Shown here: positions 1-64,000 of the stretch, piece after piece | Numbering within the stretch: the first letter of the stretch is position 1 | How the letters are laid out: every line of letters begins with the position of its first letter | Assembly: GCA_946409515.1 (NCBI GenBank) | Contig: CAMJWS010000003.1 | Location: 124,012 to 188,011 of the forward strand | DNA from: an uncultured Caryophanales bacterium | GTDB lineage: Bacteria; Bacillota_I; Bacilli_A; RFN20; CAG-826 | Length of the DNA stretch: 64,000 nucleotides | Direction: 5' to 3' | Notes under the pieces: generated by a model | The model's database searches: none | What the model saw: the letters and a program-made list of their open reading frames with translations, nothing else | Told to the model about the DNA's origin: nothing | Translations under genes and position numbers: made by a program

Positions 1-642
1 TGGTTTCTTAGAAGAATACATTAAGTTTTGACTATTCTTTTTTAGGTAGGTTTTGATTGTGTCACTATTCTTTTCCATGACACCCTCAACAATCGCGTAA
101 TAACCACGTTTTTTTACGATATCATTCCACTTCTCTTGTAAAGCTTGTTGAATCTTGACGTTTTTAGCAATCATAAAGACACCAGAGGTATCTTCATCTA
201 ATCTATGGACCACGAAGACACGGTTATGTTTATCCTTTTGCTGCACATAATCGCTTAACATACGATACGCTGTCGATGATTTTTCATTATCAGAGGCTAC
301 TGAAAGTAGACCACTAGGTTTATTAATCACGATGATGTCATCATCTTCATAAATAATTGGTAATTTACTTCTAGTTTTCTTTTTAATTGGGGAATTAGAA
401 ATAATAATTGTGTCTTCTGGATATAATTTGAAGTTAAATTGGCTAACAGGAGCGCCATCAATAGAAACACGGTGTGAACTTAATAATGACTTCACAGAGT
501 TTCTTGATTGGTTTTTAAATGTCTCTAAAAGGAATTCTAAAAGCTCACATTCTTTTGTGACCTTATATTCCTTGATGTTGTTGTAATTCTTCTTAACAGG
601 CGCCTTTTCACGCGCTTTATTTCTGTTGCCTGGTTTCTTCAT
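1..642 (-). CDS. RluA-family 23S rRNA pseudouridine synthase (partial, C-terminus beyond left edge)
   Basis: RluA/RluD-type enzymes isomerise specific uridines in 23S rRNA to pseudouridine. The visible 214 residues start with a basic N-terminus (MKKPGNRNKAREKAP), then an S4-like RNA-binding region (residues about 25-75, with the SVKSLLSSHRVSIDG segment). The catalytic domain follows with INKPSGLLS and the signature HRLDEDTSG, whose second Asp is the family's catalytic residue. The reading frame is open to base 1, so the C-terminal part is outside the window. No Shine-Dalgarno sequence precedes the ATG at 642-640. A TATAAT box lies 6 nt upstream of it, suggesting a leaderless mRNA. A second RluA-type gene without an S4 domain lies at 23230-23925. 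The exact uridine target cannot be told from sequence alone. The family assignment is firm. Confidence 0.9.
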   Translation of the reverse strand, partial: MKKPGNRNKAREKAPVKKNYNNIKEYKVTKECELLEFLLETFKNQSRNSVKSLLSSHRVSIDGAPVSQFNFKLYPEDTIIISNSPIKKKTRSKLPIIYEDDDIIVINKPSGLLSVASDNEKSSTAYRMLSDYVQQKDKHNRVFVVHRLDEDTSGVFMIAKNVKIQQALQEKWNDIVKKRGYYAIVEGVMEKNSDTIKTYLKKNSQNLMYSSKKP

Positions 643-648
643 ATCTAC

Positions 649-654
649 ATTATA
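649..654 (-). promoter_or_regulatory. -10 box of the rluA-family gene, suggesting a leaderless transcript
   Basis: TATAAT on the minus strand, separated from the ATG (642-640) by only GTAGAT. Transcription would begin at about the A of the start codon. The -35 region is not convincing. Confidence 0.5.
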
Positions 655-696
655 TATGCGAGTAACAAAAAAGGCACCTAATTGAAGTGCTAATGT

Positions 697-735
697 AAAA
701 GTGGACAAGGTAAAAAAGCCTCCGTCCACTTTTTT
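697..735 (+). terminator. Hairpin with T-tract upstream of the 767-988 gene
   Basis: AAGTGGAC and GTCCACTT form a stem of 8 bp, with an inner AGG/CCT pairing, and a T-run follows on the plus strand. No plus-strand gene ends here. It is therefore either an attenuator for the small gene downstream or a structure formed from the opposite strand. Confidence 0.5.
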
Positions 736-766
736 CTTTGCTATTCTATTTGAAGGAGGTTATTAA

Positions 767-988
767 ATGGCAAGAACATACAAAAGAAAATTCACCATGC
801 GTAGTCCTGAAGAAAAAGAAGTTTTGGAAGAACAAAGAGACTCACTCTCCCCTATCGTTAAATATATGATTAATCCTGGCTATGCAGATGTAGACGCTAA
901 CTTATCAGTGTTTGAAAAAACAAACGCCGCGATTAACGCAGCGTTCAGTTGTATATCTACTCTAGTAGCAGAGAAGATTATTAAATAA
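767..988 (+). CDS. Small hypothetical protein, 73 aa
   Basis: I do not recognise this protein. It is 73 residues long with a basic N-terminus (MARTYKRKFTMRS), an acidic stretch (PEEKEVLEEQRD), and a C-terminal half rich in Ala, Asn and Ser. No signal peptide or membrane helix is evident. The gene is supported mainly by a near-perfect ribosome binding site, AAGGAGGT, 6 nt before the ATG. A hairpin with a T-run lies just upstream, so transcription may be attenuated. It is divergent from the rluA-family gene at 1-642 and convergent with the ABC importer operon ending at 1097. The overlapping reading frames at 880-1077 (minus) and 1002-1208 (plus) have no comparable start signals. A role in ribosome or RNA biology would be a guess. 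Confidence 0.65.
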   Translation: MARTYKRKFTMRSPEEKEVLEEQRDSLSPIVKYMINPGYADVDANLSVFEKTNAAINAAFSCISTLVAEKIIK

Positions 989-1096
989 ACAAGCCGCTCC
1001 AATGAACGACTTGTCCTTTGAAAGGATGATTGCCAAACCCACCTCAACACGACATAGTTTAAAGCGGTTTTGGACAACCTTAATCAATGTTGATAA

Positions 1097-2755
1097 TTAT
1101 TGTTTAATCTTCAATGTACCATCAGTGATAAGTTTGCCTGATTTACGGTCATATAGAAGAATTCTATTAGTGTCAAATGAGACGTTAATCTTCGCGCCCA
1201 CTTCATAGTCAACATCACCGTATACAACAGATGTTAAGAAGAAATCATCGATTGATAGTTTAACTGTTGTTTCAGTACCAGTAGGAAGAGCACTATAGAT
1301 TTCACCTTTTAAACCACTATTTTGGTTTTTAATGTTTATAAAGACAGGTCTAATGCCTAAGATAAGTGTATCATCTGGAATATCGTGTTCTTCTTCTGCT
1401 TCGATGTCGCCATGAACTGTGTGAATATGATAGTTAAAGCGGCGATCAGCGTTTTCTTTTTCAACATAACCACGTTGTTTCTTTGCTTCTTCTAAAGCAT
1501 CTTCTTTAGCTTGAATTTCAGCATCACGTTGTTTGAAGAATTCGTTGATATCGACTTTCTTGTTAGGTATGAACACAAATGTTCTACCATTTAACATTTC
1601 AAGTTCAATCACATCACCCTTTTGGGTTGGACGCGCTTCAATAAAGTTAATAGATGGTGAACCAATGAAGTCTGCGACAAATAAGTTAGCAGGCTTTTTG
1701 AAGATATCTAATGGTGGTTCATATTGTTGAAGTACACCATTGTTGATTAAGCAGACACGTGTCGCAAGAGTCATAGCTTCTTGTTGGTCATGGGTCACGT
1801 AAACGAATGTTGAACCTGTATCAAGGTGTAAACGTTTTAATTCAGAACGCATTTCTAAACGTAATTTAGCATCTAAGTTAGATAATGGTTCATCCATGAA
1901 GATAACTTTTGGCTCTGGTGCTAAGGTTCTTGCGATAGCGACACGTTGTTGTTGACCACCTGATAATTCAGATGGATAACGATCCATGAATTCGCCAATG
2001 TGAACGATACGTGCCACATGACGGACTCTTAAGTCGATTTCTTCTTTATTTAACTTACGGTATTTAATGATTGGTTTTCCTTCTGCATCAACATAAACAC
2101 CATTGTCGTTGAAGATACGACCTTTTTCTTTTTCAGTGTTACGAATCTTTTCGGCTTTTTCTAAGAATTCTTTCCTCTTTTGTTCTGCGAAATCCTTACA
2201 TTCAGTTAAAGGCTTAGAATCAAAATTAAGAGCATATAATTCATTAGCAGCGCTCATAGAAATCTTAAAGCCATCAATTAAATATAAACAGGCTTTGTTT
2301 TTATCGACTTTGCCTTTCTTATCAACTGCATAGTTGAGGAATTTTCTAATGTCGGTAACTTTAGTTACGGCTTTAGAAAGAGCGATGTATTTAAGATACT
2401 CACTATTAATGAGTGGTAAATTATCGTGTAATTCTTGTAAACCAAATGTGATGTTTTTATAAACAGTCATATGTGGCCACAAGGCATAGTTTTGGAATAA
2501 GAATCCGACATGACGATTAGCAGCGGAAACATTAATTCCTTCTTCAGAGTCATAGACGACTTGATCGCCGATGACAATTTTACCGGAAGTTGGAGTTTCT
2601 AAACCCGCAATCATACGTAATGTTGTGGTTTTACCACATCCAGAAGGACCAAGTAAGGTAATGAAGCCATTATCTTCAAGTTCCATTGAAATATTGTCAA
2701 CGCCGAAGAAGTTACCCCAACGTTTTGTGACATTTGTCAAAATGATTTTAGGCAT
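1097..2755 (-). CDS. ABC transporter ATPase, PotA/FbpC type, with a large internal insertion
   Basis: Cytoplasmic ATPase that powers the importer encoded just upstream. The order is Walker A (GPSGCGKTT, residues 36-44), Q-loop (Q88), ABC signature (LSGGQQQ, 264-270), Walker B (VIFMDEP, 284-290), H-loop His (H322), then a C-terminal regulatory OB-like region (about 365-552). At 552 aa it is much longer than the usual 350-380. Residues about 110-235, between the Q-loop and the signature, are a charged, Lys/Glu-rich insertion in the helical subdomain. A second charged stretch (about 400-445) interrupts the C-terminal domain. I chose the ATG at 2755 because GGAGG stands upstream of it inside the permease gene; the frame also stays open to 2797. 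One base separates this start from the permease stop codon, implying coupled translation. The substrate is unknown; spermidine/putrescine, Fe3+ and thiamine importers share this architecture. Confidence 0.9.
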   Translation of the reverse strand: MPKIILTNVTKRWGNFFGVDNISMELEDNGFITLLGPSGCGKTTTLRMIAGLETPTSGKIVIGDQVVYDSEEGINVSAANRHVGFLFQNYALWPHMTVYKNITFGLQELHDNLPLINSEYLKYIALSKAVTKVTDIRKFLNYAVDKKGKVDKNKACLYLIDGFKISMSAANELYALNFDSKPLTECKDFAEQKRKEFLEKAEKIRNTEKEKGRIFNDNGVYVDAEGKPIIKYRKLNKEEIDLRVRHVARIVHIGEFMDRYPSELSGGQQQRVAIARTLAPEPKVIFMDEPLSNLDAKLRLEMRSELKRLHLDTGSTFVYVTHDQQEAMTLATRVCLINNGVLQQYEPPLDIFKKPANLFVADFIGSPSINFIEARPTQKGDVIELEMLNGRTFVFIPNKKVDINEFFKQRDAEIQAKEDALEEAKKQRGYVEKENADRRFNYHIHTVHGDIEAEEEHDIPDDTLILGIRPVFINIKNQNSGLKGEIYSALPTGTETTVKLSIDDFFLTSVVYGDVDYEVGAKINVSFDTNRILLYDRKSGKLITDGTLKIKQ

Positions 2756-2756
2756 A

Positions 2757-4676
2757 TTATTTTGCTGAACCTCCAATTCCTTTATCCATAGAAGCACCAG
2801 TCAAGAAGTTGACTAGGTAGTTAGCTGCTAGGATGATAACAATAAGCAAGAAGTTTGCGGCGTTCTCTAAAGCGGCAACGCCAGTATCTTCGAGCATAAA
2901 CATGAAACGTGTAAGAATGAAATAATCACTGCCGAGGAAGACGAACAAGTCTAATTCTCTCATACAGGATATAAATGGTAATAAGAAACCAGATATAATC
3001 GCGGCCTTTTGAATTGGGAAGATGATGTGTGTCATACGTTTCCACCATGGGATATGCATGATAAGACCAGCTTCTTCAATTTCCGCAGATAACTGTAGCA
3101 TCGCATTAAGTGATGTTCTTGAGGCAAATGGGATGTATTTAATAACACCCACTACCACCATCACGATAAAAATACCAACAGTAGCGCTTGATGCTGGGAC
3201 ACCTAACTTAGTGGCGACAAGCATAAAGATTAATGAAAGCGCGACAGATGGCATCAAGTACGGGAAGAATGCGACGTTATTAACCACAGCGCCAAGTACT
3301 GACTTTCTCTTTCTTGAAACTGCATAACCAATTAACAAGCCGAATAGACCCGCAAAGAAGCCACAGGCTAACGATAAACCAAATGAACCGAGTAATGATG
3401 ACCAGACACGTTTTTCATTTAATAAACCAACATATCCAGCGGAAGCATTACCAATTGGTTCTTTTGAAATCCAAGCCTTGAATGATAAGCCGCTTGAGAA
3501 GTCACCAGAGTTCGGTAAGAGTGATTCTAGGAAGAAGGAAATCATTGGACCGAAGCAGGTGATTGCCACGAAGAAGCAAACGACACCACCGGTAATCCAA
3601 CGACCGATTTTACCAAGATTGCGTTTACTAATTTGTCCGGATTTACCGGTAACTGTAGTGAATTGCTTACGAGAACCTGTTTGTAATTGATTCATGATAA
3701 GCATTACGACACCGATAAGAATTAAGACAATCGCAACAGCATAACCTGAACCGATATTTCTACCACCAGAACCTTCAATCAATCCTTTCATACGCGTTGC
3801 TAACGTGTAGAATTGAACCGGATTACCTAAGGTTGTAGGAACAGAATATGAAGACATAGCCGATGAGAAAACAAGCAAGATCGTTGAGAATAATGCTGGT
3901 TTTAGCATTGGAACCGTCACTTTGGTAAAACGTTTCCACCTAGGAATATTTAAAATTGTTGCTGCTTCTTCGAGGTTGCTATCCATATTACGAAGAGCAC
4001 CACCAATGAGAATATACGCGAATGGGGTATAGTGTAGGCCAAGGACCATAGCAATTGGGAACCATCCAAATATCATCCAATTTGGAACCATGATATGAGT
4101 TAAAGCTTGGAATTCACCACCAAAGGCGGAGAATCCAGACGCGGTGGTCACAAAGAAGTTCTTCCAGAACAACGCTAGTGTCCATTGAGGCATGATGTAA
4201 GGGAAAATAAAAACAGCACCGATAAATTTCTTAAATGGCATATTTGTTCGAGTAATTAAGAATGCCATTATGCCACCAAATGCAATTGCGAAGATACATG
4301 CAAAGATAGAGACGAGTAAGCTTCTTGCAAGAGGTAGCCAGAAATTACCAACTGCTAATTTTGAATTAAACAAAATAGACCACCAGTTATAGAAAGTAAA
4401 TTGACCGGCGTTTAAATAATCTCTATCACCATCTGCCCAAGCATTCCAGACATCGATTTCCCAGTGATCAACAGGAACAATGCCTTTACCAGAAGCAGTG
4501 AGTGAAGATACTAAAAGAGAAATAAAAGGGAAAACATTTAAAATCAAAAGAATAACTGCAAACATAATTAAAATGGAGTTTGCAGGAACGCCTAAGAATG
4601 TAAATGTTTTTGTTGCACCACGGCGAACAACTTTAAAAAACGGAGTTCTTTCTTTGTTTGTGAATGCAGCTGACAT
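2757..4676 (-). CDS. ABC transporter permease, two MetI domains fused in one chain
   Basis: Inner-membrane channel of the importer, 639 aa with about 12 hydrophobic helices. Two permease modules lie in tandem, each with an EAA loop that contacts the ATPase: EEAATILNIPRWKR in the first half and EEAGLIMHIPWWKR in the second. The fusion is like FbpB-type iron permeases and unlike PotB/PotC, which are separate proteins. A long extracytoplasmic loop with many Trp and Asp residues (about 65-110) follows the first helix. The ATG at 4676 has an AAGGAGAG ribosome binding site. The gene follows the lipoprotein gene, from which it is separated by a strong stem-loop (4702-4750). Family call firm, substrate unknown. 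Confidence 0.92.
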   Translation of the reverse strand: MSAAFTNKERTPFFKVVRRGATKTFTFLGVPANSILIMFAVILLILNVFPFISLLVSSLTASGKGIVPVDHWEIDVWNAWADGDRDYLNAGQFTFYNWWSILFNSKLAVGNFWLPLARSLLVSIFACIFAIAFGGIMAFLITRTNMPFKKFIGAVFIFPYIMPQWTLALFWKNFFVTTASGFSAFGGEFQALTHIMVPNWMIFGWFPIAMVLGLHYTPFAYILIGGALRNMDSNLEEAATILNIPRWKRFTKVTVPMLKPALFSTILLVFSSAMSSYSVPTTLGNPVQFYTLATRMKGLIEGSGGRNIGSGYAVAIVLILIGVVMLIMNQLQTGSRKQFTTVTGKSGQISKRNLGKIGRWITGGVVCFFVAITCFGPMISFFLESLLPNSGDFSSGLSFKAWISKEPIGNASAGYVGLLNEKRVWSSLLGSFGLSLACGFFAGLFGLLIGYAVSRKRKSVLGAVVNNVAFFPYLMPSVALSLIFMLVATKLGVPASSATVGIFIVMVVVGVIKYIPFASRTSLNAMLQLSAEIEEAGLIMHIPWWKRMTHIIFPIQKAAIISGFLLPFISCMRELDLFVFLGSDYFILTRFMFMLEDTGVAALENAANFLLIVIILAANYLVNFLTGASMDKGIGGSAK

Positions 4677-4701
4677 AAAGATCTCTCCTTATAATTTATC
4701 A

Positions 4702-4750
4702 GCCACACAAAGCGGCAAGCCCGTGAAGAGCTTGCCGACCTAGGGTGTGA
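4702..4750 (-). promoter_or_regulatory. Intercistronic stem-loop between receptor and permease genes
   Basis: CGGCAAGC (4713-4720) pairs perfectly with GCTTGCCG (4730-4737), and an outer CACAC/GTGTG pairing extends the structure. No T-run follows on the minus strand. It is more likely an mRNA-stabilising or partial-stop element that raises receptor over permease levels than a full terminator. Confidence 0.65.
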
Positions 4751-4759
4751 CTAGTTATT

Positions 4760-6136
4760 TTATTTCTTTGCAGCGATTTGTTGCATGATGAATGCAGCAA
4801 CTGTGTTGTAGTATGTACCAATGTAGCTTGGTGTTTCGACTGTTGATTTAGCAGTGTCAATCCACCATTTAGCGCTTGGGTCATTTAAGCATGGGAATTC
4901 GTTTGGTTTAGAACTATCAACGGCCCATTTGCCATCTTCACCAACGCTTCCATGTCCGTTCATTGAACGGTCTTGGTTGATTTCTTCACCATATGTTGGA
5001 TAGTCACCAACGTCGCCTGACCACTTGGAGTAGCCAACTTTAGTTGTGGATAAGAAGTTAATGAAAGCACATGTTGTCCATGGGAGTGGGCTATCTGGCA
5101 TGAGCATTAAGTAATGCTTATACATGAAGCCACCGAAACCCTTCATAGCAAGTGTTGGGTTCTTGCCATCAGAGTGTTTGTCACCTAAAGCAGCAATAAC
5201 GATGTCTTTCTTTGTAACTTGAGCAGATTCTTCAACGTTTTGAATCTTGGAATAAACAATCCATGCAGCGTGACCTGGAGCAGCGACGAATGCTTTAAGA
5301 GCAGCACCGTCATCAGCATAGAATGTAGCGTTCTTAATGAAACGTTCGATGAATAAGAACGCGTATGAACGATCACCACCGTAGCTTGCATATTTTTCTA
5401 AAGCTTTCTTATCTAAACCGGAAGAATTTGTCTTATCTTCGAAAGCTTCTTTTAATAACTTGCAGTTGTCATCGGATGTGAGTTGGATGAGCCAGTCCAT
5501 GTTAACGTTTTCGTTTGTTGGATCCATTGTGTCAATGGTGACGCCTTCTTTAGCGAAATCCCAAACGTTATCGATTTCCACGTTCTTTTCTTTGTTGTTG
5601 TACATCCATGTTTTGAATTGGAATTGTAATGAGAATGGATTTGCATCACGTTCTTTGTTAACGCCCTCTTTTTCATTCCATTCTTTTGGAATGTAGTTGA
5701 CGTAACCTTTTTCGATACCTTTAGTTTGAAGTTGGTAACCGTCTTGTAAGAGAGCACCACTTGTCACTGGTTTGTTAGATTCGATTTCTGCGTTTAAGAA
5801 TGTGTAGATCTTACCATCGACTGTTGTTTGGTAATCGATTTGATCAACAGAGATTTCTTTAGCGCCAGATGGTCTAACTTTGTTGAGTTCTTCAACGAAT
5901 TTGTCTTTAACCTTACCACCACGGCTAGATGTAGCATACCAGTGGAATGTCTTGTCACCGATTTCTTCGGCGGCTTTTTTGAAAAGGTCATCTCTAGACA
6001 TTTTTTCGGCTTCGGCGACGATTTTCTTCACACGAGTTAATTCCTCGCCACTGCCTTTTGAATTACATGCTGTAAGCATTGCTGAGGTGCTTAAAACTAA
6101 AGTGCTTAAGCACAACATTAGTCGTTTAAGTTTCAT
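4760..6136 (-). CDS. Extracellular solute-binding lipoprotein of the ABC importer
   Basis: Receptor of the three-gene importer, held on the outer face of the membrane by a lipid. Residues 1-24 form a lipoprotein signal peptide (basic MKLKR, hydrophobic core, lipobox LTAC with lipidated C24). The mature 434-residue domain is rich in Lys, Asp and Trp and looks like a periplasmic-binding-protein type II fold of the PotD/iron class. This call rests on the neighbouring genes more than on one clear motif. I chose the ATG at 6136 because AAGGAAA precedes it and the signal peptide begins there; an in-frame ATG at 6172 would add 12 basic residues. It is first in the operon. A promoter TTGTTT-16-TAAGAT (6177-6204) lies about 40 nt upstream. 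The substrate cannot be deduced. Confidence 0.85.
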   Translation of the reverse strand: MKLKRLMLCLSTLVLSTSAMLTACNSKGSGEELTRVKKIVAEAEKMSRDDLFKKAAEEIGDKTFHWYATSSRGGKVKDKFVEELNKVRPSGAKEISVDQIDYQTTVDGKIYTFLNAEIESNKPVTSGALLQDGYQLQTKGIEKGYVNYIPKEWNEKEGVNKERDANPFSLQFQFKTWMYNNKEKNVEIDNVWDFAKEGVTIDTMDPTNENVNMDWLIQLTSDDNCKLLKEAFEDKTNSSGLDKKALEKYASYGGDRSYAFLFIERFIKNATFYADDGAALKAFVAAPGHAAWIVYSKIQNVEESAQVTKKDIVIAALGDKHSDGKNPTLAMKGFGGFMYKHYLMLMPDSPLPWTTCAFINFLSTTKVGYSKWSGDVGDYPTYGEEINQDRSMNGHGSVGEDGKWAVDSSKPNEFPCLNDPSAKWWIDTAKSTVETPSYIGTYYNTVAAFIMQQIAAKK

Positions 6137-6176
6137 ATGATTTCCTTCTTTCTTTTTACGAACTGAACGCATACCT

Positions 6177-6204
6177 ATCTTAGCACAAAAAATATACTAA
6201 ACAA
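6177..6204 (-). promoter_or_regulatory. Promoter of the ABC importer operon
   Basis: Minus strand TTGTTT (-35), 16-nt spacer, TAAGAT (-10). It predicts a 5' leader of roughly 35 nt before the lipoprotein ATG at 6136. Confidence 0.55.
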
Positions 6205-6441
6205 GTGTCCTCCGCGCCTAAAAATGATAGAAATCGCAAAATTGTCTTTTATTAATCGAAACATTTTGCTTTGTAAAAAAATGATTATTTTGTTCTTTTT
6301 TCTATGACGATTATGTTATTAAGCATCTTTTTTTGCTTGCTTTAAATACACTCAAATTTTGGTTTATTGTTAAGAGAAAAACACGAACATTGGGTATGGT
6401 TTTTGTAAAGATTTGCTTTGTAACAAAAAAGCACCTATTTG

Positions 6442-6451
6442 TTAGCGCTAA
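6442..6451. promoter_or_regulatory. Palindromic operator candidate, LacI-family style
   Basis: TTAGCGCTAA is a perfect 10-bp palindrome with a central CG step, as in many LacI/GalR-family sites. GTTAGC (6441-6446) also pairs with GCTAAC (6462-6467). It lies about 240 bp upstream of the importer promoter, so a regulatory role is uncertain. Confidence 0.35.
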
Positions 6452-6553
6452 GGTTCGGGATGCTAACCATTTTACAAATGCCATGCAAATCGCAAAGACC
6501 ACTAAGAAAACCAGATGCAAAAAGACATATTTTTATTTTTAATTAATGTTATA

Positions 6554-6563
6554 TGCACGTGCA
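6554..6563. promoter_or_regulatory. Palindrome TGCACGTGCA
   Basis: Perfect 10-bp palindrome followed immediately by AATGCATT (6563-6570), itself palindromic. It could be a regulator site, but it lies downstream of degV and close to that gene's terminator, so its target is unclear. Confidence 0.25.
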
Positions 6564-6580
6564 ATGCATTGTCTTAAATA

Positions 6581-6615
6581 CAAAACCCCACATCAGTACA
6601 AAACTGACATGGGGT
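6581..6615 (-). terminator. Terminator of degV
   Basis: ACCCCA..TCAGT and ACTGA..TGGGGT form an 11-bp stem with one 2-nt internal loop. On the minus strand it is followed by TTTTGTATTT. Confidence 0.75.
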
Positions 6616-6690
6616 ATTGAGCCTTTTTTGAACTGTCTACTTTTTGTTGACTAGTCCAAATTAAGGCGCCTTTATAAGTATTTAGTTATA

Positions 6691-7581
6691 TTATTTACCA
6701 TCACCTTCATAACGGGTAACTTCTTTACCGCGTAAGAAGGTAGCAATGATGCCTGGGCCACATGATGTACCAACAATTGGTCCAATTGGAATAATTTCAC
6801 ATTTAACTTTGAGTTCTTCTTCAATTCTGTGTTTGAGAAGTAACGCACGATCCATGCAGTCACCTTGACCAACATAGATTGCATCGGTTTCTTCTGTCAT
6901 ATCTTCTTTAGCGTGTTCGAAGATAGCGTTTAATGAAGCCTTTGTGCCTTTAACTTTTTCGATTGTTAAGTTATTACCTTCTCTATCAGAAATAAAGATT
7001 GGTTTAACACCGATGATGTTGCCAAAGAAAGCAGCGGTACCTTTAATACGGCCAGCGGCCTTTAAATAAGTTAAGGTATCAACTGTCGCGTAGAATTGAT
7101 AGAAATAACGTCTTTCTAAGGCCCATTTTTCTAATTCTTCAATTGATAAACCTTCTTGTTGCTTTTTAGCAGCGTCCATTGTGAAGATACCTAAAGCGAA
7201 GCTAGATGTTAATGTTTCAACACCAATCATTTTACGTTCTGGGAATTCTTCCAATAATTGTTCTCTAGCGAGCAAGAAGAGGTTCATAGAACCTGTTAAT
7301 TTGTGTGAGCACGCGAAATAGATAACATCAATGCCCTTTTCAAAGTATGGACGAACCTTATTAAGAACTTCTTCTAGAGAAACTTGAGTTGTTTTAACTT
7401 TCTTTCCTTGTTTGAGCCAACCATAGAATTCTTCACAGGTATAATCTTTCCAGTCGATGTCCGCGCGGTATTCAACGCCATCAACGACTAAACCGAAGTG
7501 GAAGTAATCAATGTTGTTTTGTTTTCTTAGTTCTGGAGTTAAGTCAGAACTTGAGTCGGTAAAAATTTGATATTTAGCCAT
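6691..7581 (-). CDS. DegV family fatty-acid-binding protein
   Basis: DegV/FakB proteins bind a fatty acid and, in Gram-positive bacteria, present it to the FakA kinase for use in phospholipid synthesis. The 296 residues match the family length. The N-terminal TDSSSDL segment (residues 8-14) is the family hallmark that contacts the fatty-acid carboxylate. A SHKLTGSMN segment corresponds to the second conserved ligand motif, and the C-terminus has the GPIVGTSCGPG glycine-rich stretch. The ATG at 7581 is preceded by GGGAGG. No FakA gene lies nearby, so the kinase partner must be elsewhere. The gene has its own terminator (6581-6615) and is preceded by a terminator-like hairpin only 33 nt upstream. 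The bound lipid is unknown. Confidence 0.92.
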   Translation of the reverse strand: MAKYQIFTDSSSDLTPELRKQNNIDYFHFGLVVDGVEYRADIDWKDYTCEEFYGWLKQGKKVKTTQVSLEEVLNKVRPYFEKGIDVIYFACSHKLTGSMNLFLLAREQLLEEFPERKMIGVETLTSSFALGIFTMDAAKKQQEGLSIEELEKWALERRYFYQFYATVDTLTYLKAAGRIKGTAAFFGNIIGVKPIFISDREGNNLTIEKVKGTKASLNAIFEHAKEDMTEETDAIYVGQGDCMDRALLLKHRIEEELKVKCEIIPIGPIVGTSCGPGIIATFLRGKEVTRYEGDGK

Positions 7582-7613
7582 AGTATGCCTCCCGATAAGT
7601 GTATTTTTGCAAA

Positions 7614-7647
7614 TAAAAAAGGTAATGACTAGTATTAAGTGATTACC
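7614..7647 (-). terminator. Terminator or attenuator just upstream of degV
   Basis: GGTAAT(C)ACT and AGT(C)ATTACC form a stem followed by six T on the minus strand. It ends the ATP-grasp/small-protein transcript and lies 33 nt before the degV ATG, so it may also act as a degV leader attenuator. Confidence 0.7.
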
Positions 7648-7685
7648 TCATAATTACAAATGGTTTACAGTTGTAACATTTGCGA

Positions 7686-7829
7686 TTAAGCACCATCGAT
7701 GTTAGTGTCGCAAATATTCCTGTGATTGTCGCGTTTTCTTTCTCTTTCCCGCTCACGGAGCATATCAATGTCCTCTCCAGTGAAGTATCTGCTCCTTCTT
7801 TTGCGTCTTCTAGATGTATATTCGTCCAT
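7686..7829 (-). CDS. Small arginine-rich protein, 47 aa
   Basis: I do not recognise this protein. The ATG at 7829 lies one base after the stop codon of the ATP-grasp gene, which suggests coupled translation. Its own ribosome binding site is weak. The product is very basic in two runs, RRRKRRSRY near the N-terminus and RERERERKRD in the middle, with TGEDIDM between them. It has no membrane segment. The frame can be extended upstream to 7868, but that overlaps the ATP-grasp gene and looks less natural. The basic runs suggest nucleic-acid contact, but that is only a guess. The terminator at 7614-7647 follows it. It could also be spurious. Confidence 0.4.
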   Translation of the reverse strand: MDEYTSRRRKRRSRYFTGEDIDMLRERERERKRDNHRNICDTNIDGA

Positions 7830-7830
7830 G

Positions 7831-9027
7831 TTATAGTCTCGATTCCACGAATTCTCTAAATTCATCAACTTCTTCTAAAGTGCTTAACTTCGCCATAAAG
7901 AAGCGATCACCCATCGCCCCACTTAACACGTGTGGGTAATAGCCATCCGCGGATAATTGATTACGATATTTAGCAAAGATTTCACTATCACTATGTTGAT
8001 ACCAAACACCGTTTCTACGTGAAGCGCATGCCGCGTAGTATTTAGTCATATTTAAATCTTGTTTATTTTCATCAAACGCCATGACGTCCGCCCAGATTTG
8101 ATAACAGTTAACGGATTGTGAGAAGTTAATTAAATCAGGAGTGAAGCCACCCGCTGGTCTCATATTAGTTTCAAGAGCGACAATATCGCCTTTAACACCG
8201 ACATTTTTCGCTGCCTTACTTAACCTAAAAAACTCAAGATGGAAGAATCTTTTCTTCACGCCAAAAGCTCTAACAACGTTTTGGCCAATCTCTAATAAAT
8301 CGTTTGGTACTTTCTTTAATGTGTAATAGAAAAGGTCTCTACCTTCCTTAACAACATCCGCGACAGAAGGTGGAAAGAAGTTAGAAGCGCAGAAAACAAC
8401 GTTGCTATTGCTATCACATATGCCATCAAATGAAATAATGTCACCATAAAGGAATTGTTCACAAATATAGGTGATCCAAGATTCTTTTGTGTTAAAGAAG
8501 TTATCTAAGTCCGCTTCATTTTCGATTTTATAGTCACCAGCAGCACCAACGCCGATATCAGGTTTGATGAAAACAGGATAACCTACCTTTTCAATAAACT
8601 TAAGAACAGATTCTTTATCTGTCACCATCACGTAATCAGCAACTTTCGCACCACCTTTACGGTAGAGTTCTTTCATCAATGATTTGTGTTGCCAGTACTT
8701 TAATTCTTCTGGTCTAACGCCATTTGGAATATTAAAAATTTGTCTTAGTTCAGCGTCTCTACTGAGCCAATACTCATTATTACTTTCAAGGTAATCAATC
8801 TGCCCATATCTATCGGTGAACAACTGAACAGCATTCTTTTGTTCTTCGAAATTTTCCAAACTACTACAGCAGTAATAGTCATCTAAACATGTCTTAAGTT
8901 CCCACGCTAAACGTTCATATGGGCAGTCGCCAATACCCAAGACGCGGAAGCCGTTAATTTTCAATGCTTCTGCGAACATGTAATAGGTGTCTGGGAAGTT
9001 TGGGGAAATTAAGACAAAGTTCTGCAT
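7831..9027 (-). CDS. ATP-grasp domain protein
   Basis: Probable carboxylate-amine or carboxylate-thiol ligase of the ATP-grasp superfamily, 398 aa. The N-terminal third is a Rossmann-like pre-ATP domain (FVLISPNFP at the start, GIGDCPYER). The central ATP-grasp fold is marked by YPVFIKPDIGVGAAG (about residues 150-164), where the Lys contacts ATP. A later ALETNMRPAGG segment carries the acidic metal ligands and the Arg/Gly of the active site. The substrate cannot be read from sequence. It follows the FGGY kinase gene after 2 nt, so the two share a transcript. Its ribosome binding site AGAGGTAA overlaps the end of that gene. Family call firm, reaction unknown. Confidence 0.8.
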   Translation of the reverse strand: MQNFVLISPNFPDTYYMFAEALKINGFRVLGIGDCPYERLAWELKTCLDDYYCCSSLENFEEQKNAVQLFTDRYGQIDYLESNNEYWLSRDAELRQIFNIPNGVRPEELKYWQHKSLMKELYRKGGAKVADYVMVTDKESVLKFIEKVGYPVFIKPDIGVGAAGDYKIENEADLDNFFNTKESWITYICEQFLYGDIISFDGICDSNSNVVFCASNFFPPSVADVVKEGRDLFYYTLKKVPNDLLEIGQNVVRAFGVKKRFFHLEFFRLSKAAKNVGVKGDIVALETNMRPAGGFTPDLINFSQSVNCYQIWADVMAFDENKQDLNMTKYYAACASRRNGVWYQHSDSEIFAKYRNQLSADGYYPHVLSGAMGDRFFMAKLSTLEEVDEFREFVESRL

Positions 9028-9029
9028 AG

Positions 9030-10580
9030 TTACCTCTTGAATAATTTATTTATCAATCTATTCAATGGGTTCAATCTTGGATAAATCTTCAAGTAGATTT
9101 CCTTATAGATTTGGTCGTATCTCTTGTGATTTTCCATATTTGGTTTGAACACATTGGAGATGTTGGTCATATGTGCTACTGCATCGTGAACATCTTTGAA
9201 TTCACCAACTGCGGTAAATGTCGCCACAGCAGCGCCTAATGATGTAGATTCTATTGTTTGCACTCTAGCGATTTCTAAGCCGAAGATATCCGCGGTAATT
9301 TGACAGATTTCATCACTTAGTGATCCACCACCAGAGATTCTTAACGATTTAACTTTTTGTTTTTGTGCTCTTTGAATGCTTTCTAGGCCTTCACGTAGAG
9401 CGAATGCAATGCCTTCCACGATAGCGCGGTAGATGTGTTTACGTGTATGGACACTTGAGAAGCCCACCATCGCACCTTTTGCTAATGGTCTAGCTAAGCC
9501 TGGTCCCCAGTATGGTTGAAGAATCAAACCATCACTACCAACAGGGACATCGTTAATCCATTGGTCAAGAATTGCTTCGATTGGTTTTTCTTTCTCTTTA
9601 GCTTCTTTTTCTAATTCACTTGCGAATTCACTAGCGAACCATCTAAGCATCCAATACCCACGGTAGATTTGCACGTCTAGGTTGTATAAGCCCGGGACCG
9701 CAGCAGCGTATGCAGGTAAGAATGGTTCTGGTTCGTGGTATTTTGGATTGCTCACTTCAATTGTGCACGCAGTACCGTAAGATAAAGCACCAATATCTGG
9801 AGTTAAACAACCTAAGCCGATTGTTTCACAGCCTTTGTCGCTACCAGTGGCAATGAGTTTAAGGCCTTTTGGTAAGCCACATTCTTTAGCGATTTCATCA
9901 GTTAATTTACCAATGACTTCGCCTGGTTTAACAACACGAGGAAGCATTCTATTTGGAATACCAAAGATTCTGCCTTTCATCGCACCTTCTTTGTACCATT
10001 CGGATTTTTTGTAATTCAATGGATAGTGACCTGTTAAACCACCAGGTGAATCCGCTAATTCGCCTGTAAGGCGATAGTTGATATAAGTTGAGATATTAAC
10101 GTATTTTTTAGTTTTTGCCCAAATTTCTGGTTCGTTTTCTTTAATCCAATGCGCTACGGTACGGGTACGGTTCATATCAATCGCATCCTTCATGCCCACG
10201 AGTTTGAACAAAAAGCGATGGATAGCTGGAAGTTTTTCTCTTGCTTCCGCTAAACGTTGATCCATCCATAAGATGACTGGTCTTAATGGTTTGTTGTTTT
10301 CATCAAGCAAAACAGCGGAATCTCTAAATGTGGTAACAGTCATACCGACAATGTCATCAAAATTCTCAACGCATTCTTTGCTGAGTTTCTTTAGACATTC
10401 GACTAAATTGTCCCAATAGAAATCTGCAAATTGCTCTGCATAACCAGTTTTAAGAGCAAATGATATAGGTTTATAAGCTTTTTTTGATAGGTATACTATT
10501 TCACCAGACTTATTAATTAAAGCGGTTCTGACAGATTGTGTTCCAAAGTCTAGTGTTAGTACTAATGGATTGTTTTTCAT
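9030..10580 (-). CDS. FGGY-family carbohydrate kinase (xylulokinase-like)
   Basis: Cytoplasmic kinase that phosphorylates a sugar or polyol with ATP. At 516 aa it has the usual FGGY length. The N-terminal phosphate loop is DFGTQSVRTALINKSG (about residues 10-25). WMDQR (about 105) carries the Asp that contacts the sugar. ATGSDKGCETIGLG and GTACTIEVS belong to the second domain's ATP site, and ISGGGSLSDEICQ is the C-terminal signature. I chose the ATG at 10580 because GGGAGAAAC lies just upstream; an in-frame ATG at 10604 lacks this. The ATP-grasp gene follows 2 nt later. Xylulose, ribulose, glycerol and fuculose kinases share this fold, so I give no gene symbol. Confidence 0.85.
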   Translation of the reverse strand: MKNNPLVLTLDFGTQSVRTALINKSGEIVYLSKKAYKPISFALKTGYAEQFADFYWDNLVECLKKLSKECVENFDDIVGMTVTTFRDSAVLLDENNKPLRPVILWMDQRLAEAREKLPAIHRFLFKLVGMKDAIDMNRTRTVAHWIKENEPEIWAKTKKYVNISTYINYRLTGELADSPGGLTGHYPLNYKKSEWYKEGAMKGRIFGIPNRMLPRVVKPGEVIGKLTDEIAKECGLPKGLKLIATGSDKGCETIGLGCLTPDIGALSYGTACTIEVSNPKYHEPEPFLPAYAAAVPGLYNLDVQIYRGYWMLRWFASEFASELEKEAKEKEKPIEAILDQWINDVPVGSDGLILQPYWGPGLARPLAKGAMVGFSSVHTRKHIYRAIVEGIAFALREGLESIQRAQKQKVKSLRISGGGSLSDEICQITADIFGLEIARVQTIESTSLGAAVATFTAVGEFKDVHDAVAHMTNISNVFKPNMENHKRYDQIYKEIYLKIYPRLNPLNRLINKLFKR

Positions 10581-10704
10581 GTTTGTTTCTCCCAAATACG
10601 ACAAAGTCCATTCTTTCTATATAGTTTATACGAAAATGAGTGAAGTAGCACTTTTTTTAGAAAAAAGTATGCTTATTTGCGTATGTATGATAATATTTAA
10701 GCGC

Positions 10705-10720
10705 TGTGAGGAGACTCACA
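10705..10720 (+). promoter_or_regulatory. Leader hairpin before ppdK
   Basis: TGTGAG, GAGA loop, CTCACA: a perfect 6-bp stem with a 4-nt loop, ending about 11 nt before the AGGAGG ribosome binding site of ppdK. It may stabilise the mRNA or tune ribosome access. Confidence 0.4.
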
Positions 10721-10741
10721 TAGACCTGCAGGAGGATTATT

Positions 10742-13378
10742 ATGGCAGAAAAGAAATATGTCTACCCTTTCGATGAAGCCTATGGTTTAGGAAAAGAATT
10801 ATTAGGCGGTAAGGGTGCCGGCTTAGCGGAAATGAGCCACATTGGTGTCCCAGTTCCAGAAGGTTTCACAATCACAACCGAAGCTTGCACACTCTACTAT
10901 GAAAGTGGCAAAGAAATCCCAGCATTTGTCGTCGATCAAATTTTCGAAGCTGTTAAAGGCATTGAAAAGAAAACAGGCAAGACATTTGGTGGAAGCAAGA
11001 ATCCATTATTAGTGTCTGTGCGTTCTGGCGCGAGAGTCAGTATGCCGGGTATGATGGATACCATCTTAAATTTAGGTTTAAACGAAACAACATGTGCCGC
11101 GATTGCTAAAGAAACAAATAACGAACGTTTCGCAATGGATAGCTATCGTCGTTTCATTCTTATGTTCACCAACATCGCTAAAGGTCACCCACGTGATGAT
11201 ATGGACAAGATGTTAGATGACTTAAAGAAAAAGAATGGCTACAAATTAGACACAGAAGTCACTGCTGAACAATTAAAAGAATTAGTGGCTAAATACAAAG
11301 AATACTACAAAAAGACATTCGGTGAAGAATTCCCAAGTGATCCAAAAGTTCAATTAATGGAAGCTGTCGCAGCCGTCTTCAGAAGCTGGGACAACCCAAG
11401 AGCGAACGTCTATCGTATGATGAACAACATCCCATATTCATGGGGCACTGCTGTTAACGTTCAATCCATGGCTTTCGGTAACAAGGGTGAAACATCAGGT
11501 ACAGGTGTTGCGTTCTCACGTAACCCAGGTACAGGTGAAAAAGTCATCTCCGCTGAATACTTACCAAACGCTCAAGGTGAAGACGTTGTCGCGGGTATCC
11601 GTACACCTCTCCACATCGATGAATTAAAAGCTCGTATGCCAGAAGTTTACGAACAATTCGTCAAGACCATTAAATTAATGGAAAACCACTACCGTGATAT
11701 GCAAGATATGGAATTCACCGTTGAAGACGGTAAATTATACTTCTTACAAACACGTAATGGTAAGAGAACCCCAGCCGCTGCTTTAAAAATCGCTTGCGAT
11801 TTAGTCGACGAAGGTTTAATCGATGAAAAAGAAGCTGTCTTAAGAATCGATCCAGTCAGCTTTGATAAATTATTATTACCAGGCTTTGATAAAGACGACT
11901 TAGCCAAGAAAACACCAATCGCCTCTGGTTTGCCAGCTGGCCCAGGTGCAGGTACAGGTAAAATCGCTTTCACTGCTGAAGAAGCTCAAGCCAGAAAGAA
12001 CGCTGGTGAAAAAGTTATCTTAGCTAGAGCCGAAACATCTCCAGAAGATATCGTTGGTATGGTTGCCGCTCAAGGTATCCTTACAATGCGTGGTGGCATG
12101 ACATCACACGCCGCTGTCGTTGCCCGTGGTATGGGTAAATGCTGCGTCTGTGGTTGCTCCGCTGCTGTTATCGATGAAGAAAAACGTACACTCACCATTG
12201 GTGATAAAGTGTACACCGATAAAGACACCATCTCTTTAGATGGTAGTACAGGTAAAATCTACGAAGGTGAAATCAAGACAGTTGAACCAGATTTAACCGC
12301 TGGTTACTTCGGTAGATTAATGGCTTGGGTTGACCAATATAGAGCCCTTAAAGTTAGAACAAATGCTGATACACCAAGAGATGCTAAACAAGCTAGAATC
12401 TTCGGTGCTGAAGGTATCGGTCTCTGCCGTACAGAACATATGTTCTTCGCTAAAGACAGAATCTTCTCAATGAGAAAGATGATTCTTGCTGATAAAGTTG
12501 AAGATCGTGAAGCTGCATTAGCCGAAATCGAACCAATGCAACAAGCTGACTTCGAAGCCCTCTATGAAACAATGTTACCATTCAACGTTAACGTTCGTTT
12601 ATTAGACCCACCACTACACGAATTCTTACCACAAGAAGAAGAACTCATTAAAGAATTAGCTGACGCTCTCAAATTAAGCGTTGCTGATGTTAAAGATAGA
12701 ATTGCTGAACTCCACGAAGCTAACCCAATGATGGGTCACCGTGGTTGCCGTTTAGCGGTCACATATCCAGAAATTTGCAATATGCAAACAACTGCTATCG
12801 TTAAAGCCGCTATCAACGTCAGCAAAAAGACAGGTACCTTAGTGCAGCCAGAAATCATGGTTCCATTAGTACTTGAAGAAAAAGAATTAGCCTTCGTTAA
12901 GAAGATCATCTGCGAAACCGCTGATAAGTTAATCGCTGATTCCGGTTTAGCAATGCAATATCACGTTGGTACCATGATCGAAATCCCACGTGCGGCATTA
13001 CTCGCTGATGAAATCGCTAAAGATGCTGAATTCTTCAGCTTTGGTACAAACGACTTAACACAAATGACATTTGGTTTCTCTCGTGATGATGCCGGCAAAT
13101 TCTTACCAGCTTATTACGAAACAAAGATCTTTGAAGAAGATCCATTCAAGACCTTAGACCAAAACGGTGTTGGCAAATTAGTCCAATTAGCCGTCAAGTT
13201 AGGCCGTGGCACCCGCCCAGACCTCCACGTTGGTGTCTGTGGTGAAACAGGTGGCGATGCAAAATCTATCGAATTCTATCACAAAGTCGGTTTGGACTAT
13301 GTCTCCTGCTCTCCATTCCGTGTGCCAGTCGCTAGATTAGCCGCTGCTCAAGCCAATATCAAAAACCCAAGAAAATAA
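10742..13378 (+). CDS. ppdK: Pyruvate, phosphate dikinase
   Basis: Interconverts PEP + AMP + PPi and pyruvate + ATP + Pi. In anaerobes it can run as a PPi-saving glycolytic step or for gluconeogenesis. The 878 residues fit the family. The N-terminal ATP-grasp domain has GGKGAGLAEM and SVRSGARVSMPGMMDT. The swivelling phosphohistidine domain has the signature TMRGGMTSHAAVVARGMGK, whose His accepts phosphate. The C-terminal TIM barrel has LCRTEHMFF and the CGETGGD motif with the catalytic Cys. The ribosome binding site is AGGAGG. It stands alone, with its own terminator at 13399-13425. With PckA and the OAD operon (34.2-39.3 kb) it forms the window's PEP/pyruvate/oxaloacetate node. Confidence 0.97.
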   Translation: MAEKKYVYPFDEAYGLGKELLGGKGAGLAEMSHIGVPVPEGFTITTEACTLYYESGKEIPAFVVDQIFEAVKGIEKKTGKTFGGSKNPLLVSVRSGARVSMPGMMDTILNLGLNETTCAAIAKETNNERFAMDSYRRFILMFTNIAKGHPRDDMDKMLDDLKKKNGYKLDTEVTAEQLKELVAKYKEYYKKTFGEEFPSDPKVQLMEAVAAVFRSWDNPRANVYRMMNNIPYSWGTAVNVQSMAFGNKGETSGTGVAFSRNPGTGEKVISAEYLPNAQGEDVVAGIRTPLHIDELKARMPEVYEQFVKTIKLMENHYRDMQDMEFTVEDGKLYFLQTRNGKRTPAAALKIACDLVDEGLIDEKEAVLRIDPVSFDKLLLPGFDKDDLAKKTPIASGLPAGPGAGTGKIAFTAEEAQARKNAGEKVILARAETSPEDIVGMVAAQGILTMRGGMTSHAAVVARGMGKCCVCGCSAAVIDEEKRTLTIGDKVYTDKDTISLDGSTGKIYEGEIKTVEPDLTAGYFGRLMAWVDQYRALKVRTNADTPRDAKQARIFGAEGIGLCRTEHMFFAKDRIFSMRKMILADKVEDREAALAEIEPMQQADFEALYETMLPFNVNVRLLDPPLHEFLPQEEELIKELADALKLSVADVKDRIAELHEANPMMGHRGCRLAVTYPEICNMQTTAIVKAAINVSKKTGTLVQPEIMVPLVLEEKELAFVKKIICETADKLIADSGLAMQYHVGTMIEIPRAALLADEIAKDAEFFSFGTNDLTQMTFGFSRDDAGKFLPAYYETKIFEEDPFKTLDQNGVGKLVQLAVKLGRGTRPDLHVGVCGETGGDAKSIEFYHKVGLDYVSCSPFRVPVARLAAAQANIKNPRK

Positions 13379-13398
13379 GTTCTTAGGAATATAGAATG

Positions 13399-13425
13399 AC
13401 GCTCTCAGTAATGGGAGCGTTTTTC
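13399..13425 (+). terminator. Terminator of ppdK
   Basis: ACGCTC pairs with GAGCGT and is followed by TTTTTC on the plus strand. Confidence 0.8.
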
Positions 13426-13430
13426 TTTGC

Positions 13431-13459
13431 TTTACATTTAAAATTTATTTAATTAACAT
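13431..13459 (+). promoter_or_regulatory. Promoter of the nitroreductase-like gene (leaderless)
   Basis: TTTACA (-35), 17-nt spacer, TAACAT (-10). Only 7 nt separate the -10 box from the ATG at 13467 and no Shine-Dalgarno sequence is present, so the transcript should start at or next to the start codon. Confidence 0.55.
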
Positions 13460-13466
13460 AGTTAAC

Positions 13467-14210
13467 ATGAATTACTACGAAGCAATATTTAAACGAAAAT
13501 CATTCCACTTCTTCATTGTGGGAGAAGTCACCACTGAAGAGGATTTAAAACTAGTTAATAACTTTATCAAAGAAGTTAAACCTCTTTACGATGACATCAA
13601 GACCGAAATCATCATCGTTCCTGAAAAAGAAACTACATGCCATAGAGGCGCGGACTACTGTGTCCTATTCTATAGTGAGTCTAAAGGCGAATATTTAAGA
13701 AATATTGGTTATATTGGTGAGCAAATTGATTTATATCTTAATTCTATTGGACTGGGCGCTTTATGGTTTGGTATTGGTAAACCAAAGGAAGTAAGAAATA
13801 ACGGCTTAAAATATGTCATTATGCTTGCCTTTAAGCGCATGCCCGTTAATAACTTCAGAAAAGATATGTTTAAGTCAAAAAGAAAGTTATTAGAGGACAT
13901 TTGGTCTGGTGAAAGCATTGATGATGTTACTAACATAGTTAGATTTGCCCCAAGTGCCTGCAATACGCAGCCATGGTACGTCGAAAATAAAAATAGTGAA
14001 TTATTAATCTATCGTTATAAGAAACCAGGCAAAAGAGGCATTATGCCTATCAATCAGGTGATGTATTATAATCGCATCGACATCGGAATCTTCTTATTCA
14101 TATTAGAAACTTGTTTAACCAACAAAAACATCACGTTTGAAAGAACATTGATGAACGACGAAAGCACCGCAAAAGTTGAAAAGACCTTAGTCGCGGTTTA
14201 TAAAGTGTAA
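13467..14210 (+). CDS. Nitroreductase-family protein (TM1586 type)
   Basis: Probable FMN-dependent oxidoreductase of 247 aa. The layout matches the TM1586-like nitroreductase group, in which two half-domains are joined in one chain. NYYEAIFKRKSFHFF at the N-terminus corresponds to the usual R-x-S-R-F entry motif. The middle has YIGEQIDLYLNSIGLGALW, the helix that packs on the flavin. The C-terminal half has VRFAPSACNTQPW, the NAQPW-like flavin contact. The physiological substrate is unknown. The gene lies alone between two terminators and appears to be leaderless (promoter at 13431-13459). The family call rests on these motifs and is fairly secure. Confidence 0.8.
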   Translation: MNYYEAIFKRKSFHFFIVGEVTTEEDLKLVNNFIKEVKPLYDDIKTEIIIVPEKETTCHRGADYCVLFYSESKGEYLRNIGYIGEQIDLYLNSIGLGALWFGIGKPKEVRNNGLKYVIMLAFKRMPVNNFRKDMFKSKRKLLEDIWSGESIDDVTNIVRFAPSACNTQPWYVENKNSELLIYRYKKPGKRGIMPINQVMYYNRIDIGIFLFILETCLTNKNITFERTLMNDESTAKVEKTLVAVYKV

Positions 14211-14212
14211 AA

Positions 14213-14240
14213 AAGAATCGCCAAACGGCGACTCTTTTAT
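14213..14240. terminator. Bidirectional terminator between nitroreductase and GH3 genes
   Basis: AGAATCGCC, AAAC loop, GGCGACTCT, with an A-run on the left and a T-run on the right, so it can stop transcription from both convergent genes. Confidence 0.8.
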
Positions 14241-16709
14241 TTATTGCTGTTGTTGTTCAGCTTCTTTTTGGGCTTTCTTTTCCGCTTTGGCAAGTTTCTT
14301 GTATTTGCGGCCTTCTTTATTGAAGTGATGTAAACCTTTCCAGAAGTGACCATTGAAGATCATGATTAAGCCATCTAGTTGGCTCATACGTAGACCACCA
14401 TTAGAGAATCTAGACATGCCTCTCATTGGTTGATGGACAACGCCCATAATAAGAGTGTTCGCTAAAACGCGATTTCCCATCTTTGTAAGGACTCTTGTGA
14501 ACCAAGGAATAGCTTTACCCACTAAACGACCAATCCAGCGCTTAGAATAGCGTAATTCACTGAATGTGGTGTTATAGTCGATAACCATTCTATTTTTCTT
14601 ATAGAAAGGAAGAGCGCCATCAGGAATTTCATGGCCTAATATTTTAGCAAATTCTTCATCTGGGATGTCTCTTAATTTACCTTCAAAGTAATGTGGTAAA
14701 TCTTCTTTGTTATATGGCACTACATCTGTGGTACCGATTTGATTAATTGAGCCCACTAAGCGGACATCATCGATAGATGCGGCAACATATAAATCATAGA
14801 CACCATTTTCAATTTCCCACTTGTTAGTCGCGGTATTGAAATATCTAAATGTCTTATCATCAAATGGGATACTAACTTTCTTAGTCTCACCTGCTTTTAA
14901 GAAGGCTTTAACAAAGCCTTTTAATTCTTTAGCTGGTCTAATGACCGCACTACCTTTTAAGCCAACATAAAGTTGAGCAATTTCTTTACCATCAACTTTA
15001 CCGGTATTAGTAATTTCAAATTCGACGCCATTGTCGTTAACAACAAGGTTCTTATATTCGAAGGTTGTATAGCTTAAGCCAAAACCGAATGGGAATCTAA
15101 CTGGTGTTTGTGAGATATCGAAGTATCTATAACCAATACCATATGCTTCACGATATTCAATTGTTCTTGTATGGCTTGGGAAGTTATCACTACTAGCGAC
15201 ATCCTCTAACGCTAATGGGATGGTTTCAGATAATTTACCAGAAGGATTAACTTTACCTGAAAGAATATTTAAAGCCGCTTTTGCACCTGCTTGACCGTTG
15301 AGGTAGCAATGTAAAACAGCGGAGACGTCATCGATAAACGGCATTTCAACCGCACTACCACAAGATAAAACCACAACGATTTCTTTATCTAAAGTTTTGA
15401 TATCTTTGATAAGTTCTAATTGGTTATTTTCGATATGTAAGTTTTGTCTATCTAAGCCTTCGGCTTCAGTTACTTCATCTAAGCCAAGATACATAACGAC
15501 AACATCTGCTTTCTTAGCGAGTTCGATAGCCTCATTGCGTAGTTTCTTCTTTTTCTTACCATATCTATTGAAGCCCTTGGCCATACCAACGACTTCAAAA
15601 CCAGAAATCGGTAATAAATCCACTGTGTTATCTAGCTTTGTTGGATTAACAATGGATGAACCAGCGCCTTGGTATCTTGGTAAAAACATGAAATCACCAA
15701 TAAAGGCGACTTTCTTATCTTTTGCTAGTGGCAAGATACCATTGTTTTTTAAAAGAACAGCACTTTCTTCCGCGAATCTTTGTGCAGCAGCATGGTGTTC
15801 TTCAACATCAAACTTTTCAGGTGCTTTATTAACACCATTTTCCATAGTGTCAAAAACTGTTTCTAATAATTTATCAACGCAGTCATCGAGAACAGATTCT
15901 TCTAATTCACCATTTTCAACGGCTTTTATAACTTCTTCTGGTCTATCTGGTGTGCCAGGCATTTCTAATTGGTTACCACAGCTTAAAGACGCTACACCAT
16001 CATTATTGCCACCCCAGTCAGTGACCACTAAGCCGTTATAACCCCATTCTTTTCTAAGGATATCCACGAGTAAGTGTTCATTCTCGTTTGCGTATTTACC
16101 ATTTATTAAGTTATAGGAAGACATGATGCTCTTGGTCTTGCCTTCTTTAACGGCGATTTCAAAAGCGGTCAAATAGATTTCTCTAAATGTTCTTTCATCG
16201 ACAATACTATCGAGAGCCATTCTATTTTCTTCTTGGTTATTACACGCGAAGTGTTTAACGCAAGCAGAAATACCATTAGATTGAATACCTCTAACATATC
16301 CCGCGGCCATTTTACCTGCGAGATATGGATCTTCAGAGAAATATTCGAAGTTACGTCCACAAAGTGGACTTCTTTTCATATTAAGGCCTGGGCCTAAAAG
16401 GATATTAACTTTTTGAACTGCGGCTTCTTGGCCCAATCTTTTGCCTAATTCTTCGCCTAATTCAGGATCCCAAGAATTCGCCATTGTGGCGGCGGTTGGA
16501 TAACATGTTGCTGGTATTGAAGCATTCAAGCCTAAATGGTCAGCAGCAGCGGCTTGTCTTCTCACTCCGTGAGGGCCATCGCTTAAGAAAGCGCTTGGAA
16601 TGCCGACTCTATCAATGTTGACTGTTTGCCAGAAATCTTTACCACTGATTAAACTAGCCTTTTCTTTCAAGGTTAATTGATCAAGGATGTCTTGATATTT
16701 TCTTTTCAT
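14241..16709 (-). CDS. Glycoside hydrolase family 3, canonical order, cytoplasmic
   Basis: Retaining beta-glycosidase, likely a beta-glucosidase, of 822 aa. The order is the usual one: TIM barrel (about 1-300), alpha/beta sandwich (about 320-520), fibronectin-III-like domain (about 560-680). The barrel shows SDGPHGVR (43-50), GRNFEYFSEDP (118-128), KHF (152-154) and TDW, where D231 is the expected nucleophile. No signal peptide or membrane helix is present, so it should act on imported oligosaccharides. After the Fn3 domain about 140 extra residues follow, ending in a Lys/Glu run and QQQQ, which I do not recognise. The ribosome binding site is AAGGAG. It is the only one of five GH3 genes here with normal domain order. 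Confidence 0.93.
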   Translation of the reverse strand: MKRKYQDILDQLTLKEKASLISGKDFWQTVNIDRVGIPSAFLSDGPHGVRRQAAAADHLGLNASIPATCYPTAATMANSWDPELGEELGKRLGQEAAVQKVNILLGPGLNMKRSPLCGRNFEYFSEDPYLAGKMAAGYVRGIQSNGISACVKHFACNNQEENRMALDSIVDERTFREIYLTAFEIAVKEGKTKSIMSSYNLINGKYANENEHLLVDILRKEWGYNGLVVTDWGGNNDGVASLSCGNQLEMPGTPDRPEEVIKAVENGELEESVLDDCVDKLLETVFDTMENGVNKAPEKFDVEEHHAAAQRFAEESAVLLKNNGILPLAKDKKVAFIGDFMFLPRYQGAGSSIVNPTKLDNTVDLLPISGFEVVGMAKGFNRYGKKKKKLRNEAIELAKKADVVVMYLGLDEVTEAEGLDRQNLHIENNQLELIKDIKTLDKEIVVVLSCGSAVEMPFIDDVSAVLHCYLNGQAGAKAALNILSGKVNPSGKLSETIPLALEDVASSDNFPSHTRTIEYREAYGIGYRYFDISQTPVRFPFGFGLSYTTFEYKNLVVNDNGVEFEITNTGKVDGKEIAQLYVGLKGSAVIRPAKELKGFVKAFLKAGETKKVSIPFDDKTFRYFNTATNKWEIENGVYDLYVAASIDDVRLVGSINQIGTTDVVPYNKEDLPHYFEGKLRDIPDEEFAKILGHEIPDGALPFYKKNRMVIDYNTTFSELRYSKRWIGRLVGKAIPWFTRVLTKMGNRVLANTLIMGVVHQPMRGMSRFSNGGLRMSQLDGLIMIFNGHFWKGLHHFNKEGRKYKKLAKAEKKAQKEAEQQQQ

Positions 16710-16783
16710 AAAAAACTCCTTTTGAGGGTTTATATTTAAATTTATTTAAAAGTTCTAATTAAGATTAGCACATTATTCTTCTC

Positions 16784-16821
16784 AAAGAAAGAACCCCGCA
16801 TCCATAAAGGAATTGGGGTTC
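16784..16821 (-). terminator. Terminator of the permuted GH3 gene at 16841
   Basis: GAACCCC and GGGGTTC form a 7-bp stem, followed on the minus strand by TTTCTTT. Confidence 0.75.
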
Positions 16822-16840
16822 ATAAAAACTATCTTATAGA

Positions 16841-19800
16841 CTAGTGACCATCGCCAGCTTTTTTAATTTCTGGGATGCCAACAGCAGCGTAGTCTTCGTC
16901 ATTCCAAACGTTGTTGGAGTGTGCACATGCAAAGAGGATGTTCTTAGCCGCTCTTCTAGCAAGAATAGCGCCATCATGTGGGCATTGTGTACGAACTCTA
17001 CTTGGTTTTAATTCTGTGCTTAATTTATCTGGCGTTAACCACATATCATTGCCAGCTCTTAAACCAATGTTTGTGGCCATATAGTTACTGCCTGCGTAGT
17101 CAGTAACGACGACACCATGGAAGCCCCATTCTTCTCTTAAAAGAGTTGTTAAAGCAGCTTTACTACCACCACACCACCATGAACCGATGCAGTTATAAGC
17201 GGACATGATACCAATACCGCCTAAATCAACATAGATTTCAAAGCCACGTGCATAGATTTCACGTAATGCTTGTTCGGTTGCCCAAACAAAGACACCAGAG
17301 CGATAGTTTTCTTGATCATTGCAGAAGAAGTGTTTGGCGTATGTATAAACACCATATTTAGCCATACCTTGTGCTGTATGACCCGCCATTAAACCAGAGA
17401 TTAATGGATCTTCTGAATAGTATTCAAAGTTACGGCCACCAAATGGTGAACGGTGAGTATTAATACCAGGAGCATACCAACCAGTCATACCACGAGCAGC
17501 GCCTTCACGGCCAATAGATTCGCCCATAACTCTTGCGACGTCTGTGGACCAGGAACAGCCAACGATAACTTCACTTGGGTGACCTGTACCAGAGTGGAAA
17601 GCCGCACTTGGACCATCATAGTCGAGGGTTTGAGTCTTTTCGATGCTGTCGACACTAGCGGTTTGGAAACCACCGTATTCGATAAGTTTATCCATATCAG
17701 CGTATGATAATTGACTTAATAAGTCTTCCCAACGTGGATCATCCCACGCGGCATCTTTAAGATCTCTAAGTGTTAAATCACCGGCCACTTCTTGTTCTTT
17801 TACTTCTTCATCAATTTGGTTGTCTTGGAAAGTGAATGAACCAGAACCAGTGGTGTTACTTGAACCACCTGGAAAATGTGCTTCATCTGGATGAGACGCC
17901 AATGGAATATCGGCTTTATTTTGCCATGTACCGGCAAAGTCATTACGAGATAAATATGTATTTGGTTCTGCACCGCCACCTAATTCAACATCTTCAAAAA
18001 TGTTTTCATATTCTTTACCTGTTTGATAGCTTGTTAAGAAATCGATATCTTCAGCAAGATTCATCGCCTTAACGTTTTCTCTACCAGCAACAGAGGTTTG
18101 TGCTAAATCCCAAACGTTTTCTCTAACGGAGAATTCATAGTCACCTTTTTCTAAAACATAGTGACCTTTTTCTTTGGACCATGAAGCGATATCTCTGAAA
18201 CTGAATTCTAATTTATAGTTCTTGGATTCACCTGGTTCAATGATATTTGTCTTTTGGAATGCTGTTAAAGAATACCATGATTTTTCAATACCCTCTGGGG
18301 TATATGGAGCATGTGTATAAAGCTGGATAACATCTTTACCTGCGACACTACCGGTATTCTTAACTTCAACAGTAACTTCGACTTTTTGTTTGTTTTTATC
18401 TACTTTGTATTCAACGATGGATTTGTCAAATGTCGTATACGATAAACCATGACCAAATGAATATTGGACTTCATCTTCGTAAGTATAGCCTTCATCTCTA
18501 TCGACCATGCCGCGTGTAACATAATAGCGATAGCCAACATAAATGCCTTCAACATAGTTAGTAAATCTTGCACCACTAGCTTCACCAGATGTGTATCTTA
18601 ATGTACTATCGTTGCCAAAGCATTGGTAAGATGGAGCACTCTTGACGCTATATGGCCAGGTATCCACTAAGTGACCAGATGGGTTCACTTTGCCAGAAAG
18701 GATTTCAGCAACAGCTCTTGTGCCTGTTAAACCTGGGTGGCCAATATATAATGCTGCGCTAATTTCATCGTCATCTAAGAATCTAGATTCGATAACTGTT
18801 GGAATATTTAATAAGATGATAACTTTACTAAAGTTATCTTTCAACATTTGAATCGCTGCTTCTTCAGCGGCATATAGCTTAAGTTCAGCATAATTCATAT
18901 CCGCACTTTCAGTGCCGTGTCTTGTAATAGCGAAGATTGCGGTGTCTGAGAACTCTTTGGCGTCTTCTAATGCGGTTTTACCGCCTAATTCGCTAAAAGC
19001 TGTTTCATAGGCAGAAACAGGTAATTCATAATCAATCGGATCTAATGTTGCACCATAACCTGTTGGAACGACTTCTGGATAACCGAATGTGTTAATACCA
19101 CAGAAAATCTTGTAATCACTGTGTGCAACGGAAACTTTCTTACCGTTATAGTAATTCTTAACTAAGTTAAAGAGGTTATCATTAATTTCAAAGCCTTCTT
19201 CAACAAGTGCTTCTTCTAATTTAACCGCTGTTCTTTCAAAACCATCGACACGTCCATCGGTTTGGAATGCACCAGAACCACCATTATTGAAGAATAAACC
19301 ATAAGCACATGAACCAAAAATGTTAATTTTCTTATTTGTTTCAAGGTTTAATGGTAAGGTTTTGTCTTTATTCTTAAGTAAGACTGTGCCTTCTTCTTGA
19401 ATGACAACAACGTTCTTTTCTGCTTCTTTAGCCGCTTGTCTTGATGTTTCAGTGTCAATAATTTTGACGTGACTACCACGAAGAGTGAACATTAAGTTAG
19501 CAAATGCAGCGGTTGGCAAGAACGATGTGACTGGCGCCATAATAAGCGCAGCAACACATACCACTGGAATTAACCAGCGTCTCATGTTATTCCATAAAAT
19601 AACATTTCTAACCGGTCTAGCAGCTGCTTTTGCCACTGCTTTCTTTTCTGCTTTAGGAGCATTCTTATAATTGTTAAATGCTTCTTGATCGCCTTCTTTA
19701 AATCTCATTTTACCGAAGACTAATTTGAGCAGCACAAAACTTCCGACCAAGCCTACTGCTGCCACTATGATGATGATTAAGCCGATCCACCAATACTCAA

Positions 19801-19873
19801 GGATATTACCCCAAGTATAGCCGGCTGTTACTTCCTTATCTAGCCATGACTCTAAGATAGGTAAATTAAACAT
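16841..19873 (-). CDS. Membrane-anchored GH3 beta-glycosidase with permuted domains
   Basis: 1010 aa. The N-terminus has two hydrophobic helices (about 25-52 and 95-118) joined by a basic, Ala/Lys-rich loop, then the GH3 domains in reverse order. The alpha/beta sandwich comes first (EEGTVLLKNKD about 157; NPSGHLVDTWPY), then the Fn3-like domain (FGHGLSYTTF), and the catalytic TIM barrel last (THRSPFGGRNFEYYSEDP; KHFFCNDQE; VVTDYAG with expected nucleophile D925). The general acid/base cannot be assigned by eye. GH3 enzymes with this permutation are known from rumen bacteria. It would hydrolyse short beta-glucosides or xylosides at the outer membrane face. The ATG has an AAGGAG site. A promoter and a 12-bp palindrome lie upstream (19952-19995). 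Confidence 0.9.
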   Translation of the reverse strand: MFNLPILESWLDKEVTAGYTWGNILEYWWIGLIIIIVAAVGLVGSFVLLKLVFGKMRFKEGDQEAFNNYKNAPKAEKKAVAKAAARPVRNVILWNNMRRWLIPVVCVAALIMAPVTSFLPTAAFANLMFTLRGSHVKIIDTETSRQAAKEAEKNVVVIQEEGTVLLKNKDKTLPLNLETNKKINIFGSCAYGLFFNNGGSGAFQTDGRVDGFERTAVKLEEALVEEGFEINDNLFNLVKNYYNGKKVSVAHSDYKIFCGINTFGYPEVVPTGYGATLDPIDYELPVSAYETAFSELGGKTALEDAKEFSDTAIFAITRHGTESADMNYAELKLYAAEEAAIQMLKDNFSKVIILLNIPTVIESRFLDDDEISAALYIGHPGLTGTRAVAEILSGKVNPSGHLVDTWPYSVKSAPSYQCFGNDSTLRYTSGEASGARFTNYVEGIYVGYRYYVTRGMVDRDEGYTYEDEVQYSFGHGLSYTTFDKSIVEYKVDKNKQKVEVTVEVKNTGSVAGKDVIQLYTHAPYTPEGIEKSWYSLTAFQKTNIIEPGESKNYKLEFSFRDIASWSKEKGHYVLEKGDYEFSVRENVWDLAQTSVAGRENVKAMNLAEDIDFLTSYQTGKEYENIFEDVELGGGAEPNTYLSRNDFAGTWQNKADIPLASHPDEAHFPGGSSNTTGSGSFTFQDNQIDEEVKEQEVAGDLTLRDLKDAAWDDPRWEDLLSQLSYADMDKLIEYGGFQTASVDSIEKTQTLDYDGPSAAFHSGTGHPSEVIVGCSWSTDVARVMGESIGREGAARGMTGWYAPGINTHRSPFGGRNFEYYSEDPLISGLMAGHTAQGMAKYGVYTYAKHFFCNDQENYRSGVFVWATEQALREIYARGFEIYVDLGGIGIMSAYNCIGSWWCGGSKAALTTLLREEWGFHGVVVTDYAGSNYMATNIGLRAGNDMWLTPDKLSTELKPSRVRTQCPHDGAILARRAAKNILFACAHSNNVWNDEDYAAVGIPEIKKAGDGH

Positions 19874-19951
19874 AGTAAAAACTCCTTTCTCTCATAACTA
19901 TGTAATTGTTAGTACACAAAAATTAGATTCCGACAATAATTTAGTGTGTAT

Positions 19952-19963
19952 AACGCATGCGTT
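19952..19963. promoter_or_regulatory. Operator candidate AACGCATGCGTT
   Basis: Perfect 12-bp palindrome located at the predicted transcription start of the permuted GH3 gene, a typical place for a repressor (LacI/GntR-like) to bind. Confidence 0.5.
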
Positions 19964-19966
19964 TAT

Positions 19967-19995
19967 ACTATAGCAAATGCGCACCCTCACTTCAA
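19967..19995 (-). promoter_or_regulatory. Promoter of the permuted GH3 gene
   Basis: Minus strand TTGAAG (-35), 17-nt spacer, TATAGT (-10). The palindrome at 19952-19963 begins 3 nt downstream of the -10 box. Confidence 0.6.
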
Positions 19996-20032
19996 ATGAC
20001 AAGTTAGTAAACTTTTGCTACAAAACATAAAC

Positions 20033-20056
20033 AAAAAAGCCTGCATTTATGCAGAC
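20033..20056 (-). terminator. Terminator of the small lipoprotein gene
   Basis: CTGCAT, TT, ATGCAG with outer pairs, followed by six T on the minus strand. Its arm resembles that of the htpG terminator at 20579-20601. Confidence 0.75.
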
Positions 20057-20084
20057 ATTTTTTGTAAAAAGACATTTTAAACTT

Positions 20085-20531
20085 TTAGTAACTATTATTA
20101 CTAGAATTAATAACTCTATTACTAAATGTGTAGGAATTAATGGTCATATAAATAGTGCGCGCTGAGTCCACTATTTCGCTACGCATTGATTCATCATATT
20201 TTATTGAAATTGTTCTTTCATCAAGAACTTTCTCAAAGACATAGTAGCCTAAATCATCGAGTTTGACAGTTTCTTCTCCAGTATCAGAAAGAGTGAACAT
20301 TTCTTTTAATTCTGGAAGTTTGGTTTCGTTTGTCCCAACCATGAAAGAAGAAAAGCAAAAGCATTTCTGTTTCTTTTTTAATAGGACTTCAAACTTATTC
20401 TCATCCTTTAAATGCGTCACGGTTACACCAAAGCCATTGTCATGACCAAAGGCATAGATTGGAGGAGGCAAGGTGGTTTTGCACGCTGAAATAGCAAATA
20501 AAGCGGGGACTAATAAAAGAATTTTTTTCAT
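20085..20531 (-). CDS. Small lipoprotein of unknown function
   Basis: 148 aa. MKKILLLVPALFAISAC is a clear lipoprotein signal peptide with lipidated C17 (lipobox ISAC). The mature part is about 130 residues, with predicted beta-strands (GVTVTHL, KFEVLLKKK, TISIKYDE) and a C-terminal Ser/Asn-rich tail. A KCFC pair lies near the middle. I recognise no domain. TATAAT and AAGGAAT precede the ATG on the minus strand, so it has its own promoter and ribosome binding site. It is separated by terminators from both GH3 (16841) and htpG, so it looks monocistronic. It would sit on the outer leaflet of the membrane. I infer no function. Confidence 0.75.
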   Translation of the reverse strand: MKKILLLVPALFAISACKTTLPPPIYAFGHDNGFGVTVTHLKDENKFEVLLKKKQKCFCFSSFMVGTNETKLPELKEMFTLSDTGEETVKLDDLGYYVFEKVLDERTISIKYDESMRSEIVDSARTIYMTINSYTFSNRVINSSNNSY

Positions 20532-20578
20532 GTCTATTCCTTGCTTTTATTATAAATTATGGCATAAAGGAATGAAAC

Positions 20579-20601
20579 AAAAAGCCTGCATTCCTGCAGA
20601 C
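20579..20601 (-). terminator. Terminator of htpG
   Basis: CTGCA, TTCC, TGCAG stem followed by TTTTTG on the minus strand. Confidence 0.65.
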
Positions 20602-20629
20602 TTGTTTGGTTTTAATATAACGAGGAATC

Positions 20630-22546
20630 TTATTTCATTGCGCGAATGAACAATTCATTAATTTTGTCCACAAAGGCTTTCTTATCAACGATTTCTCTAC
20701 CTTCAAGGAGCATAGCTTCTTCATACAACACACTAGCGTAGTTCTTCACTAATTCATCATCGTTTTGAACCTTAGTAAAGGCTTCGAATAATGGATGGTT
20801 TGGATTTAATTCCAAAATCTTTTCCACTTTAACTGTATCTTCAGCACCCGGTTGTTCATTGAGTGTCTTTTCCATTTCTAGAGATAAACCATCTTTCGTG
20901 GAGACACATACAGGAGCGTCTACGAGTTTAGAAGAAACAACAACATCGTTAACTTTACCCGCGAGAGCTTCTTTTAATGTATCAAAGAGTCTCTTATTAT
21001 CCGCGGTCACACTATCGATCTTTTCTTGTTCTTCTTTACTGACTTCATTCGCAGATTCATCACTAATGGATTTGAATTCGACTTTGTCGTAATCATGTAA
21101 CATCATGATAGCGAATTCATCAATCTTTTGATCAAGTAATAGCACGTCTACATTATTTTTACGATATTTCTCAAGTTGAGGTAATAACTTAATCGCATCT
21201 AAGTTTTCACCACTGACGAAGTAAATATACTTTTGATCTTTAGCCATCTTTTCTTTATAGTCCGCTAAAGAGATGTATTTATCTTCGTTATTGAGTGAGT
21301 GGAAGATTAAGGCATCTTGCAATAATTCTTTCTTCGCACCATAAGTGCTATAGATGCCATATTTAATAAGTTCACCAAAGCTCTTCCAGAAGGTGACATA
21401 TTTATCAAAGTCTGTCTTCTTAATATCTTTTAATTTATCGACAATCTTCTTTTCGACATTTTCACTAATCTTTTGCATGATTGGTGATTGTTGAAGCATT
21501 TCTCTAGAGATATTAAGTGAGAAGTCACCAGAATCCACTAAACCTTTAACAAATTTTAGGTAATCTGGGATTAATTCTTGGCATTTATCTTTGATAAAGA
21601 TGCCTTTGCTATATAACTGTAAGCCTCTTTCATAAGAATCACTATATAAGTTATATGGAATATGACTTGGGATGAATAACAAGGCATCATAAGTGATCTT
21701 GCCGTCTACTCTCACGAATAAAGAGGCTAATGGATTTTCATAATCACTAAATTTATTCTTATAGAATTCATTTAAGTCTTCATCTGTTACTTCGTTCTTG
21801 TTCTTCTTCCATAAAGGAATCATAGAGTTAAGTGTTTCTAAGACTTGCTTATCTTCGTATTTACCTTCAACAGGTTTACCATCTTTATCTAATACTTGTT
21901 CGCTCTTAGTGACCATCATCTTAATTGGGTAACGGATATAGTCACTATATTTCTTAACAAGGTTTTTAATCTTATATTGTTCAAGATAAGAATCATAATC
22001 TACTTCTTTAGAAGATTTCTTTAAGTAGATAGTGATTTCGGTACCTACTGTTTCTTTATCTTTTTCTTCAATTGTGTAACTTTCTTGACCATCACTGGTG
22101 AATAAATAACCTTGGCCATTATATGTCTTAGTTAAGACTTCAATTTTAGAAGCCACCATGAAGGCACTATAGAAGCCAACACCAAATTGACCAATAATAT
22201 TGAGATCTTGTTTTTCTTTAGCTTCTTTTAGTTTAGACGCAAAATCCTTAGAACCACTCTTAGCGATGGTGCCTAAGTTATTAATAAGATCTTCTTTGCT
22301 CATACCAATACCGTTATCAGAAATGGTAATGGTTCTTTTCTTTTTATCGACACTTAAGTTGATTTCAAATTCATTTAAAGGCATTTCACCTTTGCTAGAT
22401 AACGCTTGATAACGATATTTATCAATTGCATCACTGGCGTTACTGATTAATTCTCTTAAGAAGATTTCATTATTGCTATAGATAGAATTAATCATCAGAT
22501 TTAATAGTTCTTTTGATTCAGTTTGAAACTCTTTTGTTTCTTTCAT
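20630..22546 (-). CDS. htpG: Molecular chaperone HtpG (Hsp90)
   Basis: ATP-dependent cytoplasmic chaperone acting as a dimer, 638 aa, normal length. The N-terminal GHKL ATPase has the conserved ELISNASDAIDKYR (with the Glu that activates water), ISDNGIGM and GQFGVGFYSAFMV. The middle domain has NLYSDSYERGLQLYSKGIFI and LNISREMLQQ. The C-terminal dimerisation domain follows. AGGACAAC precedes the ATG. No CIRCE element is present, unlike the neighbouring hsp20. Instead a perfect 16-bp palindrome lies between the probable -10 region and the start codon (22562-22577), pointing to a different regulator. The gene has its own terminator. Confidence 0.97.
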   Translation of the reverse strand: MKETKEFQTESKELLNLMINSIYSNNEIFLRELISNASDAIDKYRYQALSSKGEMPLNEFEINLSVDKKKRTITISDNGIGMSKEDLINNLGTIAKSGSKDFASKLKEAKEKQDLNIIGQFGVGFYSAFMVASKIEVLTKTYNGQGYLFTSDGQESYTIEEKDKETVGTEITIYLKKSSKEVDYDSYLEQYKIKNLVKKYSDYIRYPIKMMVTKSEQVLDKDGKPVEGKYEDKQVLETLNSMIPLWKKNKNEVTDEDLNEFYKNKFSDYENPLASLFVRVDGKITYDALLFIPSHIPYNLYSDSYERGLQLYSKGIFIKDKCQELIPDYLKFVKGLVDSGDFSLNISREMLQQSPIMQKISENVEKKIVDKLKDIKKTDFDKYVTFWKSFGELIKYGIYSTYGAKKELLQDALIFHSLNNEDKYISLADYKEKMAKDQKYIYFVSGENLDAIKLLPQLEKYRKNNVDVLLLDQKIDEFAIMMLHDYDKVEFKSISDESANEVSKEEQEKIDSVTADNKRLFDTLKEALAGKVNDVVVSSKLVDAPVCVSTKDGLSLEMEKTLNEQPGAEDTVKVEKILELNPNHPLFEAFTKVQNDDELVKNYASVLYEEAMLLEGREIVDKKAFVDKINELFIRAMK

Positions 22547-22561
22547 AATGTTGTCCTATCT

Positions 22562-22577
22562 TTGTCATTAATGACAA
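22562..22577. promoter_or_regulatory. Palindromic operator candidate at the htpG promoter
   Basis: TTGTCATTAATGACAA is a perfect 16-bp palindrome lying directly downstream of a TATAAA-like -10 sequence and ending about 15 nt before the htpG ATG. It differs from the CIRCE element. Confidence 0.5.
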
Positions 22578-22618
22578 TTTATATTCACTAGTAGTTTACC
22601 ACTATTAAGGTATTTCTT

Positions 22619-22650
22619 CAAAAAAAGCCGTGGTCCCATAAACCACGGCT
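22619..22650 (-). terminator. Terminator of hsp20
   Basis: AGCCGTGGT and ACCACGGCT form a 9-bp stem followed by seven T on the minus strand. Confidence 0.9.
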
Positions 22651-22698
22651 TGAAAAGCTAGTTAAGCTTTTGCGAAAGGAGTACTATTGGGAAACCTT

Positions 22699-23100
22699 TT
22701 ATGCGATTTGCACGAGGTGTTCTTTTTCAATTTCTTTTTCGCTGCGTTTCTTGATGTCGACTGTTAAGACACCATTCTCTAATTTAGCGGAGATATCTTG
22801 AAGTTTGACTGTGTCACCAACATAGTATGAACGGGAGAATTCACCATAGCTTCTTTCTCTATAGATGTAATCTTCGTCATTTTCATCTTCCTTATTTAAG
22901 GTAGCAGTGACTTTAAGATAGCCGTTTTCAAGAGTGATTCTTGTGTCCTCTTTCTTCACTTCAGGAAGTTCGATGAACATTTGATAGTCACTTTTGTTTT
23001 CTTTGATGTCGGTCTTCATCATATGTGATGTGGAGCAGTTATTCGCCCTGAGGAAAAATCTGTCGAAAAATGGATCATAGTTAGTAATATAATTTCTCAT
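22699..23100 (-). CDS. Hsp20/alpha-crystallin small heat-shock protein
   Basis: Holdase that binds unfolding proteins and forms large oligomers in the cytoplasm. At 133 aa it is a typical short bacterial Hsp20. The alpha-crystallin domain spans about residues 35-125: YQMFIELPEVKKED, ITLENGYLKVTATL, the RSYGEFSRSYYVGD segment, and LENGVLTVDIKKR, the conserved end of the domain. A short C-terminal tail follows. The ribosome binding site is AAGGAGG. Two CIRCE operators (23127-23153 and 23174-23200) bracket a consensus promoter, so the HrcA repressor should control it tightly. HrcA itself is not in the window. Confidence 0.93.
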   Translation of the reverse strand: MRNYITNYDPFFDRFFLRANNCSTSHMMKTDIKENKSDYQMFIELPEVKKEDTRITLENGYLKVTATLNKEDENDEDYIYRERSYGEFSRSYYVGDTVKLQDISAKLENGVLTVDIKKRSEKEIEKEHLVQIA

Positions 23101-23126
23101 AAATTCAACCTCCTTATATTACATAT

Positions 23127-23153
23127 TTAGCACTCGTCATCTTTGACTGCTAA
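23127..23153. promoter_or_regulatory. CIRCE element 1 (HrcA operator) of hsp20
   Basis: TTAGCACTC, 9-nt spacer, GACTGCTAA. The consensus is TTAGCACTC-N9-GAGTGCTAA, so only one base differs. It covers the expected transcription start. Confidence 0.9.
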
Positions 23154-23160
23154 CACCTAC

Positions 23161-23188
23161 ATTATAACCAAAATTAGCACTCTGTCAA
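23161..23188 (-). promoter_or_regulatory. Consensus promoter of hsp20
   Basis: Minus strand TTGACA (-35), 16-nt spacer, TATAAT (-10). Both hexamers are perfect. The -35 lies inside CIRCE 2 and the -10 between the two CIRCE elements. Confidence 0.9.
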
Positions 23189-23200
23189 TAGGACTGCTAA
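23174..23200. promoter_or_regulatory. CIRCE element 2 (HrcA operator) of hsp20
   Basis: TTAGCACTC, 9-nt spacer, GACTGCTAA. It has the same arms and the same single mismatch as CIRCE 1, placed 47 bp upstream and overlapping the -35 box. Confidence 0.9.
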
Positions 23201-23221
23201 AAATATTTTAAACTTTTTTAT

Positions 23222-23241
23222 TTAAATAACTAGTTATTTAA
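23222..23241. terminator. Palindrome at the end of the rluA-family gene
   Basis: A perfect 20-bp AT-rich palindrome centred on AACTAGTT overlaps the stop codon of the minus-strand gene. The T-run lies on the plus-strand side, so as a minus-strand terminator it is weak. Confidence 0.35.
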
Positions 23242-23925
23242 TTTTTTTAATAATTCTTGCATTTCAGGGCATAGTTCAGCAATAAATTCCTTATTTGAAA
23301 GGTAATTAAATGGGCCTTTTATGTCCCTAAATATGAGTTTATAGGAGTGTAAAAACTGATTTTCGAAGCCAAATTCCTTCTTAAAATAGTTATTAACTTT
23401 ATAGTCACCATACTTGATATCACCCACCACGTGATGACGGATATATGACATGTGTGTGCGTATTTGATGTGTGCGGCCAGTTACTAATTGAACATCTAAT
23501 AATGTATATTCGTTATATCTTTCTTTAACAAAATATTTAGTAACTGCGGTCTTCGCACCACTTTTAAGAGGAGCCACAACCATTTTCTTACGTTCATAGC
23601 TTTTTCTAAGAGGGGCGTCCACGACACCATCTTCAGTAACGTTACCTGCGACTAAAGTTAAATAATGTTTCTCCACGATTGAATGATCGTTAATGATATT
23701 AGCGAGTTCAGTCGCACTCTTATTGTCTTTCGCGAACACGATTAAACCAGATGTATCTTTATCTAATCTATTAATAAGCATGGCTTGCTTACCAAGATAA
23801 TTAGAAAGCATAACATCTAAAGAAGGATTATCTTTATTACCATCAAACTGTGATAAAAGACCGCGTGGTTTATTAATAATCACTAGATACTTATCTTCAT
23901 AGACAATTAATTCTTTAATGTTCAT
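23230..23925 (-). CDS. RluA-family pseudouridine synthase without S4 domain
   Basis: RNA pseudouridine synthase of 231 aa. It begins directly with the catalytic domain (YEDKYLVIINKPRGLLS) and carries the active-site motif NRLDKDTSGLIVFAK, where the Asp after Lys is catalytic. RTHQIRTHMSYIRHHVVGD is the conserved C-terminal RNA-contact segment. It lacks the N-terminal S4 domain of the paralogue at 1-642. The start overlaps the addA stop codon in an ATGA arrangement, so it is the last gene of addB-addA-rluA and its translation is coupled to AddA. Target RNA unknown. Confidence 0.9.
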   Translation of the reverse strand: MNIKELIVYEDKYLVIINKPRGLLSQFDGNKDNPSLDVMLSNYLGKQAMLINRLDKDTSGLIVFAKDNKSATELANIINDHSIVEKHYLTLVAGNVTEDGVVDAPLRKSYERKKMVVAPLKSGAKTAVTKYFVKERYNEYTLLDVQLVTGRTHQIRTHMSYIRHHVVGDIKYGDYKVNNYFKKEFGFENQFLHSYKLIFRDIKGPFNYLSNKEFIAELCPEMQELLKKLNN

Positions 23926-26900
23926 TCTGGTTGAACCTCTTTAATACGGTTTTCACTTAGCGATAATAAATACAGGTGCATGTGTTCCTTATTAATATTA
24001 AATAATAACTCTACGTTACGTTGGTATATTCTTAACTGTCTTTCATAAGCTTCGTCATCAATAGAACGGGACTTATAGTCAACGATATAGCATTCGTCAT
24101 CTTTGAAATATAGTAAGTCAATGAAACCAGTTGTTTGTAATGTTTCATCGAAATAACCATATTCTTTATAGATCTTCGCGTTACCTAAATCATTAAAGAC
24201 TGGATTACTTAAAACATTATCAATGAGTTTCTTGTCTTTTTCATTTTTAATGAAAGAAGTATCTTTACTCACAAAGTCCACGAGTTCCATAAGTCTATGG
24301 AGATAAACACCACGAGTTAAGACTTGATCTGGGATTGCATCTTCCACTGCTTCATCATAGTGGCGTTGTTTGCTCGCTCTTTCTTTAATGATGGTTGGGA
24401 AAGTAATAATAGAATCATCCACCGGTAATTGGTCAATCTTACTAATCACTTCTTCAGCGTATCCCTCTTCATCAACTTCTTCTTCATATTCATCTTCACC
24501 TTCAAAGATTAATGTTGTGTCACGATAATCCTTGTTCTCATATGATTCAAAGATGAAACGTTTTTGACAGTCAAAGCCCCTAACAAAAACAGGTAATAAG
24601 ATATCAAATAGGCCATACGGTATCTCTTCTTCTGTTAATTTTGCCATAGCTGCCGCTTGTGTTTTGCTATAGAAGTAAGCGCAGTTTCCAGTAATAACTG
24701 CATTAACAAAATCATTAATGGTCATATTTAAATCAACTGTCCCATTAGCGTCTTCGTTAATGGTATCTTCGAGTTCTTCAATGGACTTGAATTCTTTCTT
24801 ATAACGGTAATAACCATAGAATGTCGCGTCCATCATAGGATCACGAGTCATACCTTTAAATCTTAGATAGAACTCTCTAAAGAGAGGTTTAAGCAAAACA
24901 TAGATTTGTTGCTCTAATATCTTGGTTAGTTTATCGGTGTAATACTTATTAAATAATTTACTATATAAATCAGCGTCCATGCCTTCCGCGGACATAAGAT
25001 TAATATTTTTAATTATTTCAACAGTCTTTAAGTATTGCTGATATAGGACTGGATCAACTTGTTTTTCTTTAATCTTTCTAGCGATATACCCTTCATCAAT
25101 TCTTTGATAATGCGGTAAGTAAGAAAGCATGCCATGGAGTGTTTCTTTCTTTTTGTTATCACCACTTGGTTTATCCCCAACGATATAGACAATATTTTCC
25201 GCACGGGTCAAAGCGACATAGAATAAGCGGACATGTTCATCTCTTTCTGGATCTTTATCACTATTTTTAAGAAGCATGGATGGTAAAGTATCCACGACAA
25301 CATCTTTGATGTTACCGTCTTCATCAACGTCTTCAGTGTCGTAATTATAATAAGGAAGAATGATGCCGTATTTTTCATCAAAGATATAATCTGGCTTTTC
25401 CGCGTTATTGCCTTGAGTTAATTGATTAAAGCTCACTGGTAGGTACACTATTTTCCCTTCTAATCCTTTAGAAGCGTGAATAGTCATCATATCAACGGCG
25501 TTATCCACTTTAATTGTAGTGTCACCACTTAAATCTAATGAATAGTCATTAATATCTTTTAAGAATCTGACGAAATCCTCTAAGGTATCGCCCATCTTTT
25601 CTTGTGAGGCTAGAATCGCGCCTAACGATTCAATCTTACTGACGTTATCATCAACATCGCCCACCAGGCAGAGCTTATCCACGATACCAAAAAAATTAAT
25701 CATATTGATGAAGAATTCATAAGCACTGACGTCCTTATTATTTTCAATAAACTGATGCACATCTTTCATAATTGGGTCTTCATCAATCTTCGCTTCATCA
25801 TGTTCCTTTAGGATGTCATAGATTGTTTGGTCGTCATATTGATAAATATAACTACGAGCGACAGAGGCAAATAGGAATGCCTTATCACTATCTTCCATAG
25901 GATGTATTTCATTAACAATTAATTCCACGAGAGATTGTAATAACAAAATAGCATTAATCTCTCTGAGATTAGTCTTAAATTTATTGTTTAAAGGCACGCC
26001 CAGTCGTTTAAAGACATCTTGGTACATTTCAAATCCAGTGCCTTTTCTCATAATAACGACAAAGTCACCATAAGTGGCGTCCACTAGTTCACCACCATCT
26101 TTGGTGCGTTTATAAATCTTAAAATGATTTTTAACTTTATTTTTAATATCAGAGGCGATAGCCTCAGCTTCCCATTCTTTAGGATCCTCCGCAGAGTCAT
26201 CATCTTCTCCAGACACTGAAACAATACGAGATACACCAAAGTTATCATATGGGAGTTTAGAATATGGGCCATGTCCTTCATCATATTCTAATCCCTCATT
26301 AGCGAAGGCATAATCAATACCACCATGACTTAATGTCATATAGAACTTAAAGATATGGTTAATCTCATTAAGTAGTTTTTTACCTGAACGATAGTTCTTA
26401 TGCATTAAAATGACTTGATTATCTTCACCACCACTATATGTCTTTTGTCTATTAGTAAATAGTTCTACTTTAGAATTTCTAAAAGCATAGATAGCTTGTT
26501 TAGCGTCACCAACACAAAATAGATGCGCACTTGTTCCATCTTCTTTTGGCAATAATAAACTATCAATAATAGCTTCTTGGAAATCATTAGTGTCTTGATA
26601 TTCATCCACCATGATGAACTTAAATTGTTTACGAATCTTAACTGCTTGGTCTCTGTATTTTGGATTAGTTAAAAGAGAGACCGCCATTAAGAGGATATCG
26701 TTAAACTCAAAGGAATTAGTGATGCGCTTATAGTCATCTAATTTCTTATTAAGCTTTTTGACGATTTCTAAAAGAAGAGAGATGTCATCTTTAAAGTATT
26801 TAAGTTTATTGATTTCTACGTCAACATCTTCAATACACATCACGATGTCTAACTTCTTAGATAAGCCTTTAAAGACATCAAAGACCGCTTTATCTTTTTC

Positions 26901-27812
26901 ATCACCTGTTGGGTTCTTCTTACTCGTTGAGAACTTAAAGTTCTTATCATTAGCAATTTCATGTATTTTGCTAACAAAGTCTTGTCCGTTTAAACGTAAG
27001 GCTTCTTTTAATTTTTGATAATATTCTTGGTTAACTCCGCAGATGAAATTACAAAGATGAATATCAACATTAAAGGCGGATTTATCGTTAAATAGACTAG
27101 CGATTAGTTCTGGATTATCACTATCAAGAACAGCGTGATTCTTTTCAACGAAATATGCTTCCTTGATAGTGTCGACGATGATGTTTTTACTAGAGGTCAC
27201 TAAATCATTAATGACTTTATTGAAGCATTCGTCGCTTAAAAACTTTTCTTCGTAGTTATTAACTAGTTCTTCTTTTCTTTCCAAAGGAAGCTTATCTAGT
27301 TGTTTGCATAAATCGACGATTACTTTCTTAGTATTTCTATCAGAATCTAGATTGAATTTAACTAATGTTTTAACTAACCTTTCACGTTTATTATCATCGT
27401 TATAATATTCATCAAATATTTCATCGAGATAAACACTCTTCTTCGCGGATATAACATCACTATTAACAAGATTAACATTAGATGAAATACCTAGCGCATC
27501 AGCGTACATAACCGCCAAGAATCTTGCAAACGAGTCAAATGTTTGGATATGCGCAGAGGCTACTTGTTCCGCAATATCGTCTTTACCTCTTTCTTTAAAT
27601 GTGGCGATAATTCTTTCACGCATTTCATGCGCAGCATTATCAGTGAATGTTAACACTAATAATTCACTTGGTTTTACTTCACCTTTATCAATGATAGTGA
27701 AAACCTTTTCCGCAAGAGTTCTAGTTTTGCCAGAACCCGCACCAGCGGCCACTAAAACATTCTTACTAATCGGAGCGTCAATCGCGGATTGTTGTTCTTT
27801 ATTAAAGCCCAT
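23922..27812 (-). CDS. addA: ATP-dependent helicase/nuclease AddA
   Basis: Large subunit of the AddAB helicase-nuclease, which resects double-strand DNA ends for RecA loading. 1296 aa. Superfamily 1 helicase motifs are visible: Q motif (FNKEQQSAIDA), Walker A (AGAGSGKTRTL about 19-29), motif II (MVDEYQDTN), motif III (VGDAKQAIYAFR), motif V (MTIHASKGLEG) and motif VI (VALTRAE). The C-terminal RecB-type nuclease domain shows TGFIDLLYF and IVDYKSR. The start at 27812 follows the addB stop codon by 2 nt. A long acidic run of mixed Glu and Asp lies near the nuclease domain. It acts with AddB upstream. Confidence 0.96.
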   Translation of the reverse strand: MGFNKEQQSAIDAPISKNVLVAAGAGSGKTRTLAEKVFTIIDKGEVKPSELLVLTFTDNAAHEMRERIIATFKERGKDDIAEQVASAHIQTFDSFARFLAVMYADALGISSNVNLVNSDVISAKKSVYLDEIFDEYYNDDNKRERLVKTLVKFNLDSDRNTKKVIVDLCKQLDKLPLERKEELVNNYEEKFLSDECFNKVINDLVTSSKNIIVDTIKEAYFVEKNHAVLDSDNPELIASLFNDKSAFNVDIHLCNFICGVNQEYYQKLKEALRLNGQDFVSKIHEIANDKNFKFSTSKKNPTGDEKDKAVFDVFKGLSKKLDIVMCIEDVDVEINKLKYFKDDISLLLEIVKKLNKKLDDYKRITNSFEFNDILLMAVSLLTNPKYRDQAVKIRKQFKFIMVDEYQDTNDFQEAIIDSLLLPKEDGTSAHLFCVGDAKQAIYAFRNSKVELFTNRQKTYSGGEDNQVILMHKNYRSGKKLLNEINHIFKFYMTLSHGGIDYAFANEGLEYDEGHGPYSKLPYDNFGVSRIVSVSGEDDDSAEDPKEWEAEAIASDIKNKVKNHFKIYKRTKDGGELVDATYGDFVVIMRKGTGFEMYQDVFKRLGVPLNNKFKTNLREINAILLLQSLVELIVNEIHPMEDSDKAFLFASVARSYIYQYDDQTIYDILKEHDEAKIDEDPIMKDVHQFIENNKDVSAYEFFINMINFFGIVDKLCLVGDVDDNVSKIESLGAILASQEKMGDTLEDFVRFLKDINDYSLDLSGDTTIKVDNAVDMMTIHASKGLEGKIVYLPVSFNQLTQGNNAEKPDYIFDEKYGIILPYYNYDTEDVDEDGNIKDVVVDTLPSMLLKNSDKDPERDEHVRLFYVALTRAENIVYIVGDKPSGDNKKKETLHGMLSYLPHYQRIDEGYIARKIKEKQVDPVLYQQYLKTVEIIKNINLMSAEGMDADLYSKLFNKYYTDKLTKILEQQIYVLLKPLFREFYLRFKGMTRDPMMDATFYGYYRYKKEFKSIEELEDTINEDANGTVDLNMTINDFVNAVITGNCAYFYSKTQAAAMAKLTEEEIPYGLFDILLPVFVRGFDCQKRFIFESYENKDYRDTTLIFEGEDEYEEEVDEEGYAEEVISKIDQLPVDDSIITFPTIIKERASKQRHYDEAVEDAIPDQVLTRGVYLHRLMELVDFVSKDTSFIKNEKDKKLIDNVLSNPVFNDLGNAKIYKEYGYFDETLQTTGFIDLLYFKDDECYIVDYKSRSIDDEAYERQLRIYQRNVELLFNINKEHMHLYLLSLSENRIKEVQPE

Positions 27813-27814
27813 AC

Positions 27815-30250
27815 TTATTTAGCTCCTTTCTTAAAATGTTTAAGCACATCTTTTTTATAATCTTTAACATCAAATTTACTGCGGTAGCAGACACGACGAT
27901 ATGGACAGTTATTGCATACTGTCTTAGTGGCGTCGAATTCTAATAATGAATATGAGGTTGGTTGGATGATGAAATCCGCTTCACATATTCTATGAATAGT
28001 GTTTATCGCCGCGTGTTTAGCGTCATCCACTAAATCATCTAAGTTATATCTAGGTAAACCAATACCATCATCTCTGATGATAATTTCATCAGAGTCGCTT
28101 TCTTTAAATTGGTGTTTAAGTTGTAATAAGTCGCCACCATTGCTCTTAAGAGAGCCATCATCTTTAAAAGCACTACTATCAATTGAGGCGATATAAGAAA
28201 CAGAGTCTTTATTAATTCCCGCTAAACGGGATTGTTGAGCTAATCTTTTTTCTGATAATGTTGGTTTATTGACATCCTTAAGTGCACTTTTGATTGTGCT
28301 AAAGAAGACATGTTGAATATAGAAACCACCAAATTCACCATCTTGGGTGTATTGACTTGGTTGGATATTGTTTTCGATTGCATAGTAATAAAGAGGTAAC
28401 TGGATAGATTTGCCTAAGAATACTTCTAAAGGATTAAAGTCTTCCATACCGGTTTTATAATCGATGATGGAATAGTATTTATGCTCGTTACTTTCAGAAA
28501 TAACAATCTTATCAATCTTGCCATAGAAGTTATAAGTCTCATTATTTTCATCTTCTAAATAGAACTGGATAGATTTTTCATAGTCATCTTCAATTGGTTT
28601 AACAAAGTTGGTGTTCCCCTGTACCTTTTGATAGGTCTTCATAAATCTTCTAAGCCATGTTTGGGAGATTTCTAATAAGGCTTTATCTCTAGGAGTTGGT
28701 GTGATGCCAACTTTATCAAATTCCTTATAGTAGGCTTCTTCGCCTTCTTTCAAGGCATCTTCAAAAACATAATCTATGTGATTAAATTTTTCGAATACCT
28801 TATGAATTGCCGTGCCGATAAATCTCTTTGAATAATCGTTTTTATCTAGAGGAATAACTTTAGTTAAGTAATATTTAAATGGGCAGTTGATAAAACTTTC
28901 TAAACCCGTTACTGACCAGGTTGATTTTCTAAAGTCTTCGCCACTATGGAGACCTTTAAATGATGGGTCATAAGCATTGAAAACATTAGAATCAAATTTA
29001 ATTCCAGATTTATTTAATATTGTGGAGCTATATAGGAATGCCGCTTGAGTGGTAAATGTTGGCATTTCTAAATCATCTTCGTATTTAATCTTTTTACCTT
29101 TCCATATTTCATTTAGTAATGGAGAATCAAAGATCTTGTCGCCAAGGTGTCTTTCAACACGTGAAATAACAGCGACGTTATTATGTCTTAAGAAGTTGAT
29201 TTTATTCCTTCTTTCAATTGCCGTCTTAGTGTACGAAGTGTTATAGCCAACTTCTTTTAATTCAGCGTCTGATAAGACATTATCGTCCGCGTATATTTTA
29301 CAAAAGGCATCAGAATTGAAATTAGTGACATAGGTGAAGAATGATGGATCAAAGACAAATTTATTAGAAATAACCACACCACCTTCCCCTACTGGGATAC
29401 GTGTATTTTTTGAGGCCACTATTTCTAACAAATTAGCGTAGCTAAATAAGAAATCATCACTCTTATTCAATCCATAATATTCAATCAATTCTTTTAAGGC
29501 TTTAATATCTTGGTCTTCTAATTCTTCATCAGTAAATTCAAATGCCTTGCTGTTATAGATTTTATTTATTTTAGCTCTAACACTTTTAATGGAAATTAAA
29601 GGTCTTTCTTCTACATAGCAAACAGGGATATGGAATAATTCAGACATGATCTTGACATAGAAGATGTCTTCATCCCCATTGATGATGATTCTTTGCTTTT
29701 GATTTGGATTGTCTCTAGCTTTATCTCTCACCCAAGAGAAAATATAGAAGAACTGCGTCATCTTATTTTCAAAGTAGATGATATTAGGACTGATATAAGC
29801 GTTATTTTTATAAAGGTCTAAGCCTTCTAATCTTAGAAAACTATATGCTAGGCCGCTTCTTTTTAAAAATTCTTGAATAGCAATATCTTGTTCCATTTCA
29901 AATAAGAAGATATGACTACCCTTTAATTCGTATAGGCCATACTCGTCTTTCACAAGATAGCCATTATCATTTAACTTATTAAATAAATCTGTTAGTTCTT
30001 TATTCTTACTAACATCCGCGGTCAAAATGATATCTAAATATTTCTTCGCCTTTTTATAACCGATACCATTCTCCAAAAGGAAAGGAATTGGATCTTTAGC
30101 AAATGAATATGAAACCTTATTAATCAGTTCATGACGAGAAATGATTTTAATATCTAAATCAGGATGTTTGTTTTTAAATAAGAAAAGCGCTGCTTGATAA
30201 TCAAAATCAGCGACAATGATATTCTTATTTTCATAAAATGGTTCGTGCAT
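27815..30250 (-). CDS. addB: AddB-like subunit of AddAB, short form without Walker A
   Basis: Partner of AddA in double-strand-end processing. The C-terminal half is clear: FINCPFKYYLT supplies the first Cys and VCNNCPYRRVC the last three Cys of the iron-sulphur clasp; between them GKIDKIVI and IIDYKTG form the nuclease active site. At 811 aa it is some 300 residues shorter than typical AddB. The N-terminus, which in B. subtilis AddB carries a nucleotide-binding loop (GXXGXGKT), shows no such motif. The inactivated helicase-like part is therefore reduced further. The position directly before addA supports the call. TATAAT lies 8 nt before the ATG with no ribosome binding site, suggesting a leaderless mRNA for the operon. 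Confidence 0.88.
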   Translation of the reverse strand: MHEPFYENKNIIVADFDYQAALFLFKNKHPDLDIKIISRHELINKVSYSFAKDPIPFLLENGIGYKKAKKYLDIILTADVSKNKELTDLFNKLNDNGYLVKDEYGLYELKGSHIFLFEMEQDIAIQEFLKRSGLAYSFLRLEGLDLYKNNAYISPNIIYFENKMTQFFYIFSWVRDKARDNPNQKQRIIINGDEDIFYVKIMSELFHIPVCYVEERPLISIKSVRAKINKIYNSKAFEFTDEELEDQDIKALKELIEYYGLNKSDDFLFSYANLLEIVASKNTRIPVGEGGVVISNKFVFDPSFFTYVTNFNSDAFCKIYADDNVLSDAELKEVGYNTSYTKTAIERRNKINFLRHNNVAVISRVERHLGDKIFDSPLLNEIWKGKKIKYEDDLEMPTFTTQAAFLYSSTILNKSGIKFDSNVFNAYDPSFKGLHSGEDFRKSTWSVTGLESFINCPFKYYLTKVIPLDKNDYSKRFIGTAIHKVFEKFNHIDYVFEDALKEGEEAYYKEFDKVGITPTPRDKALLEISQTWLRRFMKTYQKVQGNTNFVKPIEDDYEKSIQFYLEDENNETYNFYGKIDKIVISESNEHKYYSIIDYKTGMEDFNPLEVFLGKSIQLPLYYYAIENNIQPSQYTQDGEFGGFYIQHVFFSTIKSALKDVNKPTLSEKRLAQQSRLAGINKDSVSYIASIDSSAFKDDGSLKSNGGDLLQLKHQFKESDSDEIIIRDDGIGLPRYNLDDLVDDAKHAAINTIHRICEADFIIQPTSYSLLEFDATKTVCNNCPYRRVCYRSKFDVKDYKKDVLKHFKKGAK

Positions 30251-30258
30251 ACACGTAT

Positions 30259-30264
30259 ATTATA
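30259..30264 (-). promoter_or_regulatory. -10 box of addB-addA-rluA (leaderless)
   Basis: TATAAT on the minus strand, 8 nt before the addB ATG at 30250. A TTTAAA sequence about 17 nt upstream could serve as -35. No Shine-Dalgarno sequence fits in between. Confidence 0.5.
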
Positions 30265-30356
30265 AACTCTTTTTCTATTTTTTTAAAAAATATTAAAAGT
30301 GTTTACTTTATTAAAAATTAGGTAGTATCGCTCTTTTTTAACATGGTTTAGATTTT

Positions 30357-30383
30357 CTTATTCTTTTCATCTTTAAGAATAAG
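30357..30383. promoter_or_regulatory. Inverted repeat A upstream of thyA
   Basis: CTTATTCTT, 9-nt spacer, AAGAATAAG: perfect 9-bp arms with CIRCE-like spacing but a different sequence. Its right arm overlaps the -35 region and the left arm of inverted repeat B. Confidence 0.5.
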
Positions 30384-30400
30384 AGATTATCTCTTATAAT
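30372..30400 (+). promoter_or_regulatory. Promoter of thyA-folA-asnA
   Basis: TTTAAG (-35), 17-nt spacer, TATAAT (-10). Transcription would start around 30407, leaving a short leader with a GAGGTAA ribosome binding site before the ATG at 30424. Confidence 0.65.
30379..30397. promoter_or_regulatory. Inverted repeat B at the thyA promoter
   Basis: ATAAGAGAT, T, ATCTCTTAT: a perfect 19-bp inverted repeat filling the spacer and overlapping the -10 box, well placed for repression. Confidence 0.5.
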
Positions 30401-30423
30401 GTTTACATTGCGAGGTAATTCAT

Positions 30424-31254
30424 ATGTCAAAAGCTGACCAAATTTTTATTAACAACATGAAAGACATCATGGAAAACGGTTTCTGGGACACCGATTTAAA
30501 AGTCAGACCACACTGGGAAGATGGCACTCCCGCTCATACAGTTAAAAAGTTCTGTATTGTGAACCGTTATAATCTCCAAGAAGAATTACCAATCTTAACT
30601 ATCAGAAGAACTGCATTTAAGAGCTGTTTAGATGAACTCCTTTGGATTTGGCAAAAGAAATCCAATAACATTCATGACTTACACTCCCATATTTGGGACT
30701 CTTGGGCGGACGAGTCTGGTTCTATCGGTAAAGCCTATGGCTATCAACTCGCGAAAAAATCCATTTACCCAGAAGGTGAATTCGACCAAGTCGATAGAGT
30801 TTTATATGACTTAAAGCATAATCCTCAATCTAGAAGAATTATGACCAATATCTATAACTTTGAAGATTTACATGAAATGGGTTTATACCCATGTGCCTAT
30901 TCCATGACATTCAATGTCAGTGGGGATACATTAAACGGCATCTTAAATCAAAGAAGTAACGATATGTTAACCGCGAACAACTGGAATGTTTTACAATACG
31001 CAATTTTATTAATGATGTTTGCCAAAGTCTCTGGTTTAAAAGCGGGTGAACTTGTTCACGTTATCGCTGACGCGCATATCTACGATAGACACATTGATAT
31101 CGTTAAAGAAGTAATTGCTAAACCTCAACACAAGGCTCCTAAATTAAAAATAAATCCAAATGTTAAAAACTTCTATGATTTCAAACTCGAAGACTTTGAA
31201 TTAGAAGATTATGAATACGAACCTTTAGATAAGAAGATTCCGGTGGCTATCTAA
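30424..31254 (+). CDS. thyA: Thymidylate synthase
   Basis: Methylates dUMP to dTMP using methylene-tetrahydrofolate, giving dihydrofolate. 276 aa. Features: LLWIWQKKSNNIHDL and IGKAYGYQL, the RRIMTNIYN segment with dUMP-binding Arg, the catalytic Cys157 in LYPCAYSMTF, NQRSNDM for phosphate binding, and the C-terminal AHIYDRHID. The residue after the catalytic Cys is Ala where the common PPCH form has His. This and the WIWQ segment resemble the B. subtilis/phage phi3T ThyA branch more than the E. coli type. The gene leads an operon with folA, which recycles the dihydrofolate produced. The promoter carries two overlapping inverted repeats. Confidence 0.95.
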   Translation: MSKADQIFINNMKDIMENGFWDTDLKVRPHWEDGTPAHTVKKFCIVNRYNLQEELPILTIRRTAFKSCLDELLWIWQKKSNNIHDLHSHIWDSWADESGSIGKAYGYQLAKKSIYPEGEFDQVDRVLYDLKHNPQSRRIMTNIYNFEDLHEMGLYPCAYSMTFNVSGDTLNGILNQRSNDMLTANNWNVLQYAILLMMFAKVSGLKAGELVHVIADAHIYDRHIDIVKEVIAKPQHKAPKLKINPNVKNFYDFKLEDFELEDYEYEPLDKKIPVAI

Positions 31255-31255
31255 T

Positions 31256-31768
31256 ATGATTATTTCTATTCTTAACTGCGATAAAAAATACGGCATTGGT
31301 AAGAGAAATGGATTACTATTCTCTCTTCCTTTAGATATGAAGTTTTTTAGAGAAACCACTCAAGGTCATACTGTTTGTATGGGTGAGAATACTTTATTAT
31401 CTTTCCCAGGTAGTAAGCCATTAAAGAACAGAACAAATATTGTCTTATCTCAAGATCCAACACATAACTATGAAGGCGTCATTAATGTTCACAGTTTTGA
31501 AGACTTCTTAAGAGCGATGAAAGAAAGAGAAATAAGCGACACGGTATTCGTTATTGGTGGCGCTTCTATCTATAGACAAACCCTTCCATATGTTGACCAA
31601 GTTCTTTTAACCAAAGTCAACGCTGACGGAGGTGCGGAAGTATTCTTCGTTAATTTGGATGAAAATCCAGACTTTGAATGTATTGATGAAGGCACTCCAG
31701 TAATGGATGGGGATTTAGAAATTAGATTCACCACCTACAAAAATAAAAACAAGAAAGAAATTATCTAG
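31256..31768 (+). CDS. folA: Dihydrofolate reductase
   Basis: Reduces dihydrofolate to tetrahydrofolate with NADPH, closing the thymidylate cycle. 170 aa, standard length. Features: the N-terminal strand MIISILNCDKKYGIGKRNG, LPLDMKFFRETTQG with the catalytic acid D27, VCMGENTLLSFPG in the position of the usual MGRKT NADPH loop (here GENT), NRTNIVLSQD, and VIGGASIYRQTLPYVD. The Arg/Lys of the usual GRKT motif is replaced, which may alter NADPH phosphate contact. One base separates the start from the thyA stop, a tight translational coupling. Confidence 0.93.
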   Translation: MIISILNCDKKYGIGKRNGLLFSLPLDMKFFRETTQGHTVCMGENTLLSFPGSKPLKNRTNIVLSQDPTHNYEGVINVHSFEDFLRAMKEREISDTVFVIGGASIYRQTLPYVDQVLLTKVNADGGAEVFFVNLDENPDFECIDEGTPVMDGDLEIRFTTYKNKNKKEII

Positions 31769-31769
31769 C

Positions 31770-32768
31770 ATGAAAAACAACATCTATCCAAAAAACTATC
31801 AAAGCATTTTAAATCTGGTCGATACACAAAGGGCAATTAAATTAATCAAAGATACTTTTGAAAAAGAGCTCGCTAAAGAACTCGATTTAATGAGAGTCAG
31901 CGCTCCACTATTCGTAGAACCAGGTACAGGTTTAAACGATAACTTAAGTGGTTATGAAAAACCTGTTTCTTTTGAAGTTAATGAAAATAACCGCGAACTT
32001 GAAATCGTTCAATCATTAGCGAAATGGAAGAGATATGCGTTAAAGAAATACAATATCGATGGCTTATATACCGATATGAACGCTATTAGAAGATTTGAAG
32101 ATTTAGATAATCTCCATTCTTTATATGTTGACCAATGGGACTGGGAAAGAAGATTAGGGGTTAAAGAAAGAAACGTTTCCACTCTTAAAAGAACAGTAAA
32201 GAAAATCTATAAAGCTTTTAACAAAACTTGTAAAGTTTTAGTGAAACAATATCCAGAACTCACTAACGATTTACCAAAGGATATCACTTTTATCACCACT
32301 AAAGATTTAGAAGCTAGATATCCAAATCTTAATAGAAAAGAAAGAGAAAACGCTATCTGTAAACAATATGGTGCGGTCTTTTTAATGCAAATTGGTGCTA
32401 GCTTAAAGGACGGTAAGCCACACGATAGCCGAGCCGCGGACTATGATGATTGGAAACTTAACGGTGATATCTTACTTTGGTATGAACCACTTCAAATTGC
32501 TTTTGAATTAAGCAGTATGGGTATCAGAGTTAATAAAGATTCATTAGTGAAACAACTTAAAGCTAAAGGTGAAATGGGTAAGTTCGCTTTAGCGTATCAT
32601 CAAATGGTTATTAATGAACAACTACCACTTTCAATAGGAGGTGGTATTGGTCAATCTCGTTTATGTATGTATTTATTAAAAAAGGTCCATATTGGAGAAG
32701 TGCAATCCTCCTATTGGCCTGAAGACGATATTAAAGAATTTAAGAAATATAATGTTGAGTTACTTTAA
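31770..32768 (+). CDS. asnA: Aspartate-ammonia ligase (asparagine synthetase A)
   Basis: Makes asparagine from aspartate, ammonia and ATP in the cytoplasm. 332 aa, the usual size. The class-II-synthetase-like fold is seen in LMRVSAPLFVEPGTGLNDNLSG, the VQSLAKWKRYAL segment, and GLYTDMNAIRR. Near the C-terminus SIGGGIGQSRLCMYLL is the conserved glycine-rich ATP contact with Arg. The start is 2 nt after folA stop. Its last 9 bases overlap the end of the HAD gene on the opposite strand. No separate terminator is seen. Confidence 0.96.
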   Translation: MKNNIYPKNYQSILNLVDTQRAIKLIKDTFEKELAKELDLMRVSAPLFVEPGTGLNDNLSGYEKPVSFEVNENNRELEIVQSLAKWKRYALKKYNIDGLYTDMNAIRRFEDLDNLHSLYVDQWDWERRLGVKERNVSTLKRTVKKIYKAFNKTCKVLVKQYPELTNDLPKDITFITTKDLEARYPNLNRKERENAICKQYGAVFLMQIGASLKDGKPHDSRAADYDDWKLNGDILLWYEPLQIAFELSSMGIRVNKDSLVKQLKAKGEMGKFALAYHQMVINEQLPLSIGGGIGQSRLCMYLLKKVHIGEVQSSYWPEDDIKEFKKYNVELL

Positions 32769-33425
32769 TAAGGGAAGCAATTCATTCATATCATTGATAA
32801 AGAGGTCTGAATTAGACCTTTTTTGATTATCAAAATCTTTAGAGGCATTATCATATACCGCGACTGTCACAAAGCCATTATCATGACAGGTCTTAATGCA
32901 TGTTGGCATATCCTCTAACACTAAAGTGTTTTCTGGGAGAGAGCCCATCTTTTCACATAGATAAGAATAAATACGAACACTGTGTTTGCCTTCTTTAACG
33001 TTATTAACATCAGCGATAAAGTCAAAATATTTACCTAAGCCAAGTCTATTAATGCATGGCATATATAAAGAATCATCGTTCGCTGTAGCAATCGACATCT
33101 TAACGCCTTTTGATTTAATTAAATCCAATACTTCTCTAACACCTGGTTTTAATTCCACATCATATTGATACATATCAATGGACATCTGATGCCATTCATC
33201 CATGATCTCTTGTTCGCTTTCTTGGATACCATATGTCTTCTTTGTGAATCTAGCGGCTTCTTTTAAACCAAGATGAACGATATTTTGAGCGTAATCTTTA
33301 GGAAGTTCCATGCCTCTTTTAGCGAAGAATTTCTTATCAATTTCATGCCAAAGACCTGTGGAATTAATCATTGTTCCGTCCATATCGAAGATGACCGCTT
33401 TGATGTCTTTACCTAGAAACTTCAT
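32760..33425 (-). CDS. HAD-superfamily phosphatase, beta-phosphoglucomutase-like
   Basis: Haloacid-dehalogenase-type phosphohydrolase of 221 aa. Motif I is FDMDGTMINST with the nucleophile Asp and the second Asp acid. The cap follows (residues about 20-90). Motif II is SIATAND, the Lys of motif III is within NNVKEGKHS, and motif IV is VLEDMPTC. The substrate is a small phosphorylated metabolite that cannot be inferred. The start overlaps the birA stop in an ATGA arrangement, so it is at the end of the leftward pckA-OAD-birA region. Its stop codon overlaps the end of asnA by 9 bp on the opposite strand. Confidence 0.88.
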   Translation of the reverse strand: MKFLGKDIKAVIFDMDGTMINSTGLWHEIDKKFFAKRGMELPKDYAQNIVHLGLKEAARFTKKTYGIQESEQEIMDEWHQMSIDMYQYDVELKPGVREVLDLIKSKGVKMSIATANDDSLYMPCINRLGLGKYFDFIADVNNVKEGKHSVRIYSYLCEKMGSLPENTLVLEDMPTCIKTCHDNGFVTVAVYDNASKDFDNQKRSNSDLFINDMNELLPLLK

Positions 33426-34126
33426 AAGATTTCAATTTCTCCACTATCAATGTGTAAAAGCATACCATGAGTGACGACTTGTAAACAGAATGAATCATCA
33501 ATTCCCACTACTTCGCCAATAAATGTTTGATTGTTAACGATAGCCTTTACTCTTTTATTTAATAAATAGTTATGTTTCCTAAAGTACTCTAACGACTTAT
33601 CTAAATCTAAATTAGTTAGGGAGTCAACTAACTGTGGGAACAACTTTTCTTTAAGTTCTTCGATATCAATATCTTTCTTATGTTCTAAACATAATGATGT
33701 CGCAGGCCTTCTTAATCCTTCTGGGAATTTCTTTTGGTTAACATTAAGACCAATACCCACAACCATATAATCAGGAAGTTGGCCTTCCGCAAGAATGCCA
33801 CATACCTTCTTATCGTTAATTAAGACGTCATTAGGCCATTTTATGCTCACGTGCTTGATTTTATATGTCTCTAACACTTTCGCGACCTCTGCTGCGCTTA
33901 AAAGCGAAATAATTGGTGATTGTTTTAATAAGTTCTCGTCTTTGATTAAAAATGAGAACATCAAATTTTCACCAGGCTCACTACTCCAAGTTCTATTATT
34001 TCTACCTTTGCCATGACTTTGATAATCAGTGGACACAAAAGTAAAGTTACCTAAGAGTTTATAGGCATTCTTTAGATATGTATTCGTAGAATCTATTTCT
34101 TGAAAATGAATTTGATGATATTGCAT
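33422..34126 (-). CDS. birA: Biotin-[acetyl-CoA-carboxylase] ligase, short form
   Basis: Attaches biotin to the Lys of carrier proteins, here probably K80 of the biotin carrier two genes upstream. From the ATG at 34126 the product is 234 aa. It lacks the N-terminal DNA-binding domain of bifunctional BirA, so it is an enzyme only. Motifs: QEIDSTNTYL, GKGRNNRTWSSEPGENLMFS (the biotinyl-AMP loop), SIKWPNDVLIN and KVCGILAEG, VVGIGLNVN. The start is uncertain: an in-frame TTG at 34144 has GGAGG 5 nt upstream, but that GGAGG lies inside the hairpin of the preceding terminator. TACAAT 6 nt before the ATG would instead allow a leaderless mRNA. Confidence 0.92.
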   Translation of the reverse strand: MQYHQIHFQEIDSTNTYLKNAYKLLGNFTFVSTDYQSHGKGRNNRTWSSEPGENLMFSFLIKDENLLKQSPIISLLSAAEVAKVLETYKIKHVSIKWPNDVLINDKKVCGILAEGQLPDYMVVGIGLNVNQKKFPEGLRRPATSLCLEHKKDIDIEELKEKLFPQLVDSLTNLDLDKSLEYFRKHNYLLNKRVKAIVNNQTFIGEVVGIDDSFCLQVVTHGMLLHIDSGEIEIL

Positions 34127-34132
34127 AGGGAT

Positions 34133-34138
34133 ATTGTA
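34133..34138 (-). promoter_or_regulatory. -10 box candidate of birA (leaderless)
   Basis: TACAAT on the minus strand, 6 nt before the birA ATG at 34126. The -35 region would lie inside the oadB terminator and is weak. Confidence 0.35.
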
Positions 34139-34141
34139 AAA

Positions 34142-34170
34142 CAAAAAAGCCTCCGCTTTAAGCGAAGACT
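34142..34170 (-). terminator. Terminator after oadB, overlapping the birA ribosome binding site
   Basis: AGTCTTCGCT, TAA, AGCGGAGGCT form a 10-bp stem with two or more G-T pairs, followed by TTTTTTG on the minus strand. The 3' arm contains GGAGG, the only Shine-Dalgarno-like sequence upstream of birA. Confidence 0.8.
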
Positions 34171-34193
34171 TTTGCTTTTTTGAGTTTTTCTCG

Positions 34194-35612
34194 TTATGCA
34201 AACAAGAGGAGTAAGACACCCGCTGCAACAGCGGAGCCAATAACACCAGCAACGTTAGGACCCATTGCGTGCATTAATAAGAAGTTTGTTGGATCTTCTC
34301 TAAGACCTTCCTTATGGACAACACGCGCCGCCATAGGAACAGCAGAGACACCAGCGGCACCAATCATTGGATTAACTTTGCCTTTAGTTAAGACACACAT
34401 TAACTTACCACCTAAGACACCGGCCGCAGTCGCAACAGCGAAGGCGATAATACCTAAGCCGAAGATGAGGATTGTATCTAATGTTAAGAATGTTTGTGCA
34501 TCAGCGGTCATACCAACACAGACACCTAATAAGATGGTAACGATATACATTAAGCTATTTGCCAATGTATCTCTAATCTTTGGTACAACACCAGATTCTT
34601 TGATTAAGTTACCAAGCATTAAGCAACCGATTAATGGAGCGGAACTTGGAACGATTAAGACTGTAATAACAGTAACCGCGATTGGGAAGAGAATCTTTTC
34701 AGTCTTGGAAACTTCTCTAGGAGTATCCATTCTAATGGCTCTTTCTTTCTTTGTGGTTAAGAGTCTAATGATTGGAGGTTGAATAACTGGCACTAAAGCC
34801 ATGTATGAGTAAGCAACAATGGCAATAGATGATAAGTATTCAGGAGCTAACTTAGTAGTAACCAAGATAGCGGTTGGGCCGTCCGCACCACCGATAATAC
34901 CGATGGAAGAAGCAATACGTGCATCAAATTGTGTCCAGCCTAAGCCGTTCTTACCTAAGGCAATCGCACCGATAAAGGTAATGAAGATACCAATTTGCGC
35001 AGCGGCACCTAATAACATAGTTTTCTTATTAGCGATTAATGGACCAAAGTCTGTGGTCGCACCAATGCATAAGAAGATTAAGCATGGGTAAATACCCCAT
35101 TTAACACCATAGTAGAGGAATCCGAAGATACCACTATAGTCATAATTGAATAAGTGATCAATGTTCGCAACTAAATCTTTGTCGAATCCTAAAGCAGCAG
35201 GTGCATTTTTTAGGAATGCTTCATTCATCACTAAATCGTGTAATTCTTTTGTTGTAACTTTTAGTCCAATTCCGACTTCATCAACAATTTCTGAAACAGG
35301 AACATGTCTTATTCCAGAAACCAAATATTTGGCTTGATCTATCGATAATCCAACTTCTGAGGCTAACGAAATATAGTTATACTGCGTTCCGCCTTTGTTG
35401 AATATCTCTTCACCAACGTGTGGTAAGTTAACAAGTAACATACCAAAGGCAATTGGTAAGAGGAGGTATGGTTCAAAGTCTTTCTTGATGGCGAGGTACA
35501 AGAGTACACACGCCACGACAATCATAATGAGATTGAGCCAGTAACCTTGGAAAAAGCCCGCAATACCGGATTGTTGGAAAAACGCTACAATTGTATTCCA
35601 AAATTTTTCCAT
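34194..35612 (-). CDS. oadB: Na+-pumping oxaloacetate decarboxylase beta subunit
   Basis: Membrane subunit that decarboxylates the carboxybiotin of the carrier and exports Na+. 472 aa, with about nine or ten hydrophobic helices. Conserved segments are TTDFGPLIANKK (about residues 186-197), the GIIGGADGPTAIL motif (about 238-250) that forms the cation path, and ALVPVIQPPI. Residues about 66-155 form an extra hydrophilic stretch with repeated short helices (GLSIDQAKYLVSG, IGLKVTTKELHDL) between the second and third helices. The usual protein has only a short link there. It lies last before the terminator at 34142-34170. OAD beta, glutaconyl-CoA and methylmalonyl-CoA decarboxylase beta subunits are closely related, but the pckA/oadA context favours oxaloacetate. 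Confidence 0.92.
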   Translation of the reverse strand: MEKFWNTIVAFFQQSGIAGFFQGYWLNLIMIVVACVLLYLAIKKDFEPYLLLPIAFGMLLVNLPHVGEEIFNKGGTQYNYISLASEVGLSIDQAKYLVSGIRHVPVSEIVDEVGIGLKVTTKELHDLVMNEAFLKNAPAALGFDKDLVANIDHLFNYDYSGIFGFLYYGVKWGIYPCLIFLCIGATTDFGPLIANKKTMLLGAAAQIGIFITFIGAIALGKNGLGWTQFDARIASSIGIIGGADGPTAILVTTKLAPEYLSSIAIVAYSYMALVPVIQPPIIRLLTTKKERAIRMDTPREVSKTEKILFPIAVTVITVLIVPSSAPLIGCLMLGNLIKESGVVPKIRDTLANSLMYIVTILLGVCVGMTADAQTFLTLDTILIFGLGIIAFAVATAAGVLGGKLMCVLTKGKVNPMIGAAGVSAVPMAARVVHKEGLREDPTNFLLMHAMGPNVAGVIGSAVAAGVLLLLFA

Positions 35613-35624
35613 ATCTTTTATCCG

Positions 35625-35972
35625 TTATTGTTCAATAGTAACGATGACTTCTTTCGCCTTAACGTTTTGGCCTTTAGTTACTAAAATTTGTGCAACCTTT
35701 CCTTCAAATGGAGAGACGACTTCGTTTTCAAGTTTCATAGCTTCGATGATTAATAAAACATCACCTTTTTGCACTTTGTCGCCTGGTTTAACTTTGATGT
35801 TAACAACTTGACCTTGGATTGGAGAAGGTACTTCTAAGGCACCAGTGGTGTTAACAATTTTCTTTGTTTCTTGTTTTTTCTTCTCTTCTAATGGAACAGT
35901 ATCAACTTGTTCAATAGCTTCGAGTTCAACACGGTATGCTTTACCGTTAACTTTGATTTTATAAATCTTCAT
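35625..35972 (-). CDS. Biotin carrier protein of the decarboxylase
   Basis: Carries CO2 on biotin between OadA and OadB. 115 aa. The first half (about 1-45) is a linker rich in Lys, Glu and Thr, beginning MKIYKIKVNGKAY. The C-terminal biotinyl domain has the motif IIEAMKLENEV with the biotinylated K80, and PIQGQVVNIKVKPGD at its start. In E. coli-type or Klebsiella OAD this domain is fused to the alpha subunit; here it is separate, as in GcdC/MmdC. The gene sits 4 nt after oadG and 12 nt before oadB. Confidence 0.93.
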   Translation of the reverse strand: MKIYKIKVNGKAYRVELEAIEQVDTVPLEEKKKQETKKIVNTTGALEVPSPIQGQVVNIKVKPGDKVQKGDVLLIIEAMKLENEVVSPFEGKVAQILVTKGQNVKAKEVIVTIEQ

Positions 35973-35975
35973 AAA

Positions 35976-36275
35976 TTAGTCCTCAATTCTTTTAATAGAA
36001 ACAATACGTACTTCTTTGCCTGTTTCACGATAGAACTCCATAGAAGCCACTAAAGCGGCGACTACAGCGTTTGGATCTTCGCTAAGAATCTTATTCTCTT
36101 CCTTAGGTAAGATGTTTGTAGAGGCATCGATTTTTTCCATGCCTTTTTGCATCGACCAAGTAATGAAAATAATAATTCCGAGAACAAGGAAGACGATAAC
36201 GATGGCGATAAGCGCTACTAAGAAGGCTTCACCAACATTTAAGGATTCCCAATTCTGCCAAACACCTAAAACCAT
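35976..36275 (-). CDS. oadG: Oxaloacetate decarboxylase gamma subunit
   Basis: Small membrane subunit that holds the alpha and beta subunits together. 99 aa with one hydrophobic helix (about residues 15-42, VGEAFLVALIAIVIVFLVLG) near the N-terminus and a hydrophilic C-terminal tail (ending VRIVSIKRIED) on the cytoplasmic side. The OadG family is poorly conserved; the assignment rests on size, topology and its place between oadA and the biotin carrier. Two nt separate it from the oadA stop. Confidence 0.85.
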   Translation of the reverse strand: MVLGVWQNWESLNVGEAFLVALIAIVIVFLVLGIIIFITWSMQKGMEKIDASTNILPKEENKILSEDPNAVVAALVASMEFYRETGKEVRIVSIKRIED

Positions 36276-36277
36276 AA

Positions 36278-37648
36278 TTAAGCCTCAACGTGGATGACGG
36301 TTGGAATCGCGTCTTCGTTTCTTTGTTCGATAAATTTAATTGCAACATCACCGAATAAAGCGATGGATAAAACGTCTTCATCACTCTTTGCGATGCCTTT
36401 GTATTGTTTCTTAAGTTCTTCAAATTCTGGTTTCAAATCATCAGCTGGACGATAAGTAATGACTTTGTCATCGCCGATAATTTTACGTCTGATTTCTTCA
36501 TCAACTGGGGCTGGAGATCTACCATATCTACCGTGTAGATATTCGTTGATTTCTTTTGGCACCATCTTGTATCTTTCACCAGAAAGAACATTTAAGACGG
36601 CTTGTGTACCGACCATTTGTGATAATGGAGTAACAAGTGGAGGATAGCCCATATCCTTACGGACATTTGGAACTTCCGCTAAAACTTCATCTAATCTATC
36701 AGAAGCATCTTGTTGCTTAAGCTGATTGATTAAGTTAGATAACATACCGCCTGGAACTTGATATTTGATAATGTTCGCATTAACGGATAAAACTTTTGGA
36801 TTTAATAAACCATTGGCAAGGTATTTTGCTTTGACTGGCGCCATTTTAGCGGCAGCAGCGTTTAACATTGCAACGTTTAATTTTGGATCATATTCAGTGC
36901 CTTGAAGGGCGAAGTTAAGAGATTCAGTACATGGTTGAGATGTACCACCGCTTAATGGGCTTAAAGCGCAGTCAACGATGTCGACACCCGCTTCAATAGC
37001 TTTTAAATATGTCATTTCACATAAGCCACCTGTGCAGTGACTGTGTAATTCGATTGGTAATTTGGTGTTTTTCTTTAACGCACTGATTAATTCATAAGCA
37101 GCGGTTGGCATCATAACACCAGCCATATCTTTAATACAGATGCTATCAGCACCCATCTTTTCAATTTCTTTTGCTAATTCAACATAGTATTGAACAGTAT
37201 GAACTGGGGATGTTGTATAGCTTAAAGCGATTTGGCATTCGCCACCATATTTCTTGGTGGCCTTAACAGCGCACTCTAAGTTACGAATATCGTTTAAAGC
37301 ATCGAAGATACGGATAATATCAATACCATTCTTGATGGATTTTTCGACGAACTTTTCAACGACATCGTCAGCATAGTGTCTGTAACCGAGGATGTTTTGA
37401 CCACGGAATAACATTTGTAATTTGGTTTTCTTACAAACTTTCTTCGCTAATCTAAGTCTTTCCCATGGATCTTCGTTTAAGAATCTTAAACAAGCATCAA
37501 AGGTGGCACCACCCCAAATTTCAATGGCGTGGTAACCGACTTGGTCAAGTTCTTTAAGCGCACAAAGAACTTCTTCGGTGTTCATTCTTGTGGCGAATAA
37601 TGATTGATGGCCGTCTCTTAGGCCTGTTTCGACAATTTTAACACCCAT
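36278..37648 (-). CDS. oadA: Oxaloacetate decarboxylase alpha subunit, carboxyltransferase domain only
   Basis: Transfers the carboxyl group of oxaloacetate to biotin on the separate carrier protein, leaving pyruvate. 456 aa. The TIM-barrel has the family signature ETGLRDGHQSLFATR, the metal-binding HSHCTGG and the carbamylated-Lys region ICIKDMAG. The C-terminal biotin domain found in fused OadA proteins is missing, in line with the separate carrier downstream. The gene is 9 nt after the pckA stop. The same fold is found in pyruvate carboxylase subunit B and transcarboxylase 5S, but the operon supports the decarboxylase. AGGAAAAATT serves as ribosome binding site. Confidence 0.94.
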   Translation of the reverse strand: MGVKIVETGLRDGHQSLFATRMNTEEVLCALKELDQVGYHAIEIWGGATFDACLRFLNEDPWERLRLAKKVCKKTKLQMLFRGQNILGYRHYADDVVEKFVEKSIKNGIDIIRIFDALNDIRNLECAVKATKKYGGECQIALSYTTSPVHTVQYYVELAKEIEKMGADSICIKDMAGVMMPTAAYELISALKKNTKLPIELHSHCTGGLCEMTYLKAIEAGVDIVDCALSPLSGGTSQPCTESLNFALQGTEYDPKLNVAMLNAAAAKMAPVKAKYLANGLLNPKVLSVNANIIKYQVPGGMLSNLINQLKQQDASDRLDEVLAEVPNVRKDMGYPPLVTPLSQMVGTQAVLNVLSGERYKMVPKEINEYLHGRYGRSPAPVDEEIRRKIIGDDKVITYRPADDLKPEFEELKKQYKGIAKSDEDVLSIALFGDVAIKFIEQRNEDAIPTVIHVEA

Positions 37649-37657
37649 AATTTTTCC

Positions 37658-39265
37658 TTATTCAGCTTTAGGACCAGCTTTGACTAAGGCTTTGCCAGCT
37701 TCGTTACTTTCGTATTTGACGAAGTTCTTAACGAATCTAGAAGCTAAGTCAGCAGCTTTCTTATCCCAATCAGCTGGGTTAGCATATGTATCTCTTGGGT
37801 CTAAGATTTTTGGATCGACACCTGGTAATTCAGTTGGGACTTCAAAATCAAAGACAGGAATTTTCTTTGTTGGGGCTTTGTTGATAGAACCATCTAAGAT
37901 CGCATCGATGATACCACGTGTATCTTTGATGGAAATACGTTTGCCTGTACCATTCCAACCAGTGTTAACTAAGTAGGCTTTAGCACCACTTAATTTCATC
38001 TTCTTCACTAATTCTTCAGCGTATTTTGTTGGATGTAATTCCAAGAAAGCTTGACCGAAGCAAGCGGAGAATGTTGGTGTTGGTTCTGTAATGCCTCTTT
38101 CAGTACCAGCGAGTTTCGCTGTGAAACCACTTAAGAAGTAATATTGTGTTTGTTCTGGAGTTAAGATGCTGACTGGTGGTAAGACACCGAAAGCATCCGC
38201 ACTTAAGAAGATAACGTTCTTAGCGTGTGGACCATGGCTAATTGGTTTAACAATCTTTTCAATGTGATTGATTGGATAACTAACACGTGTGTTTTCTGTG
38301 ACTGTCTTATCAGCAAAGTCAATTTTGCCGTTAGCATCAACAGTAACGTTTTCTAATAAAGCGTTTCTACGGATAGCGTTATAGATATCTGGTTCACTTT
38401 CTTTATCTAAGTTAATGACTTTAGCGTAGCAACCACCTTCGAGGTTGAAGACACCATTGTCATCCCAACCGTGTTCATCATCACCGATGAGTAATCTCTT
38501 TGGATCGGTTGATAATGTAGTTTTACCTGTACCGGATAAACCGAAGAAGATGGCGGTATTTTCACCATTCATATCAGTGTTCGCGGAGCAGTGCATTGAG
38601 GCAATGCCTTTAAGTGGTAAGTAGTAGTTCATCATGGAGAACATACCTTTCTTCATTTCACCACCGTACCATGTATTTAAAATGACTTGTTCTTTACTTG
38701 TGATGTTGAACGCAACACATGTTTCAGAGTTAAGTCCTAATTCTTTGTAGTTTTCAACTTTAGCTTTAGAAGCAGTATAAACGATGAAGTCTGGTTCAAA
38801 GTTCTTTAATTCTTCTTCTGTTGGCTTAATGAACATATTTCTAACGAAATGTGCTTGCCATGCCACTTCCATAATGAAGCGGACGGCCATTCTTGTATCC
38901 TTGTTAGCACCACAATAGGCATCAACAACGAACAATCTCTTTTCAGATAATTCCTTTTGAGCAAGAGCTTTGACTTTAGCCCAAACATCTTCACTCATTG
39001 GATGGTTATCGTTCTTATAACCTTCTGAAGTCCACCAAACTGTATTTTCGCTGTTCTTATCGACGACAATGTATTTGTCCTTTGGGGATCTACCTGTGTA
39101 GATACCAGTCATAACGTTAACAGCGTTAAGTTCGGTAACTGTACCTTTTTCATAGCCTTCGAGGCTAGCTTTTGTTTCTTCTTCGAAAAGAAGTTCATAA
39201 GAAGGGTTATAAACCACTTCTTTTACATTTTTGATTCCATATTTACCTAAATCAATATTTGGCAT
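37658..39265 (-). CDS. pckA: Phosphoenolpyruvate carboxykinase (ATP)
   Basis: Interconverts PEP + CO2 + ADP and oxaloacetate + ATP. 535 aa, full length. Features: [14 protein letters not shown] near the N-terminus, [13 protein letters not shown], the kinase P-loop [36 protein letters not shown] with metal ligands, and [12 protein letters not shown]. In anaerobic Bacillota it often runs toward oxaloacetate, making ATP. That direction fits here because OAD genes for removing the CO2 again follow in the same operon. AGAGGAG precedes the ATG. The promoter region contains an 18-bp AT palindrome (39328-39345). Confidence 0.97.
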
Positions 39266-39327
39266 ATGTTTACTCCTCTTTCTAAGCGTTTAACCCAAAA
39301 ACGCCCAAATCGAAATCATTGTATCAC

Positions 39328-39345
39328 AATTATTTATAAATAATT
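39328..39345. promoter_or_regulatory. AT-rich palindrome in the pckA promoter
   Basis: AATTATTTATAAATAATT is a perfect 18-bp palindrome lying just upstream of a TGTGATACAAT extended -10 sequence on the minus strand. It may be an operator for the pckA-OAD operon. Confidence 0.4.
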
Positions 39346-39445
39346 AACAAAAACGGTAAAAATAATTTGTGACAAACACTAGGCAAGTGTATGCATATAC
39401 GAATCAAATATTATTTTGATTATGTTTCTAGGTCGTCTTCAAGAG

Positions 39446-39473
39446 TTGTTTATTTCTTGAGCCAATCTATAAT
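39446..39473 (+). promoter_or_regulatory. Promoter of the PstS-like membrane module (leaderless)
   Basis: TTGTTT (-35), 16-nt spacer, TATAAT (-10). The -10 ends 8 nt before the ATG at 39482 (5 nt before a GTG at 39479). No Shine-Dalgarno sequence is present. Confidence 0.65.
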
Positions 39474-39481
39474 ATTTTGTG

Positions 39482-39874
39482 ATGGGCTCGGAAATATATT
39501 TATTAATGTTTGCCTTATTCATTACCCCAATTCCAGGTGGGATTGTTTTAATCGCTCTTGGAAATAAATTTCATAAGAAGCCAATGATAATATGGGGTTC
39601 AATCATCGTTGGTGTTTTGGCATTCTGCTCTCTTATGACGTTTGCCTTTTTCACTGGTGGAGCGCTTTTCTTATTATTTGGTTTACCACTTTTAATATTA
39701 CTCGCTTCCGCGATTGCCTTTGTCATTGCCATATACTATCTCGTTGATGGCTTTATGCGACATATTAAAGGACGAATTATCGCTGGCTTTGTTATTCTCG
39801 GAGTCATTGTTTCATTTGTAATCATTCCAATCATTTTGATATCTATATTTGGTTTACCTATCAGTCTTATGTAA
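39482..39874 (+). CDS. Four-helix membrane protein A of the PstS-like module
   Basis: I do not recognise this family. 130 aa, almost wholly hydrophobic with about four membrane helices and very short loops. One loop reads GNKFHKKPMIIWGS and a second DGFMRHIKGRIIAG. The same pattern (basic loop with KKPM, then a helix; later a Gly/Lys loop, then a helix) recurs in the next gene and, more loosely, in the protein at 41460-41927. The three are probably paralogues. The start is either GTG (39479) or ATG (39482); the -10 box 5-8 nt upstream points to a leaderless mRNA. First gene of a five-gene rightward operon. Confidence 0.7.
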   Translation: MGSEIYLLMFALFITPIPGGIVLIALGNKFHKKPMIIWGSIIVGVLAFCSLMTFAFFTGGALFLLFGLPLLILLASAIAFVIAIYYLVDGFMRHIKGRIIAGFVILGVIVSFVIIPIILISIFGLPISLM

Positions 39875-39909
39875 TTTTTAACGTCTAATTATTTGAGGAC
39901 TCAAAAACT

Positions 39910-40350
39910 ATGGAAATTATCGTATGTATCTTAATCGGCGCTGCACTTATTACTGCAGGTGTCATGTTAGTAATTAATGGCGGTAAGCGTCAGCAAAAGC
40001 CAATGCTTATTGGTGGTTGGGTACTCACTATTGCCGCGATTGTCGGCACTATCGTGGGAGTCATCCTTTTCGCAGGTCTTGGTAAACAAAGCTTAACTTC
40101 CGCTTTTATTACCTACGCTTTCCCAGCATTAATGCTTATTGGCTTTATTATTGCCATCGGTGTGGGTGTTGGTAATTTAATCAAAGGTTACGAAAAAGAC
40201 AAAGAAGGAAAAGTTAACACTAATAAAATCATCGCAGGATGGGCATTACTTATCCTATCCATCTTATTAGTTTTAGCGGTCATTATTCCTTTAACAATTG
40301 TCTTTGATCAACAAAGTAGCGGGGACGCAAACGAAATCAGGTTTATGTAA
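39910..40350 (+). CDS. Four-helix membrane protein B of the PstS-like module
   Basis: Unrecognised membrane protein of 146 aa with about four helices. It resembles the preceding protein: GGKRQQKPMLIGGW matches GNKFHKKPMIIWGS in place, and KGYEKDKEGKVNTNKIIAGW matches the second basic loop. The C-terminal tail (QQSSGDANEIRFM) is hydrophilic. GAGGA lies 11-12 nt upstream of the ATG. One base separates its stop from the next small gene. No catalytic motif is apparent. Confidence 0.75.
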   Translation: MEIIVCILIGAALITAGVMLVINGGKRQQKPMLIGGWVLTIAAIVGTIVGVILFAGLGKQSLTSAFITYAFPALMLIGFIIAIGVGVGNLIKGYEKDKEGKVNTNKIIAGWALLILSILLVLAVIIPLTIVFDQQSSGDANEIRFM

Positions 40351-40351
40351 T

Positions 40352-40492
40352 ATGAGTGATAAATTATTTAAATGGATTTTATCCATCATCGCTATCGTTG
40401 GAGTGGTTAGTATTGTCACTCTTTTGATAGTCACAATTGTCCTTTATAGACAAACATCAATGATTACTTTCATTGAAAAGGAGCTTTGGTAA
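40352..40492 (+). CDS. Single-helix membrane microprotein, 46 aa
   Basis: 46 residues from the ATG at 40352: a short basic head (MSDKLFKW), one long hydrophobic helix (ILSIIAIVGVVSIVTLLIVT) and a tail ending ITFIEKELW. It starts one base after the previous stop and its own stop overlaps the next start (TAATG), so it is tightly embedded in the operon. That arrangement is the main support for its being real. It may be a small partner of the neighbouring membrane proteins. No known family. Confidence 0.65.
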   Translation: MSDKLFKWILSIIAIVGVVSIVTLLIVTIVLYRQTSMITFIEKELW

Positions 40493-41448
40493 TGGATAAG
40501 AAGAAATTAGTTAAACAAATATTGGCAATATTTGGTGTTGTTTCTTTCATGGTCATCACCAATGTCTTTATTTTCGCGGTGTTCACTAATAGATGTATTA
40601 ACGATACATCCTCACAAATGCAGGCTAAATCTGTGGAAGTAGATCAATACTTACCATTCGCTCAAGAAACAAAAATTGTCAAAAGAGATTATAGTGATAA
40701 ATTAGAAGGTGACTTACCAGTCATCGACGGGGCTGCGGCATTAGTGCCTGTCTTTAATTCACTAGTGTATTCCATCTATCCTGAATCATCGGTTAAATAT
40801 GAAAACGGTGATTTCACTAGTGATTCCGCTTTGCAATACCACAACACCCGTGGTGCATTTAAAGGTATTGTGGATGGGGACTGTGATATCGCTTTCTGTG
40901 CTAAACCTAGTGATGAACAAGTTAGATATGGTTTAGATAAAGGTGTGGAATTAGAATTAACACCAATTGGTAGAGAAGCATTCGTCTTTATTGTAAATAA
41001 AAATAATCCAGTTGATGGTTTAACCATGGAACAATTAAAACAAATCTATTCTGGTAAGGTTACTAACTGGAAAGATGTTGGAGGCGCAAACCGCCCGATC
41101 AATGTTGTACAAAGAAACCAAGGCAGTGGTTCTCAAACCACACTAGAAAAATTGTTTGGTAAAGATATTAAACCTAATTTCTTTGGTCCTTTAGGATCAT
41201 CACTAGGCTTCTCATTTAGATTCTATGTTGAAGAATTAACTAAGCATGGACATATTAAGATGCTTAAATTAAACGATGTTTATCCAAGTAGAGAAAACGT
41301 CCAAAATGAATCCTACCCTATCGTCTCTAATTTCTATGCCGTTACAAGAAAAGGCGAAACAAATCCAAATGTCCAAAAGGTTTTAGACTTTGTTCTTTCC
41401 TCTCTTGGTCAAGAAATCATTAACGAAACAGGATATGTTTCCTTATAG
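40492..41448 (+). CDS. PstS-like phosphate-binding-fold protein, membrane-anchored
   Basis: Extracytoplasmic ligand-binding protein of the PBP-like (PstS) superfamily, 318 aa. Residues about 8-30 form a signal-anchor helix without a lipobox. The binding domain begins PVIDGAAALVP, equivalent to the IDGSTAL-type phosphate-binding start of PstS. Other family segments are DCDIAFCAKPSD, IGREAFVFIVNKNNPV, LTMEQLKQIYSGKVTNWKDVGG, QRNQGSGSQTTLEK (phosphate loop) and NFYAVTRKGE. No pstC, pstA, pstB or phoU gene is adjacent. AGGAG lies 8 nt before the ATG. It may be a phosphate sensor rather than a transporter receptor, since it sits among small membrane proteins. Confidence 0.85.
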   Translation: MDKKKLVKQILAIFGVVSFMVITNVFIFAVFTNRCINDTSSQMQAKSVEVDQYLPFAQETKIVKRDYSDKLEGDLPVIDGAAALVPVFNSLVYSIYPESSVKYENGDFTSDSALQYHNTRGAFKGIVDGDCDIAFCAKPSDEQVRYGLDKGVELELTPIGREAFVFIVNKNNPVDGLTMEQLKQIYSGKVTNWKDVGGANRPINVVQRNQGSGSQTTLEKLFGKDIKPNFFGPLGSSLGFSFRFYVEELTKHGHIKMLKLNDVYPSRENVQNESYPIVSNFYAVTRKGETNPNVQKVLDFVLSSLGQEIINETGYVSL

Positions 41449-41459
41449 GAATAATTATT

Positions 41460-41927
41460 GTGGGACTTATATTTTTCAATTTAATGATATTTACAGTTAC
41501 ACTTACTGCGCTTCTTTTATTAGTGTTTGGTATTATCTTTCGTAAGAATAAAGATAAAAACAATCCGAAAAGAAGTAATGGAGTATGGCTTATTGTACTA
41601 GGGGCAATACTATTACTACCTTTCCTCATACTAGATATTTATTTCCTAGTCAGAGAAGCGAGTGGAGGCGCTAATGTAATCGGTAATGGCACTTTGCTAA
41701 TAGGTAGCTTCCTTATTTGGCCAATTGTATTAATCGTAGATGCTGGTGTTCTTACGTTCTATTTAGTCATAGGCATATCCTTCATGCGCTCAGGCAAAGA
41801 TAAGAAGACAAAAGAGATAGTAGCTATTGATCATTATGTTTTTGGTCGTTTACTCATTATATTTGGTATTGCATATATCGTTTGTGCGATAGGTGCGACA
41901 TTTATTCCGCCATCATTCTTGGGATAA
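41460..41927 (+). CDS. Membrane protein C of the PstS-like module
   Basis: Unrecognised membrane protein, 155 aa, starting at GTG with AGGAA upstream. About four helices: FNLMIFTVTLTALLLLVFGI, a second after a basic KNKDKNNPKRSNG loop, a third (LIGSFLIWPIVLIVDAGVLT) and a fourth after a basic SGKDKKTKE loop. The spacing of basic loops matches the proteins at 39482 and 39910, suggesting a shared origin. It is the last gene of the operon; a strong bidirectional terminator follows. Confidence 0.75.
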   Translation: MGLIFFNLMIFTVTLTALLLLVFGIIFRKNKDKNNPKRSNGVWLIVLGAILLLPFLILDIYFLVREASGGANVIGNGTLLIGSFLIWPIVLIVDAGVLTFYLVIGISFMRSGKDKKTKEIVAIDHYVFGRLLIIFGIAYIVCAIGATFIPPSFLG

Positions 41928-41942
41928 TTATTTAAGCAAAAG

Positions 41943-41980
41943 AAAAAGACGGACAAGCCGTGAAGCAAGTCCGTCTTTTT
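41943..41980. terminator. Bidirectional terminator after the PstS-like module
   Basis: AAAAAGACGGAC and GTCCGTCTTTTT form a 12-bp stem including A/T-runs. It serves both the rightward module and the leftward protease gene. Confidence 0.9.
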
Positions 41981-41991
41981 GGTTGTAACTG

Positions 41992-44900
41992 TTAATTCAC
42001 TCTTGTGACATGTAATGTGTAGTCACTGACATCGTGATACCAGTCATATCCTCTTACTCTGAGGTAAATGATATCTCCGGCGCGTAAGTACTCAGTAAAC
42101 ATGAAGTTGTTTCCTGTTCCTTCATCATCATAATACTCTCCGTTTCCGGTTGGGTATTCGCCAAGATAAACATCACAACATGGATCATAGTTTCCTGTTG
42201 TTTCAAAGCGATATGTACCGTCTTGTGGTGCAACAAATCTGAACCATTCACAATCATAAGCATCAATTGAGCTTTGATATTGGTCGCCTTCATATAATTC
42301 CGCTCTAATTTCTGCGTGGTGACCACATTTTGAACAAACAAGAGTAGCGTTATGGCCGTGGCCATATGGTATCATCGAATCATAACTGTGTTCTTCAAAA
42401 ATGTAACTTCCACAAGCACAATATACTCTGTGTCCTTCACTATCACCTTCACCGTATTCGGTATATGAGTGAGTGTGGGCAGGTGTATAGGAAGCTGTAA
42501 CTGTGAAATTACCAGATGAGCTAGAACTCCAGCCTCTCACTCTGAGGTAGATTTTTTGATTTGCGTTTAAATAAATACCAATTCTGAAATTGTTACCTGG
42601 GCCATCATCATCGTTATAATCAATACGGCCTTCTATAGTGGTATCTGACACTTTTGTATGGAATAAATCGACAAATGTATCGAGATTGCTTTCACTTTCA
42701 AAATAGTAAGTTCCAGCTTGTGGCGCAACAAATCTGAACCATCTTCTTTCACCAGGGTTATAGTGACTTGGAGCAGGTTGCCATGTGAAGATGCTTGCAA
42801 CTTCTGGTTCCATGAATAAATCACGCCAACTATAGAAATGAGTATCTTCAATTGGGTAGATTATATCGAATTCGTCGTCCCAATAATGTAGGCTTAGGCC
42901 ATGCGAAGTTGAATAACTGCCAGCTCTTCCAAGAGAAGCAATGGAATATTGAACAACATCGTAAATGCTACCTTCATTGCTGAAGTAACCGTCTTGATCG
43001 TATCCATAATCATCTAAATTTGGGAAATAATTTAAAACTGCCCAAATTTCATCATGGAATTGAGAAAACACATCATCTTCAAGAAGCAAAGTAAGAGTGT
43101 TAACAACATCAACCAAAGCATAAGGCGCCCCATTGGAACCTTGAGCACCGTAACCATAATGATGTTGTGATTGCATTATGCTTTCGAAAGCAGCAAAGTT
43201 TGTAGCAACGACTGGGGACATCACATCAGAAAGATGATTAAACGCTTCTAAGTATCCTTCCATTACAGTTAGGTTGACAACAGACATACATTGTTCCCAA
43301 GCGTATAAGTAACTTTGTGGTTGGTGTGCAAATGTGTATGCGATTTCTTTCACAATCGAATAAGTGCTTTCATTTCGATATAAATTATCAATCCAGAGGT
43401 CGTATGCCCAGCCATTATCAGCGGATGTTTCTTCTTCAGAAGCAACTTGATATTTGAAATATTTGGAATTGAATTCAGCGACATCTTGAACTTGCATTAA
43501 ACAAGCATCGTAACCGATAAATTCTAATTTTGTAGAAGGGTTATTTCCAAGAACGTTTCTAAACGCCATATCTGTCTCTGAACTAACTAAACCATCTTCA
43601 TAGCTTAAACCATAGTCATCAAAGCAAACACCATTAACACCACGACCGTGGTCATAAAGGACAACACCTGTTTTATTTGCTGGATAATAGTTGAAGCCCC
43701 ATCTTAAGAATGATTCAAATGTTGATTCATAGCACATTCTTGTATATGGAATGATTTGATCAAGATAGAGATTGTTATTTCTTACATGATATCTGTACAA
43801 GAAGTTTCCTTGTGGAAGAGAATCATGATATCTGCAATCAGTTTCAATGATAATATTCACGTTTGAAGGTTGGTTTGGAACTGACAAAATTTCACTAATG
43901 TTATCGTACGCTGGTAAGTCAGCAGCATACATGTATAACATGACAGTCCACTCTGCTGTTGAATTAGGAGTGACTGGTTGACATTGATTTCTTTCTAAGC
44001 ATAATAAGTATTCAATATCCGCTAAGCGGCTTTGGTTTTGGCTCTTAACATTGCTTAAGAAATAATCAAAATCTGAGTAACCACCTGTACTAAGGATAGC
44101 GTTCCACATTTTTTGATGTCCTAGCGCAACGTTGTCACCGTTTCTAGTAGTACTATCTAGTAATTTAATCATTGTGCTTGTAACCGCAGATTCAACACCT
44201 TCAATCACGATAGTATTATTGCCAGATTTTCCAGGTGCAAAAGTTCCATAATTCACATTTAAACCTCTGTATGTATCTGAATAAACTAAATTACCGAAGT
44301 CAGGAGCGGTAAATGATGAATGATATTGCTTGTAATATAACTGTGAAGCAAGACCAATATATGTCGCTAGACCTTCATGATACGCTAAAGCCTTACCATC
44401 AGAAGTACCATATCTATTGATAAGGTTTTCATGAACGGTGTGAGGCATTCTAGTACTAAAGGAGAAATAATGGCCGATGTTTAGCATTTCTTCTGCGTAG
44501 TGGGCATATTCATGGCTTAAAAGATCCCAGTTATTATAGTCTTCCTTTTGAACATCGATAATATGTTGATACCAAGGATAATCACGGTATTCTGTGGAAT
44601 AAGAAGGATATCTAGTTCTCACATAATCAACACCATCAGTGAAGGCATTGATATATTGATATGTAGGTATTTCAGCCTCTGCTATTTCATAAGCAGCCGC
44701 TCTATCACTACGGCTTGGATAAACATTAATGTAGTATGTAATGTAAGCATAGTTACTTAAGCTTTGTGTATATGTGCTTGAAGTATAGCTCTTTTCTGTA
44801 CGAACAAAGGCATAACTTCTCAACTGAGAATCTTCAACTCTAGTAGCGGCAGAAATAGCGCTCATTCTCACTTGAATGTCCTTGCGCATGTAATTACTAG

Positions 44901-45702
44901 CTTGTTGCTTAGTAAGAGTTACTGTGTAATAACCTTGTTCATCCGTGCATTGGAAACTATCACCAGTTTTTATAACAGTGTCGTTTGCTGCAATAAAATT
45001 GGTTTTAATACCCGCTAATGGGTGTGATGTTGATCCATCAGCTTCATACCATTTTGCAATGACACGCAACCTAACGGTATCTGAACTGGCTGTAGAAGAA
45101 GATATTGATGTTTGAATATCGTTACTTCCACTAAAAGTGAAGTCTCCATAACGTTTCTCGGCATCTAATTCTTCGTTTGAATAGGTGTCATACATGTAAG
45201 GATCTTCTGTGTAAGATAGCCAATAGCTTTCACCGTTGGTTGCCCTATAAGCCATAAAGAATTTGGCTCTTGCATCAAATTTAGACAACATTGAGGCACA
45301 GTAGTTTGTTCCGTCTGAGTAAACATAGACTGTTCTAGTGCGTGATCTGCCGTTGGTTGTGTAACCAAATGTAGCATAGAAATCACCACTAGTTGATGGC
45401 GAAGTGATACTGGCATGATAGCCATTGCTTGTACTGGTTGTCACTTGAAGAGCAGAAGACTTATAAAGAAGTCTAAAGTTACTAATAGTTCCTTCGTACT
45501 CCAGATTGGCACTGATGGTGTTTCCTGCGTTCCCGCTTTCGCCATTTAAAGTGAAATAGTTTTGCTCATCGTTAGGAGCGCAACTAATTGATCCGCCTGT
45601 GTCGACAGCAGTTTTCTTAGGTGAACTAGCTATTTTTCCACCCGAATTAAAACCGGCTGCTAAAGCAATCACAAGCGATGCAATAATAACTTTTGAATGC
45701 AT
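41992..45702 (-). CDS. Secreted protein with a zinc-metalloprotease-like and a C11 cysteine-protease domain
   Basis: 1236 aa, exported by an N-terminal signal peptide (MHSKVIIASLVIALAAG). Residues about 380-470 contain SHEYAHYAEE (H397, E398, H401 as an HExxH zinc site) with HEGLATY further on (E443 a likely third ligand). Residues about 580-850 form a clostripain (C11) domain: WTVMLYMYAADL at the start, catalytic H685 in VLYDHGRG and C734 in GYDACLMQ. The C-terminus has two PPC-like beta-sandwiches (WFRFVAPQ occurs twice), separated by a Cys/His-rich segment (HSYTEYG..CACG..CSKCG) that may bind metal. It has no lipobox, sorting motif or C-terminal helix. GAGGAGG precedes the ATG at 45702; an in-frame ATG at 45738 lacks this. 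It probably degrades or processes extracellular proteins. Confidence 0.85.
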   Translation of the reverse strand: MHSKVIIASLVIALAAGFNSGGKIASSPKKTAVDTGGSISCAPNDEQNYFTLNGESGNAGNTISANLEYEGTISNFRLLYKSSALQVTTSTSNGYHASITSPSTSGDFYATFGYTTNGRSRTRTVYVYSDGTNYCASMLSKFDARAKFFMAYRATNGESYWLSYTEDPYMYDTYSNEELDAEKRYGDFTFSGSNDIQTSISSSTASSDTVRLRVIAKWYEADGSTSHPLAGIKTNFIAANDTVIKTGDSFQCTDEQGYYTVTLTKQQASNYMRKDIQVRMSAISAATRVEDSQLRSYAFVRTEKSYTSSTYTQSLSNYAYITYYINVYPSRSDRAAAYEIAEAEIPTYQYINAFTDGVDYVRTRYPSYSTEYRDYPWYQHIIDVQKEDYNNWDLLSHEYAHYAEEMLNIGHYFSFSTRMPHTVHENLINRYGTSDGKALAYHEGLATYIGLASQLYYKQYHSSFTAPDFGNLVYSDTYRGLNVNYGTFAPGKSGNNTIVIEGVESAVTSTMIKLLDSTTRNGDNVALGHQKMWNAILSTGGYSDFDYFLSNVKSQNQSRLADIEYLLCLERNQCQPVTPNSTAEWTVMLYMYAADLPAYDNISEILSVPNQPSNVNIIIETDCRYHDSLPQGNFLYRYHVRNNNLYLDQIIPYTRMCYESTFESFLRWGFNYYPANKTGVVLYDHGRGVNGVCFDDYGLSYEDGLVSSETDMAFRNVLGNNPSTKLEFIGYDACLMQVQDVAEFNSKYFKYQVASEEETSADNGWAYDLWIDNLYRNESTYSIVKEIAYTFAHQPQSYLYAWEQCMSVVNLTVMEGYLEAFNHLSDVMSPVVATNFAAFESIMQSQHHYGYGAQGSNGAPYALVDVVNTLTLLLEDDVFSQFHDEIWAVLNYFPNLDDYGYDQDGYFSNEGSIYDVVQYSIASLGRAGSYSTSHGLSLHYWDDEFDIIYPIEDTHFYSWRDLFMEPEVASIFTWQPAPSHYNPGERRWFRFVAPQAGTYYFESESNLDTFVDLFHTKVSDTTIEGRIDYNDDDGPGNNFRIGIYLNANQKIYLRVRGWSSSSSGNFTVTASYTPAHTHSYTEYGEGDSEGHRVYCACGSYIFEEHSYDSMIPYGHGHNATLVCSKCGHHAEIRAELYEGDQYQSSIDAYDCEWFRFVAPQDGTYRFETTGNYDPCCDVYLGEYPTGNGEYYDDEGTGNNFMFTEYLRAGDIIYLRVRGYDWYHDVSDYTLHVTRVN

Positions 45703-45896
45703 TTTAATACCTCCTCTACATATAAAAGTTAAATGCACATTTTATTCCCACTGCTTAGGAAAGAAGGCATAACAAAAAATAGGCATGCACATCCTTTTCC
45801 GCTATTATGCGCGGATCCCAAACAGTTTTCGTGTTTGGATAATGATTAAGACACAATAAAATTAGTAACTATCGAATTTTTATTTGCCTTTAATCT
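45703..45896 (-). ncRNA. Long structured 5' leader of the dual-protease gene
   Basis: The promoter at 45903-45930 implies about 190 nt of untranslated RNA before the ATG. On the minus strand this holds CCAAACA, 7-nt loop, TGTTTGG (45818-45838), a perfect stem, closely followed by CCGC, 8-nt loop, GCGG (45799-45814), with purine-rich joints between them. It resembles a regulatory RNA, but I could not match it to a known riboswitch class (c-di-GMP types considered). No terminator hairpin is evident inside the leader. Confidence 0.4.
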
Positions 45897-45902
45897 ACTT
45901 TC

Positions 45903-45930
45903 AATATAACTCTTTGAAGTAAACAGTCAA
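45903..45930 (-). promoter_or_regulatory. Promoter of the dual-protease gene
   Basis: Minus strand TTGACT (-35), 16-nt spacer, TATATT (-10). A strong sigma-A-type match. Confidence 0.65.
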
Positions 45931-46015
45931 TAAACATTTTAAAAGTTACATTAGTAACAAAAAGTTATGACAGTGTCTAAATTATTTGTTTAACGTGTTT
46001 AAACAAAGAAAGCAA

Positions 46016-46063
46016 TAAAAAAGATGACAAGTGTAAGGTTTACAAGCCTTTATTTTTGTCATC
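46016..46063 (-). terminator. Terminator of the cysteine hydrolase gene
   Basis: GATGACAA (46023-46030) and TTGTCATC (46056-46063) pair, with inner AAGG/CCTT, and TTTTTTATT follows on the minus strand. A T-run on the other side may make it bidirectional. Confidence 0.75.
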
Positions 46064-46088
46064 GTTTTTTATTAACTAAGTTGGTTAA

Positions 46089-46640
46089 TTATTTGCTGAA
46101 TAAATCGAATAATTCTTTATTGGTGTAGTTAGGAGCACCATATGTTTCTTTAGCGTATCTTAAGCCATATTCATAATCTTCTTTAGTGAAGGAATTTGTG
46201 GCTTCGTTAGCAAAGATAACTTCGTAGTTATTTTGATATGCATCCGCAGCGGTATGTCTGCAGCACATATGGGTGTGTAAACCAGCAATGACGACTGTGG
46301 TAACACCTAATTCTTTGAGTAATAAGTCTAAATCTGTTTGGAAGAAACCAGAGTATCTTCTCTTTGGAACGATGTAGTCTTTTTCGCTAACTGGTAATTC
46401 TGGGATAATTTCAGCACCCCATGTACCTTTGATAGCGTGATCGCCCCATAATTTTAATTCGTTATCGACACCCTTGTAGTGGCAGTCGTTGCAGAAGATA
46501 ACTGGAACATCATTCTTTCTTGCTTCTTCTAATAATTCTTGTGTTGGTTTAACAATCGCTTTAGCGTTGTCACAACCGATGACACCAGTCACAAAGTCGT
46601 TAAGCATATCAACGACGAGAATTGCGTATTTTTTGTTCAT
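46089..46640 (-). CDS. Isochorismatase-family cysteine hydrolase (nicotinamidase-like)
   Basis: Cytoplasmic hydrolase of 183 aa. The family catalytic triad can be seen: D11 in LVVDMLNDF, K93 in YIVPKRRYSGF, and C126 in HTHMCCRHTAADAY. Length and spacing fit nicotinamidase (PncA), which releases ammonia from nicotinamide for NAD salvage. The metal-binding Asp-x-His region is plausible at NDCHYKG. Isochorismatase-like and N-carbamoyl hydrolases share the motif, so the substrate is inferred only. It is flanked by terminators and appears monocistronic. A weak AAGAAGGG lies upstream of the ATG. Confidence 0.85.
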   Translation of the reverse strand: MNKKYAILVVDMLNDFVTGVIGCDNAKAIVKPTQELLEEARKNDVPVIFCNDCHYKGVDNELKLWGDHAIKGTWGAEIIPELPVSEKDYIVPKRRYSGFFQTDLDLLLKELGVTTVVIAGLHTHMCCRHTAADAYQNNYEVIFANEATNSFTKEDYEYGLRYAKETYGAPNYTNKELFDLFSK

Positions 46641-46716
46641 TTCTTTTAAAACCCTTCTTAAAACACATTGGCTATATTTTATATATAAATAGGAAAAAGT
46701 AAAATATTTTTTATAA

Positions 46717-46744
46717 ATAAAAAGGCCACATTAAGTTGTGGCCT
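46717..46744 (-). terminator. Terminator of gpmA
   Basis: AGGCCACA and TGTGGCCT form an 8-bp stem followed by TTTTATTTAT on the minus strand. Confidence 0.85.
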
Positions 46745-46765
46745 ATAAAAGTTGAATATTGTGAG

Positions 46766-47512
46766 TTATTTGGCTTTGCCTTGGTTAGCAACAGCTTCCA
46801 TTTGTTTTTTGAGTTCTTCTTCGTCCATTAAGTAGTAATGATTGATGGCTTTCATATTGTCATCAAATTCATACACTAGTGGGACACCAGTTGGGATGTT
46901 AACACCAACGATTTCAGAATCCGCCATATTGTCGAAGTATTTAACTAAAGCTCTTAAAGAGTTACCATGGGCAACGATAAGGACTCTCTTACCGGCTTCC
47001 ATTTCTGGTTTGATTACCTCTTCGAAGTATGGAACTGCTCTTTTAACTGTTAATTCTAAGGATTCATTTAATGGTAAATCTTTTGGATCAACATCTCTGA
47101 ATTGAGCTTGTAAAGCTGGGTTACGTGGATCGTCTTTTTCAAGAGCTGGAGGTGGGCAATCATAGCTTCTTCTCCAAATCTTAACTTGTTCTTCACCATA
47201 TTTAGCAGCGGTTTCAGCTTTATTTAAACCTTGAAGAGCGCCATAGTGACGTTCATTTAATCTCCAAGATTTGTAAACTGGTAACCATTCTCTGTCTAAT
47301 TCAAATAAGACATTGTTCATTGTGTGAATAGCTCTCTTTAATAAAGAGGTATGAACGACATCGAAGTCATAACCCTTTTCTTTTAAAGTTCTACCTGCAC
47401 GGTGAGCTTCTTCAACACCTTTTTCACTTAATTCGACATCGGTCCAACCTGTGAAGAGGTTGAGTTTGTTCCATTCGGATTCACCATGTCTGATTAATAC
47501 TAATTTATGCAT
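46766..47512 (-). CDS. gpmA: 2,3-bisphosphoglycerate-dependent phosphoglycerate mutase
   Basis: Interconverts 3- and 2-phosphoglycerate in glycolysis. 248 aa, the usual size for the dPGM type. The N-terminus has the phosphohistidine motif [10 protein letters not shown] with H9 as the phosphorylated residue. Further family segments are [34 protein letters not shown] and [15 protein letters not shown], with the second catalytic His. AAGGAG precedes the ATG. The gene supplies 2-phosphoglycerate upstream of PEP, the metabolite handled by pckA and ppdK in the same window. Confidence 0.97.
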
Positions 47513-47611
47513 GTGAGTTTTCTCCTTTTTAATTCCGTAGTCATTATACTTATATTCTTTGTTGAAACAAAGAGAAAAGAGAAACTATCTCCATAAACAA
47601 AAATCGCGTTA

Positions 47612-47640
47612 TTGAATAAAATCAATAAATGTTATTAAAT
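47612..47640 (+). promoter_or_regulatory. Promoter of the Na/Pi cotransporter operon (near-leaderless)
   Basis: TTGAAT (-35), 17-nt spacer, TTAAAT (-10), then 9 nt to the ATG at 47650. No Shine-Dalgarno sequence is visible. Confidence 0.45.
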
Positions 47641-47649
47641 AAATAGCGT

Positions 47650-49317
47650 ATGGAAGAATTAATATTAAGTATTATTACGTTATTTGTCGGTGCCGCGGTA
47701 TTTATCGTTGGTATGAACATGATGTCCTCTGGTTTAAAGAAATCAACAGGACCAAGTTTAAAGAAGTTATTAAAGAAAATTAGAAACAATAGATTTGCTT
47801 GCTTTGGTATTGGTACCACTGTCACAGCTTTAGTGCAAAGCAGTGCGGCCACAGGTGTCATGGCCATCGGTTTTATTGCCGCTGGTGCGATGACAGTATT
47901 TCAAGGTGTAAACATCATCTTAGGTGCCTATGTTGGCACCACTGTTACTGGTTTAATCGCATCCTTATCATCCATTTCTATTTCTAAGTATTTCGTTATT
48001 CTTGCGGTTATCGGTGTTGTCTTAATGTTCTTTAAAAAAGAACTAGTTAAAAATATCGGTGAAATTTTAGCGGGCTTAGGTATCTTGTTCTTTGGTTTAA
48101 GCACAATGAGTGGCGCTATTATGGGTAACGAAGACTTAGTTAAAGGCATTGAAGACTTCTTTGAAGCCGTTAAGTTCCCACTACTTTTATTATTAATTGG
48201 TGCCTTAGTTACTGCGTTATTGCAATCTAGTTCCGCTTCTATTGGTATCACCGTCGCAATGGTTGGTACTGGTGCCTTACATTTTGAACAAGCTATGTAC
48301 CTTGTTTTAGGTGCTACAATCGGTACCGTCATCACTCTTTTGATTGCTACAATCGGTGGTAACGTTAATGTTAAACGTACTGGCTTAATCGTTTTAATTA
48401 TTCGTGTTTTAGCTGCTTTAGTGGCCTTAGCTGTCTGCTGGCCATTAGCCGCATTCATCACAAATGGTTTCCACGCTGTATTCGGTGATAACAACGCTTT
48501 AGCAATCGCTATATTCCATGTTATTTATAACATCCTCTTTATGCTCGCGGCTTTACCTTTAGTAAAACCATTAGAAAAGTTATCAATTAAATTGATTAAA
48601 GATAGAGAACAAGAAAAGATGAGGGCGTCCCTCAAATACATTGATAACCACTTATTAGATACACCAACTGTCGCTATGATGCAGGTCAAAAGAGAAATCA
48701 TCAACATGATGCATCTTTCTTATGACAACTTAAAACTCGGTTATAAACGTATCCTTACCCAAGATAATTCACAAGACAAAGAACTTATCGAAACTGAAGA
48801 TAAGATTGACTATATCAATAACGCCATCACACAATTCTTAATCAACTTAACACATAATGTTTCATTAAAAGATGAAAAGACACTAGGTAGTTATTTCCAC
48901 GTTGTTAATGATATTGAACGTATTGGTGACCACGCTTATAACTTCTATGAATCATCCTTAAAGATGGTGAGTAATGATTTGAAGTTCTCCGATGTCGCTA
49001 AAAAAGAATTCGACAGCATGTTCGATGTTATTTGTCAGATGTTTGAATTAACATTCGTTATCTTCCACGATAAGAGCAGTGATAGCTTAAAGAAGTTACA
49101 TGATTTAGAAGACCAAACAGATAATTTAAAGAACGCCTTAAGTAGCGCTCACTATGAAAGAATTCAAAAGAAGACATGTAAAGTTGAAAACTCTCCTTTC
49201 TACACCACTTTAGTTAGTGAATTGGAAAGAGTAGCTGACCACTTAGTTAATATTGGTTATTCCATCGTTAACCCAACCGGTGACGATCCCACTGAAAAAT
49301 TAACGGAGCAATTATGA
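47650..49317 (+). CDS. Na+/phosphate cotransporter family protein with PhoU domain
   Basis: Membrane protein of 555 aa. The N-terminal 320 residues contain two inverted Na/Pi-cotransport repeats, each with the QSS signature: LVQSSAATGVM (first) and LLQSSSASIGI (second). The C-terminal 200 residues are cytoplasmic and helical, with a PhoU-like pattern (DIERIGDHAYNFYE and ELERVADHLVNIG, the metal-binding E/D-x-x-x-D motifs). Such NptA-like proteins import phosphate with Na+, here perhaps using the Na+ gradient made by OAD. No ribosome binding site is present; a -10 box lies 9 nt upstream. It leads a three-gene operon with the CPBP protease and Lgt-like genes (overlap of 4 nt). Confidence 0.92.
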   Translation: MEELILSIITLFVGAAVFIVGMNMMSSGLKKSTGPSLKKLLKKIRNNRFACFGIGTTVTALVQSSAATGVMAIGFIAAGAMTVFQGVNIILGAYVGTTVTGLIASLSSISISKYFVILAVIGVVLMFFKKELVKNIGEILAGLGILFFGLSTMSGAIMGNEDLVKGIEDFFEAVKFPLLLLLIGALVTALLQSSSASIGITVAMVGTGALHFEQAMYLVLGATIGTVITLLIATIGGNVNVKRTGLIVLIIRVLAALVALAVCWPLAAFITNGFHAVFGDNNALAIAIFHVIYNILFMLAALPLVKPLEKLSIKLIKDREQEKMRASLKYIDNHLLDTPTVAMMQVKREIINMMHLSYDNLKLGYKRILTQDNSQDKELIETEDKIDYINNAITQFLINLTHNVSLKDEKTLGSYFHVVNDIERIGDHAYNFYESSLKMVSNDLKFSDVAKKEFDSMFDVICQMFELTFVIFHDKSSDSLKKLHDLEDQTDNLKNALSSAHYERIQKKTCKVENSPFYTTLVSELERVADHLVNIGYSIVNPTGDDPTEKLTEQL

Positions 49318-50090
49318 ACAGATACTCCAAATACCTTATAACCTTAGCGTTAGTCGCGCTAGCGGTAACAACTTTTGTGTTGTTTGAAATACAAGGCAAA
49401 GTCCTCACCACTGATCCAATTGTTAACGACATGCTTGGTAGAACTATCTATCAATTATCTATTGGTGCACTTTTCATTTGGCTTATCTATATTATGGGTG
49501 ATAGAGGCTATTTATTCTTAAATAAAACCACTAAAAAGAAATTATTGTGGTGTCTACCTTGCTTGATTACATGTCTAGTTAATTTCCCATGGTTTGGTAT
49601 GTTTTCTGGTGGTGTTTCTATTTCCGCTGCAGTATATATTCCTTTATACGCCGTTTATATCTTTTCCATCGCACTTGTGGAAGAGCTTGTTTTTAGAGGA
49701 GTTTTATTAAATATTGTTTTCCAATATATGAGAAGGTCTAAACTCCCATATGTCTTCTCTGTTCTTATTTCTTCCGCAATATTTGCAGCTTTCCATTTCT
49801 TCAACTTGTTTGATGGTGCCTCTATCAGTTCTGTCTTATTACAAGTTGGATATACTTTCTTAATCGGTTGTATGTTCGCAGTTATTCAAATTAAGATGGG
49901 AAGCGTTTGGTACTGTGTTATATTACATGCCTTATTTGATTTCGGCGGCATGTTCACTCTCTTTGGCTTCGCCTTTGGTGATCCATGGGATGTCATCTTC
50001 TGGATCTTAACAATTGTCTTTGGTCTATTGTGTGCTGGTCACATTATTGTTACCTTAATTAATATGGAGAGAAACAAATATGCTTCCTAA
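49314..50090 (+). CDS. CPBP-family intramembrane metalloprotease
   Basis: Membrane protease of the CAAX/bacteriocin-processing (CPBP, ABI) family, 258 aa, with about seven or eight helices. The catalytic residues stand within membrane segments: E123, E124 and R128 in LVEELVFRGVL, H161 in FAAFHFF, and H205 and D209 in LHALFDF. Family members cut membrane-embedded substrates; one group, the myxosortases, processes C-terminal sorting signals that contain a Cys. The start overlaps the stop of the transporter gene (ATGA), and its end overlaps the Lgt-like gene by 11 nt. Two GH3 proteins with Cys-containing C-terminal anchors are encoded 5-12 kb away. Confidence 0.9.
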   Translation: MNRYSKYLITLALVALAVTTFVLFEIQGKVLTTDPIVNDMLGRTIYQLSIGALFIWLIYIMGDRGYLFLNKTTKKKLLWCLPCLITCLVNFPWFGMFSGGVSISAAVYIPLYAVYIFSIALVEELVFRGVLLNIVFQYMRRSKLPYVFSVLISSAIFAAFHFFNLFDGASISSVLLQVGYTFLIGCMFAVIQIKMGSVWYCVILHALFDFGGMFTLFGFAFGDPWDVIFWILTIVFGLLCAGHIIVTLINMERNKYAS

Positions 50091-50904
50091 TCCACTTTTT
50101 AATATCTTTGGCATTGATATTGATATGTATGCGATTTGCTTTTTAGTGGGCCTAATCGCTTGTTTTGTCTTTACATACATTGCCATGAGAAAAAGTGGTT
50201 ATTCCGCTACCGCAAGAGACACAATCTTAGTGATTGGGTTATTTGCAATCTCACTAGGCTTATTATTTGCTGTTTTAACACAGTCTTTCTATGATTTCAT
50301 CGCTGATCCAAGCGAAGGATTTAAAATCACTGGCAAGATGACATTCTTAGGGGGCTTATTAGGCGGGGTTATTGCCTACTTAGGCATCTATTTCTTATAT
50401 GTCTACGCTATTAATCCAAGATTAAAAGAGACTAACATTTTAAAATCAGATATGAATAAAGGGGTTTGGGAATTATTAAGATTTGCCCCTATCTCCATTA
50501 CACTCGCTCACGCCTTCGGTAGATTAGGCTGCTTCTGTGCTGGCTGTTGTGGCGGTATAGCGACCGATTTATGGTTCGGAGTACAATTCCCTGGGGAACA
50601 CGTTAAACACGTCCCTACGCAGTTATTTGAGGCCATTTTCTTATTTATAATAAGTGCGGCGATGATTGTCTTATACTTTAAATTCAAATTTAAATACAAT
50701 ATGACTGTTTATTTAATCGGATATGGCATCTGGAGATTCTTAATTGAATTTGTTAGAGATGATGATAGAGGACAGTTCATTCCAGGCTTAACTCCTTCCC
50801 AGTTCTGGTCAATCTTAATGGTTATCGGTGGTATTGCTTTCTTCTTCTTATATCGTTGCTTTGATAAAAAGATTCAAGAGAAGAAACAAATAGTTACTGA
50901 ATAA
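50080..50904 (+). CDS. Lgt-like prolipoprotein diacylglyceryl transferase, divergent active site
   Basis: Membrane protein of 274 aa with about seven helices. Family features are HAFGRLGCFCAGCCGG (144-159, with R148 in the place of the essential Arg), YGIWRFLIEFVR (215-226) and DDRGQFIPGLTPSQ. Two usually invariant residues differ: the HGGL motif reads FLGGL (Leu at 90) and the Asn of GRIGN is Cys (C151). Four Cys lie between 151 and 157. Cys-rich Lgt-like paralogues of this kind are known in Bacillota. It may have another acyl-transfer role or another substrate. GGAGAG precedes the ATG. The overlap with the CPBP gene implies joint function. A canonical Lgt presumably exists elsewhere, since true lipoproteins are present. 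Confidence 0.85.
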   Translation: MLPNPLFNIFGIDIDMYAICFLVGLIACFVFTYIAMRKSGYSATARDTILVIGLFAISLGLLFAVLTQSFYDFIADPSEGFKITGKMTFLGGLLGGVIAYLGIYFLYVYAINPRLKETNILKSDMNKGVWELLRFAPISITLAHAFGRLGCFCAGCCGGIATDLWFGVQFPGEHVKHVPTQLFEAIFLFIISAAMIVLYFKFKFKYNMTVYLIGYGIWRFLIEFVRDDDRGQFIPGLTPSQFWSILMVIGGIAFFFLYRCFDKKIQEKKQIVTE

Positions 50905-50920
50905 ATAAAAACGCAAAATA

Positions 50921-50952
50921 AAAATGGACCTCAAGTGAGATCCATTTTTTGT
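50921..50952. terminator. Bidirectional terminator between the Lgt-like and GH3 genes
   Basis: AAAAATGGA, CTCA/TGAG, TCCATTTTT form a long stem with a single internal mismatch and A/T-runs on both sides. Confidence 0.85.
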
Positions 50953-50961
50953 TTGATTGTT

Positions 50962-53937
50962 TTATTCTGCGGCAGCCGCTTCAACTTTTTCTTTCTTGCG
51001 TAAAGCAGTGAAGATTGCGAAGAAGCCCCAGACCGCAACAGCACCAGCAATGCCCCATGTACCAGCGGTGAGAGCAACTCTCCAAACAGCTGGCTTGTAG
51101 CCGAGAATCTTAACGCCCATAGCGCAAGAATTGACGATGGCGTATAAGTTACCATGTGCTGAACGTCTTAATAATTCGACATCTTTTGGATTGCTTGGTG
51201 AAACTTGTTTAGCCTTTTCACCCTTCTTAAGCATGATGTCTTTAGTAGAGCAGAGGTTTAAGTCACCACCAGCGTAGAGCATTTGCTTACTATCCATATA
51301 AGTGTCTGTATGGTAGTCACAGATAACGGAACCTTTGAAGCCCCATTCATTTCTAAGAATGGTTGTGCATAAGCGGTAAGAACCACCAGCCCATTCAGAA
51401 CCGATACGGTTGAAGGATGTCATTAAGCCGTGTGTTTCGCCTTCTTTGACCGCTCTTTCGAAAGGTCTGAAGTAAAGTTCACGCATCGCTTGTTCATCAC
51501 ACCAAGTAGCAACACCTTTATCGGATCTATGTGTTTCTTGGTCGTTTAAGGCGAAGTGCTTAACGTTAGCGTAAACACCTTTTTCTTGAACACTCTTAAT
51601 GAGGTTTGCAGCGAACATACCAGATAAGTATGGATCTTCTGAATAGTATTCAGTGTTACGGCCAGAGAATGGAGAACGATGTAAGTTGACGCCTGGAGCA
51701 TACCAACCTGGGTATGGGAGGCCATCACCACGTTCATTACCACATAAGCATTCGTCACCGATTGCTTCGCCTTGCTTTTTCGCTAATTCAACATTGTATG
51801 TTTGTGCTAATAAGCATTCTGATTGATAGTAAGCTGTACCATAAACTTCTGGTTCACCTAATTTAGTGATGTTACTTAAGAAGCAGACAAGACCAGTAGG
51901 ACCATCAGAAGAAATTGTTCTTGGGATACCTAGACGTTGAATATCGAGTGTGGAATAGCAACCTTCATTGAATAAGCCAAGCATTTCATCAAATGTCATT
52001 TGATCAAGGAATTTATTCCAGTTAGCATCATCATAGTTAACACCGATGAGTTCTGTGAATTCAACCGAGACAGGAGCGTTTGTTTTTGGCATCTTCTCAT
52101 AAACTTCATCATTTGTGGTTTCATATGATTTGAACTTGTCATAGTAGGAAGGATCAAATGTACGTTCCGCAAGAGTAATGACTTGTGGGAATGTACCTGC
52201 GAAATCACGACGTGATAAGCTTTGAGCAGGATTCATGTGTTCTGTAACTTCAGGGAATAAAGGTTTAACTTCATAACCTGTCACTGGATCCTTTTCATAT
52301 CTTTCGTTATTAGCTAACTCTTTAGTGAAGGTATCAAAATCAGTGTGAGAATCTGTACCAGCATGGAACACATAATCACCTTTTTCTAATTCCCAACCTT
52401 TGAAGTTATTGTTGTTTTTATCACGGCTATCAAAGCTTGCAAAATCATATGGATCAACAGTGATTCTCACTGTTTCTTCTTCGTTTGGCGCTAAAAGTTT
52501 TGTTTTGGCAAAGCCAACTAAGACTTTATGAGCTTTTTCGATACCATGGTTAACAGCATCATATGGCGCAGAGACATATAATTGAACGACGTCTTTACCA
52601 GCAATTGAGCCAGTATTTTTAACTTTAATATCGACGTCGAATGTTTTGCCTTTTTCTAATTTAGCGGCTTCTAAAGCGGTCTTATCAACGAGTTCTTCGC
52701 TGAAGGTTGTATAGCTTAAGCCATAACCGAATGGATAGACAACATTAGCGTTGTACCATTCTTCGCCATTCGCATCATCATGAGCGCGTGTTTCGTAATA
52801 ACGATAACCAAAGAAAATATTTTCTTCGTATTCGATTAAATAGTATTGAGTACCATTTTTGTCTAGATCTGTTTTACTAGCGTCACGATAGTTAGCGCCG
52901 TTGCTTTCGAAGTTGTCACCAAAGTTTTGCCATGTTGGGTCTTGACTATAGTTTGTATAGTACAAGTCGATGGTATGACCTGATGGGTTAACAGCACCAG
53001 TAAGGATGTTACCTAAGGACATAATGCCATAACCACCAACACTACCGATATTAATGACAGCGTCAATGTTCTTGCCGAAATCGTTATAATCTGTTGGATT
53101 TGTTCTTTCGTATAAGAAACCGAGGTCGATATTGTTAGAACCGTTTAATAAGATAACGATGTGTTCGAACTTACCAGAAGCAGCGATGTTTCTTAATAAG
53201 TCTCTTTCATTGTTATCTAATTCGAGGTAGTGACGATTTTCATCATCAGTGGCCTTACGTGGTAAGTCCCAGTTTTCACCGGCAATACGTGAGAAGACAA
53301 CTAATGCGGCATCACCGTATTCATCATAAGAATTCTTAATATCATCAGTATAACTGGAGTATGGTGTTTCACCTGTCGCTAATGGACCAACGCCACCATT
53401 ATCCATTGGAGGGTTGGAATCACGGCCTCTACCAGAAGCACTGCTTTCATAGAATTCTTTTAATTTTGGGTTATAAGAGAAACCAGCAGCGGTTAAAGAT
53501 TCATAAATGGTCTTTCTTTCCGCATCAACAGGAGCGGCGGAACCTGAACCACCAGTAACAATACCGACAGTTTCTTTATCGCCGTTAGGTAATGTACGTG
53601 TATAGTTTGTGGAGTTTTTACCGAAAACAGATACTTTAGCTCCTCTTGCGAGAGGAAGAGCATTGTTGTCGTTTTTAAGTAAAACCATACCTTCGTTACA
53701 AATTTCTTGTGTAACGGCATTACCATTTGCGTATGTTTGTTCTTTTGTTTTGTAATCTGGATCTGTTTTATCTCTTGGAGCAGTGATGGCTTTTTTACCA
53801 CCTAAAACTCTATCAATTAAAGATCCATATTGACCAACCGCAACTGCATTGGCAGCAATTAAGACACCTGTAAGAACAAGCGCTGACGCAGCCCATACAA
53901 TAACGCGTGGTTTTAATAATTTTTTAATAACACCCAT
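50962..53937 (-). CDS. Membrane-anchored GH3 beta-glycosidase with permuted domains and helices at both ends
   Basis: 991 aa. A basic start and a helix (VIVWAASALVLTGVLIAANA) form a signal-anchor. The alpha/beta sandwich comes next (EGMVLLKNDNNALPL; NPSGHTIDLYY), then the Fn3-like domain (FGYGLSYTTF), then the catalytic barrel (NLHRSPFSGRNTEYYSEDP, KHFALNDQE, ICDYHTD with expected nucleophile D874). A second helix (about 951-977) and a basic tail RKKEKVE end the chain. It has no Cys before the last helix, unlike the two GH3 proteins further right. It follows the CBM-like lipoprotein gene after 12 nt, so the two are co-transcribed and may act on the same substrate. Confidence 0.9.
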   Translation of the reverse strand: MGVIKKLLKPRVIVWAASALVLTGVLIAANAVAVGQYGSLIDRVLGGKKAITAPRDKTDPDYKTKEQTYANGNAVTQEICNEGMVLLKNDNNALPLARGAKVSVFGKNSTNYTRTLPNGDKETVGIVTGGSGSAAPVDAERKTIYESLTAAGFSYNPKLKEFYESSASGRGRDSNPPMDNGGVGPLATGETPYSSYTDDIKNSYDEYGDAALVVFSRIAGENWDLPRKATDDENRHYLELDNNERDLLRNIAASGKFEHIVILLNGSNNIDLGFLYERTNPTDYNDFGKNIDAVINIGSVGGYGIMSLGNILTGAVNPSGHTIDLYYTNYSQDPTWQNFGDNFESNGANYRDASKTDLDKNGTQYYLIEYEENIFFGYRYYETRAHDDANGEEWYNANVVYPFGYGLSYTTFSEELVDKTALEAAKLEKGKTFDVDIKVKNTGSIAGKDVVQLYVSAPYDAVNHGIEKAHKVLVGFAKTKLLAPNEEETVRITVDPYDFASFDSRDKNNNNFKGWELEKGDYVFHAGTDSHTDFDTFTKELANNERYEKDPVTGYEVKPLFPEVTEHMNPAQSLSRRDFAGTFPQVITLAERTFDPSYYDKFKSYETTNDEVYEKMPKTNAPVSVEFTELIGVNYDDANWNKFLDQMTFDEMLGLFNEGCYSTLDIQRLGIPRTISSDGPTGLVCFLSNITKLGEPEVYGTAYYQSECLLAQTYNVELAKKQGEAIGDECLCGNERGDGLPYPGWYAPGVNLHRSPFSGRNTEYYSEDPYLSGMFAANLIKSVQEKGVYANVKHFALNDQETHRSDKGVATWCDEQAMRELYFRPFERAVKEGETHGLMTSFNRIGSEWAGGSYRLCTTILRNEWGFKGSVICDYHTDTYMDSKQMLYAGGDLNLCSTKDIMLKKGEKAKQVSPSNPKDVELLRRSAHGNLYAIVNSCAMGVKILGYKPAVWRVALTAGTWGIAGAVAVWGFFAIFTALRKKEKVEAAAAE

Positions 53938-53949
53938 ATTAGTTCACCA

Positions 53950-55017
53950 TTAGTCGAGTTCTAAGTTTGTGACATCTTCATCTGGCCATGTTAATTCACT
54001 AGAAGTAACTAATCTAATAGCATCAACTGTTGGAGCAGTAGCACCAGCGGAAGAATAGATGGTGATGTTATTGTCAACTTTCATTTGAATAACATTTTCA
54101 CCTTCTTTTAAATTTACTGTTGCACTGACCATGTAGTCAGAGAATGGTAAGAAAGCACCGTCAGTAGATGGAGCATTGCGGATGGTAATTGTACCATATT
54201 CAACTCTGTCATCATTGACTTTAATTGTGAACATTTCATCAGTAAATGAATATTGTCTGCCTTTACCGTGATCTTCGTCTTTTCTACCATATTCAGCACC
54301 AAAACGAGCGAATAATGTAACGTTGGTGTCAGCAGCACTAGCATTTAATTTCCATGTTAATGTATTACCTTGGACATAGAGGAAGTGGACGAATGCGCCT
54401 GGGAGATATTCATCGCCATCAGCATTTAATGTGCCAACTTTATGAGAAGCACTTAATTCATAATCCCAGTCACGGCCGATTAAGCCTTTACCTCTATTAC
54501 CGCCTGAGTATGTAGCGCCCCACATACCTGTGCCATCTTCACCCATAATATCTGGGCAGTATTCAGCTTCAAATGTTTGAAGTGCTTTATTAGCATCAAT
54601 GAAGCATGGGACAAGAGTCATATCACCCATGACAGCATTTAACATTTTTCTGTTGAAGTTCCAGATTCTACCACCATCAGCGGCGTTCATCCAACCATAG
54701 AATTTCTTACCTGCTGGAGCAGTTGGATCTTCTGGCTTTGTTAATTTGCCTTTGTATTGAACGTTTTGTGTTGTATTTGTGCCATTTCCTTGATAGTCAA
54801 ATGTCACAGTGTAGCTTGGCCAATCAGCACCTGGTTCTTCATCAAATGGATTGCCTTCTTCAAATGGTTCTTCAGGGATTGAGTCTGGAGCTAAAGAGGA
54901 AGAAGCACGGCTAGAACGTGAACTTGAGCTCTTTGGGTTGTTACTACCACAGGCGACGAGTGATAATGAAGCAACCATCATTCCGAAGAAAAACATTTTT
55001 CTTTTTAAATTTTTCAT
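53950..55017 (-). CDS. Lipoprotein with InlB-like repeat and CBM6/35-like domain
   Basis: 355 aa. The signal peptide ends in the lipobox LVAC (C23). A Ser/Arg-rich and then Pro/Glu/Asp-rich linker (about 25-65) leads to an InlB-type beta-grasp repeat (YTVTFDYQGNGTN..GKKFYGW, about 68-110). The C-terminal part (about 145-350) resembles CBM6/35-type carbohydrate-binding modules: it begins FEAEYCPDIMG, has YSGGNRGKGLIGRD, and ends GENVIQMKVDN..APTVDAIRL. It should bind polysaccharide at the cell surface. The gene is 12 nt upstream of the GH3 gene at 50962. The promoter is at 55146-55173. The binding call is by pattern only. Confidence 0.75.
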   Translation of the reverse strand: MKNLKRKMFFFGMMVASLSLVACGSNNPKSSSSRSSRASSSLAPDSIPEEPFEEGNPFDEEPGADWPSYTVTFDYQGNGTNTTQNVQYKGKLTKPEDPTAPAGKKFYGWMNAADGGRIWNFNRKMLNAVMGDMTLVPCFIDANKALQTFEAEYCPDIMGEDGTGMWGATYSGGNRGKGLIGRDWDYELSASHKVGTLNADGDEYLPGAFVHFLYVQGNTLTWKLNASAADTNVTLFARFGAEYGRKDEDHGKGRQYSFTDEMFTIKVNDDRVEYGTITIRNAPSTDGAFLPFSDYMVSATVNLKEGENVIQMKVDNNITIYSSAGATAPTVDAIRLVTSSELTWPDEDVTNLELD

Positions 55018-55094
55018 AATAATTCGTTATTCAGTTAACCCTAGGATTTACTACCGAATAACATTCTCCTTTCTAGGGGTATATAATCAAGCGC

Positions 55095-55121
55095 CATCTT
55101 AATACGATACGATTTAAGATG
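55095..55121 (-). promoter_or_regulatory. Leader stem-loop of the CBM lipoprotein operon
   Basis: CATCTTAA, 11-nt loop, TTAAGATG: a perfect 8-bp stem within the untranslated leader. Confidence 0.45.
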
Positions 55122-55145
55122 ATGCTTTATTAACAATTTTCAGTA

Positions 55146-55173
55146 TTTATAGCATACCACTATGTGCATGCAA
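55146..55173 (-). promoter_or_regulatory. Promoter of the CBM lipoprotein-GH3 operon with TGCATGCA palindrome
   Basis: Minus strand TTGCAT (-35), 16-nt spacer, TATAAA (-10). TGCATGCA (55165-55172) covers the -35, and ATATGCAT occurs twice just upstream, suggesting a regulator site. Confidence 0.5.
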
Positions 55174-55192
55174 TGTGTATATGCATTTATAT

Positions 55193-55240
55193 GCATGAAA
55201 CTGCTAGGACCACGCAGGCCCTAGCAGTCATGCTTTTTTT
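55193..55240 (+). terminator. Strong stem-loop after the GH3 gene at 55261
   Basis: GCATGA/TCATGC and CTGCTAGG/CCTAGCAG stack into a long stem. The T-run (seven T) follows on the plus strand although the gene ending here is on the minus strand, so it may work as a transcript barrier or 3' stabiliser. Confidence 0.55.
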
Positions 55241-55260
55241 ATTTAGAAATTATTCTAGAA

Positions 55261-58200
55261 CTATGCTCTTCTTTTTTTGCGTAAGGAGACAAGCAATAAG
55301 CCTGCACCGGCAAGAGCAACTAATCCGATGATCGCACCGCAAGCAGCGACATCACCGAAGCAGCCATTAGAGAAGGTTTGTTCGTTACCTGTTGTGGCTC
55401 TAACGGTTAACTTATAAGCTCCACAAACGCCTTCAGCATTTTCACCGATGAATTCTAAGTGATAAATGCCTTCTAATTGGAATTTACCAGAGAGGATACC
55501 GTTTTCGAACTTAACGCCTTTTGGTAATTGAACACGGTTGTTGAGTCTAATTGTATCAGCACCTTCAATCGTAATTTCGATTGGTTCGAATTCTGTACGT
55601 GCTTCGATTTCTTGATACTTAATATTTTCTTCGGCAACGCCAATATAGTAACCGGCTTTCTTTGTTAAGACACCGTTACAATTGACGGACATGTATAAGT
55701 GTTCTTTAACACGTTCTCTGACGGCATTCCACCATGTGTAAGAAACGAATTCTGTTTCTGTACCATCAGCGGCTTTATATTTGGATGTTGGAGCACCCTT
55801 ACCATCAAAGGCATCTGGATCCCATGTACATTCTGTGTAACCTTTGAAACCACCAGAGTCTAATTGACAGTTACAACCAGCAACAGCACGGTTATCGACT
55901 GTTTCATAGCATCTGAAGTTAACGGAAGCGTTACCACTGTGGGTCATATCGGATAAGACTGAACCCTTGAAGCCCCATTCACCACGGAGAACTTCTGTTA
56001 ATAATGGGTAAGAAGCAGCGGTTTCCATTAAACCTACACGGTTATAGGAACCCATAACACCGATTGATTTACCTTCTTCGAAGACCATTTGGAAGGACTT
56101 GAGGTAAATTTCACGTAAAGCTTGTTCGTTGAGGAAGGAGATACCGGATTCACGGTTCTTTTCTTGATCGTTAACAGCAAAGTGTTTGAAGTAAGCGTAG
56201 ACGCCTCTATCAGCAGCAGCACCAACAACGTTAGCAGCGATTCTACCCATTAAGAATGGATCGGCTGAATAGTATTCGAAGTTTCTACCACCGAATGGAG
56301 AACGGTGTGTGTTGACCGCTGGGCCCCACCAACCGGATTCACCATTAAGGTTAGATTCCATACCAACGCATTCACCTTGTTTGTGAGCGAGTTCTGGATT
56401 GAATGTCGCGGCAATGATTGGGGAAGAAACCCACATGATACCACTAGCACTCTTTAATTTTTGTGGACCATCACCTTCAGTGAAGCCAGGTTTACCAATA
56501 TTACTTTGGCTGACACTGCTCATTCTGTTTTCTTCAACGTATTTGAGCATTTCGGCATATGTGAATTCGTTAATGAAAGCTGTCCAAGCTTGTTCACCAG
56601 TCATACCTGGGAATTTTTCTTGTGCTTCTGGGTCTGTGATTTTACCAGTTAATGGAACATTCTTCATGTCGATTAATTGGATACGATCAGCTTGAGCTTT
56701 TGCTTCAGCAGCTTGTTCCCAGCCACCTTTAATAGCGTCTTGTTCTGTTCTAGCAGCTTCCTTAGGAATGATGTCATAGTTGTGAGCAACATCGACCTCA
56801 CCTAATTGGAATTCATGAGTTAAGAATTCTTCGAATTTGCTACCTTCTTTAACTGTTCTATCTTCGATAGTTGGGTGTGTTGGGAAAGTACCGACGAAGT
56901 CTGCACGACTCATTTGTGTGAATTCGATATCGTTTTCACCTGGCATTGAGCTGTACCAGCCTCTATTTGTGAAGCGGTTCTTAACTTCGTTATTGGAGAA
57001 ACGGTCTTTCTTATATTTGATGTTCTTAGAAACATTGAAATCAAATGATTCATATGCTTCGTGGGCGTTTTTACCTAATAAGACGGAATAAGCGCCTTTT
57101 TCTAATTCATAGCCAGAGAATTTGTTCTTGTTAGCATCAGAGTAGTCGTAGTTAGCGACATCTTGGAGATAGAAGGATAAGCTAATTTCTTGACTTTCAC
57201 CTGGTTTTAATAATTTTGTCTTATCGAAAGCACATAAGACGTGGTCAGCTTTTTCAATGCCACCTTTCTTATATGGAGCTTTCCAATATAATTGAACGGC
57301 ATCCTTACCAGCGACATTACCAGTATTTGTAACTTTAACTGTGAAGGAGATGACTTCGTTCTTTTCGTTTACTTTGCCTTCTCTTTTGATATTGGCTTTA
57401 ACGATTTCTTGGTTAAAAGTTGTATAGCTTAAGCCAAAACCGAATGGGTAAACAACACCTTCTTCGCCGTTATACCATGCGTCAGCTTGTTCTTTGTTTT
57501 CTAAAGCCATATCAGCATAGCGTGTTTCATAATAACGATAGTCAAGATAGATACCTTCTTCGTATGAAACGTAAGCGGATGGTTTAACACCATTGATACC
57601 ACCGGCGACGACTTGAGCTTCTTGACCACCACGAGCACTGTCCCATCTTGGTGAACCGTGGTCTTTGTAGCTCTTATCTGTACCAAAGGACATCATTGGA
57701 GCGCCATCAGCGGCGAACATTGTGTCTTGTGGAGCATAATATTGCTTACCATTGGATAATGTGACTAAGTTTGTTTGAGCATTATCGGAGAAGTTTTGGA
57801 ATGTTGGATCCTTTGTGAAGTCACGTGCCCATGTGTCAACTGTACGACCTGATGGGTTAACTTCACCTTTAAGGATACGACCAATAGCACCAGCACCGAC
57901 GTCACCAACGTTACCGACCCATAAGATAGCGGCAACTTTTGGATCATTCATTAAATCATCACATTCGAAGATGTTGGAAGAGTTAATGACAATGATAATG
58001 TTGTCTGTGTGGTTCTTTAATTCGTTTAATAAAGCTTCTTCGTTTTCGGATAATTGAAGAGCGTGTCTGTCAGAAATCTTTTCTGAACTAGAGTTTGTTG
58101 CTTTGCTATCGTGAGCGTTACATGTTTTAACGTCACAACCTTCACTACCTTCACGAGTAAGAACTTGAACGGCAGCATCTTTGTATTCATCTAAGCTAGC

Positions 58201-58734
58201 CATTAAGTTAGCATTGCCTGTAACGGATGAGATTGGTGTTTCACCAATAACAACTTGGGAGTTACCTTTCCAACCATCGTTACCATTAGCACGGCCACTG
58301 CCTGAACTTGTGCCCTTATAGAATGTAAGAGCAGTTGGGTTAACATCGAAACCAGCATTTTTCAATGATTGTTCGAAGTCGATGGCATCGCCAGATCTTG
58401 TTGGGGTAGCTTCACCAGAACCGCCACCACCACGGGCGATGTCTTTGCTGCCATTATTTGTTTGGTACTTGACGGAGTTCTTGCCAACGAGGGAAACCTT
58501 TTCGTTTCCAGCCATTGGTAAGAAAGCTTGTCCACTTTCATTCTTTCTATTTTTAAGAAGAACGAAACCTTCATCTGCCATTTGGGCATTCACTTTATAT
58601 CCGAATTCAAGGTATTTGCTGCTATCTGTGATTTCGCCGATCCATTCAGCATCAACAGCACCAGCACCTTTGTTCAAACATACAGGTAAAGCCATAGCGG
58701 CAAGAAAAATTGGAATTAATACTTTTTTCTTCAT
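55261..58734 (-). CDS. Surface GH3 beta-glycosidase, permuted domains, GCFG C-terminal anchor (copy 1)
   Basis: 1157 aa. A cleavable-type signal peptide (MKKKVLIPIFLAAMALPVCL) is followed by the alpha/beta sandwich (EGFVLLKNRKNESG; NPSGRTVDTWARD), Fn3-like domain (FGFGLSYTTF), TIM barrel (NTHRSPFGGRNFEYYSADP; KHFAVNDQEKNRESG; LSDMTHSG with expected nucleophile D929), and an Ig-like domain (about 1030-1110). The C-terminal tail reads SNGCFGD, then a helix, then RKKRRA. It equals the product of 59011-62484 in length and shares long identical segments, so the two are tandem duplicates. AAAGGAAAAAC lies before the ATG. The tail resembles tripartite C-terminal sorting signals. It probably cuts beta-linked oligosaccharides on the cell surface. 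Confidence 0.92.
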   Translation of the reverse strand: MKKKVLIPIFLAAMALPVCLNKGAGAVDAEWIGEITDSSKYLEFGYKVNAQMADEGFVLLKNRKNESGQAFLPMAGNEKVSLVGKNSVKYQTNNGSKDIARGGGGSGEATPTRSGDAIDFEQSLKNAGFDVNPTALTFYKGTSSGSGRANGNDGWKGNSQVVIGETPISSVTGNANLMASLDEYKDAAVQVLTREGSEGCDVKTCNAHDSKATNSSSEKISDRHALQLSENEEALLNELKNHTDNIIIVINSSNIFECDDLMNDPKVAAILWVGNVGDVGAGAIGRILKGEVNPSGRTVDTWARDFTKDPTFQNFSDNAQTNLVTLSNGKQYYAPQDTMFAADGAPMMSFGTDKSYKDHGSPRWDSARGGQEAQVVAGGINGVKPSAYVSYEEGIYLDYRYYETRYADMALENKEQADAWYNGEEGVVYPFGFGLSYTTFNQEIVKANIKREGKVNEKNEVISFTVKVTNTGNVAGKDAVQLYWKAPYKKGGIEKADHVLCAFDKTKLLKPGESQEISLSFYLQDVANYDYSDANKNKFSGYELEKGAYSVLLGKNAHEAYESFDFNVSKNIKYKKDRFSNNEVKNRFTNRGWYSSMPGENDIEFTQMSRADFVGTFPTHPTIEDRTVKEGSKFEEFLTHEFQLGEVDVAHNYDIIPKEAARTEQDAIKGGWEQAAEAKAQADRIQLIDMKNVPLTGKITDPEAQEKFPGMTGEQAWTAFINEFTYAEMLKYVEENRMSSVSQSNIGKPGFTEGDGPQKLKSASGIMWVSSPIIAATFNPELAHKQGECVGMESNLNGESGWWGPAVNTHRSPFGGRNFEYYSADPFLMGRIAANVVGAAADRGVYAYFKHFAVNDQEKNRESGISFLNEQALREIYLKSFQMVFEEGKSIGVMGSYNRVGLMETAASYPLLTEVLRGEWGFKGSVLSDMTHSGNASVNFRCYETVDNRAVAGCNCQLDSGGFKGYTECTWDPDAFDGKGAPTSKYKAADGTETEFVSYTWWNAVRERVKEHLYMSVNCNGVLTKKAGYYIGVAEENIKYQEIEARTEFEPIEITIEGADTIRLNNRVQLPKGVKFENGILSGKFQLEGIYHLEFIGENAEGVCGAYKLTVRATTGNEQTFSNGCFGDVAACGAIIGLVALAGAGLLLVSLRKKRRA
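57782..57831. repeat. 50-nt identical segment shared with 61514-61563
   Basis: Identical over 50 nt to 61514-61563 within the two GH3 genes. It encodes the DTWARDFTKDPTFQNFSDN region. Confidence 0.85.
58102..58157. repeat. 56-nt identical segment shared with 61834-61889
   Basis: Identical over 56 nt to 61834-61889. It encodes the EGSEGCDVKTCNAHDSK region, including two Cys. Confidence 0.85.
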
Positions 58735-58965
58735 ATGTTTTTCCTTTCAAAGTAAATTTGCATTATTAATTTTGCCTCAGTACGAGTGCAAAACCGGATT
58801 TTTTAAATCATTATCTTTTAGAATCCATAATGCATTAGCATATTCAATATAAATTGAAGGGTTCATTTATAATATGACAATTCTTATATACGGGCAGGAC
58901 TATCATTAGATTAAGTATTTTTTCAAACAGTGATTTTATTTAGATTTTATCAATATTTTTTACAC

Positions 58966-58991
58966 AAAAAAGACCCTCACTCTGAGGGTCT
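58966..58991 (-). terminator. Terminator of the GH3 gene at 59011
   Basis: AGACCCTCA and TGAGGGTCT form a 9-bp stem with a 3-nt loop, followed by T-runs on the minus strand. Confidence 0.9.
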
Positions 58992-59010
58992 TAATTGTTT
59001 TATTTAACAA

Positions 59011-62000
59011 TTAGGCTTCTGCTCTTCTTTTCTTACTTACTAAGAGGAAGGCAAAGCCAGCGATTGCTAAAAATGTAACGCCCGCCATTGTGGCCTCTAA
59101 TGAACCGAAACAACCGCCTTTGCTTGGATTGTTGTTCTTGAGTTCTGGAGCAAAGATTTCAAAGCTTGAACCTAATGTTTGTTCACTTTGATCTTCGAAT
59201 GTAACTTTCGCTAAAACGTGAACGAAGACGTTACATGGAGAAGCGAGTTTACCAGAGATGGCGTTGCCATCAAAGGATAAGCCTTTTGGTAATGGAGTAA
59301 ATGGATCAATTTCTAATCTGACAGAAGAAATCTTCTTACCGCCGATTTCTTGACCAGCTTGTAAAGCTTCTGGAGTTTCAACGTTGATGTTAAATTCAAC
59401 ACCACTATTAACTTCGAATCTTGCTAATGTTAAGCCGTTGAATGTTAAGCCAGCTTCTTTGATCAATGTCTTAGACATAACACCACAGTTAGCGCATGTC
59501 CACATTGTTTCTTTGACGTTTTGTCTTAACATATACCACCATGTATAGGATTCAACAATATTACCATCTTTATCATTGAATACTGGAGCGCCTTTACCAT
59601 CAAAGGCATCTGGATCCCATGTACATTCGATTTGTTGTCTAAAACCATCACTATCTAATTGTTGGTTACAGCCAGCTAAGATACGGTCATTGATGTTTTC
59701 GTAGCAGTGATTGTTAACACTAGAATTACCACTATGTGTCATATCGGAAATGATGTGACCTTTGAAGCCCCATTCATCACGTAAGACTTCTGTTAATAAT
59801 GGATAAGAAGCAGCAGTTTCCATTAAACCTAAACGGTTATAGGAAGACATGATGGCCATGGATTTACCTTCTTGAACAACCATTTGGAATGGTTTGAGGT
59901 AAATTTCACGTAAGGCTTGTTCTGTTAAGAAGGCAGAAACACCTTCACGGTTCTTTTCTTGATCGTTAACAGCAAAGTGCTTGAAGTAGCAATATAAACC
60001 TTTATCAGTAGCACCCGCGACAACTCTACCAGCGATTCTACCCATTAAGAATGGATCAGCTGAATAGTATTCGAAGTTTCTGCCACCAAATGGTGAGCGG
60101 TGTAAGTTGACAGCTGGACCAGCCCAACCATATGTACCAGAAATATGAGCTTCGATACCAACCATTTCACCTTGTCGTTGCGCTAAGCGGACATTGTATG
60201 TCGCTGCCACGATTGGTGCGCCAGCCCACCAAACATATCTGAATTGTGAAGGACCGTCACTGTCGCCAGTGCCTGGTTTATTCATTCTGCTAATGGCTGG
60301 GTTATGGTTACTGCCACCATAAGAGAAGCTAATCAATTCAGCGTATGTCATTTGATTCATAGCTTCTTCCCAAAGTGGATCGTCCATATCAAGGCCGACT
60401 AAATCTTTGAATTGAATACTTTCCTCCGCGGATAAAGTACTTTCAGGTTGTGTCCAGCCTAAAGCTTCGATATCTGCTTTAGTCTTTAAAGCTTCAACAG
60501 GAATGTAAAGACCTTTATTTTCATTTTCTAAGTCTTCCATTATGAATTCATGAGTTAAGTACTCTTCATAACGGCTACCTTCTTTGACCATTCTGTCTTC
60601 ATAGGTTGGGTGATGTGGAGTATTACTCATATCACTACGTGAATATTGTTCGAAATCAAAGTCTTTTTCACCTGGTAAACAGCTATAGAAGCCTCTATCA
60701 GTGAATCTGTTTTTAACTTCGTGACCTGTGTAACGGTCTTTCTTGTATTTGATATTGCTGGAAACTTTAAAATCGAAAGAATCGATTTCTTCGTGTGCAC
60801 TCTTATTTAGGGAGATAGAATATGTGCCCTTTTCGAGTTCGTAACCTCTGAACTTATTATTGTTAGCATCAGAAAAGTCGTAGTTAGCGAAATCTTGTGA
60901 ATCAATATAAAGTTTGAGTGTTTGTTCTTCACCTGGTTTTAATAATTCTGTCTTATCGAAAGCACATAAGACATTGTTGGCTTTTTCAATACCACCCTTC
61001 TTATATGGAGCTTTCCAATATAATTGGACGACATCTTTACCAGCGACATTACCAGTATTTGTAACTTTGACTGTCACTTCAATTTTGACGTTGCCGTTTT
61101 TAATGACTTTATCTTTGAGGTTAGAGCCTACAATTTCTTGTTTGAATGAAGTATAGCTTAAGCCATAGCCGAATGGATAGATAACACCTTCTTCGCCGTT
61201 ATACCATGCATCCGCTTGGTCTTTATTTTCTTTAGCCATATCAGCATATCTTGTTTCGTAATAACGATAGTCAACATAGATACCTTCTTCATACGCTAAA
61301 TAGGAGGCAGGTTTAACACCATTTAAGCCACCTTGAACGACTTTGAATTCTTCACCACCACGAGCGGTATCCCATCTTGGTGCACTATGTTCTTTATAGT
61401 TCTTATCTGTACCATAGCTGAGCATTGGGAAACCATCTGCGGTCAATAATGTATCTTGTGGAGCGTAGTATGTTTTACCAGTTGTCGCGGATGTCACTTC
61501 GTTTGTTTGTGAGTTATCGGAGAAGTTTTGGAATGTTGGATCCTTTGTGAAGTCACGTGCCCAAGTATCAACTGTGTGACCGGATGGGTTCACTGCACCA
61601 GTTAAGATTCTACCGACGGAAGAAGCACCAACAGCGCCTGGGTTGCCAATCCAAAGGATAGCTTTGACTTTGTCATCGTTTTCAAACTTATCGCATTGGA
61701 AAACGTTACCAGAGTTGATAATGATAATGACATTATCAGTGTGTTTTTTAATTTCTTCGAATAAGGCTTCTTCGTTTTCAGATAATTGAAGAGCGTGTCT
61801 ATCACTAACCTTTTCCGCACTGGAATTGGTCTTTTTGCTATCGTGAGCGTTACATGTTTTAACGTCACAACCTTCACTACCTTCACGAGAAATGACTTGG
61901 ATAGCGGCATCTTTATATTCATCTAAGGTCGCTAATAATTCAGCGGTATAAGATGAAATTGGAGATTCACCAATAGTAACTTCGGAGTTACCTTTCCAAC

Positions 62001-62484
62001 CATCGTTACCATTTGTTCTACCAGAACCAGATTTTGAGTTGTAGTTGTAAGTCAAACCACCATAGCCGCCTTTCCCCCAGCTACCATATAGTTTTTGAAT
62101 TTCTGTATTTACTTGGAAGCCGACTTCTTCTAAAGCGCCCTTAACGTTATTAGAAGAGTCGCCGAATAATTGCCAGTCTTCTTCACCATTGACGTTACCA
62201 GAACCGGAACCGCCACCACCTCTAACGAGGTTACCCGAACTCTTACCAACTAAAGAGATCTTTTTGCCTTCAGCGGACATTGGTAAGAAATTGTCTTTGT
62301 TCTTGAGAAGGACGAAACCTTCATCACAGATTTCCATGTTTAGTTTTGAGCCAGCTTTTGTATAATCACTTTGGTTTGCATAGTCACCAATAAATTCAGC
62401 GGAGACACCGCTATGTTGGTTAGACAAGCATAGAGGAAGCGCCATACCCAAAACAATGACAGGGAATAAAAGTTGTTTCTTCAT
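59011..62484 (-). CDS. Surface GH3 beta-glycosidase, permuted domains, GCFG C-terminal anchor (copy 2)
   Basis: 1157 aa from the ATG at 62484, which has AAAGGAAAAAG upstream; an in-frame ATG at 62535 would put 17 residues before the signal peptide. Order: signal peptide (MKKQLLFPVIVLGMALPLCL), alpha/beta sandwich (EGFVLLKNKDNFLP; NPSGHTVDTWARD), Fn3-like domain (FGYGLSYTSF), TIM barrel (NLHRSPFGGRNFEYYSADP; KHFAVNDQEKNREG; ISDMTHSG with expected nucleophile D914), an Ig-like domain, then GGCFGS, a helix and KKRRAEA. A glycine/Tyr/Ser-rich insertion (GSWGKGGYGGLTYNYNSKSG) near residue 135 is absent from copy 1. Like copy 1 it appears monocistronic, with its own terminator. Confidence 0.92.
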   Translation of the reverse strand: MKKQLLFPVIVLGMALPLCLSNQHSGVSAEFIGDYANQSDYTKAGSKLNMEICDEGFVLLKNKDNFLPMSAEGKKISLVGKSSGNLVRGGGGSGSGNVNGEEDWQLFGDSSNNVKGALEEVGFQVNTEIQKLYGSWGKGGYGGLTYNYNSKSGSGRTNGNDGWKGNSEVTIGESPISSYTAELLATLDEYKDAAIQVISREGSEGCDVKTCNAHDSKKTNSSAEKVSDRHALQLSENEEALFEEIKKHTDNVIIIINSGNVFQCDKFENDDKVKAILWIGNPGAVGASSVGRILTGAVNPSGHTVDTWARDFTKDPTFQNFSDNSQTNEVTSATTGKTYYAPQDTLLTADGFPMLSYGTDKNYKEHSAPRWDTARGGEEFKVVQGGLNGVKPASYLAYEEGIYVDYRYYETRYADMAKENKDQADAWYNGEEGVIYPFGYGLSYTSFKQEIVGSNLKDKVIKNGNVKIEVTVKVTNTGNVAGKDVVQLYWKAPYKKGGIEKANNVLCAFDKTELLKPGEEQTLKLYIDSQDFANYDFSDANNNKFRGYELEKGTYSISLNKSAHEEIDSFDFKVSSNIKYKKDRYTGHEVKNRFTDRGFYSCLPGEKDFDFEQYSRSDMSNTPHHPTYEDRMVKEGSRYEEYLTHEFIMEDLENENKGLYIPVEALKTKADIEALGWTQPESTLSAEESIQFKDLVGLDMDDPLWEEAMNQMTYAELISFSYGGSNHNPAISRMNKPGTGDSDGPSQFRYVWWAGAPIVAATYNVRLAQRQGEMVGIEAHISGTYGWAGPAVNLHRSPFGGRNFEYYSADPFLMGRIAGRVVAGATDKGLYCYFKHFAVNDQEKNREGVSAFLTEQALREIYLKPFQMVVQEGKSMAIMSSYNRLGLMETAASYPLLTEVLRDEWGFKGHIISDMTHSGNSSVNNHCYENINDRILAGCNQQLDSDGFRQQIECTWDPDAFDGKGAPVFNDKDGNIVESYTWWYMLRQNVKETMWTCANCGVMSKTLIKEAGLTFNGLTLARFEVNSGVEFNINVETPEALQAGQEIGGKKISSVRLEIDPFTPLPKGLSFDGNAISGKLASPCNVFVHVLAKVTFEDQSEQTLGSSFEIFAPELKNNNPSKGGCFGSLEATMAGVTFLAIAGFAFLLVSKKRRAEA
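61514..61563. repeat. 50-nt identical segment shared with 57782-57831
   Basis: Second copy of the 50-nt segment, in the same orientation and at the matching place in the tandem GH3 gene. Confidence 0.85.
61834..61889. repeat. 56-nt identical segment shared with 58102-58157
   Basis: Second copy of the 56-nt segment, at the matching place in the tandem GH3 gene. Confidence 0.85.
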
Positions 62485-62607
62485 ACTTTTTCCTTTCAAA
62501 TTATGAATATTATGTTTGTTTCTATAGGAATACAAACGACTACTCTAATATTATGCCGCGTTTTGTAAACGTTAGTAAGCAAAATAGAGATAATAATTGC
62601 AGAATAT

Positions 62608-62634
62608 TAAAAAAGAAAAGGGCCTTTCCTTTTC
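62608..62634 (-). terminator. Terminator of the DUF1846 gene
   Basis: GAAAAGG and CCTTTTC form a 7-bp stem with a 6-nt loop, followed by TTTTTTAAT on the minus strand. Confidence 0.7.
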
Positions 62635-62662
62635 CTTTTTATCAAATTTCATTAGAACTAAT

Positions 62663-64000
62663 CTAATTTTTATTAAAATATAGTTTGTGCGCGTAACCAA
62701 CAGGCTCTTCAGTAACATTAATACCTAATGCGGTTAATGTTCTTAAGTCAGCATCAGAGAGGATACACGAACAATGCGCTTCACTACCCTTGAGCTTTGG
62801 AATTTGCTTAAGCGCTAATTCGGCTAGTGGATTGCTATTAGCTTGAATTGCCAAAGCAATTAAAATTTCTTCTGCTCTAATACGTGGATTTTCTTTCTTT
62901 AATGGACCGGTTTTTAAGTCAGCCATTGGGGTGACCACGTGTGGTGAGATTAAGTGAATGCTATCATCAATCTTACCTAAAACTTTTAAAGTATTGAGAA
63001 GCATTGCCGCTGGCGCACCTAATAATCTAGAGCGCTTACCAGTGATAATCTTGCCATTAGGTAATTCAATAGCCACCACTCTTTCTTTACACTTTTTAGC
63101 TTTTTCTAAGCAGGCATTAACGCACTTTCTATCAGCAGGTGTAACACCCACTGCGGTCATTAATGATTCTTCTTTGGTAATTGTGTCATCATCAAACTTA
63201 CCTAAGTAGACATTCTTTTTAGCTTGATAATATCTTCTAATGATTTCTTGCTTGCTAGCTTCGCAAGCCGCTTCATCATTAACGATGGCAAAACCCACCA
63301 TATTAACACCCATATCAGTTGGAGATTGATATGGAGATGAACCATAAATCTTTTCAAAGATGGTCTTTAATAATGGGAATGTTTCAATATCACGGTTGTA
63401 GTTTGTGGTGGTTAAGCCATATGCCGCTAAGTGATATGGGTCAATCATATTGACGTCCGCTAAATCGACAGTCGCCGCTTCATAGGCTAAGTTTACTGGA
63501 TGAGGTAATGGAAGATTCCACACTGGGAATGTTTCATATTTCGCATAACCAGATTTAATGCCACGATTCATATCATGGTATAGCTGGCTTAAACAAACCG
63601 CCATTTTACCTGAACCAGGACCTGGCGCAGTCACAACGATTAATGGTTTTGTGGTTTCCACATATTCGTTTTTCTCAAAGCCATCACTACCGAAAACAGA
63701 GACTAAGTTATGTGGATAACCAGCGATTGTGTAGTGTTTATAAACTTTGATACCATTCTTTCTAAGTTTTGTGGCAAATTGTTTTAACACTGGGCTATCT
63801 TCATAGAAGCAGAAGACCACACTACTGACATATAAACCAGCGGCTTGATAAGCATCAATAAGTCTCTCAACTTCTGATTCATAGGTAATACCTAAGTCGT
63901 TACGAACTTTATTTGTTTTAATATCGTTCGCATTAACAGCCATGACGATTTCAGCGTCATCTTTTAATGTTAATAACATTTGGAGTTTTGAATCTGGTTC
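62663..64000 (-). CDS. DUF1846 (UPF0371) family protein (partial, N-terminus beyond right edge)
   Basis: The family is conserved in Bacillota and other anaerobes and has no settled function. The visible 445 residues run from EPDSKLQMLLTLKDDAEIV to the stop; comparison with the usual length of about 500 suggests some 50-60 N-terminal residues lie outside the window. A phosphate-loop-like motif, TAPGPGSGKMAV, occurs at about residue 120 of the visible part. GVNMVGFAIVND and RYYQAKKNVYLGK are typical family segments, and the C-terminal part starts near VVAIELPNGKIITGK. The frame is open to base 64000; an internal ATG at 63979 is unlikely to be the true start. No link to the GH3 genes is evident. 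Confidence 0.88.
   Translation of the reverse strand, partial: EPDSKLQMLLTLKDDAEIVMAVNANDIKTNKVRNDLGITYESEVERLIDAYQAAGLYVSSVVFCFYEDSPVLKQFATKLRKNGIKVYKHYTIAGYPHNLVSVFGSDGFEKNEYVETTKPLIVVTAPGPGSGKMAVCLSQLYHDMNRGIKSGYAKYETFPVWNLPLPHPVNLAYEAATVDLADVNMIDPYHLAAYGLTTTNYNRDIETFPLLKTIFEKIYGSSPYQSPTDMGVNMVGFAIVNDEAACEASKQEIIRRYYQAKKNVYLGKFDDDTITKEESLMTAVGVTPADRKCVNACLEKAKKCKERVVAIELPNGKIITGKRSRLLGAPAAMLLNTLKVLGKIDDSIHLISPHVVTPMADLKTGPLKKENPRIRAEEILIALAIQANSNPLAELALKQIPKLKGSEAHCSCILSDADLRTLTALGINVTEEPVGYAHKLYFNKN

Follow-up and report, generated by a model that had tools for sequence, protein, structure and literature searches.

Two overlapping genes, one for a putative CPBP-family protease and one for an Lgt-like protein, raise the question of whether their products act together on the Cys-containing C-terminal tails of glycosidases encoded nearby. 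Both genes lie in the window, the whole stretch of 64,000 nucleotides from an uncultured Caryophanales bacterium that was analysed here, together with the following features:

47650-49317, + strand: upstream membrane-protein gene, Na/Pi-cotransporter-like by eye
49314-50090, + strand: putative CPBP (Rce1-like) glutamic intramembrane protease, 258 aa, proposed tail cutter, assigned by PF02517, motifs and AlphaFold2 model
50080-50904, + strand: Lgt-like (GCC-type) diacylglyceryl transferase paralogue, 274 aa, proposed tail-Cys enzyme, assigned by PF01790, model and residues
50962-53937, - strand: third GH3 protein, with a C-terminal helix and a basic end but without GCxG; an internal contrast and not a substrate
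55261-58734, - strand: GH3 glycosidase with the tail GCFGD-helix-RKKRRA at about 55264-55380
59011-62535, - strand: GH3 glycosidase with the tail GCFGS-helix-KKRRAEA at about 59014-59133; its true start is probably the ATG at 62484

The two tails singled out in the preliminary description, SNGCFGD followed by a helix and RKKRRA, and KGGCFGS followed by a helix and KKRRAEA, were both read at the C-termini of the respective GH3 proteins. The genome-wide search that it had proposed was run and returned GCxG-helix-basic tails on five proteins of the same genome, namely the two GH3 proteins, a subtilase, an endonuclease I and one protein of no assigned kind. A Sec-like N-terminus was found on 5/5 of them and all are predicted to be exported, so that the features of a MYXO-CTERM-like tripartite signal (export, Cys motif, single helix and basic C-terminus) occur together in each. 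The G-C-x-G motif is invariant in 31 tails, for whose selection a Cys filter had been applied; no such filter was used for the subtilases described below. The tail pattern at the DNA level, GGNTGYTTYGGN, was too short for use. Comparison of the tails with the known Cys-type CTERM models of NCBIfam returned only Synergist_CTERM on one tail (E 0.57), and matches to the generic LPXTG_anchor model stood at 7.6e-4 or weaker. Since the tails carry no LPxTG, the latter matches reflect the helix and the basic end; a search of the genome by pattern rather than by profile found no LPxTG tail or sortase-like motif. One tail match from the class-level search (L275) proved to be an LPETG tail and was discarded as a false positive.

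The CPBP protein passes the PF02517 (Rce1-like) profile with 64.0 bits against a gathering threshold of 22.4 (E 1.6e-17). Residues E123, E124, R128, F157, H161 and H205, belonging to the EExxFR, FxxxH and HxxxD/N motifs, are invariant among 25 relatives, in which position 209 is N or D, with N in at least 90%; the catalytic residues are thus predicted to be competent. The AlphaFold2 model (pLDDT 90.7) matched MmRce1 (4cad) with Z 11.6 over 198 residues and SpdC (6u0o) with Z 13.2 over 212 residues, the next row of the structure search reaching only Z 7.1 over 62 residues. A search of PDB sequences using the CPBP profile gave zero matches. When scored against the NCBIfam myxosortase models (MrtX, MrtC, MrtP, MrtJ, MrtS, MrtA and Mrt_core), the protein reached no equivalog or Mrt_core cut-off, the best score being that of MrtJ (30.2 against 75), with 26.5 against 100 for Mrt_core and 18 against 195 for MrtC.

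The Lgt-like protein passes PF01790 (LGT) with 111.8 bits against a gathering threshold of 24.9 (E 4.3e-32), and its model (pLDDT 88.3) matched E. coli Lgt (5azb) with Z 19.8 over 236 residues. Residues R148, R219, Y215, E223 and R226 are invariant among 27 relatives and are the alignment partners of R143, R239, Y235, E243 and R246 of E. coli Lgt, whose roles have been described (PMC4728403). The protein has the Lgt fold with both catalytic arginines present, and it scores under the NCBIfam lgt equivalog cut-offs (76.1 against 118.9 for TIGR00544; 108.9 against 334 for PRK00052.3-4). The GRLGCFCAGCC segment and the residues Leu90 and Cys151, aligned with E. coli His103 and Asn146, were found as previously reported, but the substitutions are not peculiar to the window gene: among the 27 relatives position 90 is Y, F, I or L and Cys151 is invariant, E. 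coli H103, N146 and E151 having Y/F/I/L, Cys and Cys as their counterparts in the subfamily, and the GCC type of Lgt reaches far beyond the tail system. Because the H103A/N/Q/R/Y variants of E. coli Lgt gave no complementation (PMC4728403), and yet the subfamily has Y, F, I or L at this position, its chemistry would need another arrangement. A role as the sole Lgt of the cell was ruled out, as a second Lgt lies at C4:5506-6309 in genome G000, and at least two PF01790 matches are present in 30 of the 32 Lgt-like-positive genomes, a single match occurring only in G039 and G056. The genome of the window also has an LspA-like gene.

The 11-nt overlap of the CPBP and Lgt-like genes reported earlier was confirmed. 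The upstream membrane-protein gene shares its last 4 nt with the beginning of the CPBP gene and is therefore probably co-transcribed with it, while lying outside the conserved pair. Among 147 genomes sampled from the order, the two genes of the pair adjoin in 27/30 loci, in the arrangements CPBP-Lgt (11), Lgt-CPBP (13), divergent (2) and convergent (1), and they adjoin in 5/6 further loci; their adjacency is thus kept through rearrangement. The nearest tail gene lies 4-10 kb from the pair in six genomes and elsewhere far away or on another contig, which is suggestive only.

The co-occurrence test across related genomes that had been proposed was carried out on the same 147 genomes, with tails detected by profile, and pair and tail were found to track each other. 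Tail and Lgt-like gene occur together in 30 genomes, the tail alone in 1, the Lgt-like gene alone in 2 and neither in 114 (Fisher 9e-28); the corresponding counts for the CPBP subfamily are 30/1/1/115 (p 6e-29). The concordance of tail and Lgt-like gene holds inside eight genera of mixed status (genus-stratified p 5e-10), and of the 29 genomes found at E<1e-3 by a tail profile based solely on the genome of the window, 28 have the Lgt-like gene. The sole tail-positive genome without an Lgt-like gene among the 147 (G071) is 75% complete; of the two with an Lgt-like gene and no profile-detected tail, one has tails on inspection (G111) and the other has no CPBP gene either (G010). Tails are present in G474 and G457, where the Lgt-like gene was not found. 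Orthologues of the subtilase have a Cys tail in every Lgt-like-positive genome (16/16) and in no Lgt-like-negative one (0/10), 8/10 of the latter having a plain helix; their Cys tail is thus tied to the presence of the Lgt-like gene, bar two exceptions in incomplete assemblies. Separate trees group both the Lgt-like and the CPBP proteins of the genus with Clostridia-type relatives, of which those with CPBP have tails and those without do not. A single clade of paired Lgts was ruled out, since the PAIR label takes 8 changes on the Lgt tree, and the linkage was therefore gained or lost several times. The CPBP/Lgt-like pair is linked to the tail in the gut bacteria of this group.

From these observations we infer, with a probability of roughly two in three, a dedicated C-terminal lipoprotein pathway in which the Lgt-like enzyme would lipidate the tail Cys before the helix is cut away by the CPBP enzyme; lipidation, cleavage, their order and the kind of lipid all belong to this proposal. 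The exported enzymes would carry a cleavable N-terminal signal for passage through Sec and would halt in the membrane at the C-terminal tail, with GCxG[S/D/N] followed by about 20 hydrophobic residues and by lysines and arginines inside. This topology would place the Cys at the membrane's outer face, the side on which Lgt has its active site, and the Lgt-like paralogue would there modify the Cys thiol with diacylglycerol taken from phosphatidylglycerol. Next, the CPBP enzyme would cleave C-terminally to this lipidated Cys, in the way that Rce1 cleaves proteins already prenylated, and with the helix and basic end discarded the glycosidase, subtilase or nuclease would stay held by a C-terminal lipid.

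The most serious alternative, which we consider unlikely, is that the CPBP enzyme alone processes the tail, by release or trimming, the Lgt-like gene being linked for another reason such as N-terminal lipoproteins and the tail Cys being lipidated by canonical Lgt or not at all. Evidence from outside the order speaks for it. GCC-type Lgts of Lachnospiraceae, Clostridium, Elusimicrobia, Kiritimatiellae and Nitrospiraceae had no CPBP detected at the examined locus, and a search of 15 further families of the class with the tail profile was for the most part negative. The GCC signature was accordingly ruled out as a marker of the tail system, being widespread, often alone and without tails; taking the Lgt-like protein for the tail enzyme thus fails as a general rule, and the CPBP enzyme, which follows the tail more strictly there, is the more specific marker. 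In one such locus (L197) the GCC-type Lgt adjoins an LspA-like gene, and this type may simply be another housekeeping form of Lgt. In addition, MrtX cut its tail in E. coli, a host with canonical Lgt only and no dedicated transferase (PMC11980579), and tail processing might thus do without a special Lgt. Against this alternative, the Lgt-like gene is tied to the tail within the order as tightly as CPBP and adjoins it in four arrangements; moreover, since nearly all these genomes own another Lgt and the genome of the window has an LspA-like gene, the N-terminal pathway needs no Lgt-like enzyme.

It is considerably less probable that the pair forms an accessory N-terminal lipoprotein pathway, as an alternative to Lgt/LspA or with an LnsB-like CPBP acyl transferase, and that the tails merely correlate with lifestyle. 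Known Lgt substrates are N-terminal and the LnsAB system for lipoprotein N-acylation in S. aureus includes a CAAX/CPBP-type protein (PMC7387801), but a lifestyle correlation would not account for orthologues bearing a Cys tail or a plain helix according to whether the Lgt-like gene is present, and the concordance is seen between species of a single genus. A reversed order, with CPBP cutting first and the Lgt-like enzyme modifying the new C-terminal Cys, or a joint transpeptidase moving the protein to lipid, is compatible with all the genomic evidence and recalls the one-step sorting by sortases; we judge it very improbable, as the Rce1 enzymes that have been characterised act on substrates already lipidated (PMC11980579), and cutting first would remove the helix by which the Cys is kept at the membrane. 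Chance or shared ancestry, with the tail being an ordinary single-helix anchor and the pair simply inherited in the same clade, is hardly credible: C-terminal helices with basic ends are common and genomes within a genus are not independent, but the genus-stratified test, the adjacency surviving rearrangement and the plain helices without Cys of Lgt-like-negative relatives all disfavour it.

Among known systems, the nearest to the proposed C-terminal lipoprotein pathway is that of myxosortase and MYXO-CTERM. In Myxococcus xanthus, MrtX is likewise a CPBP-family intramembrane protease that cuts a Cys-containing C-terminal tail with one helix and a basic end on exported surface proteins, and in the model proposed for it lipidation precedes cutting (PMC11980579). 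The CPBP protein described here differs in lying far under the myxosortase cut-offs, and its hosts are uncultured Bacillota (Bacilli, Clostridia), whereas MrtX occurs in Myxococcota with an outer membrane and a T2SS; moreover, a dedicated Lgt paralogue adjoins the protease here. The JDVT-CTERM/MrtJ, Synerg-CTERM/MrtS and CGP-CTERM/MrtA families, reportedly described by Haft, similarly pair a CPBP enzyme with a Cys-containing C-terminal signal, and MrtJ is the NCBIfam model closest to the window CPBP, but none of their models identifies the present tails; to our knowledge, these systems have no Lgt partner. The Lgt-like protein resembles Lgt in fold, profile and active-site residues and departs from it by the replacement of H103 and of part of the NFINGE signature (CFxxGCC), by being a second copy beside another Lgt and by being tied to a C-terminal rather than an N-terminal Cys signal. 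In the CaaX processing of eukaryotes and archaea, by prenyl transferase and Rce1, a Cys near the C-terminus is likewise lipidated before a CPBP enzyme cuts, but the pathway proposed here would act on the outside of the membrane, with a helix in place of aaX and presumably diacylglyceryl in place of prenyl.

The cognate acyl-transferase of myxosortase is still to be found, with Lgt as the leading candidate (PMC11980579). It seems probable that Bacillota have a complete C-terminal lipoprotein pathway, in which a dedicated Lgt paralogue and an adjoining CPBP enzyme form the mirror image of Lgt/LspA and the paralogue is a lipid transferase of the type postulated for myxosortase. As this natural two-gene cassette supplies both protease and Lgt paralogue, the transferase question becomes testable with two genes and one tail. 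If the reading is right, C-terminal anchoring is open to bacterial lipoproteins, such proteins would escape the lipoprotein predictors now in use, and in uncultured gut bacteria a set of surface glycosidases, proteases and nucleases would have a defined anchoring route.

The pair of the window consists of two open reading frames, each with a Pfam match over the cut-off:

49314-50090, plus strand: CPBP, the Rce1-like glutamic intramembrane protease (Pfam Rce1-like, 1.6e-17)
50080-50904, plus strand: Lgt-like protein, a GCC-type paralogue of Lgt (Pfam LGT, 4.3e-32)

The 11-nt overlap of the two genes claimed in the preliminary description is present in these coordinates, and an upstream membrane-protein gene shares 4 nt of its end with the CPBP start. 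The GH3 tails described there were also recovered, as two of the three downstream GH3 proteins, encoded on the opposite strand, terminate with GCFG[D/S] followed by a helix and KKRR, while the third carries a helix and a basic end without GCxG. All three GH3 proteins (50962-53937, 55261-58734 and 59011-62535) showed the Pfam order C-terminal domain, Fn3-like, N-terminal domain, which is a permuted GH3 arrangement. An exported 1248-aa protein with a clostripain (C11) domain is encoded at 41992-45738 and has no GCxG tail.

The genome-wide tail search proposed earlier covered all 16 contigs of the genome (1.32 Mb; the window corresponds to contig C3, 124012-188011) and returned five proteins with a GCxG[S/D/A]-helix-basic end, all showing a Sec-like N-terminus as judged by eye:

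Proteins 1 and 2: the two tailed GH3 proteins of the window
Protein 3: S8 subtilase with PA domain, 1376 aa
Protein 4: endonuclease I with Big_3 domain, 604 aa
Protein 5: 282 aa, without Pfam match

No second close relative of the CPBP or the Lgt-like protein was found in this genome by phmmer, and a pattern search revealed neither a sortase nor an LPxTG tail. A PF01790 search retrieved one further Lgt (contig C4, 5506-6309) and an LspA-like ORF exists, so that the N-terminal lipoprotein pathway looks complete without the pair. The open frame of this canonical Lgt (C4:5212-6783) encodes 523 aa with a hydrophobic N-terminal extension about 180 residues long; Lgt frames span 440-740 aa in most of the family, against 280-350 aa elsewhere in the order.

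The tail is associated with the pair across the order, as surveyed in 147 genomes. The Lgt-like gene occurred in 32 genomes (at least 128 bits, against at most 71 for the matches that follow) and the CPBP subfamily in 31, of which 30 reached at least 176 bits and the other, G146, gave two overlapping pieces; the next-best CPBP matches, G129 (136 bits) and G123 (112 bits), belong to genomes without Lgt-like gene and without tail. Tails were found at E<1e-4 in 31 genomes, and the predicted co-occurrence was borne out, with 30 genomes carrying both tail and Lgt-like gene, 1 tail only, 2 Lgt only and 114 neither (p 9e-28; p 6e-29 for tail and CPBP), the profile used having been built partly from tails of these same genomes. 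With a profile from the window's genome alone, 28 of 29 genomes matching at E<1e-3 were Lgt-like positive. Within the eight genera of mixed status, 3/62 genomes were discordant (exact stratified p 5e-10). The sole tail-only genome, G071, is 75% complete. As for the Lgt-only genomes, tails reading GCSGN and GCAST lie close to the pair in G111 (the assembly of locus L155); G010 is without the CPBP as well, and in the tree its Lgt falls among stand-alone GCC-type Lgts.

Subtilase orthologues, searched with the window genome's protein in 96 genomes of the family, provided a natural experiment. The GCxG-helix-basic end was present in 16/16 genomes with the Lgt-like gene and absent from 10/10 without it, where the subtilase either kept helix and basic residues without GCxG (G123, G484, G104, G076, G110, G113, G031, G085) or had no helix (G058, G066). 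Nine genomes of this set lay outside the order sample, and the Lgt-like search was run against their tail status. The gene was found in 6/8 tail-bearing genomes (G455, G456, G464, G467, G472, G481), the search returning none in G474 (95% complete) and G457 (83% complete), and was absent from the one tail-less genome, G484. G467 counts as a weaker case because the Lgt there, also GCC-type, is more distant and has no neighbouring CPBP.

The CPBP directly adjoins the Lgt-like gene in 27/30 loci, in the arrangements CPBP-Lgt (11), Lgt-CPBP (13), divergent (2) and convergent (1), as counted from coordinates; in G070 the two genes share a contig at a distance of 2 kb, and in G039 they lie on separate contigs. 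Since adjacency was kept while gene order changed, this is a strong sign of a joint function. In G146, the genome with the most tails (14 profile matches), the CPBP (locus L099, minus strand, about 769-1514) is split by one frameshift into two overlapping frames, which may reflect an assembly error, a pseudogene or frameshifting.

GCC-type Lgts are widely distributed among Bacillota and extend to Elusimicrobia, Kiritimatiellae and Nitrospiraceae. The pairs found outside the order (L162, L164, L165, L167, L172, L173) all belong to genomes with tails, two of these calls being weak by profile or by inspection only; L136, L153, L155, L159 and L160 are genomes of the order sample and were not recounted. 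Clostridia with a stand-alone GCC-type Lgt may carry the specific CPBP elsewhere in the genome. Among close relatives of the window Lgt, G158, G160 and G161 have a CPBP (124-160 bits) and tail matches of 3e-6, 2e-9 and 0.05, whereas G159 and G175 have neither. The CPBP is thus the tighter correlate of the tail than the GCC-type Lgt, and an Lgt of the right type accompanies every tail, the few exceptions named aside. The window genus groups with these Clostridia in the Lgt tree (support 100/99) and likewise with Clostridia in the CPBP tree (91/88), separated by a deep branch from the main Bacilli group; it therefore has a Clostridia-type pair, most of the order having another type. The linkage was gained or lost several times (8 changes). 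Proteins of about 835 aa near a GCC-type Lgt in Izemoplasmatales and a relative (L168:2483-4981, L178:2421-4943) end in a variant of the tail, TGC[G/A]A[K/Q]NAS-helix-RK[K/E]W[L/F], perhaps another Cys-type C-terminal signal; G176, the genome of L168, has the specific CPBP elsewhere. In Nitrospiraceae UBA6905 (L197:9522-10750) the gene for a GCC-type Lgt comes immediately after an LspA-like gene, an order suggesting that Lgts of this type can be the housekeeping enzyme.

Judged from sequence, the CPBP protease motifs are competent, E123, E124, R128, F157, H161 and H205 all being invariant, and its model (pLDDT 90.7) matched MmRce1 and SpdC well over background. The Lgt-like model (pLDDT 88.3) matched E. 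coli Lgt with Z 19.8 over 236 residues. In E. coli Lgt, R143, Y235, R239, E243 and R246 form the lining of the donor site and do not tolerate mutation, and attempts to replace H103 failed (PMC4728403). Among the Lgt-like protein and its relatives the residues aligned to the former five are invariant, Y/F/I/L stands at the H103 position, and CFxxGCC, all three Cys of which are invariant, takes the place of the NFINGE signature. For this protein we expect transfer of diacylglyceryl, the acceptor being arranged differently.

Lgt has its active site on the outer side of the membrane, and a tail that keeps its KKRR on the inner side would place the Cys there as well. What the data establish is the association with the tail, the adjacency of the two genes and the competent protease motifs; we infer both reactions, lipidation and cleavage, and their order. 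Rce1 requires prenylation first, and a lipid-then-cut order has been proposed for the Myxococcus xanthus myxosortase MrtX, whose acyl-transferase is stated to be unidentified (PMC11980579). The window system would work like the myxosortase systems, but its CPBP falls outside the named myxosortase families by their cut-offs. None of the known Cys-type CTERM models recognises the GCxG tail, and no description of the CPBP/Lgt pair or of this tail was found among the open-access papers searched. By analogy with Rce1 and MrtX, the tail Cys would most likely be lipidated by the putative Lgt-like transferase, and the CPBP would then cut behind the lipidated Cys, leaving the protein with a C-terminal lipid anchor.
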